64,000 nucleotides of DNA from Astrocystis sublimbata (lineage: Eukaryota; Ascomycota; Sordariomycetes; Xylariales; Xylariaceae): the NCBI GenBank assembly GCA_022453515.1, contig JAJNNY010000053.1:186001-250000 (forward strand), given 5' to 3'. The notes below the pieces were generated by a model. The model was not told the DNA's origin. It made no database searches and saw nothing but the letters and a program-made list of their open reading frames with translations. The position numbers were made by a program, and so were the translations under genes. Below, one piece after another: positions 1-64,000 of the stretch (positions are counted from its first letter, which is position 1; each line of letters opens with the position of its first letter).

Positions 1-1202
1 GGCGGTGTTCGATCCTGATGGAGCAGCGTCGCTATCGTCGCTATCGTCGTCGTCATCGTCATCGTCATCAGAGCCAAGCTCCAGCTCATCAGGATCCTTC
101 ATCTTGGCATCTGGGTCGACGGAGCCAGAAATATCATCATCATGGCGGCGCTCATGCTCAATGGTGGTGTCGTCGGCGCTGATAGAGATACCGCGGGCAC
201 CCCACTTCGATCTCCTCTGAGACGAGGCATTGCCGTTGTCGTCGCCATGAAGAGCTGGGGCGCTCTCCTCGTCTTCCTGATCGTGTGCGAAGTGCTTGTT
301 GCCGAAGATGCGGTTAAGAAGCCAGCCCCGTCGGATGTCATCGGCGTCGACGATGCCGCCGTACCTCAGCTTGACCCGTTGGCGCGTGTAGTACACCCAG
401 AAGAAGTCAAAGTAGAGGGCAGTCTGGATGATGCCGAAGATGACAGATACGGCGTTCGGCTTCCTGTCGTTGGGGTCAAGCTCTCTCCAGATCCAGTTGA
501 GGCAGTAGAGCGCGCGGTATGACCCCAGGGATATGAGGTAGAACGAGTCGATGACGGTCGGGACATTCGTCTGTCGAAGGAGCAGGAGCTGGGGTAAGAC
601 GCAGATCGATTCGAGGATCTGCGAGAAATCCCAAACCCACTGGAAAACGAAATTAGCCGCGGTCTCAGTATGTGTTTGGGAATTAATAGAATGCGAACCG
701 TAAAGAAGGACCACTGGTTCTTGCCCTCAAAGATGAGCATCACAAAAGGCGCAAGGAGCAGCGAGCCCGCCAGAATAGCGGCCCCCAACTTCCAGGCAAC
801 CTCCTTCTCCCGCGTCCGAGGGAACAGCCAGCGCATGATGGCGATGATGTAGATGGAGGAGAGGATATAGAACGCCTTGAAGAAGACATTCCATGCCGAG
901 GTCTCGGTGAAGATGTCGGTGTATCTCGAGCAAAAGACGGCTGCATATAGGACCTGTGTGATCCATGACACGCCTGGGTATGTATGTTAGCTCTCGCGAT
1001 GCGCCGAGGGTCGAGGTCCGCTGGAGTGTATAAACCCACCTTCAGCACTGCGGTTGCGGTGGATGGCATGTATCAAAATCACTTTGGACAGGAGGTGGGA
1101 TACATCTCCCAAGATGCGAAAGATCTATCATCTCGAGTCAGCACGGAGGATGCATGGGAAGAGAGGATGGTCCGATGGGGGGTTGCGCACATTCCAGCCC
1201 AT
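1..1202 (-). CDS. ERD2: ER lumen protein-retaining receptor (KDEL/HDEL receptor), C-terminus cut by window edge
   Basis: Seven-helix Golgi-to-ER retrieval receptor that binds HDEL/KDEL-tailed ER proteins and returns them via COPI vesicles. Four exons read on the minus strand: 1191-1202 (MGWN), 1040-1124, 699-973 and 639 running off position 1. The joined frame gives the family N-terminus (IFRILGDVSHLLSKVILIHA, then NRSAEG), hydrophobic helices, and the block VLPQLLLLRQ..VPTVIDSFY..LGSYRALY typical of ERD2. Introns are 66, 66 and 59 bases; the donors of introns 1 and 3 (GTGCGC, GTTCGC) are weak, but the frame only closes with them. After the last helix there is a long hydrophilic acidic tail (HFAHDQEDEESAP, then a run of Asp) as in filamentous fungi and unlike the short yeast protein. 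The stop lies outside the window. Recognition of the family is firm; the exact exon 1 is inferred. Confidence 0.9.
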
Positions 1203-1886
1203 CTTATCGAGGAGCTGCAAGCTGGTGCAGCTATCGCGATTCGATACTGTTCTTGAGGCGGCCTATATCAACAATGGCGAGGAGGACTTGGTGAACATGT
1301 CAAAGATGGCGCGGTAAATCACAGCATGTGGTAATGACAACGAGACTGTCACAAGCTGTCGGTTGTAGTCTAAATGGTTGCCTACTGAGAAGTGGCTCGG
1401 AGTGGCAGGGAAGTGGTGGTTTCAGACTGAGGTCATTGGAAGAGCTGCGCGGGAAGCTCCAGATCGCATTACGTGGATGGAGTCGATGGACGGGCCACTG
1501 GCGAGACTGGGGACTGCATCGCGGACGCGGACGTGCGCAAAGGGGGTCTTTGGGGGGCTCTAGCCTTTATTCGGCAGCCTAAGTATGGGGAAGTATTGAG
1601 ATTCCCGCCAGCTAAGTGATCGGAGCTAAGCCTGAAGTGGTAGCACTCGGACGGACCCTTGCGACCTCGGGAGGTAGTTGTGGCTAATGTAGGTGGCTAG
1701 TGCACTCCCAAATTCATGAGCCACAACTCTGGTGGGATGAGCTTGGCGCGTCTATTAACGCGTCTTGCTATCTCGAGGTATCAACGAAACAGCAGAGCAC
1801 ATTACGTCAATTTCCCGATCGTGAGCGATGAATACCTCAATGGTACTGCATGATACCAAGTAGAATCCTCTGCTTTCCTCGCTGCT
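1203..1886. promoter_or_regulatory. Divergent intergenic region between ERD2 and AME1
   Basis: About 680 bases between the start codons of two divergently transcribed genes, so it should carry both promoters and 5' leaders. Short ORFs here overlap one another in several frames and lack a family signature. I see no RNA gene or repeat. Confidence 0.5.
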
Positions 1887-4355
1887 ATGGCTATGGCTAC
1901 CAGTAAGTCCGGAATCGACATCGTACTTCATGTTTCGACAATCGCTAACCAACCCACCATGACCAGGCCGAGAGGAGCGCATGCAGCAGCGCATGCGAGG
2001 AGCCGGGTAAGTCACGACAGACTGTTATTTCTCTGCGATGCCGAGCTCTAACACATCCTTCACAGACGCCATGAAGTTGCCGACGACTCCTTTGGTTTCG
2101 TGCTGCCCGGAGCCGAGCCCGATCCCGGTCCATCTCCCTCCTTGCCTCACATACGATCGGAGCCTAATACGTCCGCGAAGCGAAGGCGACTGAACGATGA
2201 GCCCGTATCCTCAAGCTCCCAACCATCCAGCGCCTCAAGGTCATCGGCCCGACTCAGCAGTGGTCAGAAGCCCACCCCGGCCAATGCGGTCCAACAGGAT
2301 GTGGTGATGCGCGATGGAGACTCTCCACCCACCACTACAAGACGAATCTCAGCTCGCTTGAATATCCTGAACTTAAGCAAGGCCGGTACGCCCCAGGCTA
2401 CTGGCGCCAATAGCAGTCATCATGACTTGCCCGCCAATGGAGCAACAGAGGGGGAGGGGGAGCCCATGGACATGGACCTCGGGGACGACGAACAACAACG
2501 GGAACCCACACCACGACGGACCTCGCAAGGGTCAGCAGCATCGAAACTGTCTCAGGTTTCCATGATGGACTACGAGGAAGAGGTCACAGAGAGTCCAGTC
2601 GCAGCGCCTGGAAGTGGCCGTCGGCGTCTTGTCGAGCCGATAGATGCGCTCACCCAGAGCACAAGGCTGCAAAGAGCTGTCATGGCGCAAGAAGAAGCAG
2701 GGGCTAATGGTGAGCCCGCAACATCTTCACCGTTGGCACGGAAAACACGGCAGAGCATGACGACAGTGGGCAGCCTATCCGCAAGGGCTACAAGAACGAG
2801 CACGAGGCGCACGCCGTCATCCCCGCGCGAGGAAACCCACGAATCACCATCACCACCGCCCTCCAGCCATTCTCACAAAAGTGATGCCACCGCAGTGCCG
2901 AGCTCAACCCGCTCCGCACGGTCTATGCAGAGTCAAGATGATCAGAGAACTCCCACAGCTCTTATACACGATGGAGAGGAAATCTCCTCATCCCCTGATG
3001 CTGCGGGTACTGTAAGTCCCAAGAAGCCTATGCCAAGGGACAAGCCGGCAGCCATCCGTGCATCGCCTTATGATATCAGCCTGAGCGATGATGAACAACA
3101 AATCGAGAAAACAAACGAGACAGTAATTGAGCCCGAAACAGTACTGGAAATCGAGCCGGAGATCGAACCCGATGTTGTGCTAGACATTGCGCCAGAGGCT
3201 GTACCAGATGCTGTACCGGAAGTCGAAGCGGAGGTTGAAGCAGAGGTAGAGGCGGAAGGGGATGTCGATGCCGATGACGAACAAGCAGAGGAAATCGACG
3301 ACCACGAAATAGCCCTTCGGATCGGTCGTAAAAGACCTCGACGCAGCCCTCGGCAGACACGATCGCCCGTTGATGCAGAGCAAGTAGACTCACCAATAGC
3401 CTCGCTAGAACCACCGTCCAAGAAGCGACGCCAGAAGCAGACTCCCGTGAGCCCGGTCAAGCAAGCACAACCTAAGCCTGTCAAGGAGAAAAAGAAGCAG
3501 AAGAGAAAGAAACCTGTGATACGGAGCACTGACGGCAAATCATATTCTTCGGTCACGGTCCAGCGATACACGAAGCCGCTGCGGCGGAATGAGAACGATA
3601 CTAATGAGGACATTCTCAACGCCGATATGAGCTTCACCGACCACAAGTCTCCCAATGTGGTGGATGTCTTGCTACAGAACTGCGAGGAGAATCTGGATAA
3701 GTTCCTTTCGAAATATTACGAGAAAGCGAACCAAGCGGCCGATGCAGCAAGTAGGAAGAAATTTAAGGTCCAGCTCAGAACTGTCGAGGCTTTCCAGGAA
3801 GAGTTACGGACTCGTCTACAGGCACATGTACGCATTTCCTCCCATTTGCTACGGCATTGATAAACCAACACTAACGGAAACCAGACCATCCAACTGGATA
3901 ACCTGCGCACGCTTAAGAAGCGAGTGAAGGCTACGCAAAAGGAGAAAGTGTCTCTTCGTAACGAGATCCTGAGGATTCGAGCTGAGAAGGAGCAAGTGGG
4001 CCTCAAGATCGATGCTGTTAGGATGCGCCACGAGACAGCGAACAAAGAGTCGTTGGTAAGTCTTTTAGTGTTAGACTTAGCTTATGATTACTCGCTGACA
4101 TGACTTTATTAGCAACAATTGGATCTATCGTCTGCTATGGATGACATCGAACTGGCTGTCGACAACGGCAGGGCGGCACCCGAACTCAGCAACCCCAAGG
4201 AGCAGAAGAAGGCGGAGCTAGCGAACCTCGACCTCCTCATCTCCCAGATCACGAACCAAGTGAGTGGTGCGGGTGATGGGGGCGGGGCGCTGAAGCAGAT
4301 CAAAGACTTTAATTCGTTTCTTGAGCGTGTTGCGGTTGCGCTTGAGGGTAGGTAG
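1887..4355 (+). CDS. AME1: Inner kinetochore subunit AME1 / CENP-U (Mis17)
   Basis: COMA-complex (Ame1-Okp1) kinetochore protein linking centromeric nucleosomes to the Mis12/MIND complex. Five exons: 1887-1902, 1967-2006, 2066-3827, 3885-4055, 4113-4355, with GTAAGT or GTACGC donors; 743 residues. The N-terminus carries a Met/Arg-rich block ending RMRGAG at residues 10-19, corresponding to the Ame1 N-terminal motif that contacts Mtw1 in yeast. Then comes a long disordered region rich in Ser, Pro and acidic residues (residues 20-500), including a run of short Glu/Val-Pro repeats near 3120-3270, and basic stretches. The last 220 residues are helical and coiled-coil (DMSFTDHKSPNVVDVLL, then LRTLKKRVKATQKEK), matching the fungal AME1 domain. 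The first two exons are only 16 and 40 bases; the start was chosen because they complete the conserved N-terminal motif. Family call is from memory of the family, not a search. Confidence 0.85.
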
Positions 4356-7300
4356 GTGGGTGGGTGGGTGAGGGAATACATACGTATGTTTTTGTGGCTT
4401 TGGGAGTCTTATGATGGATAGATTATGACGAGACGAGGAAATGAATAATGTTTACAATCCTTTGGTTGTTGGTTGTTGGTATATCCTAGCACGGCGTTGA
4501 TATTGGAACTCAAGATGTCATGTTGCAAGACGTGCGAGGCAGGCGAGCAAGCAGGAGGTGACTCAGAGAGAGTGTGTTTACAAATCCTAGTGGTAGTGGC
4601 AATGTCATGAATCTAGCAGGACTTGATACAATTCACGATCCACGCGCCCCTGGCATTTTGTTTGTTCCAAAGAGGCCTCCTGCGATCCATACCAGGTAGT
4701 ATAGTGATTATCGTGGTTTAATCCTTATCAAGACGTCTGGCGCGAGATGCTTGCCCTTTCTTTGCATACAGTTATTCATACACAATAGAATCGATGATGT
4801 ATACAGAGTTGTTATTCTCGCCACATGAGTGAAACACGAGGCCTAATACGGCTGGCCCAACCTACAAAATACGAAAGATGCCACTCATAACACTACCTAG
4901 GTACTAAAACTAGCTCACATGGCCGGCCTTCGGCATGACTCAGTACCAGGTAGTATCATGTGCCTATCGTTTATATGATTTAGTAAGTCAGTCAGCAAGC
5001 ATGGTCATGGTACTGGCAGCTCTGATGCCTAACCGCTGCTCACGATCCTGTTCCCCTGTGTATATAGTTCATGAACAAAGCAAAGCTCATGACTGGCTGC
5101 GGCACGGTAAAATGCGATCGTCAGGACTGGATACCCTATTTCAGCAAAAGATACGGCTACGTGCCACTTACTTACTTACACAAATTCAAATGGCACGTTA
5201 CATGGCTCGTTGTGGTTTATTTGATGGCTGATATCTCTTCTTGAACAAGATAGACAGACGACAGACACTCGTGAGACAGGATAATCCGGGGTAAACGCCC
5301 CCTTAGCTAGTCTTAACATGTGAATCTTTACTACATGTACTTACCTTCCATATCTGAGAGTAGAATTGGATTGAGAACCTCTACAGGCATTACTTGAACC
5401 CGGAGTTGCTGCGTCCTCCTCACTCACATACTTGGGCACATACATGTAGGCAGCGCAGAAATGGCACTCATTTTATCGAGTGTCGTCGTTGTCGATAGAT
5501 AGCCTACAGTAGTTCACCCCCAAGCCCTGGCATGCAGGGCCAAGGACGATCGCTCACTTGGCAAGGTGCTACGGTAGGGCTTAGGGCTGAATGGAAAGGC
5601 TGAGAGGGGATAATGGAGATTACTGCCTCGACGCGCCAGAAACATACAATGATCAGGTCAACGGTGAGATTCTCACTCACTCAGGGTGATGACGGTCAGG
5701 AGCGGCTGTGCCGTAAGTTACGCTTACATTAGGTCAGTGGGTTTGACCGCTACTCCCTCCCTCAGGAGAAATATACATATCTCCGGTCTTGACACCTATC
5801 TGTCACGGAGGAGTGGATTTCTCACGAGCTGGAGATTCCCCACTGAGTGACTGACTCTGCCACTCGATCATCCCAGTCTTGTTCCCCCCCGGCCATATCC
5901 CCGCGCAGGACCAGGACCCCCGACAGGTTACCTAAGCTAACAAACAAGCTTATTTTTCAGGGTCCTTCCATCTGGGCATCTGGGATTTTTAGGGCATGAC
6001 ATTGACGTACGAGGCTTCTTTTCAAACCGGCAGTCTCAAGACGCTAGCTAGCTATGGCTCATACATACATACATACCTTAGGGCCTGGGCAGCGCATAGT
6101 CTACGTCATCAGAGACGTACGTGTACGAGATGATACTCAGATGAGTTAGGTATTCAGACAAGTCTGGTGTCTGGGGAAAGACACGCCTCGCACGCCAACA
6201 AAGACTCGATCAGGCAAGTCGGGGTCCGACGTATCAGGGTCCAAACCAGGGAGAGAATTATGTAAGTCGCCCTACCTTATGACAGGGTCCTGATGCTTAC
6301 CTAGTAGGGTACCAAAACATGGTGACATGCTCGGGTGCAATGAGCCGGATGTGATAGGCCTGGTAAGGTTAGATGGAAGGATGGGGGATGCACGATGCAC
6401 GCACGATGCAGGAGGCCGGGAGCCTGTCCAGCTGAAAAAAGTGACTGTTGCGCTCTACCTGCATTGAGGAAGTCGGGATCTGGCCGGGCGATACGAGCGC
6501 GAGATTACCTGGCTATCAATCGGCCACAAGGGGAACCGACGGCAATGATTGGCCGCGGCGCCTCCGACTATCTGGCACCTGTTACCTCTTCCTGACACTT
6601 CAATTACCTTAGGTAGGTTAGCGAGGCGAGGGGAGGTAAGGCGAGAGGTAAGGTGATGTAGGTACACGGCAAGGACGCCGCCGTCCTGCGTGCTTGTTGA
6701 CAATTCATCAGCCCTTTTGGCCTGCATCCTGCCTGCCACCTGCATCAGCACGCTTGAAAGGCGAGAGGCATGAAGCAGGGAAGCTTAGCAGGGATGGATG
6801 ACCGTGCGTTGGCTAAGTGGGACCGATTGGCTGATTGGGTCAGGTTAAGCTTTGTGGCCAAGATGCCAACCCCCGGCCAACATCGCCAACACTTGAGATA
6901 TCTGACTCGTATGGATTTTAATTTGTGACAGACAACGTGGTGAACTACGTAGGTAGGTGAGGTAGGTACAGCCCGACATGCCCGAATCAGTAAGGTGAAC
7001 GAGAACAAAATAAAATAGAAGGCAGCGAGGGCAGCATGAGGGAATATTGGTGCATCCACTCACCACTTGGGTTAGCTAGCTCTCTTACACACGTTCAAGA
7101 TGACGGCAGATGCATGCATCCCAACGGACTTACTTACAATTGAGTTAGCCCACGTATCGCTTGCACGTGTAATACATATCTAAGTAAGTGCCTTAGGTCC
7201 ACGGTATTACGAGGCCTCGGGAGTCGGGGCCTTGTAGGTAGGTAATTACTTCAAACATCCATGTTTGTTTACCCCCCATGTCTACTCCAGTATTCTGGCC

Positions 7301-8151
7301 GTTTCAACTTCCACGATTCTACGTGGTATGTTACATGTACCTGCCCCAATGCATCGGCCAGTCGTTTGATCGGGACAGCTCGATTGGAGAATGCGGGTAT
7401 GATGCACGCCCAGGTGCAGGCACACGCGGAGGCGCAGTACCTACCTCGCCGACTTCACATATGACAATTGCCTGGGTAAATCCGTACAGCTGATTCTTCT
7501 CTACTCAAAAGAAAATGCAAAAGGCGTTCTAGATTATTCATAGCTTGAACAATTAGTATTCTACTCGTTAAATACTTAATTGACCAAAATTACTTACAGC
7601 TTTAACAGTTTATATTTGGCGGTTATAGAGTAATATACGGACTCCATGGTCAAAGCAGGTACATACCAGGTAAGGTAAGTAGTGTAACCAGTGCCCCCCG
7701 GTCCTGCCCCGGGCAAGACGTGGCTCCTCGACTGGCGTGGGTTGCCCAATGATGTGCGTCGCTGTTGCTTGCTTTCGCATGCTCGGACCAGCAAACTGAG
7801 GCTCCCGGTATTCGGGCAGTGGGCGAGTGGGTAGGTATCGCCCACGCCTGCACGAGGGCTCCTGCCGTCGTAACCGCCCCAAGCTTCTCCCTTGCTGACT
7901 GGAGGCAGCCCGTCCTACCTACCTTACCGTCCCGTGCCCATCGCACTTACACATAAAACCTCTCTATTCTATCCTCTTCGTCTCTTGTTTTCTCCATCTC
8001 TCCAGCTTACATTCTACCTATCTCCTATCCATCTGATCGAGACTTGAAGTTCCTCATCCCGTCTCTCACTTGCATCAGCCAACAGAGATATTCGATTATC
8101 CATCGCCCATCCCAACAGACGATCTAAATCGCTCAAGCATACGTATTCGTC
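4356..8151. other. Gene-poor interval, 3.8 kb
   Basis: No ORF longer than about 100 codons, and none with a family signature or plausible splice partners. It holds many short TACCTA/TAGGTA-type words (for example around 6610-6660 and 6950-6970), a short CATA repeat near 6061-6076, and some AT-rich stretches (7500-7620). No tRNA or 5S rRNA was recognised. The last 200 bases belong to the promoter and leader of the next gene. Confidence 0.5.
7951..8151 (+). promoter_or_regulatory. Pyrimidine-rich leader of the Cys-rich gene
   Basis: From about 7957 the plus strand becomes strongly C/T rich (CTCTCTATTCTATCCTCTTC and onwards) up to the ATG at 8152. Such CT-rich stretches are common at transcription starts and in leaders of well-expressed filamentous-fungal genes. 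No transcription start can be fixed from sequence alone. Confidence 0.4.
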
Positions 8152-8456
8152 ATGGCTGGCCCTCAAGAACCCCAACAGCAAGCCCCCATGGAGGCCATCT
8201 CGGACTCGTCGGTCGGCGTTGTCTCCCAACAACCGGTAAGCTTTATTATCGAACACGAGCATCATCCATCATCAACTGCACCCATGTTCCATGCAGTGGT
8301 ATATCGCGACCGCTTGTGATCGCCCGTTGACTAACGAGCTCTTGTTTGCATGGACAGGCCGTGGAACCCCAACCCGACATGTCTCTGCGAGGTGGAGAGG
8401 AAGCAGGATGCGAGATCTGCTGTGGACTCTGCGGGTGTGAGGAGAGCTGCTGCTAG
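8152..8456 (+). CDS. Small cysteine-rich protein, 60 residues
   Basis: Two exons, 8152-8235 and 8358-8456, joined by a 122-base intron (GTAAGC donor, GGACAG acceptor), phase 0. The first 45 residues are Gln/Pro-rich and hydrophilic with no signal peptide; the last 16 hold seven cysteines in the pattern C-x2-CC-x2-C-x-C-x3-CC ending at the stop. The shape (disordered start, Cys-dense hydrophobic end) recalls fungal CYSTM-like or metal-binding small proteins, but I cannot assign a family. The clean intron, an ATG in good context and a CT-rich leader argue that it is real. The stop is TAG at 8454-8456; the reading frame past this stop stays open for another 1.5 kb (next feature), so alternative splicing from the same first exon is possible. 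Confidence 0.6.
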
Positions 8457-8537
8457 TATCACCACAATCAAGAAAGAGGCGACGGCCAACCTAGGCCCGC
8501 CGCCATTTGCCCTGCCTTCATAAATGTCCCTGCTCAG

Positions 8538-10025
8538 TGTTTCACCCGTTGTTGTGTTAATCCTATTGTGTCCCTCGTCTATTCCTGTGTCGTGCTCGCC
8601 TCGCCGTTTTGCCCATGTTGTATATCTTCCCGTGCACACATCTCATCTCGCGACCACCCGTTGTCCGATAGACCCGGCCCGCCGCGACCTCCACCACCGG
8701 CGAAACGGATTCAACCTCCGTCTGCCGCGTCTGCCGCGTCAGCTGCGAAACCCGCGTTCCAAAATCGAGCAAGTTCGTCATCAGCACCCCCGGAGGCCGG
8801 CATTGACAAACGCCGCGCTCGTTTCGCGGAAAAGCTAGAGGTACCTGGAAAACCTAGGCCCAATACTGCAACGAATGGACCGCAGTCACAAACCAAGCAG
8901 TATCTGCATCTGCCCGATGATGCACCCAACGGGACGGTAGTTCATAATATTCCGTCACAAACCAAGCAGTCTCTACCCAATGGTGCAACGAACGGGAAGG
9001 AGTTTTACAAAATTCCGCCTCCAACCAAGCAGCCTCTACCTAATGGTACAGCGAACGGGACGGAGTTTCAACCCAAGCAGTCTCTACCCAATAGTACACC
9101 CAACGGAACGGTAGTTCATAATATGCCGTCACAAACCAAGAAGTCTCTGCCCAATGGTACAACGAACGGGAAGGAGTTTCAACCCAAGCAGTCTCTACCC
9201 AATGGCACAGCGAACGTGAAAGAGTTCCATAGAATTCTGTCTCCAACCAAGCAGTCTGAAGAATCAAAGCTGACGGAGCCTCTCGCGGTCCCTGCTCCCC
9301 CCACTCCGACCGCGAAGCCGGGAGTGAAGACAAGGCGAAGAATGGAGCCCTTTCTAGGTCCCATTGATGAGGAACCGGGGGAATCCAGCAAAGCCAGAAT
9401 GTACAAGGATATGGCTAGCATCAGACGTGATTTGGCTAAGCGGAGGGAGCGGAAACTAGCCATCAGGTTTCTCCAACAAGCTTCCGAAGCCCAGGAATCT
9501 TCTAAAAACGCGGCCACGAATCGGGCAGAGCCATTGCAACCCACGCAGACAATTTATGATCAGAAGCCTGCGAAGAAGGCAGAACAATCACCAACGCCTC
9601 AGGAACCTTCCGAAATGGAGTCTGGAAAGGATGCAACCCCCCAGGCTCGGGCCTCTTATGACCCAGACAAACCGATTCCCTCCCCTTACCAAGAAGTTTT
9701 GATGCTTTCTCATGGTGAGGACTGGGCGGCGCACGATAACCCTGAAAGCAAGAAAGAAATCGAAGAGGCTATAGCGCGATTCCAAGAACAATTTTGTCTT
9801 GTTCTAAAACGGCCGGGACAATCCCCTTCTGTTATTGGCCCAGTCCAGAGTGCACTTTGGCAGCGACTATACGAGGCCATCGCTCTGGAGAGACAGGGAA
9901 AAATCAATAATAGCATGGATGACACCATGCCCGGGTGCAGTGCTTCTGATCCCGGGTGCAGTGCTTCTGATCTTAAAAAAAAGGGTATTCGGCGTCGATT
10001 GGCCGGAGCTGCGAGAAGTCTATGA
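8538..10025 (+). CDS. Hypothetical repeat-containing basic protein, 5' end uncertain
   Basis: Open frame without stop from 8457 to a TGA at 10023-10025. The first in-frame ATG is only near 9121, inside the repeat region, so an upstream exon must supply the start. A good acceptor (CTGCTCAG, ending 8537) is in phase with the first exon of the Cys-rich gene (8152-8235), making a shared start a real option. Content: a Pro/Ala/Ser-rich beginning; seven or so degenerate repeats of about 15-20 residues with the core TKQSLPNGT; a charged middle with MYKDMASIRRDLAKRRERK; a segment that looks like a folded helix near PYQEVLMLSHGEDW; and a basic end (KKKGIRRRLAG). A perfect 21-base tandem duplication near 9930-9971 duplicates GCSASDP/L. 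I recognise no family. It could be a lineage-specific or decaying gene. Confidence 0.45.
   Translation, partial: CFTRCCVNPIVSLVYSCVVLASPFCPCCISSRAHISSRDHPLSDRPGPPRPPPPAKRIQPPSAASAASAAKPAFQNRASSSSAPPEAGIDKRRARFAEKLEVPGKPRPNTATNGPQSQTKQYLHLPDDAPNGTVVHNIPSQTKQSLPNGATNGKEFYKIPPPTKQPLPNGTANGTEFQPKQSLPNSTPNGTVVHNMPSQTKKSLPNGTTNGKEFQPKQSLPNGTANVKEFHRILSPTKQSEESKLTEPLAVPAPPTPTAKPGVKTRRRMEPFLGPIDEEPGESSKARMYKDMASIRRDLAKRRERKLAIRFLQQASEAQESSKNAATNRAEPLQPTQTIYDQKPAKKAEQSPTPQEPSEMESGKDATPQARASYDPDKPIPSPYQEVLMLSHGEDWAAHDNPESKKEIEEAIARFQEQFCLVLKRPGQSPSVIGPVQSALWQRLYEAIALERQGKINNSMDDTMPGCSASDPGCSASDLKKKGIRRRLAGAARSL
8876..9256 (+). repeat. Degenerate coding tandem repeat (TKQSLPNGT-type units)
   Basis: Seven or so imperfect units of about 45-60 bases, each with ACCAAGCAGTCTCTACCCAA and AACGGGA-type words, kept in one reading frame. 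Units vary in length, so the array probably grew by unequal exchange. Confidence 0.7.
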
Positions 10026-11838
10026 AATCAACTTTTCAAAATAGTCCTCCAGCTCTAAAAAAAACCCCCGTTCGGTGGCTCCTCTGAGACAACGGAGGCA
10101 ATCGGTATAGGCAAGAGAGAGGCTGAATCTCAGGGAGTCTCAGGGACAGAAAAGAGAAAGGAGACGAAGAAGCCCTAGGACCACTCTAGGCTTAGAGAGT
10201 GGTAAGGGTAATAACATTGTTGCAGGTTGCCCAAGGTCGTGAGCATTGGTACACATGGGGGGGGGGGGGGGGTTGCTCACTAAAAAATATGTACTAGCGG
10301 TAGCCGTTTCTGCTTGTTCTGCTTCTGCTTCTCAGGTTGCCATCGCCATCGGCTTTGGCAATCTTGGTAGCATAGCGTAGTATGGTATGGGCAGTGCCTA
10401 GCGATTAGTATTCCGAGAGATACATGAATGGAAGATATAATCTTAGTATAACAAATGTGTGTGTGACTGTGAGAGACGGCCTTTGGATAGGTTCTACGTG
10501 CATGATCAGATGATAGACAGCCCTGATGTCAAAGGACACTTGTATTTGACATTCGCGGATGGGCGATGGACGATGGACGAAATAAGCTTTTTGACCCCAT
10601 CCCATCTCTTGGCGATCTCTTGGCTCGCTTGTCGATCTTGGCGTGGGTGGTGTCTTTGATTTGATTTAATTAATGCTCTAGATGTCTAGTCTTTTTTTCT
10701 CTGCGTGTCTTGGGCTGGTCTTAGATGCTTAGGTAGGTAGATACTACCTATCGGTGCCCCACTGATATTGCAGATCTTGATGGTGTGTCTTAGGCATTGG
10801 GTTAGGTAATGAAGACAGACGGCTCTCTGGTGCTACGTTCATGTTTGTAGATAATTATAATGGTATCTCTGCCTAACACATCTTGAGTACGATACATAAT
10901 TGGTGATCTTTCTCTACTGGTATTCTAGTTGGTGTTTATTTGACATATGCCGTACTTTTTTTTTATGATTATAGACGCGAATAGGTGCTGGTTTAGGTAC
11001 GAGAGATAGCTTAGGAGGGGGGGAGAAGGTGGGGGTTGACGAGTGGAGGTGTGAGTGGGTGTGTGTGATTGAGAAGACTTGATTGAAACAGAGCAAAAAA
11101 AAAAAAAGGACATCGGGTGAGGACAGAAGGCGAATATGGTCAGCTCAGGTTAGGTTAGTTCGGGCAAGACAAGGCAAGGCAAGGCAAAGTACTTACGAAA
11201 TGCTGTTTGTTCGACGTCTGGCCTGACTGCTGAGGTTTTGACCCTGACATATAGCTTTTGTGGAGTGTTTCGATTTTGCATGCTACCTTGGTAGACAGGT
11301 AATGGGAACGGTACCTATTGGAGATAGTTGTCTACCTAACCTAGGGCTGTCACATAGAAAGCAGGCATGGCAGGGAACGCCGAATGTATTTTATTTTGGC
11401 GATGATTTCACGTCTACAACAACCCTATATTAAGTTGGGACGAAATGGTTTTGTATTCACCCATCTAGGGAGATTTGGCGACGTTGAAGACAAGTTCTAC
11501 GAGGCCGCAACCGTGGCGAGGACTCGAGCTTCATCTACACTACACGCACTGCATTCTTCCATAGCTCGGGACCAAGTCTGAACATCTCATATTCTACCAT
11601 ATGGATGATATGTGTGCAAGTTGGAAAATACACACAAGGATTACCTACCTAGACGCCAAGGGATTAATTGGGATTTGTTCATGTCGTTGTTCTTTGATGG
11701 GTAAGGTTTCTAGGTGTCGTGATTCATGCTTTTTTCAAACATCGCCAACCATGCATGCTCTATATACAATGTTATACAACCAATACCCGCGCCCGCCCTG
11801 GCTTCATAGACGTTCCAGTGTTCATTCATTCGCCCACC
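10026..11838. other. Intergenic interval, 1.8 kb
   Basis: No supported gene between the repeat protein and the convergent gene at 11839. It contains a run of 16 G at 10257-10272, a run of 13 A near 11096-11108, and several TAGGTAG words. Short ORFs here have no recognisable content. Confidence 0.5.
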
Positions 11839-13134
11839 CTATTTCTTCTCCTGCCCGTTATTGCCACTGCTGGTATTGCCACTACTGGTATTGCTATTGT
11901 TGGCGTTGGCATTCCCCTCATCGCTCTTAAACACCCCCGCAACCCTATCCCACATCGTCTCCTCGCCCTTTTCTTTGCGAATCTGCCTCTCGCGATCCTG
12001 CTGCCTCCACAAGCCCTGGACCTTCTCGGCGAACTCGGCCTTGGCGCGCATCTCAGCCTTGTAGGCCTCGGTCTCGGCGGCACGGTCCTCCTCGCCGACT
12101 TTTTCCAGGCGCTGCTTCAGTGTCTCCTGCTGCTCGGGCGTCAACTCCTCGGAGCCGGTAGTGCTGATGTTGGTAGTAGTGGTGGTAGTGGTGATCATGG
12201 GTTTCGGTACGATGGGGGTGAACTTGGGTATCGGCCGGCCTTCCTTCTTGGCCGCTTCGGCTTCTTCCTCTTGAGCCAGCATCCGGTGGTACAGCGCGTC
12301 GGCGTGCATCTGGATGTCCTCTTCCATTTGCGGGTTGCCGTCGAGGCTGGATAGGTACCCGAGGGCTTTGAGTAATCTCTGTATGGTGCGCAAACAGAAG
12401 GTGTCAGCATTGTTTCAGTATATACAGCATGTTATTCACCCTTTCCCCCCTTGGTGCCAGTAAAACCACCCCCAGAACAGGAGTAAATACAGTATGTATT
12501 GTCTGCAGCCAGCCAAGCACCCATCCCATACTGCGTAGATAGTTACAAGGGAGGGACCGGAGAGCAAAAGAAAAAAGAAAAGAAAAAAAGGGCAACGCAC
12601 CGTCTGGGTCATGTAGCAGCGCTCGAACTTGCGGACCTGGTCGCGGCACAGGGTCAGGCGCTCGGACATGGAGGGGTTGGTCATGCAGCCGCGCCAGTCG
12701 ACCTGCTCGAGGGCGCAGTTCTCGAGGGCGGCGCGGCCGATCTGGGCCTTGCGGTCCTTGAAGCCCTCGAGCACGTCCATCAGCTTCTCGTGGTCGCTCT
12801 TGGTCTCGGCCTCGATCTCGCCCAGCGGCCGGTACGACTTCCACAGGTGCGCATAGCGCCCGTCCTGGAACTGGCTCTCGCGGGGTACGATCGGCTTGCT
12901 GGCGTCTTGTTCTTCTGTCGGCCTCGGTATCGTCGTCGACTCGCTGCTGGGTTTTATTTGTTGTTGCGATTGTGATTGTGCATTTTCGGTTGTTGTTTTG
13001 TTGTTGTTGTTGTTGAATTTCACCGGCGACTCTTTCTCGAGGAATTCGCGGAGCTTCGGGTCCAGCTTGCGCAGCGGATCGTCGGCGCTCGTGTCGGAGC
13101 CCCAGAGGCTGTCCCACCAGCCCATCGCTGCCAA
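11839..13134 (-). CDS. Conserved fungal protein with a Cys-containing helical core
   Basis: Two exons on the minus strand, 12601-13134 and 11839-12378, separated by a 222-base intron (GTGCGT donor, ATACAG acceptor), 357 residues. The start MAAMGWWDSLWG, then DDPLRKLDPKLREFLEKESP, is a pattern I associate with a conserved but unnamed fungal family. Residues 20-75 are Asn/Gln-rich and disordered. The core around residues 100-190 is helical and has cysteines spaced like a CHCH-type fold (ENCALEQVDWRGCM, then LTLCRDQVRKFERCY), followed by RLLKALGYLSSL. The C-terminal third is charged, with a Thr run (near 12170-12190) and a coiled-coil-like stretch. The cysteine spacing hints at a mitochondrial or membrane-associated role, but that is inference. 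Translation may start at the second Met (residue 4). Confidence 0.75.
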
Positions 13135-14230
13135 TGTGGGTGTGTATGCAGGCCTACGATATCGAGAGACTTGTAGTATTACTTATTTGGTTCGACTGGT
13201 GCTAGAATCTAGTCGGCGTTGGCAATGTAATCGCATCAATGAGTTGGGGGATGTACGGTTGGCTTGAATGCGGGCTTGCGCTTATCGATAAGAGCTTTTC
13301 TTGATCGAATTCGACAATATGTCACCCAAATCATCCTCCAAATCGACACTCATGGCATACTTCAGAAGTCGAATTATGTATATATCACCAATTGAAGTAT
13401 CCAATATATCTATTATAAAGAATGTCAGTTTCCTAAGAAATCTTGGGTTTATTTCATAACGTATGATATGTGTGCACAGCTAATGCACCCATACAATCAA
13501 TCCCCATCCAGTGTTATCCATCATGGATATAACCAACTCCAAAAGACACTATCAATGCGCAAGAATACCCGAGAATCGCAATCAACTCGCGAGCTGATTG
13601 ATACGATCTAAATAGTTAGCAGGTTGACCAGTCCAGCGTGTATTGGAGCCCAGAATTGCTTGTTTTACTACCAAAACGCAATTCAGCCAGCTCAAAAGCT
13701 AAGATATACTGTGCCCGCTCTACCACTGGAACAATACCAATACTCCCTGTAATCGTTCCAAGGCATTGAAGCAAATGAGCGGGCGACAGACGTTCGTTTT
13801 ACAGTGCCTTCACATGAGAAACTCAGAATAGTGCACGTGTGGTCCGGATAAATTAAAACTTGGCTCATTCGTAATGGCATTATACCGTCCCATTGAAGAA
13901 ACAGTAGATCGACTTTTTACACCATGCCGCAATTGGACCCGGGGCTCATCACATCCACAGAGCACCGCTTCACACGTGCGCAGTACCGGCCCAGCTTCTC
14001 ACTTCGTCCCAGATGCCTCAAATACTGCAATGCCTCATCGAATACGTTGGATGGAGGAAGACTCGCGTGGGGTGTGGTATTCTCTTTTTTGCATTTCAGA
14101 ACTACCCGGCGTGCATTCTTCTGTGCCGCCGTTTAAGCCTATGAACCGTCCGTTCCGAAAATCTGTATCATGAAGAACCGTGAAGCAACAACGCCATCGA
14201 TGCCCGTCCGTAAGACGTCCGTCCCTAAAT
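13135..14230. other. Intergenic interval, 1.1 kb
   Basis: Upstream region of the gene at 11839-13134 and downstream region of the S11 gene. AT-rich around 13290-13460. No gene or RNA recognised; ORFs here are short overlaps of each other. Confidence 0.5.
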
Positions 14231-15176
14231 TTAGAACTTGCTGAACTTCTTGACCGCCTTGCCAGTTCGGGGCAGCACGCGGAGAACGTTGAATCGGACC
14301 GTCTTGCTGAGAGGTCGGCACTGGCCCACGGTAACGTGGTCACCCTCCTCGACACGGAAAGCGGGCGAGCAGTGGGCGGCGATGTTCTTGTGGCGCTTCT
14401 CGTAACGGTCGTACCTATCGCACGCATGTCAGTACATATAAAACATCTCGAGGCTCGTCGTTTCGTGGGTTGACTGACTTGCGGATGAAGTCTGTTGTAG
14501 ACAATAATTAGCAAACCATGATTTCGTCGTATATCTGAGGCCTTTTGACAGAGCAACTTACGGAGGTATTCACGGCGGATGATGATGGTTCTGTGCATCT
14601 TGGTGGAAACGACGGTACCGGTCAGGATACGGCCACGGATGGAGACCAGACCAGTGAAGGGGCACTTCTTGTCTATGATCGAGGTTAGTATCCATACCCA
14701 TCTATCCATACAGATCTTCCCCGGAGCGCGCGCAATGTCGGTATCGAAATCGGTCGAGATGGGGCAGTGGTTCGTGCTTCCTTCGCCGTTCGAACCGTTG
14801 CATCCGCCACGTCCACATGATCGCTGAAATCCGACGGCTTGTGGAGGGGTCTTCGAGAAAGTTGCGATTCGACATACCGATGTACGAGCCCTCAATGGCG
14901 TTCTTGGGGGTCTTGAAACCCAGACCGACATCCTTGTACCATCTCTGTTCGCCATGTGAGTTTGCTGTTCGAATCGTTCATCGTCGCAGACGTGTCAACA
15001 CACCTTTCCAGCCTTGCCTGTTGCCGAACATATTAGTACACCATCAGTTGCAGACACGGTTGGACTGTGCATTATTTACCTGGGCGGGCCGACTTCGCCT
15101 TGGTCTTAGCGTTCTGGAAGATGTGAGGCTGCTTCTGGTAAGCACGCTCCGACTGGACTGTCAACTCGGTGGCCAT
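14231..15176 (-). CDS. RPS11: 40S ribosomal protein S11 (uS17)
   Basis: Small-subunit ribosomal protein of the uS17 family, 161 residues, the normal eukaryotic length. Six exons on the minus strand: 15080-15176, 15004-15017, 14878-14944, 14562-14672, 14479-14491 and 14231-14414. The joined protein has the family blocks [64 protein letters not shown] and [20 protein letters not shown], and ends VKKFSKF. Exons 2 and 5 are microexons of 14 and 13 bases; both are required to keep the frame and to restore conserved residues (GKAGK and HFIRK). A TACTAAC branch site precedes exon 4. Intron-rich ribosomal protein genes are normal in this group, and their expression is usually high. Confidence 0.95.
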
Positions 15177-16128
15177 GGTTGCGAATGTTTGTCGATGTCG
15201 CAAGAAAGGGTTGGCTTCGGGGGGGCGGTCGGTCGGTTGGTGGATGGAGGTTGGCGTTTGGCGGTTGGCGTCAGAATATCGCGGGACTCGAAAATGGGGG
15301 AGGGCAAATTCTCAAGAATGTGTGGGCTGGATTTCGCTTGCGCACAACCACCTGTGGCGTGCGGAGGCTGCTATCGTTGATAAGACGTGGCTGGTGCACT
15401 TTATGTGGGTCTCCATCCTCCGAGTCGAGCCAATCGAGCCAGCTACAGCCAAGCCCCACCACCATTCAGGCAAGGGTCAGGCCCACTATCGAGCTATCTA
15501 CCAGGTCCACTACCAAGTACCTAGGCATGCTAGGTATGTGCCCCACGTTCAACTCATCGTCGCCATTACTTCGAAAGCAAATAGCCTGGAGGTCTTGTGA
15601 GAATCTGGAATAAAGAGCAAGATGACTACTTAATATTTACCTGCATGATTTGCAGGACTGTACCGGCGGGTAATAGATCTCGCAACTCTGTGCTAGCACT
15701 AAGCCTACAATTTGGGGAAGATATCCAAAGGAATAATCGTTACACTGCGGTGGAATCACTGCCGGCACCTCAATATTGGAACAGGTCTGAGGCCTCGGCA
15801 CAGTCATGTTGCGCTAAGAGAGATAGCAGATAGACTAGAAAGCAAGGGTTATGAACGTCGTCGAAAGTCAATTGATCACTAAGGTAGTTAACTAGAGGTA
15901 CATAAAAAGTTTGAAATACAGACGCTGAAACCCAGATAATCCGTGTTCGTTTGAATAATAAGGAATCATAGGTACTTACCAACTATCAAACACAGATGCC
16001 GAAACCCAGGTAGATTCGTGTTCGCTTGAATAATGACGAGCCATACCATGCATGCAATGCAAGTGATGTATGTTTACACTGATCGCTGAACGCAGCAACC
16101 GATGAGAGCCCTCCGTAATCCTCGATTG
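15177..16128. promoter_or_regulatory. S11 upstream region
   Basis: About 950 bases between the S11 start codon and the stop of the next minus-strand gene; the S11 promoter should lie in its left part. G-rich sequence follows immediately upstream of the ATG on the plus strand (15210-15300). No gene seen. A near-repeat, CAAACACAGATGCCGAAACCCAG-like, occurs at about 15918 and 15988, each followed by TTCGTGTTCG-type sequence. Confidence 0.4.
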
Positions 16129-17247
16129 CTAACTGGCATCCAGCCGCGTCCGCTCCAATTGTGCTGCGATCCCATCTACCTCTTCCTTTTGCGCCGCACG
16201 ATACTGATCTGGAGTTATTGGCTTAATCGAAGGGTCGTACTCGGAACACGCGGTATACATATATCCCTTGAATTCCTTTCCGTGAATGCTCGCTATGAAT
16301 TTATCAAGTATCTGCAAGCTCTCGAAGGACCCCCAGTAGTTTTCGTATTCATTGATCCACCCTGTCGCTACAGGGTAGATATCGGAAGGCCAGGCGCAGC
16401 CAAATCCTTCCGGCAGGGGACCGTCATCAACATCATCTTTCGGTATTCTTCGTATCCGAGCCGTGAAAGGATACAGTGCTTTCGGCTCCGGGGGCCCTCC
16501 GTAGAAATTCCTCCGCAGGCTTTTATGCTTTGAATAGTCGTTTTTGGGATTGAGCAGTATCTTGGTCGAGTCGCCGAAACTCAGTAGACGGACAAAGACG
16601 GCCAGCTCGCGGATACACTCATCAGCAGGATTGAGCCGTCGATTGGCACATGCCCAGTCACATCCGTGGAAACCCATTGCGCGAAGAGTCTCCCAAAGGG
16701 CGGGCTTTCTGCTGGGCTCGTCACTGCGTCGCATCACCATATCTTGTAAGTCGATCCGCTCGCTGAAGACTGGGGCAAACTGGCCGAGGTGGGTTATTAG
16801 CTGGTTCATTTCCGAACCGAACCCTACGAGGATCAGGTTTTTCTGGCTGCACCGCCGGACATCGACTAGGAGGTTATACAACACGCCCACGACATGTATA
16901 GGATTGAACTCCTCAACGGAGGCAAAATTGCATATGTCTTTGTCGCCTCCAACTGGCCTCATATCCTCCACTCGAAGCCAGCTACAACTCATGTTTTGTT
17001 GTCTGTAAAAGTCGTGAAGATCTTGGTGTGGAGGTGCCGCTGCCAGTATCGTGCTGGTAGGTGGAGGAGCGTAAGCGCCAATGCCGATGTCTGTCCAGTT
17101 TTTATTCTCGTCGCAACGGATATCGATGGCCACAAAAATATGTTTAGTGTACCCTCTCACGAGAACAAGGCTGTCGATAAGTCTGTAATAAAGCTCTGCC
17201 CAAGTAGGAAGACTCGGGGGAATTGGTCTTATGCGTTTCTTCTTCAT
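16129..17247 (-). CDS. Gfd2/YDR514C-like RNase H-fold protein, probably catalytically degenerate
   Basis: Single exon, 372 residues. The sequence has the architecture of the Gfd2/YDR514C group, whose domain is related to DEDDh exonucleases: a first strand (HIFVAIDIRCDEN, about residues 36-48), then DIGIGAY, a middle strand-helix (LILVGFGSEMNQLITHL) after a segment containing EFNPIHVVGVLYNLL, and a late helix (ADECIRELAVFVRLL). In active members the first strand reads D-x-E and the late helix is preceded by a HN..ND-type motif; here the Glu is Arg and the late motif is not visible. The C-terminal 110 residues (FYGGPPEPKALYPF and onwards) are not assigned. Function unknown; assignment is by fold resemblance only, and an unrelated lineage-specific protein is possible. 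Confidence 0.6.
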   Translation of the reverse strand: MKKKRIRPIPPSLPTWAELYYRLIDSLVLVRGYTKHIFVAIDIRCDENKNWTDIGIGAYAPPPTSTILAAAPPHQDLHDFYRQQNMSCSWLRVEDMRPVGGDKDICNFASVEEFNPIHVVGVLYNLLVDVRRCSQKNLILVGFGSEMNQLITHLGQFAPVFSERIDLQDMVMRRSDEPSRKPALWETLRAMGFHGCDWACANRRLNPADECIRELAVFVRLLSFGDSTKILLNPKNDYSKHKSLRRNFYGGPPEPKALYPFTARIRRIPKDDVDDGPLPEGFGCAWPSDIYPVATGWINEYENYWGSFESLQILDKFIASIHGKEFKGYMYTACSEYDPSIKPITPDQYRAAQKEEVDGIAAQLERTRLDAS

Positions 17248-19453
17248 GATGGATCAAATTTCTGTCGATCCAGTCCAAGACGTTCGTGGGTTGTTTGTCA
17301 CGGCTCCGTAGGTAGGATACATAAATGAATAAAGATGGTCAAGCAGATGAACACGATAACTTTTTTTTCACTTGTGATTTCACAGTCTTGGAGATATGGG
17401 TCACACAAATTGCGTTCAACTTTGTCAGGCCCTTGTTCAGAGTCGATGGTACAAGCGGAGAATGAACAGGTTCTTAGAAAGTCAGCTCACTTTGCGTTTT
17501 GTTCAATTTTGAATTGGGGGCTATAAGCCATTGATACCTACCTATTAATACTTGATTGCGAGAAATAAATGCTTCACTAGGGATTTTGTTTGATAGAAGA
17601 ATACGAGATGTATCCACATAGCATACGTAAGCCTGGGTGGTGTCGTGAGAAGTAAAGCTGCGGAATTTTTAATTAGGTCCGGTAGTTCACACGTGTAGAG
17701 CATTGTCATATTCCTTGTAGCAGCAGCAGCTGCTGCTGCTGCTGCCAGAAAGCGGGAGGACCCTATTGCCCATAACTGAATATTATTATATATCTGGTTC
17801 TATACAATGTCCTATAGATTACGTGGCGACATGGATTTCTCTGCTAGAATCAATTCAGTTAAGATGAAACATTATAGCCAAAGCACATACAAGAAAAGAA
17901 TATGCTATAAAATGTAAATGTCATATCTCATTACATCCAGATTGTTACAGTTCTCACTACTGGAAGTCTAGTAAATACTTTTGTTATTGCATAAGGAGTG
18001 AAGACTCCCCTTCTACTACTCTAAACTAGGGACTACCTAGTATAGCGGTTCGTAAGTTATTCCCTCCGGGCCGTCAGCGAACCGTGACATAGACCAATCA
18101 ACACCTCTCGAGTTGCATGAGCTTCACCATGGCCTAATAGGGGCTCCCCTGTAGGGGGTTGTTTGGGCAACGAGATCTGTGTATAAAAGAGCTGGGCGAA
18201 TCGCACTGAATAGGAGAGCCCATGAATCAATAGAATTGACACCTCACCCTTACTATTCTACTTGGCTACTTAGCTACTGCTCTATTCCTTCACTCTGGTA
18301 AAGCACTTGACAGTTGAGCAATTAGCCCTTAAGGGCATACCTACATACTTTCATAGTACATACGGGTATATCCTGCTGCATATGTCACGGTTCGCTAGCG
18401 GCTCGGTACAGAATAACCTACCGCTACTAATTAGGTATATATACTAGTTTCTAGTTCTGAGAAGCATTTTAAAACCACTTGAATCTCCTTCAATGAGGCC
18501 TAGGTACTAAAATCAACTGCCGCTATATCTGCAACTCTGTGTAATTCAACAATAACTCATGCATATCCCGTGGGCTGGCTCGTTTTCCCACCCCAAGGGC
18601 TAGACCAGGCCACGGGGGTTAGAAAACATGTCGTAACAGTTCAGGTCTGCAGCTCTAAACCACTGCATGATCAAAAGATAGAAACGTTGTCAACTCGGAA
18701 AGTCGACCAGCGGCAGGCGTTCATATACGAACCGTGACACATGTCTGCTCCCCCAAGATGATGACGTTGAAGCTGTAGATGGCCGGCGGTTGAAGTAATC
18801 AGTAGATTATACGGCGCTAGACTTAATTGTAACTCTTTCAATGATAGCTGAATGGATGTATTGGCTTCTAAATAATTTGAAGGTGTTGTTGACTACCTGT
18901 AGGTACCTAACTAGGTAATTAGCATCGTACCTAGGTAGGTGGGTGTACGTGGCTCGCGTGGCATCAGCACTGAGCAGACACGAGCTGCACTGTTCATGCG
19001 GGGCTCGAGTGGGGCGTAGGTAGGGAGACCATGCAGACTTCGGTATTTACTAAGTAAGTACTTGATTCCGTGTACTGGGCCGGTGGAGGCCTAAGGCACC
19101 CCCCCTGTACTTCGCAGAAACCGATGCCAGGATGCCACCCCCCCACCTGCATCCCGCGTGTTTACAAACAATTCCCTACACACGCGATCGCTAACCCGGC
19201 TGCGAACTGAGCTGCCATACATACCAACCCACTCACAGACGGCCCTATCTAACTCGAATAACGCACAATCCCCCCTTTGCTCAGCCGTCTTTGCTCCTAG
19301 TCTTGAATGAACACCTCGCACTTGCAGTTGCGCCTCCCATCCACTATGCGACGCGTTGTCCGCAAACCGATACCCTAATCGCAGACTAATTGGAAGATAA
19401 ATCAGAACGCTTCACAGCCTCTACGGCCTCCCATTCCTTGCGACGTTGCCATC
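17248..19453. other. AT-rich intergenic interval, 2.2 kb
   Basis: No supported gene. Contents: a short CAG/CTG run at about 17720-17745 that is itself palindromic, AT-rich stretches at 17760-17960, the inverted repeat described separately (18038-18429), and TACCTAGGTA-type words at 18890-18950. The right end is the promoter of the KNL1 gene. Confidence 0.5.
18038..18429. repeat. Imperfect inverted repeat, possible degenerate MITE or paired LTR ends
   Basis: The segment 18038-18091 matches the reverse complement of 18382-18429. The best-conserved core is GCGAACCGTGACAT on the left and its complement ATGTCACGGTTCGC on the right, extending outward through AGTTATTC/GAATAACC and AGCGG/CCGCT. About 290 bases separate the arms. 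A third copy of the 12-base core lies at 18728-18739. TGTCACGG followed by a variable body resembles the start of some LTR elements, so two outward-facing LTR remnants are an alternative to a non-autonomous DNA transposon. Confidence 0.6.
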
Positions 19454-22400
19454 ATGTCTGGCCATGGCGATGGCACTCTTCCCGCGACTAGGCGACCGCG
19501 GAAATCGACCGGTCACTCGCCCGTGCGCAGGAAAATAGAGAAAGAAAACATCACAGTCGACCTGGCTAGCTCCCTGGCCGGTAATGCAAGCCGGAGGAAA
19601 CTGCGTAGCAAGAGCATAGGTCCCGGTGGTCTTGATGTTTTGAAGTCGAATACTGGAAACCGGCGCGTGGTACGTATCTCTTGACACCCTCACCGGCCTT
19701 GGGATATCGAGGGCACTGACCGTTACCATGTAGTCGCTGGCTGCGCCCTCCAGACCGCCGCCCCGATCCATCCTCAAGCCTACGATGCCTCATCTACCAG
19801 AGATACCGCCACACAAGTCCAGAGCCTCTTCCCGAAAGTCGCCCCCGTCAGGCACTGTTCAAGGTATCGAGAAACTGGCGAACCCTTTCAACAATGAAGA
19901 CTCATCTTCGTCCGGCACCAAGATCGCGTTGCGCACCGAGGAGGAACAACAGGCTGCTGCTCGAGAGCGTGAGGAGAAGGAGAGGGCAGAGCTTGAAAAG
20001 GAGATTAAGGATCGCCGCGAAGCACGGAGGAAATCCCTCGCCAATCGACGCGTGTCTTTTGCCGCCGAGGCTACCCTTCACACCTTTCACGAAATTGAGT
20101 ACATGCAGGATTCGACCACGTCTACCGACTCCACAAGGAGAGCATCACAAGCCCAGCAGCCCGGCGCCCTCGAAGCCGCTGCCGACCTGCCCTCTGCATC
20201 GTTGGAAGCAGCCGGGGACCCCATATCGTATTCTCCCGAAGACCAAAGGAGCTTGCACCAGAGAAGCCAACGTCGAAGCTCTGGTATCACCAATGACTTT
20301 ACCAACAACCACGATGACTTGACTCTGGCGTCTAGTGTCTATAGTTCCGACTCCGAAGCGACCGAGGGTGTGACCGAGGTACATGAGGAGCTCAGTTCAG
20401 ATTCTGGCAGCGACTCGGATGCTGATGGCGTGACTATGGATCTTGACGCGGACGAAATGACAGGCACTTCCTTTGCTTCTGGCATGACAGCTCGCTCAGG
20501 CTTCGACGATGATGATAACGACACTCTCGATGATGCACTCCGGCAAGCTACGCGACAAGCGGAAACTCAAAGAATTGACGAAGAAGAGGAGATCATTCCT
20601 TCCTTTGGCTGGGTTAAGAAACCTGGATCGAAGCCGATAGGTGCTGCTCGAGGGCAAGATATCCTGCCAAGTCCGACGCATGATGACCCAGAAGATACGG
20701 CGCCCATGGATATGGAGATGACAAGTGCCGTCGGAGGCATCATATCGTCGCAGAATCACATCGAAGACGACCTGCCAGAAGAGGAGATGTCGATGGATGT
20801 TACCCGAGCTCTTGGTGGTATTCTTCCCTCAGCAAGTCATACAACTATTGGACAACTTGCCCACGATGACCACTCTGGGGAGGATCCAATGGAGGACGCC
20901 ACTATGGAGATGACCACGGCGCTTGGTGGTATACGGAATGCTCCCCGTGCCGATGACACGATGGAGCTTGAAGACGATGAGAATATGTCAATGGAGCTCA
21001 CTACTGTCATGGGTGGTGTGATGTCGGCACCTCAACCACTTGCTGTCAAGCGAAGAATGTCCCTTGCTCGTCGTCATACACTGGCGAAAGACGACGAGGC
21101 AACTATGGACATGACCGTTGGACTTGGCCGCATCATACCATCTGGCAACCAAAACGAAGATGAAGACGAAGATGAAGTAGATGCGACAATGGGCATGGAT
21201 ATGACAACAGCAGTTGGAAGGATCATTGGAGCTTCTCCAGCACAGAATCACGCCCAAGCCCGACAAGTGATGGAACAAGAAGTAGACGTACCAGACGGAG
21301 ACGACATACCAGAATTGCCCTTCACAAGCCGTCTACCGGAATTGAACGCGGCTAGCGATATGTTAGATACTGCGAGCCCCAACAAGCTTCCATTCCGAGG
21401 GAGCACAGTTCGCCGTAGCAGCGACCGACGAGGCTCAGAAACTCCCACTGGGAAGTCTCCCAAACGTAATATGCTCCACTCCAAGCCAGCCAGCCCGGAG
21501 AAGCCAGACCTACCTAGTACCCCTCTACAATCGAGTCCGCTGAAGACTCCAACCTCAGTGCTCTCACAGAGACGATCGCCTGCCCCTAAGCGTTCAATCC
21601 CGACATCACCAACCAGATCACCAACCAGATCACCTACTAGATCACCTACTAGGTCGCCTACTAGGTCATCTGCCAAGTCACCGACCAAGTCACCCAGATC
21701 AGCTGCTAGCCACGGATTCAGGTCGTCGATTTTTCGACAGAATTCTGCTACCGGTATCACGACTCCTCAGGTTGTGCTGACCCCGCAGAAGCGTAAGCTC
21801 TCCGGCATTGGTGCTGATCGTCCCGGTCTTGGATCACCAAAAGTCACTGAGCTACTTGATCGACGAGCGTCTATCGGTGATACAGCTGACCAGTTCGTTC
21901 ACCACGAGAATTTCAGAGCTGTAACTTTTACAGAGCCACAGATTATGGAGCGCGAACTCGATTGGGAGCGCCGCGAAGAGCAAGCCAGGGACAACAAAAG
22001 CAGCATTCTTCACGGACGAGCCGATGGAGAAGACGAGAACAACACAGCTTCACTGAAGGATATGATATCAAGTATGACTCCTAAGAAACAACCCATGCGA
22101 GGTCGGAAGAGCCTGCACGTCGGCAGTGCTGCAGGTCTTCTTGGTAAACGACCTGCCGAGCTTGACGATGAAGAAGACGACTATGAACGAGATGGCATCA
22201 AACGACTTAAGAATCATCAAAGCAGTCCTGTCAAAAACGTCCGACTGCGCGCCCCACCATCGAAAGAGGAAACTACCGGGCGATTCAATCGATCTACTAC
22301 TAGAACATTGGAGTTTGGAAATGGTAGTATCTCAGCACCCCCCTTAGCACTGTCGCCTAACAAGGGCGCCAACCTGGCCTCGTCACCCCAGGGCAATAAC

Positions 22401-24101
22401 CGCTCCACGAGCATGACATCTGACCAACCTACCAACACTTTCACCTTTCATGATTATGTTCCCTTGTCAAATGCCGAGGGCGTTGAGGGCAGCAATGGAG
22501 AGCATATTCATCTTCAAGATTTCCTAAATCTGACCAGCATTCGCTTCATGGAATTGACTACCACGAAGCGGAGGCATACTCAGGCTCCTGGCACCCAGAA
22601 GGACGTCCTTCGAGGCGAGAAAGATCTCTCTTTGGAGCGTTGCATTGTAGCTGGTGCTTGCACGGTCCCAATGCTGGAACTTTACCAACATGTAAGTCTG
22701 CCCGCCCTCGAAAACAACCATCAGCTGCACGCATTTGCTAACCTCTATAACTAGTCTTGCCGAGAACTGAAGAAATACATCTCGGAAGGCCGACGAATCG
22801 TGCGAGAGATCGAGACCGAGACGTTCGAGGAGAACCCGCCCCTTTTTAAAGAGTATATGACCGCAACGCCAGAGTTCAAGACTCTGATGGACAACCAGTT
22901 CAAAAACGTCAAGACACACGCGCGGCTACTCAGCAAGGCTATGTGGTATGAATGGCGCATGAAACTCCAAGATGGGCTCAAGGAGGGTCTCGAGAAAATC
23001 TTCGAGGGCATGGAGGAGGACGAGGATTTCATGCAGAAGCAGCAAGCACTCCTGGATGCCGTATTGCCTCGTCTTGTTGAAAAGTTCGAGGGACTGACAA
23101 CGGAGCACGAAAATCTCGAAGCCGTAGCACAAGAGCTTGCAGATTGCGACCCCCAAGACTTACAATCCGTGCGGGCCGAGCTGACCGGCCTTGACTCTGA
23201 TATCGAGGCGAAGAAGCGGAAGATAGAGGAGCTGCAAAGGGAGCTAGCAGAGGCGACATCAGATGTTGATACGGCCTCAAAGCAGAAGCAAACATGCCAC
23301 ACCGACATTCAAGAGGCCGAAAAGGTGCGGGAGGAATGCAGGGGATGGACATCTAATGAAATCAATTCTCTCAAAGGTCAGTGTTCACTTTCTAGTCCTT
23401 CCCTATCTGAGGTACATATCACTAACTCAGTAACAGCCAAAGTTGACGAGCTCGAGAGACGACACGGCTGGGCTATTACAGGGTTGACGGGCACTGTCAT
23501 TTCAATCACGTACGAGCGGGAGATCGAGCTTGTGCTGGACGTCTCGTCTCTTGGCGGAGGCAAGCGCCCTGCAGACTCGCGCATGGATCTCCGGTACATC
23601 GCAGCCAATCGCAATCGCGATCCGTTGCCCGCAACGCCCGAAAAGGAATTCTTCGTCCAGTGCATCAGAGACCATGTGCGCGAGATGGCTCGGTCGCAGC
23701 CGAAGACCAAAATCTACGATATCCTTAGCACAGTCAGCGGGGCGTGGAAGAAGGCAAATCGCGTCGCGGCTGACGTACGGCTCCTGAACTGCACTTTTCC
23801 TACCAAGGTCGCTCGCACCTCGGACACCTCTATCGCCGTGCGCTCTGCGCTGCTTCTGGTCCCGTTGGAGACGAAGGTGGAGATCGAGCTCGCACTGAGT
23901 GGGCAATTCTCGCCCGCTGGTCTGCAATTTGAGATCACGCCCCAAGCGCGCGTTGTTTATGGAGAGCACTTCAAGATTGACAATGTTATTGAATACTTGG
24001 CAACGCGCATTGGGACTACGGTAGGCACTGAGAAGACGGAGTCTTGGAGTGATATCGTCGTTGAATTACATGAGCGATTACTGGCTCGGGGACGGAGGTG
24101 A
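19454..24101 (+). CDS. SPC7: Outer kinetochore scaffold KNL1 / Spc7 / Spc105
   Basis: Microtubule-facing kinetochore scaffold that recruits Bub1/Bub3 and PP1. Four exons: 19454-19669, 19734-22691, 22755-23376, 23437-24101; 1486 residues. Visible motifs: SILK at residues 84-87 and RVSF at 178-181 (the paired PP1-docking sites of KNL1); six MELT-type repeats between about residues 395 and 565 (M-D/E-M/L/V-T followed by a GG or GR turn, as in MSMELTTVMGG); an SPTR repeat tract (about 696-727). The C-terminal half starts at FHDYVPLSNAEG (about 977) and HLQDFLNLTSIRFMELTTTKRR, the fungal Spc7 domain, then a coiled coil (about 1030-1230) and the RWD-type Mis12-binding end. The last intron (60 bases, GTCAGT..AACAG) is a multiple of three, so its removal is supported only by signals. 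Confidence 0.95.
21603..21698 (+). repeat. Coding 12-base tandem repeat (SPTR units) in KNL1
   Basis: Eight units of the type TCACCAACCAGA encode SPTR/SPTK tetrapeptides. Each is an S/T-P site next to a basic residue, so the tract would be dense in CDK-type phosphorylation sites. Likely length-variable. Confidence 0.75.
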
Positions 24102-25688
24102 GGATAACACCATTGCTACCTACATGTCTTGGAAGCACACGTTCTTACGCATTATGACGGTGGATTGGCTTTTGGTGGTTGGGAGTTTAGGGCATGGGGT
24201 GTTCATTGGGGTGTTGTGTTATTGAGATATCCATCTGCATTGATTACTTTAACCTTGCCTGCCTATCTGGAGTAATTGATTCGATTGGCTACCTGCTTTA
24301 CCCACTTGCCTTGGGCACTCATCGCTTTAGTGAATGTGATTCTCGGGTCGTGTAGGACAGGATCTTCAATTGTCACGTGATTGGTCACCACGACGACACA
24401 CCTGCTTACCTAGGTAGTGAATAAGGTAACACTGCAATGGTGAGTTAGAAGGGGATCTGTTTTCTGGAGGAAGGTCGGGCGACTTGGGCCACGGAACCGA
24501 TGAGTTAGCAGAACCACTGGCTTGTTGGGGGACGGGTGCGAAGTTGCCCAGGGCCGGAGCCTATATCTTCGCAGAGCAGGCAACGGGACCTACTGACTGC
24601 TGTGAGTCATTTGCATTTAGGAAGGCACGCAACAAGCTTAAGTACGTGGGTACTTGTTGTCAATGGGCATCTTCCGAGATACATAGGGTTTGGCCATCCT
24701 GCCTTGGGTGCAACCACGGGTACTTGGCCATGCCATACACGAGGCAACTTGATCTTGCGCTGATTTCCACAATCACTGCCTCTGGCTTTGAACTATAGCT
24801 CTGTATTTAGATGTATCAGATGCAATCAGCTCTTTTGCTATTTACTGTGAGCCTTTTCGGGCCAACTTGAGTGCCATCTGAAGGTACTTGGAGTTGACAC
24901 TTGCTTCTATTCGCGTGAAGTCTTATGTATAGGTATGTACATAGGTTGGCTCGATCCCGAGAATGAAAGTACTTATGCAGGTAGAGTCTACACACTACTA
25001 ATGATGTACTTTTGTTTCCTTGAGAGTGAGGATCTCTGATCAGGTAACTTACTCAGAGTGGTGAACTTCAACATGCAAATGTAGTTACCAGTCTGCATAC
25101 TAATTTGATGGATACACCAATCTGAGGCTGTTGCACTACCTAGTCTGATGTGGTACATGAAATGCTGACATGTGTAGTTCTTGCCGTCTTTAATAGATCG
25201 TAGGTAGCATAACTTCAGTCTTCCGCAGCAACTACCGCAGCAACAACATGTCAACAAGACCAAGGGCAGCTTGATCCAGGGCATCTAAGGTTAAAGTGGA
25301 AGTACCTAAGTACCTAGCACAACTCATTCGGCAACTACTTGTCTGGCTATGCCTTGTTTAGTCGGGTTTGAAGCGTTTTTGGTGGAAGTGTTATAACATC
25401 CGTATAATCAACGACTCTACCAGCCGGGTTGAAGATGCTCGAGCAAACAAACGCAGGTGCTGCACCAGGCACACTATAAATACCAGTCCCCTCCCACACC
25501 TTTTCCTCTTCTTCTCCCTCTTCTTCTCAACCCCAGTATTTTCGCAATCGCCTCGTTTCGTGCAGAACGACAGCATTACCGACACTCGTGTCCGTTACCT
25601 TTGTTGAATATACTATTGATCTATCGGTTGGTTACCGATAACCAGTACGCATCGAACCCGTCTTTTTCTTTTCTCCGGAATTGAAAAG
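24102..25688. other. Intergenic interval, 1.6 kb
   Basis: No supported gene between KNL1 and the membrane-protein gene. TACCTAGGTA words near 24405 and a CT-rich run (25490-25560) shortly before the next ATG, which probably marks its promoter and leader. Confidence 0.45.
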
Positions 25689-26978
25689 ATGGCTTTTTTC
25701 GTGCGCCCCCACCACTCCGTCGCCATCGTGGCCGTCGGTTTCCTCCTCGCGCTCGCCGCCACCGCCCTCGACCGTAAGTAAATCTTCTCACTTTGCATCC
25801 CTTCTCGCACGCCTGCTTGAGCGAGATCACTGCTGGCGAGTCACGAGATTGACACCTCTCTTCGGATTGAGGAGTCTCTTGTTGACTCGCGAGCTGTGTC
25901 TTCAACTCGAGTCTGGTCACAATCGTCTCACCATTGTGAGCTATCGCACATGCGAGACATGTCATAACTTGAGGTAATCAACCATATGAATAAGTGTTGC
26001 TAACGCAATTGCCCAAAGTCGTCCCCCTCTACTACGGCTTGGTGATCTCCGGCTCCGCCGTCTGGTACGGTTGGAACGTCCATCCCGCCATTGGCGCTTG
26101 GACTTCCGTTGCCGCTGCCATCATCCTCGCCGCCCTCTTCTCGGCTTCCGTCCGGCTGGTCATAGCCGCGACCGTCGCCCTCTCCCTCTCGTTCGCCTTC
26201 ACCGACTACGGTTGGTGGGTGTTCTGGTCCGGACTAGCAGCCATTCATGGCTGGCGAGATCCGAAGATGGCCCTAGTAAGTACTTCCCATCACTCTTCAC
26301 TCCATGAACGTTTGGGCTGCCGTTCCTACGGTAACCGATTTTGGTTCTGTGCCAAAATGGGCCGGCCATATTGCAGTTTCTGGTCTTTGGGCTTTGAAGC
26401 ATTCGTCTTACACATTGAGCAACGAAACTGACTCTTGACTACTCTAGATGGTCATTCCCGAATTGGCACTCGTGCTTTTGGTGTGGTTGTGCGGCCCGTT
26501 CCAATCAACCATTCGTCACCACCTTAAGCCTCAACTTTCCGACTTCTGGCCGTCCGGTTCAGCGATGGACTGGACTTCTCCCATAGTTTCGGCTTGGGAG
26601 ACCTGCGCCCGCCCCACCTGTCTCTTCGCCTTGGCCATCCTGGTCTCGGTGTACGAGCAGGTCGCTTACTACGTAAGTGAGTTGGGCTGTACCGTCATGT
26701 GGACGTTGACGGGTTGCCAATCCCGGTCGCGTTGGTTCCCCCAGTGGCGCCTCGCGGAAATTCAACAGCAGGACAAGGAGCGCCACATCGAGTGGCTCAA
26801 GACCCTCACTCCGTACGATGTCCGTGTCGAACAAAGAAGACAGGCCACGGAGCGATGGGAGGCAGAACTGCGCCGACGTGAACGAGCACTTGCGCCGAGG
26901 GTCGTAGTGTCACCGTTCACTAGTCGAATCATCCCGCAGTTGCCGTCGACTCGGACCCTGTTACCTCGATCGGATTAG
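25689..26978 (+). CDS. Hypothetical multi-pass membrane protein with charged tail
   Basis: Exons 25689-25773, 26019-26275 and 26448-26978 (GTAAGT donors twice; CAAAG and TCTAG acceptors), 290 residues. Residues 1-28 resemble a signal peptide or first membrane helix (SVAIVAVGFLLALAATAL). Four or five further hydrophobic helices follow (YYGLVISGSAVWYGW; TSVAAAIILAALFSASVRLV; VALSLSFAF..WWVFW; ELALVLLVWLCG; LFALAILVSVYEQVAYYV), then a cytosolic-looking basic helix (DKERHIEWLKTL, RWEAELRRRERALA). A perfect GTAAGT at 26673 with a CAACAG acceptor ending 26768 could remove 96 bases in frame. The stop TAG at 26976-26978 is itself a possible TTAG acceptor, and the frame continues open for 2.4 kb (next entry), so this may be the first part of a longer gene. 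No family recognised. Confidence 0.55.
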
Positions 26979-27332
26979 AAAACCGTCTGGGTACCCGTCC
27001 GTGCCGATGCTCCCGTCGCCTCCTCCAAGGCTGTCACCGTCGTCGCCCCTGCTGCTGCTGCTGCTCTCCCCTCACCCCCCCTCTCCCCTCCTCCCCCCCC
27101 TGCGCCCGTCGCACCCGTCGCGCCCGTCGTACCCGTCGCGCCCGTTGCACCCGTCGCGCTCGTCGCACCCGTTGCCAACGTTGCCGTCGCCGTCGCCGTC
27201 GCCCCCCCCACCGTCACCGCCACCGCAGCCGACACTGCCACCACCCCCAGCGCAGCAGCATGCGACACCACCACCACCACCACCAGCGCAGCCGTCGCCG
27301 TCGAAGAGACCGTGCTTAGGCCGGCCTCGCCT

Positions 27333-29375
27333 ATGGTTCTCCGTGTAGCGAGACCAGCAAAGGTAGACGTTGTGGACGAGCTTGCAGCTCTACTAGAAGA
27401 GTTCGAGGTCGACGATGATCTCGACGGAGATGTGAGTGCCCTTAAATGGGTCACTGGAGAAGTGCTCGCCGCCGCCCCCCACCCGGCTCGGTTCATCCCG
27501 GAACCATCGACCTCCTCCTTCATTCCCCCTCCCTCTCCTCTCTCTTCTCTCTCCTCTCTCTCTCTCTCTCCTCTCCCCCCCACCCCCCCTCCGGCTTCGC
27601 CCGCTGTGCCGGCAGCAGTAGAGATCGAGACGGACGTCGAAGCCATCATGGCCGACGCTCCAGAGACAGGACCAGCAACAGCAACAGCAACAGCAGCCGA
27701 AGCCCCCGCGCCCGCCGCACCATCCGCCGCCGACATCTTGTTCGGTGCCGTCGTCGCCCCCGCGATCGACATTTCGTTTGGTGACGCGCTGCCCGACGCC
27801 CCCTTCGCCGCCGCCGCCACTGTTGCTCCCGCACCAGCACCCGCTCCCGCTGCCGCCCCGGTCGAGCTCGCCTCCGCCCCGTTCACCTTTGGTGGACCGG
27901 TCGCGACCGCTCCCGTTCCCGCGCCAGCGCCAGAGCCGCTGGGGTTCTCGTTCAAGGACTTCGCCGGCCCCATACCGCGCGTTGTCTTTGCTCCGGCCGC
28001 ACCAGCACCCGCTCCCGCTCCCGCTCCCGCTTCGGTCGAGCTCGCTTCCGCCCCGTTCACCTTTGGTGGACCGGTCGCGACCGCTCCCGTCGCCGCGCCA
28101 GCGCCAGAGCCACTGGTGTTCTCGTTCAACGACTTCGTCGCCCCCCCACCGCGCGTCGTCGTTGCTCCCACCCCCACCACTGCCTCCGCCACCGTCAGCA
28201 GCGCTCCGACGTTTGTGGCGCCTGCGGCCGGCCCCGTTTCGGCGGGTGCTTTACCAACGGCGTCCACATTCGACTTCTCTTCGGCGCCGTCTATCCCCCA
28301 CCTCGCCTTCCCGCCCGCAGCCGCGCCCGCCCTGCCCCTGCCCCCGCAGCCGCAGCAGCAGCAACAGCCGCAACCGATGGAAGAGGAGGACGACGAAGAC
28401 GAAGATGCCGAGTTCGTCTGGGACGCGGACCCAGACCTCGAGCATTCAGAGCTGTTCGACGAGGAGGCACTGGAGGAGGCTTTGGAGGCTCAGCTTCGGC
28501 AGGAGTTCTTCGAAGTCGGTGGCCGCTACGGAGACGAGGAGGAATCCGAGGTCTCGGACGAGGACGACGAGGACGAAGACGAGGATGACGACGAGTACGA
28601 CGCCGATCTCCCCGCTGCCTCTCCCTCCTTTCCCTCTCCCTCCTTCCCTCTCTCTCCCTCCCTCCACCTCTCTCCCTCCCCCTCTCCCGCACCCGCTTCT
28701 CCGCCGTCGTTTGCAACACCGGAGGCCGGCCCTGTTTTTACAGGTGCTTTACCAATGGGCGCATTCGACTTCTCTCTCCCTGTCCCCGCCGCCGCCCTGT
28801 CCTTCCCTCCTGCCGCCGCCCCTCCGCTGGCGGAGCCGCAGCAGCAGCAGCAGTCGAAGCGACAGGTGCAGCAGCACCAGGAAGAGAGCGAGAGCGACAG
28901 CGACGACGACGAGTTCGAATGGGATGCGGAGCCCGACGTCCCGCACGCGCAGCTGTTCGACGAACGCGCGCTGCAGCAGCGCTTCAACGAAGCCGTCCTG
29001 GCCGAGTCCGACGAGGAGGAGTCTCGCGACGAATCCGACGAGGACGAGGATGCGGATGGCGACGACGAAGATGCCGAAGGCGACGACGACGACGACATCG
29101 ACGACAGCGATGACCGAGACCCCAACTCGGTCTTCACTTATTCGGAGCAGCGCGAGCTGAACCGGATCCTGTCCGTCGAAGACGAAGTCGAGCTCGACTA
29201 CGAGGGAGAGTCGGAGCCTGAGCCTGAGCCTGCGCCTGCGATGGTGTTCGAGGCCGCGCCGGTGGTGGTCGCGCCCGAGCCAGAGCAGATGGACGAGGAC
29301 GACAAGGAGAAGGAGAAGCGCTCGGACTACAGCGATGAGGAGTACGACGATCGCCCCTCCAAGCGACGTTGCTGA
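27333..29375 (+). CDS. Hypothetical Pro/Ala-rich, acidic low-complexity protein with internal duplications
   Basis: From the first in-frame ATG at 27333 the product has 680 residues; the frame is open upstream to 26979, with Ala/Pro/Val-rich content that looks like the same protein. Content in order: a short helical start (VDVVDELAALLEEFEVDDDL), Ser/Pro-rich tract, a duplicated block of about 55 residues with ELASAPFTFGGPVATAPV followed by FSF(K/N)DF, then a larger duplicated module that runs from GPV..GALP and FDFS through a Gln run to an acidic helix (DADPDLEHSELFDEEALEEA in copy 1; DAEPDVPHAQLFDERALQQR in copy 2), and an Asp/Glu-rich end finishing RPSKRRC, a possible nuclear signal. The strong GC and codon periodicity support translation. 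No family recognised; repeated phenylalanine patches between disordered spacers are reminiscent of, but not proof of, FG-type nucleoporins. Confidence 0.55.
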   Translation: MVLRVARPAKVDVVDELAALLEEFEVDDDLDGDVSALKWVTGEVLAAAPHPARFIPEPSTSSFIPPPSPLSSLSSLSLSPLPPTPPPASPAVPAAVEIETDVEAIMADAPETGPATATATAAEAPAPAAPSAADILFGAVVAPAIDISFGDALPDAPFAAAATVAPAPAPAPAAAPVELASAPFTFGGPVATAPVPAPAPEPLGFSFKDFAGPIPRVVFAPAAPAPAPAPAPASVELASAPFTFGGPVATAPVAAPAPEPLVFSFNDFVAPPPRVVVAPTPTTASATVSSAPTFVAPAAGPVSAGALPTASTFDFSSAPSIPHLAFPPAAAPALPLPPQPQQQQQPQPMEEEDDEDEDAEFVWDADPDLEHSELFDEEALEEALEAQLRQEFFEVGGRYGDEEESEVSDEDDEDEDEDDDEYDADLPAASPSFPSPSFPLSPSLHLSPSPSPAPASPPSFATPEAGPVFTGALPMGAFDFSLPVPAAALSFPPAAAPPLAEPQQQQQSKRQVQQHQEESESDSDDDEFEWDAEPDVPHAQLFDERALQQRFNEAVLAESDEEESRDESDEDEDADGDDEDAEGDDDDDIDDSDDRDPNSVFTYSEQRELNRILSVEDEVELDYEGESEPEPEPAPAMVFEAAPVVVAPEPEQMDEDDKEKEKRSDYSDEEYDDRPSKRRC

Positions 29376-29533
29376 GCCCTCGTGCTCGTTTGCTTTTCAC
29401 TCACATTGCTATCACCATTCGCATTGCTACTCGGCGGCATTTGTACGATTAATGGTTCGATTGTTCGATTGATGGATTGATTGATTGATGTTGGCGGCAC
29501 TATGTGTGTGTATCTGCCTGCCTGTCTGTCTGT

Positions 29534-31130
29534 CTATCTGGGTTTGACCTTGGTCCACCCACTATTGCTCTTCTCTCTATTCTCGACAGTGGCTATAACT
29601 TGAGGAGGATTATCGCCGCTGCCGCCGCTTCGGACCGTGTTGACGCTCATGTAGCTGTCGAAGCCGAACCGTGCGCCCCGCTCACCGATCTTTGGTTTCG
29701 GTCTCGCCCCACCGACCAGCACCCCGTCATCGGCGTCTTCCGGAGCCCACGCGTCGTCTTCAAGCACCTCCCATTCCGGCATCGCGCTCTCTTGGTTGAG
29801 CTTCGATTTCAGCTTGTCCCTTAGCTTCATCGGATTCGGCAGCTTGAAGTTTCGGATCAGTTCGGTTCCGTTTGCGCTGCCCAGGAATGTGTGCCCGCTG
29901 CCGTGAGAGTACAGACCCATGCGAGGTGCGGCTTTGCTCAGCTCGGTCGGCTCGTCCCCTTCTTCATCGACAGCATCTTGGTGGCTGGTGTCGTCGGCGA
30001 TCTGTTGCGGATTGCGCTGAAGGGACGAGTTGATGAGGAGATTGTACATGTTCCGTCCGAGACAGGTGAAGGTGTCGAACTGGCTGGTATCCCCCACAGA
30101 CACGCCTTGCGTTCGGCACAGCCAGACAATGTCGTACCCGAGAAGAGAGACGGCTTCGATAAAGGCGCTATACGTTGCTGGATCCTCTTTGGCGAGCGTT
30201 GTGAGCGGCTTGTCTATGTACAACGGCCTCGGAATCGGAACATTGGCGAACTGCAGATCTCGCGGATCCGGTGGTATCGGCGACGAACCGGGAAAAGCGA
30301 CTTCACCATGTTGATAGGATGACCCCAACGAGAATATGGTGGGCCGAGGATAATCATTGTGTGGTGGCGTGATCTCGGCCGGCAGACGAATCGCCAGATA
30401 ATGCGACGCGAGGAACAACAAGTGTGTGATGTGACCAAGCGACGCCGACAGCTGTTCTGGATTCACGCCTGCACACGGTTAGCTTTGCTCGAACGATCAG
30501 TGGCTTCTGAGGAGGAGCCCTACTGTTCATGTTCTGCAGATCGACGATCTCGATGCCTCCAATCTTGTACCCGTATCGTGCCGGTGTTCCTCGACGCACG
30601 CGTTGCAACCGATACAGCTTGGCGACTTCCATGCAAAGGGCGGCTTTGTACTGTGTCATGCCTTCGTACTCCCGGTCCCAGTTGTACTTCAGCATCCTGA
30701 TGGCCTTGCTCGTCTCATCCGACTCCCTGTTCCGGCGGGCAGGTATTCCCTGAGAGGCGATGGCGAGATCCGACTTCTTGCGTGCGATGGCGGCTCGACG
30801 TTCCTTGATCTCGTTCTTGGCTGCTGTGATCTCATCGCGAAGTCGGTCGGCGGATGCGATTATGCGACTTGTGGTTTCTCGTGCCTGGCTTGTCTCGGAA
30901 GCGCAATCCTCGACATAGGCGGAAGAGCGAGGCTTCTTTGTGGTGGAAGATCCGGAACTCGAATCGTCGATGCCCAAGACCTTGTTGATGCGAGCTTCAA
31001 TGACGTCTTTCTCGATGAGCGTCTTGGCAGTCGCAATACGTCCTTCGTACAGTTCATTTCTCGCATCGACGGCACAGAGAAAGGGCAGGCGCTTGGGGTG
31101 ATGCAGCCGCTCGCAGATATCGCAGTTCAT
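29534..31130 (-). CDS. ATG14: Autophagy-specific PI3-kinase complex I subunit Atg14
   Basis: Targets the Vps34-Vps15-Atg6 lipid kinase to the pre-autophagosomal site. Two exons, 30524-31130 and 29534-30468, with a 55-base intron (GTAGGG donor, GTGCAG acceptor); 513 residues. The N-terminus has the Atg14 cysteine motif (Cys3, Cys6, Cys19 in MNCDICERLHHPKRLPFLC), followed by helices (residues 20-80) and a coiled coil rich in Arg, Glu and Ala (about 90-145). Then come the conserved fungal segments YGYKIGGIEIVDLQNMN, LGHITHLLFLASHYLAIRLP, RPLYIDKPL and LGYDIVWLCRTQGV of the Atg14/UVRAG domain, and an acidic tail. A longer in-frame Met at 31199 exists, but the Cys motif starts at 31130. The N-terminal cysteines favour Atg14 over Vps38/UVRAG. 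Its 3' end is convergent with the preceding plus-strand gene, 158 bases away. Confidence 0.85.
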
Positions 31131-31772
31131 GATGGGCGACCTTCTGATCGGATGCACAGCGTTGTAGCGTTTGTGTGAGCCAACCTTGTCTCGGAGCACG
31201 GAATCAGTCTATTGTCGTTCTCGCCTGAAGTCTACGGAGGGCAGCTCGTTTCCCAAACAGTGGTATGAAACGAGTGATGAGAGCGACCTGTGAGCGGCAT
31301 GTCTACTTATGGCTACAAAAGAGCTCGTGACGAGGTGTGAGTCAGCCAGTGCTTGCGTTGGGGGATGCAAAAGAAAGATTGAACCCGACCGGCACGAGAC
31401 GCAGCATTCAGGAAGCGTTGAGATGACACCACACGGGAAGGTTAGCTACAGGCTACGAGTACAGCACTCGCCGCGCTCACTCAGCCCATGTGACGGTGGA
31501 TGAGGGTGGGACCTGCAGTGGGGGCTGCAGTGGAACCCCTCGCTTCTTCGGTGGCGCTTGCCGGTACTGGCTGGACCTTGCTGGATGGACCCTGCTCACC
31601 TGCAACCAATCCATGCTAAGGCAGACGGTACGTACCTTGATCGGGTGGCATCTCGCAACAGGCACAGGCACAGGTACCTCCGTACTACATGTCTCATTCA
31701 TTCAAGCGGAATCTACAAAGTACCAGATGAGATCAACTCAGATCAATTATCAACCAGCTGAGATCTTGGAGC
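31131..31772. promoter_or_regulatory. Divergent intergenic region between ATG14 and the small gene at 31773
   Basis: About 640 bases between two divergent start codons; should carry both promoters. No repeat or RNA gene recognised. Confidence 0.4.
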
Positions 31773-32610
31773 ATGTCTACAACTCCTGCATCTTCATCGC
31801 CTGCCCAGATGCCTCGCACACCCGAACGCACCACCATAGACCAATCCATGTTGGTCGAGCCTCCTACCGAGATGGGTCACTTTACACAATCTCACGAGGA
31901 CGGCTATGTGAGTCCGGATACTGAAGAACAAGATGATTCAGCTCCGCCCACACAAGTTCTGGATATCGACACAAATCACAACGAGAATCCGAACGAAGCA
32001 CTGCACAGAGCTCTCCAGCCACATCATACCAAAGCTGGTTTGCTCGAAACACACAAGCGCCAAGGCGACGCACCGGACATGACGGACCCGGCCATCGCAC
32101 CCTTTGACTGGGAAGACTTCGAGGACCGCTACCAAAAGGCACTCGAAGAAGCAGACGAAAACGAGAAACAATTACTCCAAGAGTTTGCCCAACTGGTCAA
32201 GGTCCGCGCACACACCATTCTCTGGCAGCAACAATCAGTGGGGGACTGATCTTGCTCTGCTAGTACTTCAACGTCTGGGCCTCTGCATCGTCCACTTACG
32301 ATAATGAGCGCGCAGTCAAGCGGTTAGTTCTCTGCAACTCATCAATTGCACACACAAAACCAACAACAAAACACAAAAACAAAAAACACCATTTTGAGAA
32401 CACGGCCTGATGAAGACCATCTCTAGATTGCAAACGCGTGAGCGATACGTCGCACTTTCCGAACAATCCTTGGATCAAAAGAAACAACATCGTAAGATCA
32501 AGTTGTACCACGCATGCATCAAATGAGAAAAGCCTAACCGCTGCCAACCACCAGTTTCCGAGGTTGTGAAAGCATTCCAGAGTGCGCTCGCACTCCTCAA
32601 AGCGACATAA
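31773..32610 (+). CDS. Small conserved fungal protein, 202 residues
   Basis: Four exons: 31773-32201, 32264-32322, 32427-32491 and 32555-32610. The first half is acidic and disordered. The second half gives a helical domain widely seen, unnamed, in filamentous fungi: APFDWEDFEDRYQKALEEAD, then YFNVWASASSTYDNERAVKR, LQTRERYVALSEQ and KQHLSEVVKAFQSALALL. Joining these segments requires all three introns, and each junction restores a conserved residue, so the model is firm although the first donor (GTCCGC) is weak. Function unknown; the helical end could be a coiled coil or an oligomerisation domain. The hairpin array begins about 110 bases after its stop, on the same strand, so the array may be part of a long 3' transcript of this gene. 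Confidence 0.8.
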
Positions 32611-32717
32611 ACGGGACGAAACTCTTTCTGCACGACCCCGAATGTTGCTATACAATCGCCACGATTGATCCATTCAATCCGACTTCGACCCTGCAGGCAC
32701 ATATTTCTGCGAATTTC

Positions 32718-35620
32718 GATGTCACGATCTACGCCACAGGGGGAGTGGTTACGAGATTGATTTGCCGGTCTACATACGGTTTCAACAAGACTTAGGCTTT
32801 GCGGACACACCTTTCTGCAGCCTTCATGTCGCCATCTCGATATCACTTGGGGGAGTGATTATGAGATAGTTCAATCTACATCTTGTTTCCAAACTCTGGC
32901 TTTGCAGACACATCTTTCTGCAGCCTCGATGTAATGATCTCAATGTCGCTTGGGGGAGTGACTATGAGATCTTTGAGAAGAACATACATGTTTGAACTTT
33001 TCATCGCGCTTACCATCTTGCTATGCGCGCGCAATACAATACAATACAATACAATACAATACAATACAAACGAAAACTTACAAAAAAAAGAACCATTTCC
33101 GAACCATATTGATCTCTCTCTGGTCAAACTGATTCGTTCCATGCTGTTGGGGACAGCGCAATACAACACAAACCAAAACTTGCAAACCAAAACCATTGCC
33201 GAGTCATATTGATCTGATCTCTCTGATCAAACTGATTCGTCTCATGCTGTTGGGGACAGCGCCTGTGAGACATCCAATCTGACCTTTTCTCTTGCTCAAC
33301 ACCTTGATATGTCAGAACTGCACAACTCAAACCAAAACTCAAACCAAGATACTGCTACACAGCACATTTACTCGTGTCGTGGGGGCGACATTTGAGAGAA
33401 ACTCACTGCACACAAACCAGAAAACCACTACGCAACACATCAACAATTCATTGTCATGTTGCGATTGATACCGAATTCAATCTCTATTTCAATTGACTAC
33501 GTCTCAAGCCGTGGGGGCGGCATTTCATGAGATATAGTCTTTGCGCTCACTTTCTTACTGATCCATGAGCACCACAACACACCACACCACACAAACCGAA
33601 ACAGTGTTGTACAACTCATACTGAAACATCACTATACGACACACCATGACACACCAACGACATCTATTGTTGCGCGTCATACCAATTTGCAATTCTCAAA
33701 TTGAATTGATTTCTCGTGCTGTTGGGGACAGCATTTGAGAGAAGCTTACTGCACACATACCACAAAACTACTACACCACACAAAACAACAAAACAACAAC
33801 ACGTTGTCACTTGAACGATTTCTCGAGCCATGGGGGTGGCAACTTTGAGAGACTCGTACATTTTCTACACACTTACACGCACCGTTCTTCAAGATACGTG
33901 TGAGATAATATGCACACACACACAGGATAATCATTTCGATAACCAATTCTTGATGTCCAACTCCAAATCACCATCCATCTCGAGTCGTTGGGGGCGACTT
34001 TTGAGAAACACCGCACCATTCTTACGCATCCATGCGTACTCGGAAAACCAAAATACTACTACACAGCACATCATCACATGCCAAATGTGATGCTGCGAGA
34101 GTTTGGGGACTCTCAAATCATTTCAAATTCCGACACAAAACCATTCATCTATCTCAAGTCGTTGGGGACGTCTTTTGAACAACAACAACAACAACTCATT
34201 GGCATCGTGCCATTCATGCCAATCTGCAATTCTCATGCTGTTCGGGGCAGCTTTTGAGAAACTTACTACACACAAACCAAACAACTACAACACAACATAT
34301 CGCAACAACAACTGCTCGTTGCCATCTTGCAATTCATACCAATCTGCAGTTTCTAACTCCATTGACGATTTCTCAAGCCGTGGGGGCGGCAAATTTGAGA
34401 CATCGTCTTTGCGCTCAGCTTCCTGCTGGGCGGTAAAACTTTACACAACACAAACCAAAACATTGCTTTACAGCACATGCCGAAATACTACTACACGGCG
34501 CCAATGGTCGTCAATCTTTGCGACTCAAATCAACTTCAAACTTCTTCAAGCGAACTGACTCATCTCATACCGTGGGGGCGGCAACTTTGAGAGATCGTCT
34601 TTACGCCTAGCTTCTTGTTGAGCTACGAAACCTGCACAACGCAAACCAAACCATTGCTTTACAGCACATGCCGATACACTACTACACGGCGTTAACAATC
34701 GCCAATCTTGCGACTCATGTCAACTTCGATTCTCAAATCGAATTTGATTTATCTCATGCTGTGGGGCAGCATTTAAGAGAAAACTTACATACAAACCAAA
34801 ACACCGCAACCAAACACCAACGCGGTACAATGTTGCCATTCACACCAATTTATCAACATCGAATCACTTATCATGCTATAGGGGCAGCATTTGATACAAA
34901 CTTATATACAAACCAAAACACTGCAACTAAACACCAACGCGGTACCACGTTGCCATTCACACCAACATGTCAACGTCGAATCACTTCCTCTTAAGCCGTT
35001 GGGGGCGGCTTTGAAAGCTTAACACTTGATCTTGACTTCGCGCGTACCACTTTACCGCACGCCAGTACTACACAGCAAAGAGCAAGACCACACTACACAA
35101 CACAAACCAAGACACATTCTGGAAACTACAACCACTTTCCAAATCGACTTTCATCTCATGCCATGGGGGCGGCATTTCAGATACTCGTACCTTTTCTACA
35201 CACTTACACGCACGCACCTTTCTTCATGATGCGTGTGAGGTAGCATGCACATAAACATGGGATGATTATTACATAATGTCCAAAATCAAATCATTAATCC
35301 ATCTCAGATCGTTGGGGACGATCACACAAACCAAGACACAACTACACCACACAACTACACCATACAAGCCAAATACCATCTGCGAAATCATCCCGGCGCT
35401 CGCACCGTTTTACCACTTTCAAAGCACAACCAACACATCTCAAAGCCACGGGGGAGACTCTTGAGATATACGCAGTGCCGCGCGCAATCACACAAACCAA
35501 TACGCAACTATACCACAAAAACCAAACACCATCTACCAAATCATGTGAGCGGTCGCGTCATTTTGCCACTTTCAAAACGCAACCAACGCATCTCAAAGTT
35601 ATGGGGGAGACTTTTGAGGC
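32718..35620 (+). repeat. Array of about 22 hairpins with (T)GGGG(G) loops and changing but complementary stems
   Basis: Each unit reads TCTCA, a 4-8 base stem, a TGGGG(G) loop, the complementary stem, then TTGAGA. Stems seen include ATCACT/AGTGAT (32842-32859), GTCGCT/AGTGAC with a G-T wobble (32945-32962), GCTGT/ACAGC (33143, 33246, 33718), TGTCG/CGACA (33375), GCCG/CGGC (33508, 34377), GCCA/TGGC (33827), AGTCG/CGACT (33983), GAGAGT/ACTCTC (34097), AAGTCGT/ACGTCTT with one mismatch (34156), GCTG/CAGC (34237, 34758), CCG/CGG (34570), ATGCT/AGCAT (34873), AAGCCG/CGGCTT (34993), ATGCC/GGCAT (35158), GATCGT/ACGATC (35307) and CTCAAAGT/ACTTTTGAG (35592). Spacing is about 85-200 bases. Between hairpins a CACAAACCAAAAC-like word recurs at least ten times. 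No coding frame spans the array. Confidence 0.85.
33032..33069 (+). repeat. AATAC microsatellite inside the hairpin array
   Basis: Seven or so uninterrupted copies of the pentamer AATAC between the third and fourth hairpins. Confidence 0.9.
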
Positions 35621-35689
35621 ATACGCGTTTTCTGCGCAGTGCCGCTCACCACATCACGAATTACACTATCATCACACAACACAACAAAA

Positions 35690-36214
35690 TCAAGGGGTTG
35701 AAGAGAGAGGAGTATTGAGGAGAATGGAGAGGAGGATAGAGAGGCAGAGAGAGGCCGGGGGAGAGAGAAGCAAAAAGAAAGGAAAGGAAAGAAGAAGAGG
35801 CAAGAAGAAGCCGAAGAAGCCGAAGAAGCCCAAAAATCAAAAGGAGGCAAAAAGTTAAAAAGAATCAAAAGAATCCAAACACGAAGGCAAAAAGAAGCCG
35901 AAAAGCCAGAAAGAAGGCAAGAAGAAGCCAAAAAGAAGCTACAAAGAGGGAGAGAGAGATGTAGGAAGAGAGAGAGTATGTGTGTGTATGTGTGTGATGA
36001 GTATGTCGAGAGGGTGAGAGTGAGAACCCAAGGAAATGAGAGAGGAAAGTGTGTGTGTATGTCGAGAGGGAGTGTGTAAGAGGGAGAACGAGCGCGCGAG
36101 AGTGAGACCAGAAATGAGAGGGAAAAGGCGAGAGAGACGATGTGTGAGAGAACCAAAAAAAAAAAAAAAGGGGGAGAGGGAGAGAGAGAGACGATGAGAG
36201 GGAGAGAGAGAGAC

Positions 36215-36298
<84 letters not shown>

Positions 36299-36310
36299 GC
36301 AGGCGAGGGA
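35690..36310 (+). repeat. Purine-rich tract with a long GA repeat
   Basis: About 600 bases in which the plus strand is almost entirely A and G, including AAG/AGAAG-type runs (35760-35940), a run of 15 A at 36156-36170, and an almost pure (GA)n of about 78 bases at 36217-36294. Translating it gives only low-complexity Arg/Glu or Ser/Leu strings, so I do not call a gene. Mirror-repeat polypurine tracts of this length can form triplex (H-DNA). Confidence 0.85.
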
Positions 36311-36404
36311 GGGATAGAGAGAAGTAATACACGAAAAAGGACATATCACGGAGTCCCAGGGACTCGAGCCATTCATTGTTCCGATCTACGAAACGGAATC
36401 AACA

Positions 36405-36815
36405 CAACTCACATCACGAGGGCAGCTCTTGAAAGATGCCACCTGCTCTGTGCTCGCTACATTGCACAGGCCAAAATCCTACGACACGATACGAACCAAA
36501 CATCAGGTACATTACATTACAACAAAAACGAAACACCAAATTGCGACAGTTTCCGCCTGCTCGTCGCATTTCGCAATCCTCAAAATCAAGACGAATCATC
36601 TCAAGCCACGATGCAGCAATCGAGAGATGTCGCCTGCTCTGTGCTCGCTACATCGCACAAGCCAAAACCCTACGACACGATACGATCCCAATATCGTACA
36701 TTACAACAAAAACGAAACACCAAACTGCGAACGCTCCCAGCTGCTCGTCGTTTTTCGCAAATTTCGAAATCAAGACGATCCATCTTAAGTCAGATACAGC
36801 AATCGAGAGGTCTCT
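36405..36815 (+). repeat. Tandem duplication of about 191 bases
   Basis: The block beginning CCTGCTCTGTGCTCGCTACA at 36442 recurs at 36633 with the same downstream order (GCACA.GCCAAAA.CCTACGACACGATACGA, then ACAAAAACGAAACACCAAA). Each copy is preceded by a weak TCTCAAGCC..GCAGC-like relic resembling the hairpins of the neighbouring array. Copies are about 85-90 percent identical by eye. Confidence 0.75.
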
Positions 36816-37395
36816 TATCTACTCTACACGTGCTTACATCGCACAATTCGAAAAAAACTTGCACAACACAATGAATAATCATGTTCGCCATTTTGCAATT
36901 CCAAATGGAATCAACTCAACTCAAGCAGCTCGGAGCGGCATTCGGCATGACTGCCAACACGCTCAGTTTCGCCGCGCTTTACGCGCGCTACAATGCACAA
37001 TCCAAAGACAACTGCACACAAACATCCATGATAACACCATCTTGGCCATTTAAAAATCTTCAAATCACACCCCAAGTTCTAGGGGCAGGCAATGGGCAAT
37101 TGAGACACGAACACTTGGGCATCAAAATACTTTACTAGAAACTTGGGACAGCGCTGTCAATGCTAGGAGCTCGTGGCTGTGCCCTACGATGTCCGACCTA
37201 CCGAGCCCCGAGCTAGGTACTTACCTAACCAGGTAGCTACAGCCCAGCTACCTACCTAGGTACCTACCTAGCTCCGAGGCAGCCAAGGCAACCTATCTTC
37301 ATCTTTACCAAAAAAAAAATCATTCACTCAACATCATTGCGCATTTCCACACATATCATTGCGCACACACACAATGAACGCGTAACCACTACGCG
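36816..37395. other. Right edge of the repeat region and promoter of the gene at 37396
   Basis: Contains weak array-like remnants (CAAGCAGCTCGGAGCGGCATT near 36925 and TCTAGGGGCAGGCAATG near 37078) and then a dense run of TACCTACCTAGGTA words (37195-37275). No gene recognised. Confidence 0.45.
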
Positions 37396-38152
37396 ATGTC
37401 TGCAGTTCTGAAAGCTCCGATGGCGTTTGGAGCGCCAGAAGTATCCCAGGTATGTCTGCTCTCAACACCCTTACAGCTTCTCTTCCTAACTTGACTGGAC
37501 GCTGACAGCTTGCAAGGCAGACATCGAAGCATTCCACGCGACGCATTTCTCCAATCATGCCTTAAGCCTTTTCGACACCCAGTTCCTACGAGCAAACTCC
37601 ACACAAACACAAGATGCCGACCATCAGTACCACGAGGATGGCGCCGAAGAGGAAGACGATGGCTTGGGATACTACCCTGACGGGGTGAAGCGCACCCTGA
37701 CCGATGAAGAAATCGCCATCTTCCGCCATTCCGAAATCGAAGCACTGCGCCGTGCTGAAAGGAATGCTCTGAAGCAGGACACAACGATAGACTCTCCTGC
37801 AACCAACTCCATTGGTGGCGATGTCGTATCCACGCCAGTCGACAGCGCGCCGTCTCGCGCTGACTCCGAAGCCATGGACGAAGCCGCAGACGGCAGCGAG
37901 GACGGAGAGATCGAAACCGAGAAGCCAGTCCTGACCAAGGCTGAGATCAAACGCCAGAAAAGGCTACGGGCCAAGCAGAGGAAGAGGGACATACAAAAAT
38001 TTCAGCCTGAGAAGAAGCCAGATTTGCGCAAGAGGACGTGGGATGTTGTGGACGCTGGTATGGACAGCTTGCACTACGACGACCTCGAAATGCTGCAATG
38101 CTCAGGCTCTGCATCGAATGCTCAGCGCCGGCAGATATCGTATGACGATTGA
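37396..38152 (+). CDS. Conserved fungal protein, possibly DUF3807 family
   Basis: Two exons, 37396-37449 and 37517-38152 (GTATGT donor; the in-frame acceptor is TGCAAG, ending 37516), 229 residues. After an Ala-rich start comes ADIEAFHATHFSNHALSLF, an acidic stretch, then LGYYPDGVKRTLTDEEIAIFRHSEIEALRR, which I associate with fungal DUF3807 proteins, and a basic region (KAEIKRQKRLRAKQRKRDIQ) that looks nuclear or RNA-binding. The acceptor AAG is less usual than the CAG eight bases earlier, but only AAG keeps the frame. Function not known. Confidence 0.75.
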
Positions 38153-40027
38153 ATCCTCCACCGTCTGTCTACACACACACACATATACACGCCACACACA
38201 TACACCACACACATACACACCACAAAGAGCCCACTACAACACTCTCGTCGCCACAAGACATCGAAGCGAATCGTCTGCAATATTCAGGTTAGTAGTCACT
38301 TTTATTTCAAGTTCCATCCTGCACACATCCACATGATGAAAAGCATTGTATCGTCATCCTTAGACGGAAGCTAGCAGATCCCTGCGATTTGGCCTAGCCA
38401 AAGAGTATCGGGTCGTAAGCCTGGCGCGTGTCGAGAAAATTAATCTTCTCTCTGAAATGTGGCTTTACTCATAGACAACATTGACTACGTCACCATGTTC
38501 TCAAGCTAATTCTTGCTAGACTAGGTTGCCCAATCCTACGAATTGTCCCTGATGAGCCTGACGCCTCCAAGTGGCTACTCTATACCTGCTACAAAACTAT
38601 GCTACAACAAACCGGACGACGCGAAATCTGTGTATCAGACAAGCAAGATTGCCATGCTTCTCACATCACCACTGGCACAAGATGTCATTCTCGACCGTCT
38701 ACATCGTCCCTCGAAAGGATCATTGCACCCTGATAGGATGACGAGTCTCATGGAGCAGCAACACCTAGGAAGGGAGATGGGTGGAGGAGAAGGCTGATCA
38801 GAGGGGAACTCTGGAAGTTGAAAATGCAAGGAGGGACAAGATGAGTGCATAAAGCAGCTAAAGCAGCTGTGTTGGTCAGGATAGTGGAACATGCATCGAC
38901 CCCTTTGCCGTGGTCAGTACAGCAGTACAAAAGGATGCGGTTTGGAGACATGACGATGCTGGAATACAATCAACTTGATGCATGCCCACACAATTGAGAG
39001 CGAATGGCAAACGTGAACTTGACTTAACGTGCATGTGAGTTGGCAGACCAAGGGGACAATCATCGTAAAAGTGAGGCCCAACCTCTCATGGCCCGTAATT
39101 TGCAGAAGGAAGTATTTCACGTAAACCAGCACAAGTTGTACTGCATAGGGTGCCTTGAACCAGCACGGTGCGGTGACTCCCGTCCCGGCCCGTTTTGACA
39201 TCCTGCCTTGCATATGTAATTCATCTTAGACTGTATTACAGAAACGGGATTGAGGGTCGGATAACGAGATCTCCCGTTAGCCGTAGCGCAGGGTTCTCAA
39301 CAATTAGCTAAGAGGTTCCAATTGACACCTGTTTGGAATTTAAGTGATTGAGTGAATGCGTGATTGAGATCTTGAAAGGCGTGAGGCCGCTGGAGTTGGT
39401 ATTACCAGCCAAGAATAAGGTACCTGCCTCTAGGTACTATTGCGCTCTACCCCGCTGATAAGTCGCTGGGGCGGCTTCTGCTTGCAGGGTGTGGAGTCGG
39501 CTAGCTGGCGTGGAGAAAGCAGGGTGGAGGGACAGAGGCGGGAGGCAGGCGGCACAGGCGGGCAGTATCGAACGTCTCGCGACCCCCCCCCCATCTTCAC
39601 CCATCGTGGTGTATTACATACCAACCAGAAGGCAGGCAGGCACGACCGGCGCGAACCTACCTCTCGCGCGCACACCGTTGCGGGCACTCGACTCCAGCCA
39701 CCTAGGTAGATTAGGTACGCACTGCAACGCCACCTGGCGAGCTGGCAGTATCACTCGAGCTCCCGGCCAGCCTCACCTTTCGCAGGCTTCCCTGCTCTTC
39801 CGCGAGACTCATCCATCCCCCGCGGCCTCGACGCCAATCTCCCACCCGGCATCGCTATCTTAGTATCTTCTCCCCTCTCTGCCAACACCGTCCCAGCCAG
39901 CCAGCAGGGCCTTGGTCCTACCAATATTGCTGAAGTCGCTTGAGTTCCCGACCAGCCCAACCCATCCAGCTCATCCGACCCAACCGACCCTATCAGCGTC
40001 GAGACGGCCTCAGCCGGAACAGCAAAT
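38153..40027. other. Intergenic interval, 1.9 kb
   Basis: CA-rich microsatellite right after the stop (38170-38225), otherwise unremarkable sequence. No ORF with family signature. The last 300 bases are C-rich and probably form the CK2 promoter and leader (39750-40027). Confidence 0.5.
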
Positions 40028-41619
<1,592 letters not shown>

Positions 41620-42430
41620 ATGGTTAGCTTGTAGTTTCATATCCCGATGTCGCTGGGGCTCTTTCTCTGCAGCCCCCTTTCTCTATTCGAGACACCCGAA
41701 TTTATACCCCACCTGCAGAGTTTTGATGGCATCATCGGCATCGTGTTGGAATCACGAAACGCACAGGCGCTTCTCGGTCAAGGGAGATTGCGCAGGTTCG
41801 ACTGCGATCGCGACCATTGGTCAAAGTGAGGCTACCTTCATGCTAAGCTAGTCAGTCTCTTGTTCATAGATATCTGCTATAAGGCTATGCGATGATTTTA
41901 CTAGGATAGTAGTGAGGTCATTTCTTCCCCAGTCATCATAGGGGACGGCGATTAGGTACAATGCATAGTACTTTGGCTCATCAAGCCATAATTGAAGTGA
42001 CATCTTTCACGAACATTTTCCTGCGGAATAAAGCACTTTGATGCATAGCGTCTTGAGGATGAGCGTTGTGATGGGGCTACTATTGCTGTTTGTTGTTTAT
42101 TACGTTATCTCGAGCCGCCTGAGAATCTTAAGAATCGTAGGTTGAAGCAATGTTTTGTTTCTTTCGGCTGTGTAGAAAGTTTGAATTATCATCAGCTCAT
42201 ATGCAGCACCTACATATAAGCAAGCAATCGTCGAATATGCCAGTCAGACAAAATGGGTTGGTTGCGTGAATATCGACTCTGTCTACCGCCTGTCTGTATT
42301 TTGGAGTCGCCCTTCGGCTGATCATCATACAAGGAGGAAGTCGAGGCATCCATCCATCCCTCTACTCAAGGTATCATTTGGAATTTGCCACTAGCTCTTT
42401 TCATTAAACAATTACCTTACCACCAAATCC
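41620..42430. other. Convergent intergenic interval
   Basis: About 800 bases between the 3' ends of the CK2 gene and the methyltransferase gene; expected to hold both 3' UTRs. No gene recognised. Confidence 0.5.
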
Positions 42431-44478
42431 CTAGCTTGATGTACATTTCCTTGCGATAATCAGCGCTTCGCGCGCCTCTTCCTCGTAGACTCTTATCCCG
42501 TCGCCGCCCCCGTCCTCGTCCTCGTCCTCGTCGACCACCACAAAGCCGGATTGGGCTAGTAACTCTACCCAATCCCCGCGCGTCCGCGCCTGGCCATTCA
42601 ACATGGCGAGCATTGTGAGGTCGAGCTGTGTTTCGAACTTATGCGCTGAGACGTCGGGCACCACGACGTCGTCGATAATGAGCAGCGAGGAGGCGCACAT
42701 GGCGGCGTGGATGTGGGTTAGGATTTGGATGCTTTGGGGAGGGGGCCAGTCTTTTTTTTGGGTGGTTAGTTGGTCAGGTTGAGTGAGTATTGAGTGAGAT
42801 CAGAAGGAAATGAAATGTGGGAGAGGTTGAGAATGGAATGGAAGGATGGATGGACGATTGTGGAGGTGGAAGTGGATGTGGAACTCACTGCGGAATATGC
42901 TGCGTAGGTAGTATATCGCGGCTCCTGTGGTGTGGGAAATGTTAAGATTTTCATCAACAAAGCAAACTGTCAGATGCGAGTGATGGATGAACCAACTTGC
43001 CTTTTATAGGCTGCCCTAGGAAGAAGTCCATGCCTATTATCTCGAAATCCGTCTCCTTGGGGTCGATCTTCTCGACTACTTCGGGCAGGTCCTCGAGGAT
43101 TATCCTCCCTTGCAGATCTGGATATCTAGACTTTAGAAGCTGAAACACTCCGTAGTATCATGTTAGCATAAGGTCAACAGGCACATTGCCCTCGGTAGCC
43201 GCCCAACTTCATGCTTACGACGAAGCCAGTCTGAATGCTGCAACCAACAACACTGAGAACTTGCGGCATCTATCTATTTTCACTCACTCACCTTACACTG
43301 CTGCCCCAATCCACCACCAACATCCACGAACAAATCCGCTCCCGGATGATCGTTTCCGTATAGCACCTTGCCTATTTTGTCAAAGATTACCTCGTCGTCC
43401 ATCCACGTGCGCACGCCGGTGCGGTGCACGTTCATGAACTCGTGGAAATACTGCGCGTTCGCCGGGTGGGTTTCCAACCACTTGAAGAATGTCGTCGGTG
43501 GCGCTTCTGCTTCGACTTTGTGGCCGCGCGCGAAGGGCGTGTCGGTGTTGGAGGGTGGGAGTTGGTACTTATTCGCGCGCAGGAACCCTGGGAGGGCGAG
43601 GTAGGCTGGGATTACGCTGTCGTGGCTGAGGTGGATGGGTGGGAGTTAGCAGTGGTACGGTAGTGTTAGGGTTATCTATCATGGATGTAGGTGGAGGTGG
43701 AAGTGGAATATCGCGAAACTCACACATGGCATATCCCCGCGCACTGCCTCTTGTCCGTCAGGTTCGCACCGTAGTTCCGCTGCGCCCAGAGCCCCGGGCC
43801 GGCCTCGGCGATCATTGAGACGGACGCCATGTAGCGCAGGATACGCGACAGGAGGTTGAGGTCTGGGTTTGCGCCTGTTTGGGTGGCTATCTCGGCGGTT
43901 GTTAGGGGCCTGGTGGTGGTGGTGCTGCTGGATGAGAGGATGGTGAAGATGTTGAGGTCCACGCCTATGCGTGCGGCGCAGAGCTCTAATTCCTACATCG
44001 TGGTGAACGGAGAATATTGTCAGCTTTGGAGCTCAATTTCACACCCATGACGTTACGTCTGTCTGTTCTCGTCTGGTCGAAGCTGAATGGAGTTCAAACC
44101 CCTCAGGCAAATTGGAAGCGAGCTTGAACTCATCGTGTACATGCATTTCTTCAGCGTCGATACTTGAAATTTGACGAACGGAAAGGAAAAGAAATCATCC
44201 TCCCCAAAAGGGGCAGAGAAGGACATCGACAGATGTTTTCCTGCCTTTTCTTTTTGACTCACATTATACAGCAACCGCTGCGCAGTCTCAGCCGGCGTCT
44301 CCAGCTCCGCCACCAGCTTCTGCACAGAGCCCAGTATGCGTCTGCGAAGATCGTCATTTGTCTTGATGTCCGGTGGGATTTGACCGTCGAAGGCTGCCAA
44401 GCCTTCAAGTACCGTCGCGATATCGACATGGGGAGGAGACGCCTCCGCTTCGAATGCGTCTGGTTCTGGCGATGACAT
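42431..44478 (-). CDS. SAM-dependent O-methyltransferase (COMT-like, PF00891 type)
   Basis: Six exons on the minus strand: 44263-44478, 43724-43992, 43292-43625, 43001-43139, 42889-42924, 42431-42750; 437 residues. N-terminal dimerisation/winged-helix part (ELELCAARIGVDLNIFTIL..LTTAEIATQTGANPDLLSRILRYMAS-like) precedes the SAM site FVDVGGGLGQQCK (about 261-273), IILEDLPEVVE, EIIGMDFF and GAAIYYLRSIFRNWPP. Intron 4 starts with GC in the context AAAG/GCAAGT. In active COMT-type enzymes the last motif reads LHDW with a catalytic His; here the exon join gives FRNW, so the usual base is missing. The C-terminus carries a run of Asp/Glu (DEDEDEDGGGDG). Such enzymes usually modify secondary metabolites in fungi. 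The gene faces a PTH11-like gene and a dehydrogenase, but no backbone synthase is nearby. Confidence 0.85.
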
Positions 44479-45194
44479 GGCTGGTTGGATAAAGATACAT
44501 GAGACTAGAGTCCACAAGAGGGGAAAAAACGATTCGTTTATTCAACTTTTAGGAATGCGATGTTGCTTTTTCTTGACGTCAGTCGAGAGCCCATGTTGTC
44601 TTGCATATAATTATGGGAGGACTCGCAGTAAAGGATGGTATATTTATAGATTTACATAGATAACGAGACTTGGTAATAGGCACAGCTGTGAGGTGTGAGA
44701 CAACTTTAGCCATGTTAAGAATAAGACTGTAGAGATCCCTGGTGGCGGTGTGTGATATTCCCTTTGTAGATGTTGACGAGGAAAGGTGGCTTGCATGATG
44801 ATGACCCTTGATGCGCCTCTTCGGCATCTCCCCGGCACTTTGGGGTCGGTTGTGGTGTAGGATGAGAAGCACATGACGCTTTTCACTCTGATGATCTTAG
44901 TTTGGGCATTGGAAATCATAATGTGTGGTAATGATTCATGGCTGTGTCGAACCAGCAAGTATCGTTCAATAAATGGGGTGTGTCGTAGTTTCTGTAATCG
45001 CCTGACTGTAGGGCTGCAACGCCACAGAAATTCACATGGAGTGTTCACGATCACGGCGATAGTCATATGTGGTGTCAGCATGCTGGCTACCAAAATTATA
45101 GTGATTATCGGCTATCTGTCTTACTATGCACTTTTCTCAACAAGCCACTATTACACTACCACGGACTATTTCGGTCCAATCTCTTACTTGCACT
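44479..45194. other. Intergenic interval between two minus-strand genes
   Basis: About 715 bases: promoter of the methyltransferase gene at its left edge and 3' region of the PTH11-like gene at its right. No gene or RNA recognised. Confidence 0.45.
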
Positions 45195-46537
45195 TCAAAC
45201 AGTTTGTGTCATCGGACTTGGGCGCTGGCGATCTTTCGTCGACTGCTGCTGTTGCAGAACTGTGGTTGTCCAAATGCCCGTCTCCACGTTGTGGCTCAAG
45301 CTGGGATCGTGATTGCTGTTGTATGAGTCGTTCCTGGCCTCAACGTAAGTTCGCAGCTGGAACTCGTCATCGTCGCTCATTCTCGAAGATTGCCGAGTTT
45401 CTTCCGGGCTCATATATTTCGCAATCGTCGTGCCCAATGATCCGAGCCTTCTCTTCTTGTCGGAGATCTGCGCCGAATAGGAACGGCGACGAGGTGAGTC
45501 TACGGACGTGGGTGGTCCTGTGCCTTGCAATCTGTGTCGGAGGTAGAAGTAGAACCGCGGGAGGGTCGGCGTGCAGCCAACGATGATTACAACGGAGATT
45601 TCGGCAATGCTATTGATAACATGACTGGCGAATTAGACAATGGGTAATATGGACGTCGGAGCTCAAAATGGGGAGGGACTTACACGAGCAGGGCAGCTTT
45701 GGTACACCACCAGGTGAAATCGGCTTCTTCGAGCACAACGACTCGTAGCCATATTCCCACAATCCCGATGATGCACGCTCTGTAACACGCCGTTAATCAA
45801 AAAGTTCTCATAAGAAGTGCCACAGCAGTTGGGGTAACCAACAATGAACCAATGCTGAAGACGGCAAATGCCGATAACTTTCGCTTCACAGGCATTTTCA
45901 GGTGCCATATTGCCCAAGCTGGCAAAAGGAGGGCCTCGAGGTCCGAGATGAGATTGAGGACACCGGCTGCGAGATTGGAGGAGACGCCACTGACACAATG
46001 TCCGGGGACGTTGGGGTTCCAGATGCGTTCCCTTGGCCAACATTGGAAAACATAGCTGAAGAAGAGCGATGTGTAGAAGATAAGGTTCGATATGATGGAA
46101 GCGAGCGTGACCCAGTACACGGCGTCTTTCACACCGGTGGTGAAGATGCGCTTGATCTGGAAGAGCACGGAAAGCTTTGCCGCCAATGTTGTCGGGCCAT
46201 AGATGCAGTACAGGATGTTAATGTAGTACAGAATATGGCTGAATTGGGTGACAGTGATGTCGTATTGGTGTCTTGCGAAGCCGTAGTCCTCTGTGTAGTA
46301 CAGGAGCCCTGTGTATGTGATGAGTCCGGCCCAGGCAAAGTAGCTCAGCCAATCTTCGATATGATGCCCATCGGAGAGATAGGACTTGGTGAAGATGCGT
46401 GTTGCAACGAAGAGAGTAGGAAGGACGAAGACCAAAACGCAGGTGGCTGTGACCGGGACCATCAAAGTTGGTGGGTTGGTGAAATTGGACAGTTGCCCGT
46501 CCGGGGGCTTCAGTGCCGATATTGGGGTGGGATCCAT
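45195..46537 (-). CDS. PTH11-like rhodopsin-fold integral membrane protein (SAT4 family)
   Basis: Three exons on the minus strand: 45843-46537, 45684-45779, 45195-45609; 401 residues. Seven hydrophobic helices with the family order: PVTATCVLVFVLPTLFVATRIF, then the loop HIEDWLSYFAWAGLI (the DD/EDW motif), ILYYINILYCIYGPTTLAAKLSVL, DAVYWVTLASIISNLIFYT, the CWPRERIWNP cysteine segment, NLISDLEALLLPAWAIWHL and IAEISVVIIVGCTPTLPRF. A cytosolic tail of about 100 residues follows, rich in Ser, Arg and Gln. Such receptors-like proteins sit in the plasma membrane; some have roles in surface sensing during infection in plant pathogens, but the family is large and mostly uncharacterised. The third exon could start 15 bases earlier at another in-frame acceptor. 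Confidence 0.85.
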
Positions 46538-47738
46538 TGGATGTGAGCCAAGAGGCTTGTATGAAGCAATGGTTTTGTGTTACAAGTGATGGGAATCTCA
46601 CCCGCCCCAGATTGGACAGTGAGAGGGATGATGCTGGTCAGTGAGGATACATGGACAGGGAGTAATAGTTCATGTCCGGACCTTTTGGAGGTTGGGTGTG
46701 TTACGAAAGTAGCAGCTGCCTGTTCCGGTCTGAAAGATGAAAATCAAGTGAGTGTATCGGAAATATACTTGATGGGATCTCGAGCTGTCCTCAAGGTTAG
46801 GACTTCAAGGTAAGGACTTGGTGGTTTCCTGTAGGACTCGAGAAGTGTGCCGTGCCAAGCCAGCCCAGTCTATGAACGGGACTCACAGCGAGTACAGTAA
46901 GATAGCAAGCCAAGCCGAGACTGGAAACGAAGACAGACGGAGTGTGTATGCCTGTGTGTAGCTGTATGTATCTGGAATCGAGAGCTGGGAGCTGGGGAGG
47001 GTCAGTGTCTAAATATTCGCCGTCACATCGGCCGCATTGCTACGCCCCCCTACCGAGATTCGAGTCCAGATCCGATCTATATCTTAGACATAGGCGAGAT
47101 GGGTTTCTGCATATATGTCGTTGTCTCTCCAATCAGGAGGCGAGGCCTCATCGCAGGCGCATCAATACGACATTTGGGGTATGATCTGCACGATATGTAC
47201 ATGTTTTAGTTATTGGCCGAAGCAGGATGCTCATAGGCTCGACAGCCAGCAACACTTGAGACGAGCGCGCATCGGAAATTCGAGCCAGGCGCAATGCATG
47301 CTCGCACGACGCACATACCAACATGAACTTCGGGTCAAGTCACGGGTCTTTCTTTCAGCGACTAGTAAAATCTACAATACATCTCAATCTCACACTGTCC
47401 CTCCCGCTCTCCAGATCACACACATCACATCTGAGGCCGAGCGAGAGATCCATCGGGCCATCTTCACATCGTGTTCATCTGATCCCGAAATCCGGCATCA
47501 CAGGCATGGCAGGGTGTCTAGACCTCGATATCCCTCCGGCCCCTTTGTTTGCGACAGTCTCGTAACCTGCACGATATATTGGCACCTTTGTCAGGTACAT
47601 ATTGAGGGTGGTCGCACAAGCTATCTACCCCTCCCCAGCGCCTCTAGAAGCTTGAGGGCGGCGGCGCATCTAGCTAGGTACTTGGCTACCTGCCTCACTT
47701 ACTCATCCTCAATCATCTTATCACCTTCATCCGCCAAC
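46538..47738. promoter_or_regulatory. Divergent intergenic region, 1.2 kb
   Basis: Separates the divergent PTH11-like and dehydrogenase start codons and should contain both promoters. ORFs here overlap in several frames without signature. Confidence 0.45.
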
Positions 47739-49058
47739 ATGGATTTCTCAGACTTGGATGCCGTGACATGGCCCTACCAGCTCACAAAGGCTTACCACCG
47801 AGAACTGTATCCCGCCTTGGAGCCCTCGAACCCTCACCTCGCCGCGCACGGTAAAACGGTGCTGATCACCGGCGTCTCCGGCGGGGTTGGCAAGGCAAGT
47901 GACCCTGCTTGCTGACTTGCTGTTACACACTCAGCCATTTTCAGCTGGCCTCGGCATACACTAATCTTCCCGATTATTGATAGGCGATAGCACAGGCTTG
48001 GGCTATAGCAGGCGCTGCAAGTATCGTCATCACTGGCCGGAAATTCGACGTTTTGAATGATGTCGCGAGTGAGATTAAGGTCGGACGGGATGATTTGAAC
48101 GTCTTTGCGTATCCCGCAGATCTCTGCTCTGAGGATTCTGTGAAAGGGCTTTGGGACCACGCCAAGGCCGCTGTTGGCAAGATTGACGTCCTCATCAACA
48201 ATGCCGGGGCTATGAACTACGAGGCAACCGGTTCCATCGAGCCCTCGATATGGTGGAGGGACTTTGTGAGTCTTTTCATCCTTAAGTCATGATACGTATC
48301 GTGGGAGATTGCTGAGTGGCATGGAACACCAACGACGAAGTTGTTAACCTTCACCACTCAACTTACTCAATTCACTCAATCTTGACACTACGCTTCAATT
48401 ACGAACTTAGGAATCTCTAACATCTGTCTGCAGGAAGTCAACGTCAAAGGCGCCTACCTCATGTGCCATTACTTCCTAAAGCAGGCCAACGACGAGGGCA
48501 CCATCATCGGCGTCAGCAGCGGCGCTGCGGGAAGCAACCTGCCAAACATGAGCTCCTACGCTTCAAGCAAGCTCGCCCAGATCAAATTCATGGAAATCAT
48601 CCACGTCGGTCAGTATTTCTTGTCTCCTGTATCTGTTCAGGCTCGACATTTCACTGTTCAGAGACTAAAGTCACCATGCAGAACACGTCGGCATCCGCGT
48701 CTTCACAGTCTTCCCCGGCCTACTGAAAACGGCCATGACAGCCAAGGACTACCTGCCGTTCGCCAGGGACGATCCAATGCTGACGGGAGGCATGTCGCTG
48801 TTCCTCTGCACGCGCCGGGCGGAGTGGATGAGGGGTGGAGTTGTCAGTGTGAACTGTGCGTGGCCTCCTGCCCCCCTGATTCCGCACGGAAACCTCGAGT
48901 GGAATAAAAAATGCCGATAAAATGGCTAATTGATGACAGGGGATATCGACGAACTGGAAGCGCACAAAGAGGAGATCATGCGAGAAGGACGCAACAAGCT
49001 GAGTTTCCTCAACGCGAAGATGGGGAAGGGTGGTCACCCATGGGAGAAGGGGGAATGA
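47739..49058 (+). CDS. Short-chain dehydrogenase/reductase
   Basis: NAD(P)-dependent classical SDR, 301 residues, five exons: 47739-47894, 47984-48265, 48434-48608, 48682-48855, 48940-49058. Motifs: TGVSGGVG (residues 44-51) for the cofactor, NNAG (124-127), NVKGAY, catalytic Ser in GVSSGAAG (about 174) with Tyr188 and Lys192 in YASSK, and FPGLLKTAM after it. Intron 1 begins with GC in the context GCAAG/GCAAGT; the alternative GT site four bases downstream would delete one residue from the Rossmann helix (KAIAQAWAIAGA) and fits the family worse. Substrate cannot be read from sequence. It lies divergently from the PTH11-like gene; no biosynthetic cluster is visible. Confidence 0.88.
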
Positions 49059-49640
49059 GGCCTCGGTATGGCTGGAGGAGAGTCAATCGTATCAAGTACA
49101 GGACCTTATCACAACTTAAATCAAGTGTGAGTGGTCCAACCGTGGTTGTGCTCCAAGTTTCTAAACTGGAGGTACAAGTGATATTCTTGTTATTTCTCGT
49201 ATGGTAGAAGTAGTACCGTCATCTCACATTCTGCCAGACGCAGAAATGTCGAGAATTAATAGAAGTTATTCTAATGGACCTATTGGTACATATAAACTCA
49301 AGCTATAATGGATATGTTGACGCTTCTACCAGAACTTCAATGCGCTTCTGGTGCCCTTGTGCCTAATGTTAGTTATGATGATGACTCTTTCCCCGTATAC
49401 TAAGGCGCCAAACACGCAAGGCCTCAATATGCTAAGCCGACCCAAGTGTAAAACCCACACCAACCAACCAACCAATCAACCATAAACTAAGCACACTGGT
49501 ATACTATACTACACAGAACAAAAACGCCAATGAACCCCATAATATCTTTTCATACAGCGCAGCAGCGCATGGACTCAAAACATCCATCTCCCACCCATAT
49601 CAAACCTCTCCAATCCCCAAGGTATCATTTCCACTTCCAC

Positions 49641-52600
49641 TCATTTACAACACGTAAAGCAAAAGTCCCGATCACACACAAACCCATCCTCGCCACACCG
49701 CCGCAACGTCCCATGCGGCGAGGCAACCAGGCTCGGAGACCTTTGCGTCCGCGACGTCCCGCCGCGAAGCCGCTTTGTCGGGCTGCTGAGGAGTCGCTCG
49801 GCGACTCTGCGGGCGAGAGGCGAGCTGTGGACTGCGCGGCTTTGGTTTGGGTTCGTCCCTTGTACCCGTCTGCGTGCCGATCCCGATCCCGATCCCAGTC
49901 CGCGGCCCACGCGCGACTCCGTCGCTGGAGGCGTGGTGTTTTTGTTGTTCGCGCCGCGAGGATGGTTATGCCCGACCCCGGACCCGGAAAGACGACTTGG
50001 TGTTCGTGTGGAAGTGGAAGATGACGGCGTCCCTGCGAAAAGGCCGTATTTCCGCGTCGTTGTGCTGCGGGGTGTGGAGAAGAGCGGTGGCAGGTCCGTG
50101 TTATCGTTATTGTCGTTGTTGCGGGAAAAGGGAGAGCTAATTCTCGACCGAGACCGGGACATGGCGCTTGAAAACGAAAACGCGATGCTCAGCTCGTCGT
50201 CGCTTTCTTCGTCGTCGTCGATGTCGCCTGGCACCAGCGAGCTGAGGGGCACGCGCTTGCTTGGGGTGCGCCGCTGGCTACCGCTAGCACTAGGTGTTTT
50301 TGTGTTCTTGGGACCTCGTTTCCTTGTCGGTGTTGAAGGGCTTGGGGAGCCGCGGGCTTGAGGACCGATACTTGATTGTTTTCTTTGCTTGATGGGCGTT
50401 CCTAGCTCCGGGCTCGGCGATCTGCCTGTGGCGCTGAGGTGTGGCGAGGTATGCCGTGATGATGCCGATTCAGGCGTACAGCGGGTGTTGAATTCAACTG
50501 GGAAGACTGAGAGGTCTTGATCTGGCAACTCTATGTCTTGGAGAAAAGGACTTTGCTCGGTATCTGGGCGATCTGAATTGAGTACAAGACTATCAATCTC
50601 GGCGACAAGGGCGCTGGACAATAACGGAGGTAAGTCAGCCGGACGTGGATCGGACTCTGTGGATTCCAGAATCTCAGATTGCCTAGGAATGGAGGATCTG
50701 ACGACTGGTTTGGATGGTGTAGATATTGGTGTGTCAAGTGAAGGTGAAGGCGAAATCTCCCAAATGCCACGCATTTCTTCATCAAGCTGGTGACCGGGGC
50801 TTGAAGTTTCGTCGGCAAGGCCGTGGGCGGATATTGAAGGCGCCTCTTGTTCGTTGGATCCGACAGACGCCGTGTCCGGCTCGGCCGAAGACATGGTCTC
50901 AAGTGCATCGTGCAAACTCTCGAGTTCTTCTGACATTGCCGTCTGAAAAGAGGACGTTTCTGTGGTGGTAGAACCACTTGTTTCTATTTCACCATCTGCA
51001 GGACCGTCGCGGACTGCTGTTACTGGTAAAGTAGTCGACCCAGACCAGGCTACATCAGGGCTTTGCTCCCCGACAACCATCGGTTCTGTACCTTCATCAA
51101 AGGATGAAACCTGAGTTGTGGGTTCTTTGTCTATGCTCACATCCGAGACCGGAGAGACTTCTTCGTCAAGTCCCATCATAACGAGATCAGTAGCGCAGTC
51201 AAGTGTCTCTATCAGATCCACGCCCTTTTCCGAACTCTTGGCGAGAGAACCTTGCTTTTCGTTGATATCTCCGTTGAAAACTGGGGGTGAATGTTCATCG
51301 ATAGCCACTTCGTGACTGTCATCGCCATGATGCGGGTCCTGGTCTTCCGGATCAAGATCATTGATTATAGGCTCAACTATCGGATTATCTGCCATCTTTG
51401 GTGAAGACATGGGTTCTTGGCTGCCCTCGATGGTCAGAATCTGCGCCTCCTTTGCTGATGTTTGCATTTTGATCGGCTTTCTACGCTTCGACCGCCGCTT
51501 CGGTGATTCCTTTGCATCCCAGTGACCAGGGGCATTTTCTCTATTCTCGAGTTCTTGGATAGAATGCTCCTTGTTGGTGTCTTGTGACGCATCTTGAGAC
51601 TCTGGAGATAACCGATCGATTTCCATGCGTTCGGGGGTAACTGCTGGGGAACGAATCGGCAGCTCATCTTGCAAGTGCTGGACGGCTATACTATCATCAA
51701 CGGACTCGCGTTGCGGCGTGTGTAGGTCAGGCAAGGGCTTATTGGCTTCCAGTGTCGTTTCTTCGGATGCCTGCTCAAGGGCTGTCTCAGTTGGGGACAA
51801 GCCTTTCATCATTGGGATCAGGATTTCAATTCGTCTCTGATGTGGTTGAAGTATGCGACATTCGGGTTGGAAATCAGCGCTGTGAACAGGTGGAGACTCC
51901 ACGGAAACTTTCTTCGGCCGCCCTCTTTTCATCTTAGGACATAGAGGGGACGTTTTACGCGGCCGTCCTCTCGCTGATTGAGCCTTCCCATCATCGGATT
52001 TTGAAGCGCCGTCTCTTGCTTGTTGTTCCAGATTTCTATCGTGCGGCATTTCATCCCTTGGACTTCCTGGTGATATGCGCGCAGGATCACCAACAGGATC
52101 AAGTCCCAAGAATGATGGCTCATGACCGGAACTCTGACTGGCTGATTTTGTAGTATTGCTTGTCGTCGCTTGCACGTGATCGTTTCCAAGGGTCGATGGC
52201 CTAGAGATAGGCAGTATGTCGTGCTTGTCCCCGCCAAGTAGTATATCATCTTCTTCGGCATCATCGTAGTCCCCCGAAGAAGTAGAAGTGCTTGGTAGCA
52301 GAAAAGACTTGGCACTCGCAAGCCTTTTAACAACAGGATGAGACCGATTGCCAAAGGAGCCAAATTGGCTGCCCACTGCCCCCCATGAATAACGCTGTAC
52401 AGGCAATTCAGGGGCCTGCCAAACTGGATCAATGGAAGGATTTCCGAAAGCAGGCGGCCCAAACCCGACCGGTGACTGCGTAGTGAAGGGAGATGAAAAA
52501 GCGAATGGTGACGGACGATACGCTCCCAACCCAAGAGGCTCGTTCCACGACGAATTGAAAGGCGAACTGAATTGAGTCGGAGGTTTTGGTTTTGGTTTGG

Positions 52601-53078
52601 CCTTGTGCTTCTGGTGACTCGTAACTATGGGTGACTTCGATTGCGACGCCTGTTCTTCCGTTTGACCACCAGTTTTCCCGCTCGTGATCCTCCCCTCTTC
52701 GTCGCTAGACAGCGAATCGTCGGTTGCGGGATCCTTCTGGCTCTCGAGAGATTGGACATGGCCGTTGTCGACCTCGATTTCGTCCGTGTAGAAGTTGATG
52801 ACGTCGTCGTCGCCGTCAAAATCTTTTCCGTACTTGTCGAAAATGTCTTCAAAGGCGGACTTGAGTCTGGTGGCAGCTTTGGCACGCCCCTTGTCGAGCT
52901 GGTACATGGGGTCTTGGTAGGCATCGAATTGCGCCAGGCTCATGGAGAGTTCGTCCTGGTTCTCCTCGTCATCGTCATCGTTGTCGGTGACGAGCCTTGG
53001 CCGCTTTGGAGGGGGTTCCATTCTGAATTGTGCTGCGATGGCGGGCGCATTGTTATCTCCAAGACGCCTGATCGCCAA
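49641..53078 (-). CDS. SCM3: CENP-A chaperone Scm3 / HJURP
   Basis: Single-exon gene. Deposits the centromeric histone H3 variant CENP-A/Cse4. The conserved Scm3 domain lies near the start: PMYQLDKGRAKAATRLKSAF, EDIFDKYGKDF, then DVINFYTDEIEVDNGH (about residues 57-108). The rest is a long disordered region with many Ser/Pro and acidic segments, several basic PRKR/KRGRPKK-type stretches (AT-hook-like GRPRK and RGRPKK near residues 370-390), a conserved late block TPSKRVPLSSLVPGDIDDDE, and a Cys-rich C-terminus (CGEDGFVCDRDFCFTCC), a likely zinc-binding end seen in filamentous-fungal Scm3. Frame opens at 53078 (1145 residues); orthologues that I recall start at MEPPPKRPRL, which is the Met at 53021 (1126 residues). 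The true start is one of these two. Confidence 0.85.
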   Translation of the reverse strand: MAIRRLGDNNAPAIAAQFRMEPPPKRPRLVTDNDDDDEENQDELSMSLAQFDAYQDPMYQLDKGRAKAATRLKSAFEDIFDKYGKDFDGDDDVINFYTDEIEVDNGHVQSLESQKDPATDDSLSSDEEGRITSGKTGGQTEEQASQSKSPIVTSHQKHKAKPKPKPPTQFSSPFNSSWNEPLGLGAYRPSPFAFSSPFTTQSPVGFGPPAFGNPSIDPVWQAPELPVQRYSWGAVGSQFGSFGNRSHPVVKRLASAKSFLLPSTSTSSGDYDDAEEDDILLGGDKHDILPISRPSTLGNDHVQATTSNTTKSASQSSGHEPSFLGLDPVGDPARISPGSPRDEMPHDRNLEQQARDGASKSDDGKAQSARGRPRKTSPLCPKMKRGRPKKVSVESPPVHSADFQPECRILQPHQRRIEILIPMMKGLSPTETALEQASEETTLEANKPLPDLHTPQRESVDDSIAVQHLQDELPIRSPAVTPERMEIDRLSPESQDASQDTNKEHSIQELENRENAPGHWDAKESPKRRSKRRKPIKMQTSAKEAQILTIEGSQEPMSSPKMADNPIVEPIINDLDPEDQDPHHGDDSHEVAIDEHSPPVFNGDINEKQGSLAKSSEKGVDLIETLDCATDLVMMGLDEEVSPVSDVSIDKEPTTQVSSFDEGTEPMVVGEQSPDVAWSGSTTLPVTAVRDGPADGEIETSGSTTTETSSFQTAMSEELESLHDALETMSSAEPDTASVGSNEQEAPSISAHGLADETSSPGHQLDEEMRGIWEISPSPSLDTPISTPSKPVVRSSIPRQSEILESTESDPRPADLPPLLSSALVAEIDSLVLNSDRPDTEQSPFLQDIELPDQDLSVFPVEFNTRCTPESASSRHTSPHLSATGRSPSPELGTPIKQRKQSSIGPQARGSPSPSTPTRKRGPKNTKTPSASGSQRRTPSKRVPLSSLVPGDIDDDEESDDELSIAFSFSSAMSRSRSRISSPFSRNNDNNDNTDLPPLFSTPRSTTTRKYGLFAGTPSSSTSTRTPSRLSGSGVGHNHPRGANNKNTTPPATESRVGRGLGSGSGSARRRVQGTNPNQSRAVHSSPLARRVAERLLSSPTKRLRGGTSRTQRSPSLVASPHGTLRRCGEDGFVCDRDFCFTCCK

Positions 53079-53578
53079 GTACTGGACAGCTGGAGGCCAA
53101 TGCGATCATGAGGCGTTGACACAAGTGCTGTAAGTTCAATCATGTGACAAAACCCGCCTAGCACCCGTCATGGTCGCATTCAGTGAGTGACTCGCGCCAG
53201 ACCCGTGTCGGCGATTACGAACGAGTAAGGGCATGTATTTGGGTGATTGACCCCACTAATTGGCACAGCAACAGTCTGATGTTGGGAAGGGCTCCGGTGG
53301 GGTACCTACCGGGCTGCAGGAGGTACCTGCAGGTGGTACCTGCATGGGCAAGTAGGCGATATAAGTACCTAATATCGTTGCGAACCTAAGAGTGGCTTGT
53401 CTTAGGTATATAGCGATAGAGTAGTAGTTATTCATTCACTTAATAGTAAGCATGTTTTTGAGTTTCAAAGACAATTCATTTAACTATTATCAAGGCTTTC
53501 GCTTTTGTTGCGTGTTTATAAAAACTGTCTAACATTACTAGCGCTCGAGCTAGCCTTATATGAGATTCTCCATGACAT
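53079..53578. other. Intergenic interval
   Basis: Scm3 promoter side, then AT-rich sequence (53390-53560) leading into the broken-gene region. A GGTACCTGCAGG-like cluster of palindromic GGTACC words occurs at 53300-53345. No gene seen. Confidence 0.45.
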
Positions 53579-55648
53579 TTGCTACGTATCATAGCTAACA
53601 GCATCGACGACCTCCAGATCAGTAACAAGAATCCAGGATTTTTAAGCAAGACCGCCTTGTTGACTTGGGCATTTTACCAGACAAGATGGTCCAAGTCACA
53701 AGAGAAGCACCCTCCCCCCTACCAGACGCACCCCGAGGTATTCGTCTTGTACTATGCTGCATTCCTTTACTTTCACGAATGGGCATCACTCGCACTATAT
53801 GCTAGTCTCGAAGGGTTTGTCGAGAACGCTACTCACGGAGAAGGAGGAGACGCCCTGCTACAAAGGCAGAATTTGATCTTATCGACGCCCGAGGCGTTGG
53901 AACTCATCGAGGCGCTGGGGGCGCAAGATCGTTATGTTTGCTCGCTGACTCCGGCGGACGTATAGTGCCATTCCCCGCGTCCGAACTGGACAACCAAGTG
54001 CCCTTCTCGACCGTCGAGTCTCGCGGATTCTACGAAGAGAATGATCGTGCGGGAGGCCAGACTCATGAAGATGGCTGCAAGTTGACTAACCAGAGATGCC
54101 ATAGGGCATGTTGCCAGACTGACCGTACCAACCTTCAGTCGTACCGGCTTCCGCCGGGCCAGAAACCATTGCATCCTTTCCCATGTTGATGATCTGCGGC
54201 TCTCAGACCAGGTCGTGTTCATCTTCGACCATGAGACATCATTGCCCACCATGGACACTATGTTCTGCGAGCAGGAGACAGACTCGCATTCGTTCACGCC
54301 TAGAGCGACAGATGACGGGTACATCTTGTGCCGCAATGGCCGCCGGGATCTGCTGACGGCTGCACAGCGCCATCAGTTCCAGCAACGCACCGTCAAGGGC
54401 AAAGCATCCGTTGTCCTTGCTCACCAGCTTTGTCGTTTTGCCGACGAGGACGTACAGTCTCTCATTCGGCAACTGCAGCTAGGTGAAGCCAACAACATCG
54501 AGCAGTTGGCCATGGAGGCCGCGGTCCTACGTCATAACCCAACTCGAGCCTGAGGCGGGAGCAAACTGGATCTTGGACGACAACGCCACCGCTCACAAGC
54601 GAGTCCAAAAGGACGGCATTGTTGAAGCTAGAACTCGGGAGCTCGTGGGTCAGCTCCATAAACTCAAGCTATGTGTGCCCTTCGACCAGCTCCAGCACCA
54701 AGATGATGGCAGCTATAAGCTGCACGAGCCGTTCGATCTTCAAGCGCACCTCAAGCGCATGGGCCTCCGAGAGATCACAGCTATGGAGCGTGAGCTCGTC
54801 ACCCACGGCGCCCTTGTCGAGCTAATCAAGATCATGAGTGCTTGTACGCCGGAGCCGTGGTTCACCAAGAACATACTGGGAACTTCCCAGTGGGAAGTAT
54901 CTTCTTGTGCGGTCTAGATCTCTCGCCGCGCGACGCGGTCCAACGGGTGCACCAGAAGCATGGCACCGAACCTAGTACGGTCGACATCGGCTTTGGCGTG
55001 GCCTTTTTCCTCAAGGCCGTCTCGGAGCTCGTGACACCTACCAAGCACCTAATGAAGGTCATGAGCATCATGTTGCCGCCAATGAAGGAGGGAACACCCA
55101 TCAGTGAACATTCAGGCCAATTTCTCCGCACCGCACTACGCGAGTTGCTTGAGCACCAAGTGCTACACTTCTGTTGCGCACCCCGGGGTTTCCATTCGGA
55201 GATGCAACTGTTGAAAATGGACGACTTGTGTTCTCAGAGTGTTATAGCGCAAGGCATACGGCCCCTGTGGCGGTACTTGGTGGCGTGTCGGATTGCTATT
55301 CTAGGCTTTTACCACTTGACCAAATCACAGCAACAGGAACCCGACCCTGAAGCTCTTTTTGCCTCTTTTGATGCAACCGCTTTTGCCCAGGCGACAAAAG
55401 ATTTGGGGTCACGGGGTGACGCCCTTTTCGGGACGACGACTAGGCCTGCCGATGCGACCTTTGATTTTGATGATCCATTTGTCTATGGTGGCACGTCTTT
55501 TACCGATGGCTATTTTGCCGACATCTCGGGGCGTATGAGTGCATACGAAGGCCTCTTTGCTAGGGAAATTATCGGCCGTATCCGGCTCAGAGACGTCGCC
55601 GGCACACCGGCATGTGGGGGTAAGATTAAGTGTCCGGTAAAGGCATAG
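53579..55648 (+). pseudogene. Frameshifted remnant of an unrecognised fungal gene
   Basis: Protein-like sequence continues for about 2 kb but jumps between frames: frame of 53579-53965, then 53938-54085, then back to the first frame through 54553, then 54537-54850, then 54842-55648. No splice signals fit the jumps, which look like single-base insertions or deletions. Readable pieces include YYAAFLYFHEWASLALYASL, GRRDLLTAAQRHQFQQRTV, EPEAGANWILDDNA and FGVAFFLKAVSELVTPTKHL. The last segment (268 codons) is the longest intact part. All neighbouring genes are free of such shifts, so sequencing error is less likely than decay. Family not recognised. Confidence 0.65.
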
Positions 55649-56343
55649 TTGAGTGGAGGTAGATGTCGGCATATAGTATAATAAATATTCCTTTAATCGT
55701 AGAATAACTATTATATAATTAATAAACTATATCTGAATAACTACTATATAACTAGGTTATAATAAAACAATAAACATTTGTATTACATTCTGCGGGGAGT
55801 CTAAACTATAAAGAACCTGGTTGGAAGTATCTCATCTATTTTATGTGGCACCTCGGACCCGGACACTTAATGTGACTCCCCCTTGACCGGTTTCTCGGGC
55901 TCCTGCACGCACTGACTCTATTTAGTAAGTGGACCACATGCAATGGTCGGGATGAAGGATATTCGGGAAGTATTCGAGCTACAATCTAGGCGGCTGGAGG
56001 GGATGCTTGCGCCGGGGATTTGGTGTAGATTATGTAACTAGTTGAGCGCAGGGTTTGCTGCTCACGATGATATCAATGGGATGACGATCGATAGCTTGCC
56101 TCTTACCTCCCCCTCCTCCTCCTCCTCCTCCTCCTCCTCGTCTTCGATATGTTCGTAATCCCCACCATCAACCACGTCTCCGAGAACGCGCCCCTCTTCT
56201 CGCCCTGTCTGATTCATGTACCCCTTCGCAATATCGAATCTTTGCCTAGGGCGCTTTTCGGGATGACTATAGCCCGCGGCAAAACACGATACAGGGAGTG
56301 CAGAAAAGGCCCACGGGCAGTGATGTGCTGCAGTTTCGCGGTC
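55649..56343. other. AT-rich interval with CCT microsatellite
   Basis: Very AT-rich at 55675-55790; a (CTC)n/(CCT)n run of about 35 bases at 56107-56142, read on the minus strand as a Glu run in line with the frame of the next feature. Confidence 0.5.
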
Positions 56344-56865
56344 TCAGCCGCGCATGATAGATCCAACTATCCAAGGATCTTTGGCGTAATCGACGAGCAC
56401 CCGCTGCGGGTCGAGACGAATATCATCAATACATTCCAGATTATGCGTCATCGGCGCTTTGCGGGCTTGTATTTGCGCCGCTTGTGTCACATAGAGGATG
56501 TCGAATTGCCTGGAGTAAAATGGCAGTTTCGAATAAATCTCCGCGTAATCCGGGAAATCGTCTGGCCGGCTATTATTAGTAAACAATACCTCATCAAATA
56601 ACGGGTGGTCCAGCTTACAGTTGCGAACTTCAAGGTCCTCTGCTTTGAACTTTGTGGTCTTGGGATTGACCACGTATTGGATTCCAGCGTCTTCATATGT
56701 TATTAGTACCACATTGCTGGAGAGGTGGAAAGGTTTCTTGCCTGGGTAGGGGAGAGCATAAATCCGTGGTAGTGGGAGGCCGTCCCTGTCGCGAGGAGGC
56801 GATGGCTTGTCCCCTGTGAGAGGCTCGCCCTTTTGGGACTCTCCGTGTGTTGGCGGTGATGCCAT
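56344..56865 (-). CDS. Hypothetical protein, possibly truncated by a nonsense codon
   Basis: 173-codon ORF on the minus strand starting MASPPTHGESQKGEP. Pro-rich start, then a compact-looking part (LSSNVVLITYEDAGIQYVV, HPLFDEVLFTNN, LPFYSRQFDILYVTQAA) that could be a beta-rich fold. After the TGA at 56344-56346 the same frame stays open for about 280 bases and contains protein-like FDIAKGYMNQTGREEG and a long Glu run, so the original protein may have been about 270 residues or a further intron may bypass the stop. No family recognised. It lies between two broken genes, which lowers confidence that it is functional. Confidence 0.4.
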   Translation of the reverse strand: MASPPTHGESQKGEPLTGDKPSPPRDRDGLPLPRIYALPYPGKKPFHLSSNVVLITYEDAGIQYVVNPKTTKFKAEDLEVRNCKLDHPLFDEVLFTNNSRPDDFPDYAEIYSKLPFYSRQFDILYVTQAAQIQARKAPMTHNLECIDDIRLDPQRVLVDYAKDPWIVGSIMRG

Positions 56866-57259
56866 CTCCGCTGTCGTAGCTGATAGGAATACGAAGAGGA
56901 AAGAGACTTGTGGGGGAGGGATCTAATCATCGCACTCGGGCAAATATGTTGTTGCAGAGGAGAGAGGTTGTCAGGGCTCGCGTATGCACAAAGGCCTCGT
57001 GCCACCACTGGGAGTGGCACCTCAAAGGTGTATGGGAGACCTGATTCTGTATTGTGTCTCTGCAGAAGGAAGAATAAAAGGAAGGGTGGAAGCCCAAGGG
57101 CCCTGGAGTTTTGTACAGAAGCTAGGTCACCTGACTGGCGTAGCCTGGCTCCTGCCCTTCGACCTGTGCCTGCCCTCACAGAGGTGGTGTTAACAACAAC
57201 CGATGGCGGGCGTCGTCTCTATACCAGCCAGTACTGTACCAAGCCAGGCCATGCACAGT

Positions 57260-57447
57260 AAAATATCCAGTATTACTTTGCTCCTTTTAAATGTTTAACT
57301 AGGAAATAACAATTAATTATCTATTGATTAATAATAACTAAATAATTATTATGTGTTTATTAAGTGTTTATTGATTTTATTAAATAGAATTTAACTATCA
57401 ATATATAGTTAAAAAATCAAAAATCAAAAATAAGACTTGATACTTCA
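57260..57447. other. Strongly AT-rich segment
   Basis: Nearly pure A/T with TAATTAA and TTATTAAA words, in sharp contrast to the GC-balanced surroundings. This is the composition expected of a sequence heavily mutated by repeat-induced point mutation, or of a 3' flank; no element can be recognised in it. Confidence 0.5.
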
Positions 57448-58841
57448 TTACTCTGTATAACTATACTCGCTGTCCAGATCTGGGGCTTCTATCGTATCTA
57501 TGTTTAATGCATTTGCTAACATGTCACTAAACACCTCGTCCTCCATCTTATCTGTTATAATGTCGGTCTCCTTACGCTTGCGCTTTCCATTTCGCTTTCC
57601 CTTTCCCTTGCCCTCGTTCGCCCCTACAAAAGATGGATGCTCTAGCTGGAAACCCCTACAGGCGATAGTCGCAAACTTGCCGGCGTCATCGATAGGAAGA
57701 TGTCCTATCTTGATTGCAAGTTTGCGTAGCGTAGTCTCGCGAATCCATTTCCCAGGGGTAGGGAAAAAAGGGATATTAGCATAGGTAAGGCGGTCTCTCC
57801 ACCACCCATCAACTTCGAACCTTTGTCGTCGCAAAATGCCGATTAGAAACGCGAAGTAAAAATACCTCATTGATGGGCGGTGATTGTTTAAGAATTTGAG
57901 AGTTCGTCCGTGAAGCTCCTTCCCTCTGGGAGGAAAGCAGCCAGGCATAGGCTCCTTTTCGCGGTCGGCCTTATCCGAAACTACCACCTTAAGACCACTG
58001 CCGTCTGTAGTAGGTATAATGGCTATCCTCGCGTCATCGAGCATTCCTGTATACTGTTTACACAGAGGAATTCCATTGCTGACACTCCAGATATGTCCGT
58101 CCGAATTATTGCTAGGCCCAAACAGATGGACTGCTGCTGGCTCATCCACGTTGTAGCTAACGATGTGAACAACAGTAATCATCCATGGGGGTAGATGTTG
58201 TCCGGTTATTGGACACCAGATCCATCTGTCTCGCCTGTCATTTATCGCGCCGTAGGCCTCGATGACGTCTTCCCGCTAGCATTCTTGCTTGCCAGGGTCG
58301 CGGAGGTTCTTGATCGTCACTGTGGCCCCCGAAGGATCCTGGATCCGTGAAATTGATTGGTCGATGGATGCCCAATCTTCGGCATGGGCACGTTTGTTCC
58401 ATATCTCCGCATCAATCTCCCTGGCTGCAAGCTCAAATCTCGACGTACGCATATGAGCCCTCTTCAAAAATAGAGCGCAAAGCTCTCGGCCTTGGCGCTT
58501 CATCTCGTCTTCAAACTGGCCGCGTGTCATCTCGAGCGAGCCATCTAGCCAACTCGTTCTATTCGACTGGTTAGCCATTATCGCTCGAGCAAGATTAATG
58601 GGATAACTCACCTAAGGTCCTGTATCGTCGCTTGTGCCGCCTTCAATGCGGAGTCCACCGCCTTTGTATTCTGATCGTGAACTTGAAGCTGATACTTCAT
58701 GCGGGTCTCGTCGTAAATGTCCGCCGCCTTCATCTTCTGATCGTGAGCTTGAAGCCGAGACTTCATGCTGGTCTCGTCGTCAATGTCGATAGGTCTGTGT
58801 GTACGGCTCCCAAGTGCTAGATGGTCCGTTTTGCTTTGCAT
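57448..58841 (-). pseudogene. Fungal HNH-nuclease-domain protein interrupted by an in-frame TAG
   Basis: Two exons on the minus strand, 58612-58841 and 57448-58558 (GTGAGT donor; acceptor GAATAG). The N-terminal part is helical with a duplicated motif (QAHDQKMKAADIYDETRMK / QVHDQNTKAVDSALK), followed by LDGSLEMTRGQFEDEMKRQG. The HNH-type region starts at DVIEAYGAINDRR, WCPITGQHLPPWM, VVHIVSYN, then WSVSNGIPLC, RIAIIP, and the family block GKELHGRTLKFLNNHRPSMRYFYFAF. A single TAG at 58276-58278 sits just before DVIEAYG, where relatives often carry Trp or another residue; TGG to TAG is a CpA-to-TpA change on the other strand. The second His/Phe-Asp part of the HNH site (normally H..FD) reads YTGMLDDA and is degraded. 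Either a pseudogene or, less likely, a gene with an unseen intron here. Confidence 0.7.
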
Positions 58842-60027
58842 AAATTATATATAAATGCTTCTTAGGGGCTTTGAAGGTTGACGGCAGTGCAGTGGTGAGG
58901 GAGGAAACGACTGCTCCATGGCAGTGCTTCTGCCCACGCTTTTGTACCTGTGGCGGGCAGGCATTTTCATCTGGTGTACGTGGCCTACTTGATAAGGTTC
59001 AGTCGGCGAGCTCAAAACAGTCGTATTACGAGGCAATACGGGACTTAGTCACGCCGGTCGTAGTGGACAGCCGGCCATGTGAGGTAGTTTTGGTACCTAC
59101 ATAGAGGTAGTGTTTTATACTTTGGGCCAGCCGTATTTCGCGTCGTCTATTACTCATATGGTGAGAATAACAACTGTGTATACATTACTGATTCTAATGT
59201 GTATATGTAACTATGTGCAAAGAAAGGGCAAGCGTCTCACGCCAAACGGACGTCTTGATAAGGATCAAACCATTATATAATTGCTGCTTAGGTAGTTTCT
59301 GATTAGGTGATGTGCAGTCTTGGTGTTTTCTAATGGTCGGTCTTTCTTGACCGTGGTTATATGTTCCCAGCACCATTACCTACCTCACTAGGTAACAATT
59401 GGTTGAGCTGAGCTTGAGCAAAAGCGGCTAGCGTACTTCAGTAAGCCCAGCTAGTCGCACTAAGGAGTCTGTACGCTCTAGCATGCGGTACTCTAGTATC
59501 TAGTTCGCAGGTGCCCGTAGACCTACTTACCTGATTCGGTGAAATACCGGCGCTAAGCCTGACGCGCCCGCAGCTGACCCCGCGTCGAGACTCGATTATC
59601 GATAACGTGTCTTGAAGATGGATGACCCTGATCAGCACATGACGTATAATCTTCGAGGTCGCATTCGACTAACCTTATCTGTGTGTGCTTGGCGATAGTC
59701 ATCCAAAACACACGACGGAAACGCTTTACTGACTTGATTGAACTCCATCCACGTACCTAGGTATCACCAGAGGCATGCTGCAGAGCAAATGCTGGAGGTA
59801 GAACTTAGAAGGCTCTTCTTCAAGGTTGTAGGTTCTAGGTTCTATTGCTTATTTTCCCCTTTGAAAGTCAGTATTGGCACTAATCATCACCAAATAAGTA
59901 GCTGCCTTACTAACAACTTGACAGCAGCTGCCTACACCAATGTCGATCCCTCACACCTCGACACCCCGCGATCTACACCCTTTATCGACCAGATGATCCC
60001 CACAGCTGCAGCCATACTTCCCACGAC
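58842..60027. other. Intergenic interval, 1.2 kb
   Basis: No supported gene. Upstream side of the broken HNH gene and of ATG6. TACCTAGGTA word near 59754-59763. Confidence 0.45.
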
Positions 60028-61601
60028 ATGTATTGCCAGAAGTGCCGATATCCACTGAAGCTGGACGGGTCGTTGTCAGATCTGAATCCTGCTGCCTACG
60101 ATCTTTTAGTCGGTTAGCTCTGTCCCGTTGCAAGATGGTGTATTGCTTGCTTGCTGACGCGCAACCTCAAACTCTAGCCTCGTCAGCCCAACAGCCACCG
60201 AAACGTTTGCAATCCGCGCGCGCGTCTTATCCCCACGAACCCGAGCGACGAGCTCTATACGACAGAGTATTCAAAAGCACCGGTCCACCAACGTTCAAGA
60301 AGCAGGGCAGTGCCGTGCGCGGCGACGGCCATCCCCGCGACAGTTCCGCCATGTCCTTCGTGCTTCTGACCGAGTCGCAAGTCGCGCCACCGAGGTTGAC
60401 ACAACCCCACGAACAACCTGTCCCCAGTCAGCAGCGGCGATCATCCTTCACACCAAGCCAGCGCCCTGACAGTAGGGCCGCCCAACCCCACGAGGCGGAG
60501 CGCATCAACAGACTATTCGAGATTTTATCTGCGCGGTCTGACATCGACCACCCGGTTTGCGTCGAGTGTGCCGAGATGCTGGTGGATGGGCTTCAGAAGA
60601 GGTTGGAATCCAGCGTGCGCGAACGAGACGCGTATGCTAGCTACTTGAAACAAGTCCAGGCCGATGTGCCTACTGAGGAGGAAGTTGCTGAAGCGGAAAG
60701 TCGGCTTGGCAAGGCCAGAAAGGAAGAAGACGAGAACATGAAGGAATTGACGGAACTGGAGGAAGAAAAGGCAGCTCTGGATGCAGAAATAATGGCCCTC
60801 GAGGAGGAATCCCAGAAGCTGGACGCCGAGGAGGAGCAATTCTGGCGGGACCGCAACGCCTTTGGCTCCAAGCTCACCGAGTTCCAGAACGAAAGAGACA
60901 GCATCAACTCCAAATTCGACCACGACTCCCAGCTCCTGACGAAACTCCAACGCGCAAACGTATACAACGATACCTTCTCCATCCATCACGATGGCAACTT
61001 TGCCACCATCAACGGCCTCAGGTTAGGCCGGCTATCGTCCAAACCTGTGGATTGGCCCGAGATCAACGCCGCTTGGGGCCAAGCGCTCCTCCTAGTCACC
61101 ACGGTAGCCGATAAGCTCGGATACAAATTCGACGGCTACGAACCCCAGCCGATGGGTTCGGCATCCAAGATAATACGTTACGAACACATATCGCCTTCCT
61201 CGAGTCGGATAAACGCGAATAGGACAGGACCTCCCCCAGCGCCGAAGAAGAGCGTGCTCGATCTCTACTGCACAGGAGATCTTCCGCTACAGATGCTGTG
61301 GAACAGGAGCTTCGACAAGGGCATGGTGGCATTCTTGGAGCTGGTTAGGCAGCTGGGCGTCTTCGTGCACGAGCAGACCAAGGCGGACACGGGTACCCAC
61401 GCGTACTCATCTACCCCACTGGTCTTGCCTTACAAGATCGAGGGCGATAAGATTGGGGACGATAGAATCGGCCATTTCAGTATAAGGCTGGGAATCACGA
61501 ACGACGAGGGGTGGACAAAGGCGTGCAAGTTCGGGCTGACGTGTTGCAAGTTTCTCATTGCGCATGCGAGCAATGTAAGCTATTTAGCGAATGGGCGTTG
61601 A
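60028..61601 (+). CDS. ATG6: Autophagy and vacuolar sorting protein Atg6 / Vps30 (Beclin-1)
   Basis: Core subunit of both PI3-kinase complexes (Vps34, Vps15, Atg6 with Atg14 or Vps38). Two exons, 60028-60112 and 60178-61601; 502 residues. The first exon supplies the conserved start MYCQKCRYPLKLDGSLSDLNPAAYDLL. Then a Ser/Pro-rich linker with SFVLLTESQV, the BH3-like segment RINRLFEILSARSDIDHPVC.EC, a long coiled coil (about residues 165-270, rich in Glu and Leu), and the BARA/ECD domain (FSIHHDGNFATINGLRLGRL, WPEINAAWGQALLL, GDLPLQMLWNRSFDKGMVAFL, IRLGITNDEGWTKACKFGLT). The intron has donor GTTAGC and acceptor TCTAG. The C-terminus ends soon after NVSYLANGR; GTAAGC at 61575 could be a last donor, so the final ten residues are uncertain. 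Confidence 0.93.
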
Positions 61602-62739
61602 TGGCATGCCTGACTACGGGCGGGGTTTATGGCATGATTTAAATATACCTAGGTACCAAGATTGGGGTCCAGTGGCTTTTTTTAGACTATATGGGAGAGC
61701 GAATTAATGTCTCGATGTTCAAACATGGTCTTAGAGTTGGAGGGCATTGACACCCGATCGCGACATCACCTTTGGACGGTCTGACTGAGGACCGTGAAAG
61801 ATAGCTGTGTATTTCTGACCGAAATTGTTACTATGCCAGGAATGCTGTATCATTGACTGTGGGATTTCACCCCTTGGAGAGACATTCTCGCTGTAACTCT
61901 GCTTATGTAATTCCACTTACAATAACACTTTACAGGCAGGCAGTCTTGGCGCTGAACTCGATGAGGGGAATCGTCGGTGCAACCAACTACTGTCCTGCTC
62001 TCACCGAATTCATGATTCGATTGCGATTTGTTCCACGCATGGGGCGGTGTTTTCCCAGCCCCCAACAGCTTGAGCATGACTCTGCGGTCGCTTGCTGACG
62101 TGGTGGGTGATCCCTACCGAACCTACCTCAGGGCGGGTGCGAACTCATGCATGTTTTCCGGATTGCAGCTATGCAAACGGTATCCAGCGAATGGCAAGGT
62201 TGCTCTTCGGTGAACGAAACTTGATATCCTCCATGCGACGGTTTGCCTTACAGCCCTGCTCGAACACAGCAAACAGATTATGTTCAAACAGGTACAGGAG
62301 CTACATTGTAGCCCGATAACACTGTTGGCAGCAACGGCCGTGCGACAAAAACCTGGGTCGGGTCTTGGTCGGCCTCCCACTTTTCCCCTTGTCCATTCGC
62401 TTCGGGAGCCCGTTTGCTGATTCTGATTCGGAAGCAGGCATGTAATGTAAGTATACGTGGGTTGTCTTAAGCTGTGGCACTGCAGATATCCGCCCCTCCC
62501 CATCATCAAACGGTTTTGGCAGCGAACACGCTTACGAGTAAGACTGGCGATATAATACAGCGATACATTGCCCCCCACACGCGCACTCGTCCATCATGGC
62601 AATCGACTCATGATACTGCAAGCAGCACGCTTGATACTGGCGACCCCTGTCTCAAACCTTGTCCATTCCCTTGGCAGTGAAGTGAACATCACCTTACAAT
62701 ATCTTCTGGGACTGGCCCTCTCGGCACTCAGAAAAACCA
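61602..62739. other. Intergenic interval, 1.1 kb
   Basis: Downstream of ATG6 and promoter side of the methyltransferase. Overlapping short ORFs on both strands without recognisable content; no RNA gene seen. Confidence 0.45.
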
Positions 62740-63982
62740 ATGGCCGAACTGTCAGCCCATCCACGCTTATCGCCGCAGGGCGACGGCGAGGTGCAGGTCC
62801 GCAATGTGCCAGCTGTGGTCAGCGACTATGTGAAATCTACCGGGGATACGAACGGAGCAATCAAGGCCTACCTCATGGAGAGAAACCTGAACTTCAGAAC
62901 CTTGAGCGAATTGAGAGACAAGGTAACTCCAACAAGCCGCGAGAATCGTTCGTTGCCTGCGGTGTATTGCTTGCTCTGTCTGACACTGCAAACCACAGGG
63001 TTGGAAAAACCCGGCCGGTGATGAGTATTTCGCCAAGCAGCGCCACCGGGCGGACAACTCGGACGACGAGCAAGCTCTGCGCTTCTTCGACATGATGAAA
63101 CGCGTCGGACAAACCGTCCACCGCGCAACCGGTGCCTTCAACATCCACGCACAACCGGGAGAACCGACGGCCATCCTCGATATGTGCATGGCGCCCGGAG
63201 GCTTCTTGGATGTTGCCTTGGCGTGCAATCCGGAAGCCCACGCCAAGGCCTTCAGTCTTCCTCCTGAGAAAGGCGGACACACGGTTCTGATCCCGCCACG
63301 CCCCAACATCGCCATCAACCTCGTCGACATCACCATGCTAGCGGCGGACATGGACGTCGAGACCATCCCCCCCGAGCACCCCGACGCTTGCGAGTTTCTC
63401 GCGCGCCAATTCGCCCCCGAGGACGCTTTTGACATCGTCATCTGCGACGGCCAGGTTCTCCGCACGCACCATCGCGAGGCGTACCGCGAGATCCGCGAGC
63501 CCGCGCGCTTGCTGTTCACACAGCTCGCCCTCGGTCTCGAGCACATGAAGCCCGGCGGCACCATGCTGGTGCTGCTGCACAAGATCGAGTCGTGGCGGTG
63601 CGTGCTTCTTCTGCGCACGTTTTCCGCTTTCGCACATGTGAGATTGTTTAAGCAGAAAGGGCCCCATGCGAAGCGCTCGTCGTGCTACCTGATTGCCTCT
63701 AACGTCCAGCCGCGACATCGTGATGCGCAAGAGGCTGTGCGGGCGTGGAAGATGCTTTGGAAGGTTGCGACGTTTGGGACTGAGGAAGAGTATTGCGCCG
63801 CGGTCCAGAAGCTGGAGCCGGGCGTCGAGGACGTGCTGGGGGATTTTGGGGAGACGCTTTTGGGGTTGGGAAATAGGGTGTGGGAGACGCAGGCTGAGGC
63901 GCTGGGACGCGCGCCGTTTGTGAATGGCGAGAGGGCTTGGAGGCCTGGCCAGACTGGCAGTCCTAGAGTTGTTCGTAATTGA
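62740..63982 (+). CDS. FtsJ-like (RrmJ-fold) methyltransferase
   Basis: SAM-dependent 2'-O-ribose methyltransferase fold, 388 residues, two exons 62740-62922 and 62999-63982 (GTAACT donor, CACAG acceptor). SAM site ILDMCMAPGGFLDVAL (about 120-135), the acidic strand FDIVICDGQ (about 205-213), LLFTQLALGLEHMKPGGTMLVLL, and HKIESW (about 255) with the Lys expected of the K-D-K-E tetrad, then the aromatic/basic KQKGPHAKRSSCYLIASN typical of the family. The N-terminal 60 residues are helical and unassigned. The C-terminal 60 residues are Trp- and Glu-containing. Target RNA cannot be told; nothing next to it suggests a pathway. The stop is 18 bases from the window end. Confidence 0.85.
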
Positions 63983-64000
63983 TGATAATAAGATCATAGA

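What the first reader, a model, noticed from the sequence alone, without database searches (positions are those of the whole stretch)
32718..35620. Array of about 22 same-orientation hairpins with a conserved GGGG loop and covarying stems
Each unit has TCTCA, stem, (T)GGGG(G), complementary stem, TTGAGA. The stem bases change between units but pairing is kept: GCTGT/ACAGC, GCCG/CGGC, TGTCG/CGACA, GCCA/TGGC, GATCGT/ACGATC, GAGAGT/ACTCTC, AAGCCG/CGGCTT, ATCACT/AGTGAT, and GTCGCT/AGTGAC, which needs a G-U wobble. Compensatory change with a constant loop and constant strand is what selection on RNA (or cruciform DNA) structure leaves. Neutral tandem repeats would lose pairing. I know of no fungal family with this form. 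It could be a long non-coding RNA or extended 3' UTR of the gene ending at 32610 that offers many identical loops to a protein, or a small-RNA precursor cluster.
Basis: partly seen in the sequence, partly recalled or inferred. Interest (0 to 1): 0.92.

Follow-up and report, generated by a model that had tools for sequence, protein, structure and literature searches.

The report
Fungal tandem array of G-loop hairpins
Between two ordinary genes of a fungus lies a row of 22 small hairpins that share a GGGG tip while their stems change in matched pairs; this may be a repetitive regulatory RNA, but the matched changes may equally come from a known DNA copying error, so function is unproven.

Summary
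Between gene A (stop 32610) and a DUF3807 gene (start 37397), on a contig matching Astrocystis sublimbata (Xylariaceae), 22 runs of GGGG or more lie on the + strand; 19 of 22 sit in stems of at least 5 pairs. Five apical pairs x 22 units: 100 of 110 Watson-Crick; exchanged arms give 73 on average, at most 87 in 2000 trials. Tree-aware nulls never reach the observed covariation (0 of 2000, three trees). Pattern and DNA searches found no copy elsewhere in the genome, but the patterns recover only 9 of the 22. The inference 'selection on RNA' is only partly supported: in nine sister alignments stems changed as fast as flanks (20/106, 129/665), only the G-run more slowly (3/52); G-T and A-C mismatches are equally rare; folding shows no strand preference. 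That fits DNA-level arm homogenisation by template switching. I favour a locally amplified, degenerate tandem repeat whose arms are kept complementary largely by mutation, with some constraint on the G-run (0.45), over a functional hairpin RNA (0.33). Transcription and relatives could not be tested.

The parts
32726..35620 (+). main array: 22 hairpin units in one orientation, loop-to-loop spacing 59-211
32733..32749 (+). hairpin 1 GCCAC-AGGGGGA-GTGGT (outermost G-T)
32843..32858 (+). hairpin 2 TCACT-TGGGGG-AGTGA
   Evidence: tandem sister of hairpin 3 (D20)
32946..32961 (+). hairpin 3 TCGCT-TGGGGG-AGTGA (one G-T)
33143..33157 (+). hairpin 4 GCTGT-TGGGG-ACAGC, outer arms lost
33246..33260 (+). 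hairpin 5 GCTGT-TGGGG-ACAGC
33375..33390 (+). hairpin 6 TGTCG-TGGGGG-CGACA
33507..33522 (+). hairpin 7 (A)GCCG-TGGGGG-CGGC(A)
33718..33732 (+). hairpin 8 GCTGT-TGGGG-ACAGC
33826..33841 (+). hairpin 9 (A)GCCA-TGGGGG-TGGC(A)
33983..33999 (+). hairpin 10 AGTCG-TTGGGGG-CGACT
34098..34113 (+). hairpin 11 AGAGT-TTGGGG-ACTCT
34158..34172 (+). hairpin 12 GTCGT-TGGGG-ACGTC (one T-T mismatch)
34237..34251 (+). hairpin 13 GCTGT-TCGGG-GCAGC (closing T-G)
34376..34391 (+). hairpin 14 (A)GCCG-TGGGGG-CGGC(A)
34568..34583 (+). hairpin 15 TACCG-TGGGGG-CGGCA (one A-C mismatch)
34757..34771 (+). hairpin 16 TGCTG-TGGGG-CAGCA
34873..34890 (+). hairpin 17 ATGCT-ATAGGGGC-AGCAT
34994..35010 (+). hairpin 18 AGCCG-TTGGGGG-CGGCT
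35158..35175 (+). hairpin 19 ATGCC-ATGGGGGC-GGCAT
35308..35322 (+). hairpin 20 ATCGT-TGGGG-ACGAT, 3' outer arm absent
35444..35459 (+). hairpin 21, two of five apical pairs lost
35595..35614 (+). hairpin 22 AAAGT-TATGGGGGAG-ACTTT
35690..36300 (.). GA-rich low-complexity stretch that splits the array
36400..36950 (+). degenerate tail: diverged unit copies without GGGG loop
   Evidence: by eye; D14, D19; one weak match
31773..32610 (+). upstream gene A (uncharacterised conserved protein; exons 31773-32201, 32274-32322, 32427-32491, 32555-32610, read by eye against P0001)
37397..38152 (+). downstream DUF3807 gene (product spliced by eye)
   Evidence: PF12720, 4.6e-48

Best explanation
A locally amplified and now degenerate tandem repeat (22 units plus a decayed tail). 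Each unit carries a small quasi-palindrome, TCTCA-like arm / variable stem / (T)GGGG(G) / stem' / TGAGA-like arm, and copies arose by tandem duplications of about 100-190 bp. Shown: the hairpins, tandem descent, covariation beyond shared ancestry, no copy elsewhere in the genome by the searches made. Inferred: arms stay complementary mainly because DNA polymerase template switching within the quasi-palindrome copies one arm onto the other, so paired changes accumulate at about the neutral rate without selection on an RNA. The G-run is in addition held by some constraint (a DNA- or RNA-binding protein, or concerted evolution) that is not identified.
For: Nine sister alignments: apical stems 20/106 sites changed, outer arms 20/96, flanks 129/665. 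Neutral homogenisation predicts stem rate = flank rate (my reasoning); selection on pairing predicts a lower one, and a halved rate is rejected at P = 0.003. G-T 3 against A-C 2 of 110 cells. Adjacent double changes between related units: AG/CT to GA/TC between u33990 and u35314, TC/GA to CT/AG between u33381 and u33724. Hairpins without a G loop are in mild excess in the spacers: 12 observed, 7.1 expected, sd 2.3, maximum of 60 shuffles 12; one of them, TTCGATT-CTCA-AATCGAA at 34725, is only a quasi-palindrome in its sister copy (by eye). Tandem copies with periods 103, 191 and 117. Template switching homogenises short inverted repeats in yeast (PMC8604942, passages; PMC3820800, abstract) and can create and maintain hairpins (PMC8794818).
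Against: The G-run changed at only 3/52 sites (Fisher P = 0.014; but units were recognised by GGGG). GGGG is kept in the 17 distinct units of the nine sister pairs where 66% each would be expected (P = 0.001 for 17 of 17; 0.006 if the doubtful unit near 33048 is counted as a loss; a rough, ascertained count). Mutation alone does not explain that. Arms of 5-8 bp are short for template switching. Another interval of the window, 53100-54400, has a similar hairpin excess (12 against 5.1), and the excess in 36350-37390 (8 against 3.1) lies largely outside the tail, in TAGGTACC-type repeats, so the regional argument is weak. Numbers are small, sister pairs were chosen by hand, one unit is used in two of the nine, and a stem rate 25% below flank is not excluded (P = 0.13). 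PMC8794818 itself calls the role of template switching in maintaining short stems less clear.
Confidence: 0.45

Rival explanations
1. A functional structured RNA (long non-coding RNA, or long UTR of a neighbouring gene) in which 22 stem-loops in series offer the same UGGGG loop to one protein; the stem sequence is free as long as it pairs.
For: Constant loop with varying but paired stems; G-run slower than flanks; A/C-rich, G-poor spacers on the + strand (A 35%, C 30%, G 12%), which would leave linkers open; longer basal stems in several units.
Against: Stems not slower than flanks; no G-U preference; no strand preference in local folding (13 of 22 helices above 0.5 on +, 14 of 22 on -; 11 of 22 in foreign flanks); six of 22 units with an apical non-pair, a tail without the loop; no Rfam match in the array; no transcript data; single locus.
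Confidence: 0.33
2. A cluster of DNA sites: a G-run recognised in duplex DNA, or a cruciform / single-strand hairpin, acting as a regulatory region between the two genes.
For: The G-run is the only part slower than flank; symmetrical G-T and A-C mismatches suit DNA hairpins; lies upstream of the DUF3807 gene.
Against: A duplex-binding protein needs no complementary arms; the array ends 1.8 kb before the DUF3807 start; no match elsewhere in the genome for the full-unit patterns or the array DNA.
Confidence: 0.14
3. A small mobile palindromic element (MITE-like or a GC-cluster-like hairpin) that inserted repeatedly.
For: Hairpins are recognisable where flanks at fixed distance are not.
Against: No match outside this locus (the patterns catch 9 of the 22 units here); 22 of 22 in one orientation; flanks of many units are homologous.
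Confidence: 0.03

Closest known systems
Quasi-palindromes homogenised by template switching (PMC8604942, PMC3820800, PMC8794818)
   Same: Short inverted arms with a short spacer, arms made to match, multi-base paired changes
   Different: Single sites and RNA genes in the parts I read; here over 20 tandem copies with a constant G loop
Xist A-repeat (PMC3734131, passages read)
   Same: Tandem copies of a short palindromic core with a constant loop, separated by spacers of simple composition
   Different: T-rich spacers, ATCG loop, proven lncRNA; here no transcript evidence, and homology was neither tested nor expected
Smaug/Vts1 recognition elements (PMC9893680, PMC2895634, passages read)
   Same: Stem with a fixed loop; GG in the loop
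   Different: Loop is CNGG(N); here mostly TGGGG(G)
Minisatellite / degenerate tandem repeat
   Same: Tandem copies with periods 103, 117 and 191 seen by TRF
   Different: Units share mainly a hairpin with co-varying arms; TRF sees only three two-copy pairs that contain the hairpin

Membership tests
Template-switch-homogenised quasi-palindrome | Inverted arms differ between copies yet match within a copy | tested here: met
   100 of 110 WC, exchanged mean 72.8
Template-switch-homogenised quasi-palindrome | Paired changes at about the neutral rate, several adjacent bases at once | tested here: inconclusive
   20/106 against 129/665; adjacent double changes in two comparisons; small numbers
Template-switch-homogenised quasi-palindrome | Spacer (loop) inversions, an optional mark | tested here: not met
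   0 of 22 loops inverted, no CCCC in the array; PMC8604942 saw inversions only with arms over 9 bp, so this does not exclude it
Smaug/Vts1 recognition element | CNGG(N) loop on a stem | tested here: not met
   base before the G-run is T in 18 of 22
Xist A-repeat-like lncRNA array | Tandem hairpins with constant loop and simple spacers | tested here: met
Xist A-repeat-like lncRNA array | Transcribed and functional as RNA | not testable with these tools
   no RNA data held
Small-RNA (milRNA) precursor | Long near-continuous duplex for Dicer | tested here: inconclusive
   7 to 19 pairs per unit, most with bulges or internal loops; the length Dicer needs is recalled
Known Rfam family | Match at gathering score | tested here: not met
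   (26000-42000): one sub-threshold hit at 26470-26533, outside the array
Dispersed mobile element | Copies elsewhere in the genome | tested here: not met
   patterns recover 9 of 22 known units, so diverged copies could be missed

The most novel reading that the evidence does not exclude
A new kind of fungal non-coding RNA: a roughly 3-kb transcript with 22 modular stem-loops that display a UGGGG loop, joined by open A/C-rich linkers, working as a multivalent platform or sponge for one loop-binding protein, and evolving by tandem duplication with free but paired stems.
Probability: 0.28. Interest if true: 0.8.

Novelty: new variant of a known kind. Interest (0 to 1): 0.52.

Why it matters
If the hairpins act as RNA, this is a compact natural multivalent loop display in a fungus and a clean system to find the reader protein. 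If they do not, it is a warning of equal value: an array in which strong, tree-corrected covariation arises without RNA selection, so that covariation alone would be a false proof of RNA structure. The array can tell the two apart because every unit is a replicate with its own flanks as internal control.

Tried and rejected
Mobile element: disfavoured, no dispersed match and homologous flanks. Coding repeat: unlikely, 8 of 21 spacings are multiples of three, about what chance gives; two ORFs in the tail have no Pfam hit; the ORF at 34103-34558 was not searched. Known RNA family: none in the array. Vts1/Smaug loop: first base does not fit. The first MAFFT alignment of the 22 units misplaced u34105 and others and was not used. 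A3 (14 units) and A2 without its two misaligned rows plus u33149 (16 units) were used for covariation, so u32739, u32849, u32952, u34105, u35450 and u35603 are outside (A3 also lacks u33149 and u35314); the 22 are. A free extension of the stems ran far into A/C-rich spacers and was set aside; its raw tally of G-T 14 and A-C 40 comes from that over-extension and is not used. Outer arms: perfect 5-bp helices in 11 of 22 but 9.3 on average with exchanged arms (234 of 1000 reach 11), so no covariation is claimed for them. Hairpin conservation at fixed positions overstates the contrast with flanks because spacers vary in length; one search replaces it. Projecting flanks to find units that lost GGGG gave many uninformative short matches; the one long match (near 33048) may be a duplication edge rather than a lost hairpin. 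In one search an AT-rich control, L021, has up to 9 hairpins sharing an AT-rich loop word in 3 kb, so hairpin clusters as such are not unique; the array has 12 with perfect stems and GGGG. Literature: searches; the lists were capped (12 of 52, 8 of 375). No title or abstract start listed describes this array; the library holds open-licence papers only.

Full report
Place and organism. The window is C139:186001-250000 of a 42.6-Mb assembly of 189 contigs. C139 is 261,631 bp. The gene just upstream of the array best matches P0001, Astrocystis sublimbata F4808DRAFT_292651 (89% over the whole length with my partly mis-spliced query); read by eye, the four exons give P0001 letter for letter, and P0001 comes from a contig of 261,631 bp. 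The genome is therefore almost certainly that of A. sublimbata (Xylariaceae). The array lies between gene A (stop at 32610; no Pfam family for its first exon; 118 homologues with E <= 0.001) and a DUF3807 gene (start 37397, PF12720). Three homologues of gene A, from Monosporascus, Grosmannia and Colletotrichum, are annotated as one protein with the DUF3807 domain (P0075, P0102, P0112), which suggests that the two genes are close neighbours elsewhere and that the 4.8-kb interval here is an expansion. This is an inference from annotation; the intervals themselves could not be read.

The hairpins. The 22 G-runs of four or more between 32.7 and 35.63 kb are on the + strand, and no C-run of four occurs there. 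19 of 22 have stems of 5 or more pairs (G-U allowed), against 48 of 327 other G-runs of the window. In 143,555 bases from 16 other places of the genome no 3-kb stretch has more than 5 such hairpins per strand; the array has 19. Genome-wide, patterns for the full unit with up to 3 mismatches give 9 matches, in the array without exception, and 0 for the reversed control; an exact spaced pattern gives 1, in the array. These patterns thus recover 9 or 10 of the 22 units here, so diverged copies elsewhere could escape. The array DNA as query matches only itself, with the caveat that this search scores only its best candidates. Two core patterns that leave pairing free find 8 array and 31 other sites; 7 of 8 and 4 of 31 are fully Watson-Crick (judged by eye; Fisher 1.5e-4).

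Covariation. In the apical five pairs 100 of 110 cells are Watson-Crick, 3 G-T, 2 A-C, 5 other; the register was chosen for best pairing, in the control too. With 3' arms exchanged between units the mean is 72.8 and the maximum 87 in 2000. On the MAFFT alignment of 14 units, 90.5% of cells pair, 11 cells are changed on both sides and the score is 0.434; no shuffle of 500 reaches these three, but 'further pair types' is not raised (482 of 500 reach it) and 'pairs with a change on both sides' is reached by 41 of 500. With 16 units and trees from the full unit, the hairpin alone or the flanks alone, an R-scape-like null of my own gives a covariation count of 29-43 on average against 158 observed and a G of 10-14 against 59 (0 of 2000 each); the number of paired cells, 88, is reached by 12, 9 and 3 of 2000. 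Shared ancestry alone is therefore not enough.

How the units descend. TRF finds two-copy tandem repeats with periods 103, 191 and 117 that contain the hairpin, and the repeat search finds sister copies of 79-90% identity. Nine hand-chosen sister alignments gave the central result: changed sites are 20/106 in apical stems, 20/96 in outer arms, 129/665 in flanks and 3/52 in the T+G-run. Stem and flank rates do not differ (P = 1.0), a halved stem rate is rejected (P = 0.003), a rate of three quarters is not (P = 0.13), and the G-run is slower (P = 0.014). About 53 pairs at 19% per site would give about 2 doubly changed and 16 singly changed pairs if arms were independent; reading the alignments by eye I count about 5 compensated pairs, 4 broken pairs, 1 wobble and 2 gained pairs. 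Arms therefore co-evolve quickly, at a rate not visibly reduced.

Reading of this. Strong selection on pairing should slow the stems; homogenisation of arms by template switching should not, since each change is either copied to the other arm or reverted (my reasoning). G-U tolerance is expected of a transcribed RNA and is not seen, on few cells. Local folding gives mean helix probability 0.59 on + and 0.58 on -, and 0.47 for the hairpins in foreign flanks. Hairpins outside the G-loop family are in mild excess in the spacers (12 against 7.1), but also in an unrelated interval (12 against 5.1); the excess in 36350-37390 (8 against 3.1) lies largely in TAGGTACC-type repeats outside the tail. On the other side, the G-run is conserved: the 17 distinct units of the sister pairs keep it where 66% each is expected (P = 0.001, or 0.006 if the doubtful unit near 33048 is a loss), though units were recognised by it. 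The tail (36.40-36.95 kb) lacks it and yet was duplicated. So something seems to hold the loop in the main array, and mutation alone does not account for it. I place the DNA-level account first (0.45) and the RNA account second (0.33).

Comparison with the known. The anatomy resembles the A-repeat of Xist, tandem palindromic cores with a constant loop and simple spacers (PMC3734131, passages), and Smaug/Vts1 elements in having a fixed loop on a stem, but the CNGG loop (PMC9893680 and PMC2895634, passages) is not met. The process resembles quasi-palindrome correction (PMC8604942, passages; PMC3820800, abstract; PMC8794818, outline, Results part 1 and Discussion). No description of this array turned up in the listings of the paper searches.

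Limits. Sister pairs were chosen by hand, one unit is used twice, and units were recognised by the very G-run whose conservation is measured.

Noticed in passing
32234-32250: Intron 1 of gene A (32202-32273) contains a perfect 6-bp hairpin with a GGGGG loop, ATCAGT-GGGGG-ACTGAT, 500 bp before the array; may be chance.
   Followed up: partly
36400-36950: Tail of diverged unit copies (two repeat families 82% and 86% identical between copies) that lack the GGGG loop; some keep TCTC/GAGA-like arms.
   Followed up: partly
35690-36300: GA-rich low-complexity stretch with a (GA)n run of about 59 copies and a long A run, between array and tail.
   Followed up: no
34725-34742 and about 34540: Spacer hairpin TTCGATT-CTCA-AATCGAA is perfect in one copy and only a quasi-palindrome in its sister copy.
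   Followed up: partly
19785-24101, 49641-53078, 29534-31199, 60033-61601: Two kinetochore or centromere genes (Spc7/KNL1, Scm3) and two autophagy genes (ATG14/Vps38-like, Atg6) lie within one 64-kb window.
   Followed up: no
40028-41618: Protein kinase gene (Pkinase, one exon tested); by eye a casein kinase II alpha subunit.
   Followed up: no
53100-54400: Another stretch with an excess of short perfect hairpins (12 against 5.1 expected).
   Followed up: no
37210-37274: Inverted repeat of TAGGTACCTACC type, 29-nt arms at 83%, just before the DUF3807 gene.
   Followed up: no
P0075, P0102, P0112: Public annotations fuse gene A with its DUF3807 neighbour into one protein in three other fungi, probably an annotation error.
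   Followed up: partly
L021 (G000:C50:20001-24454): AT-loop hairpin cluster, up to 9 hairpins sharing a TTAT loop word in 3 kb; perhaps a decayed repeat.
   Followed up: no
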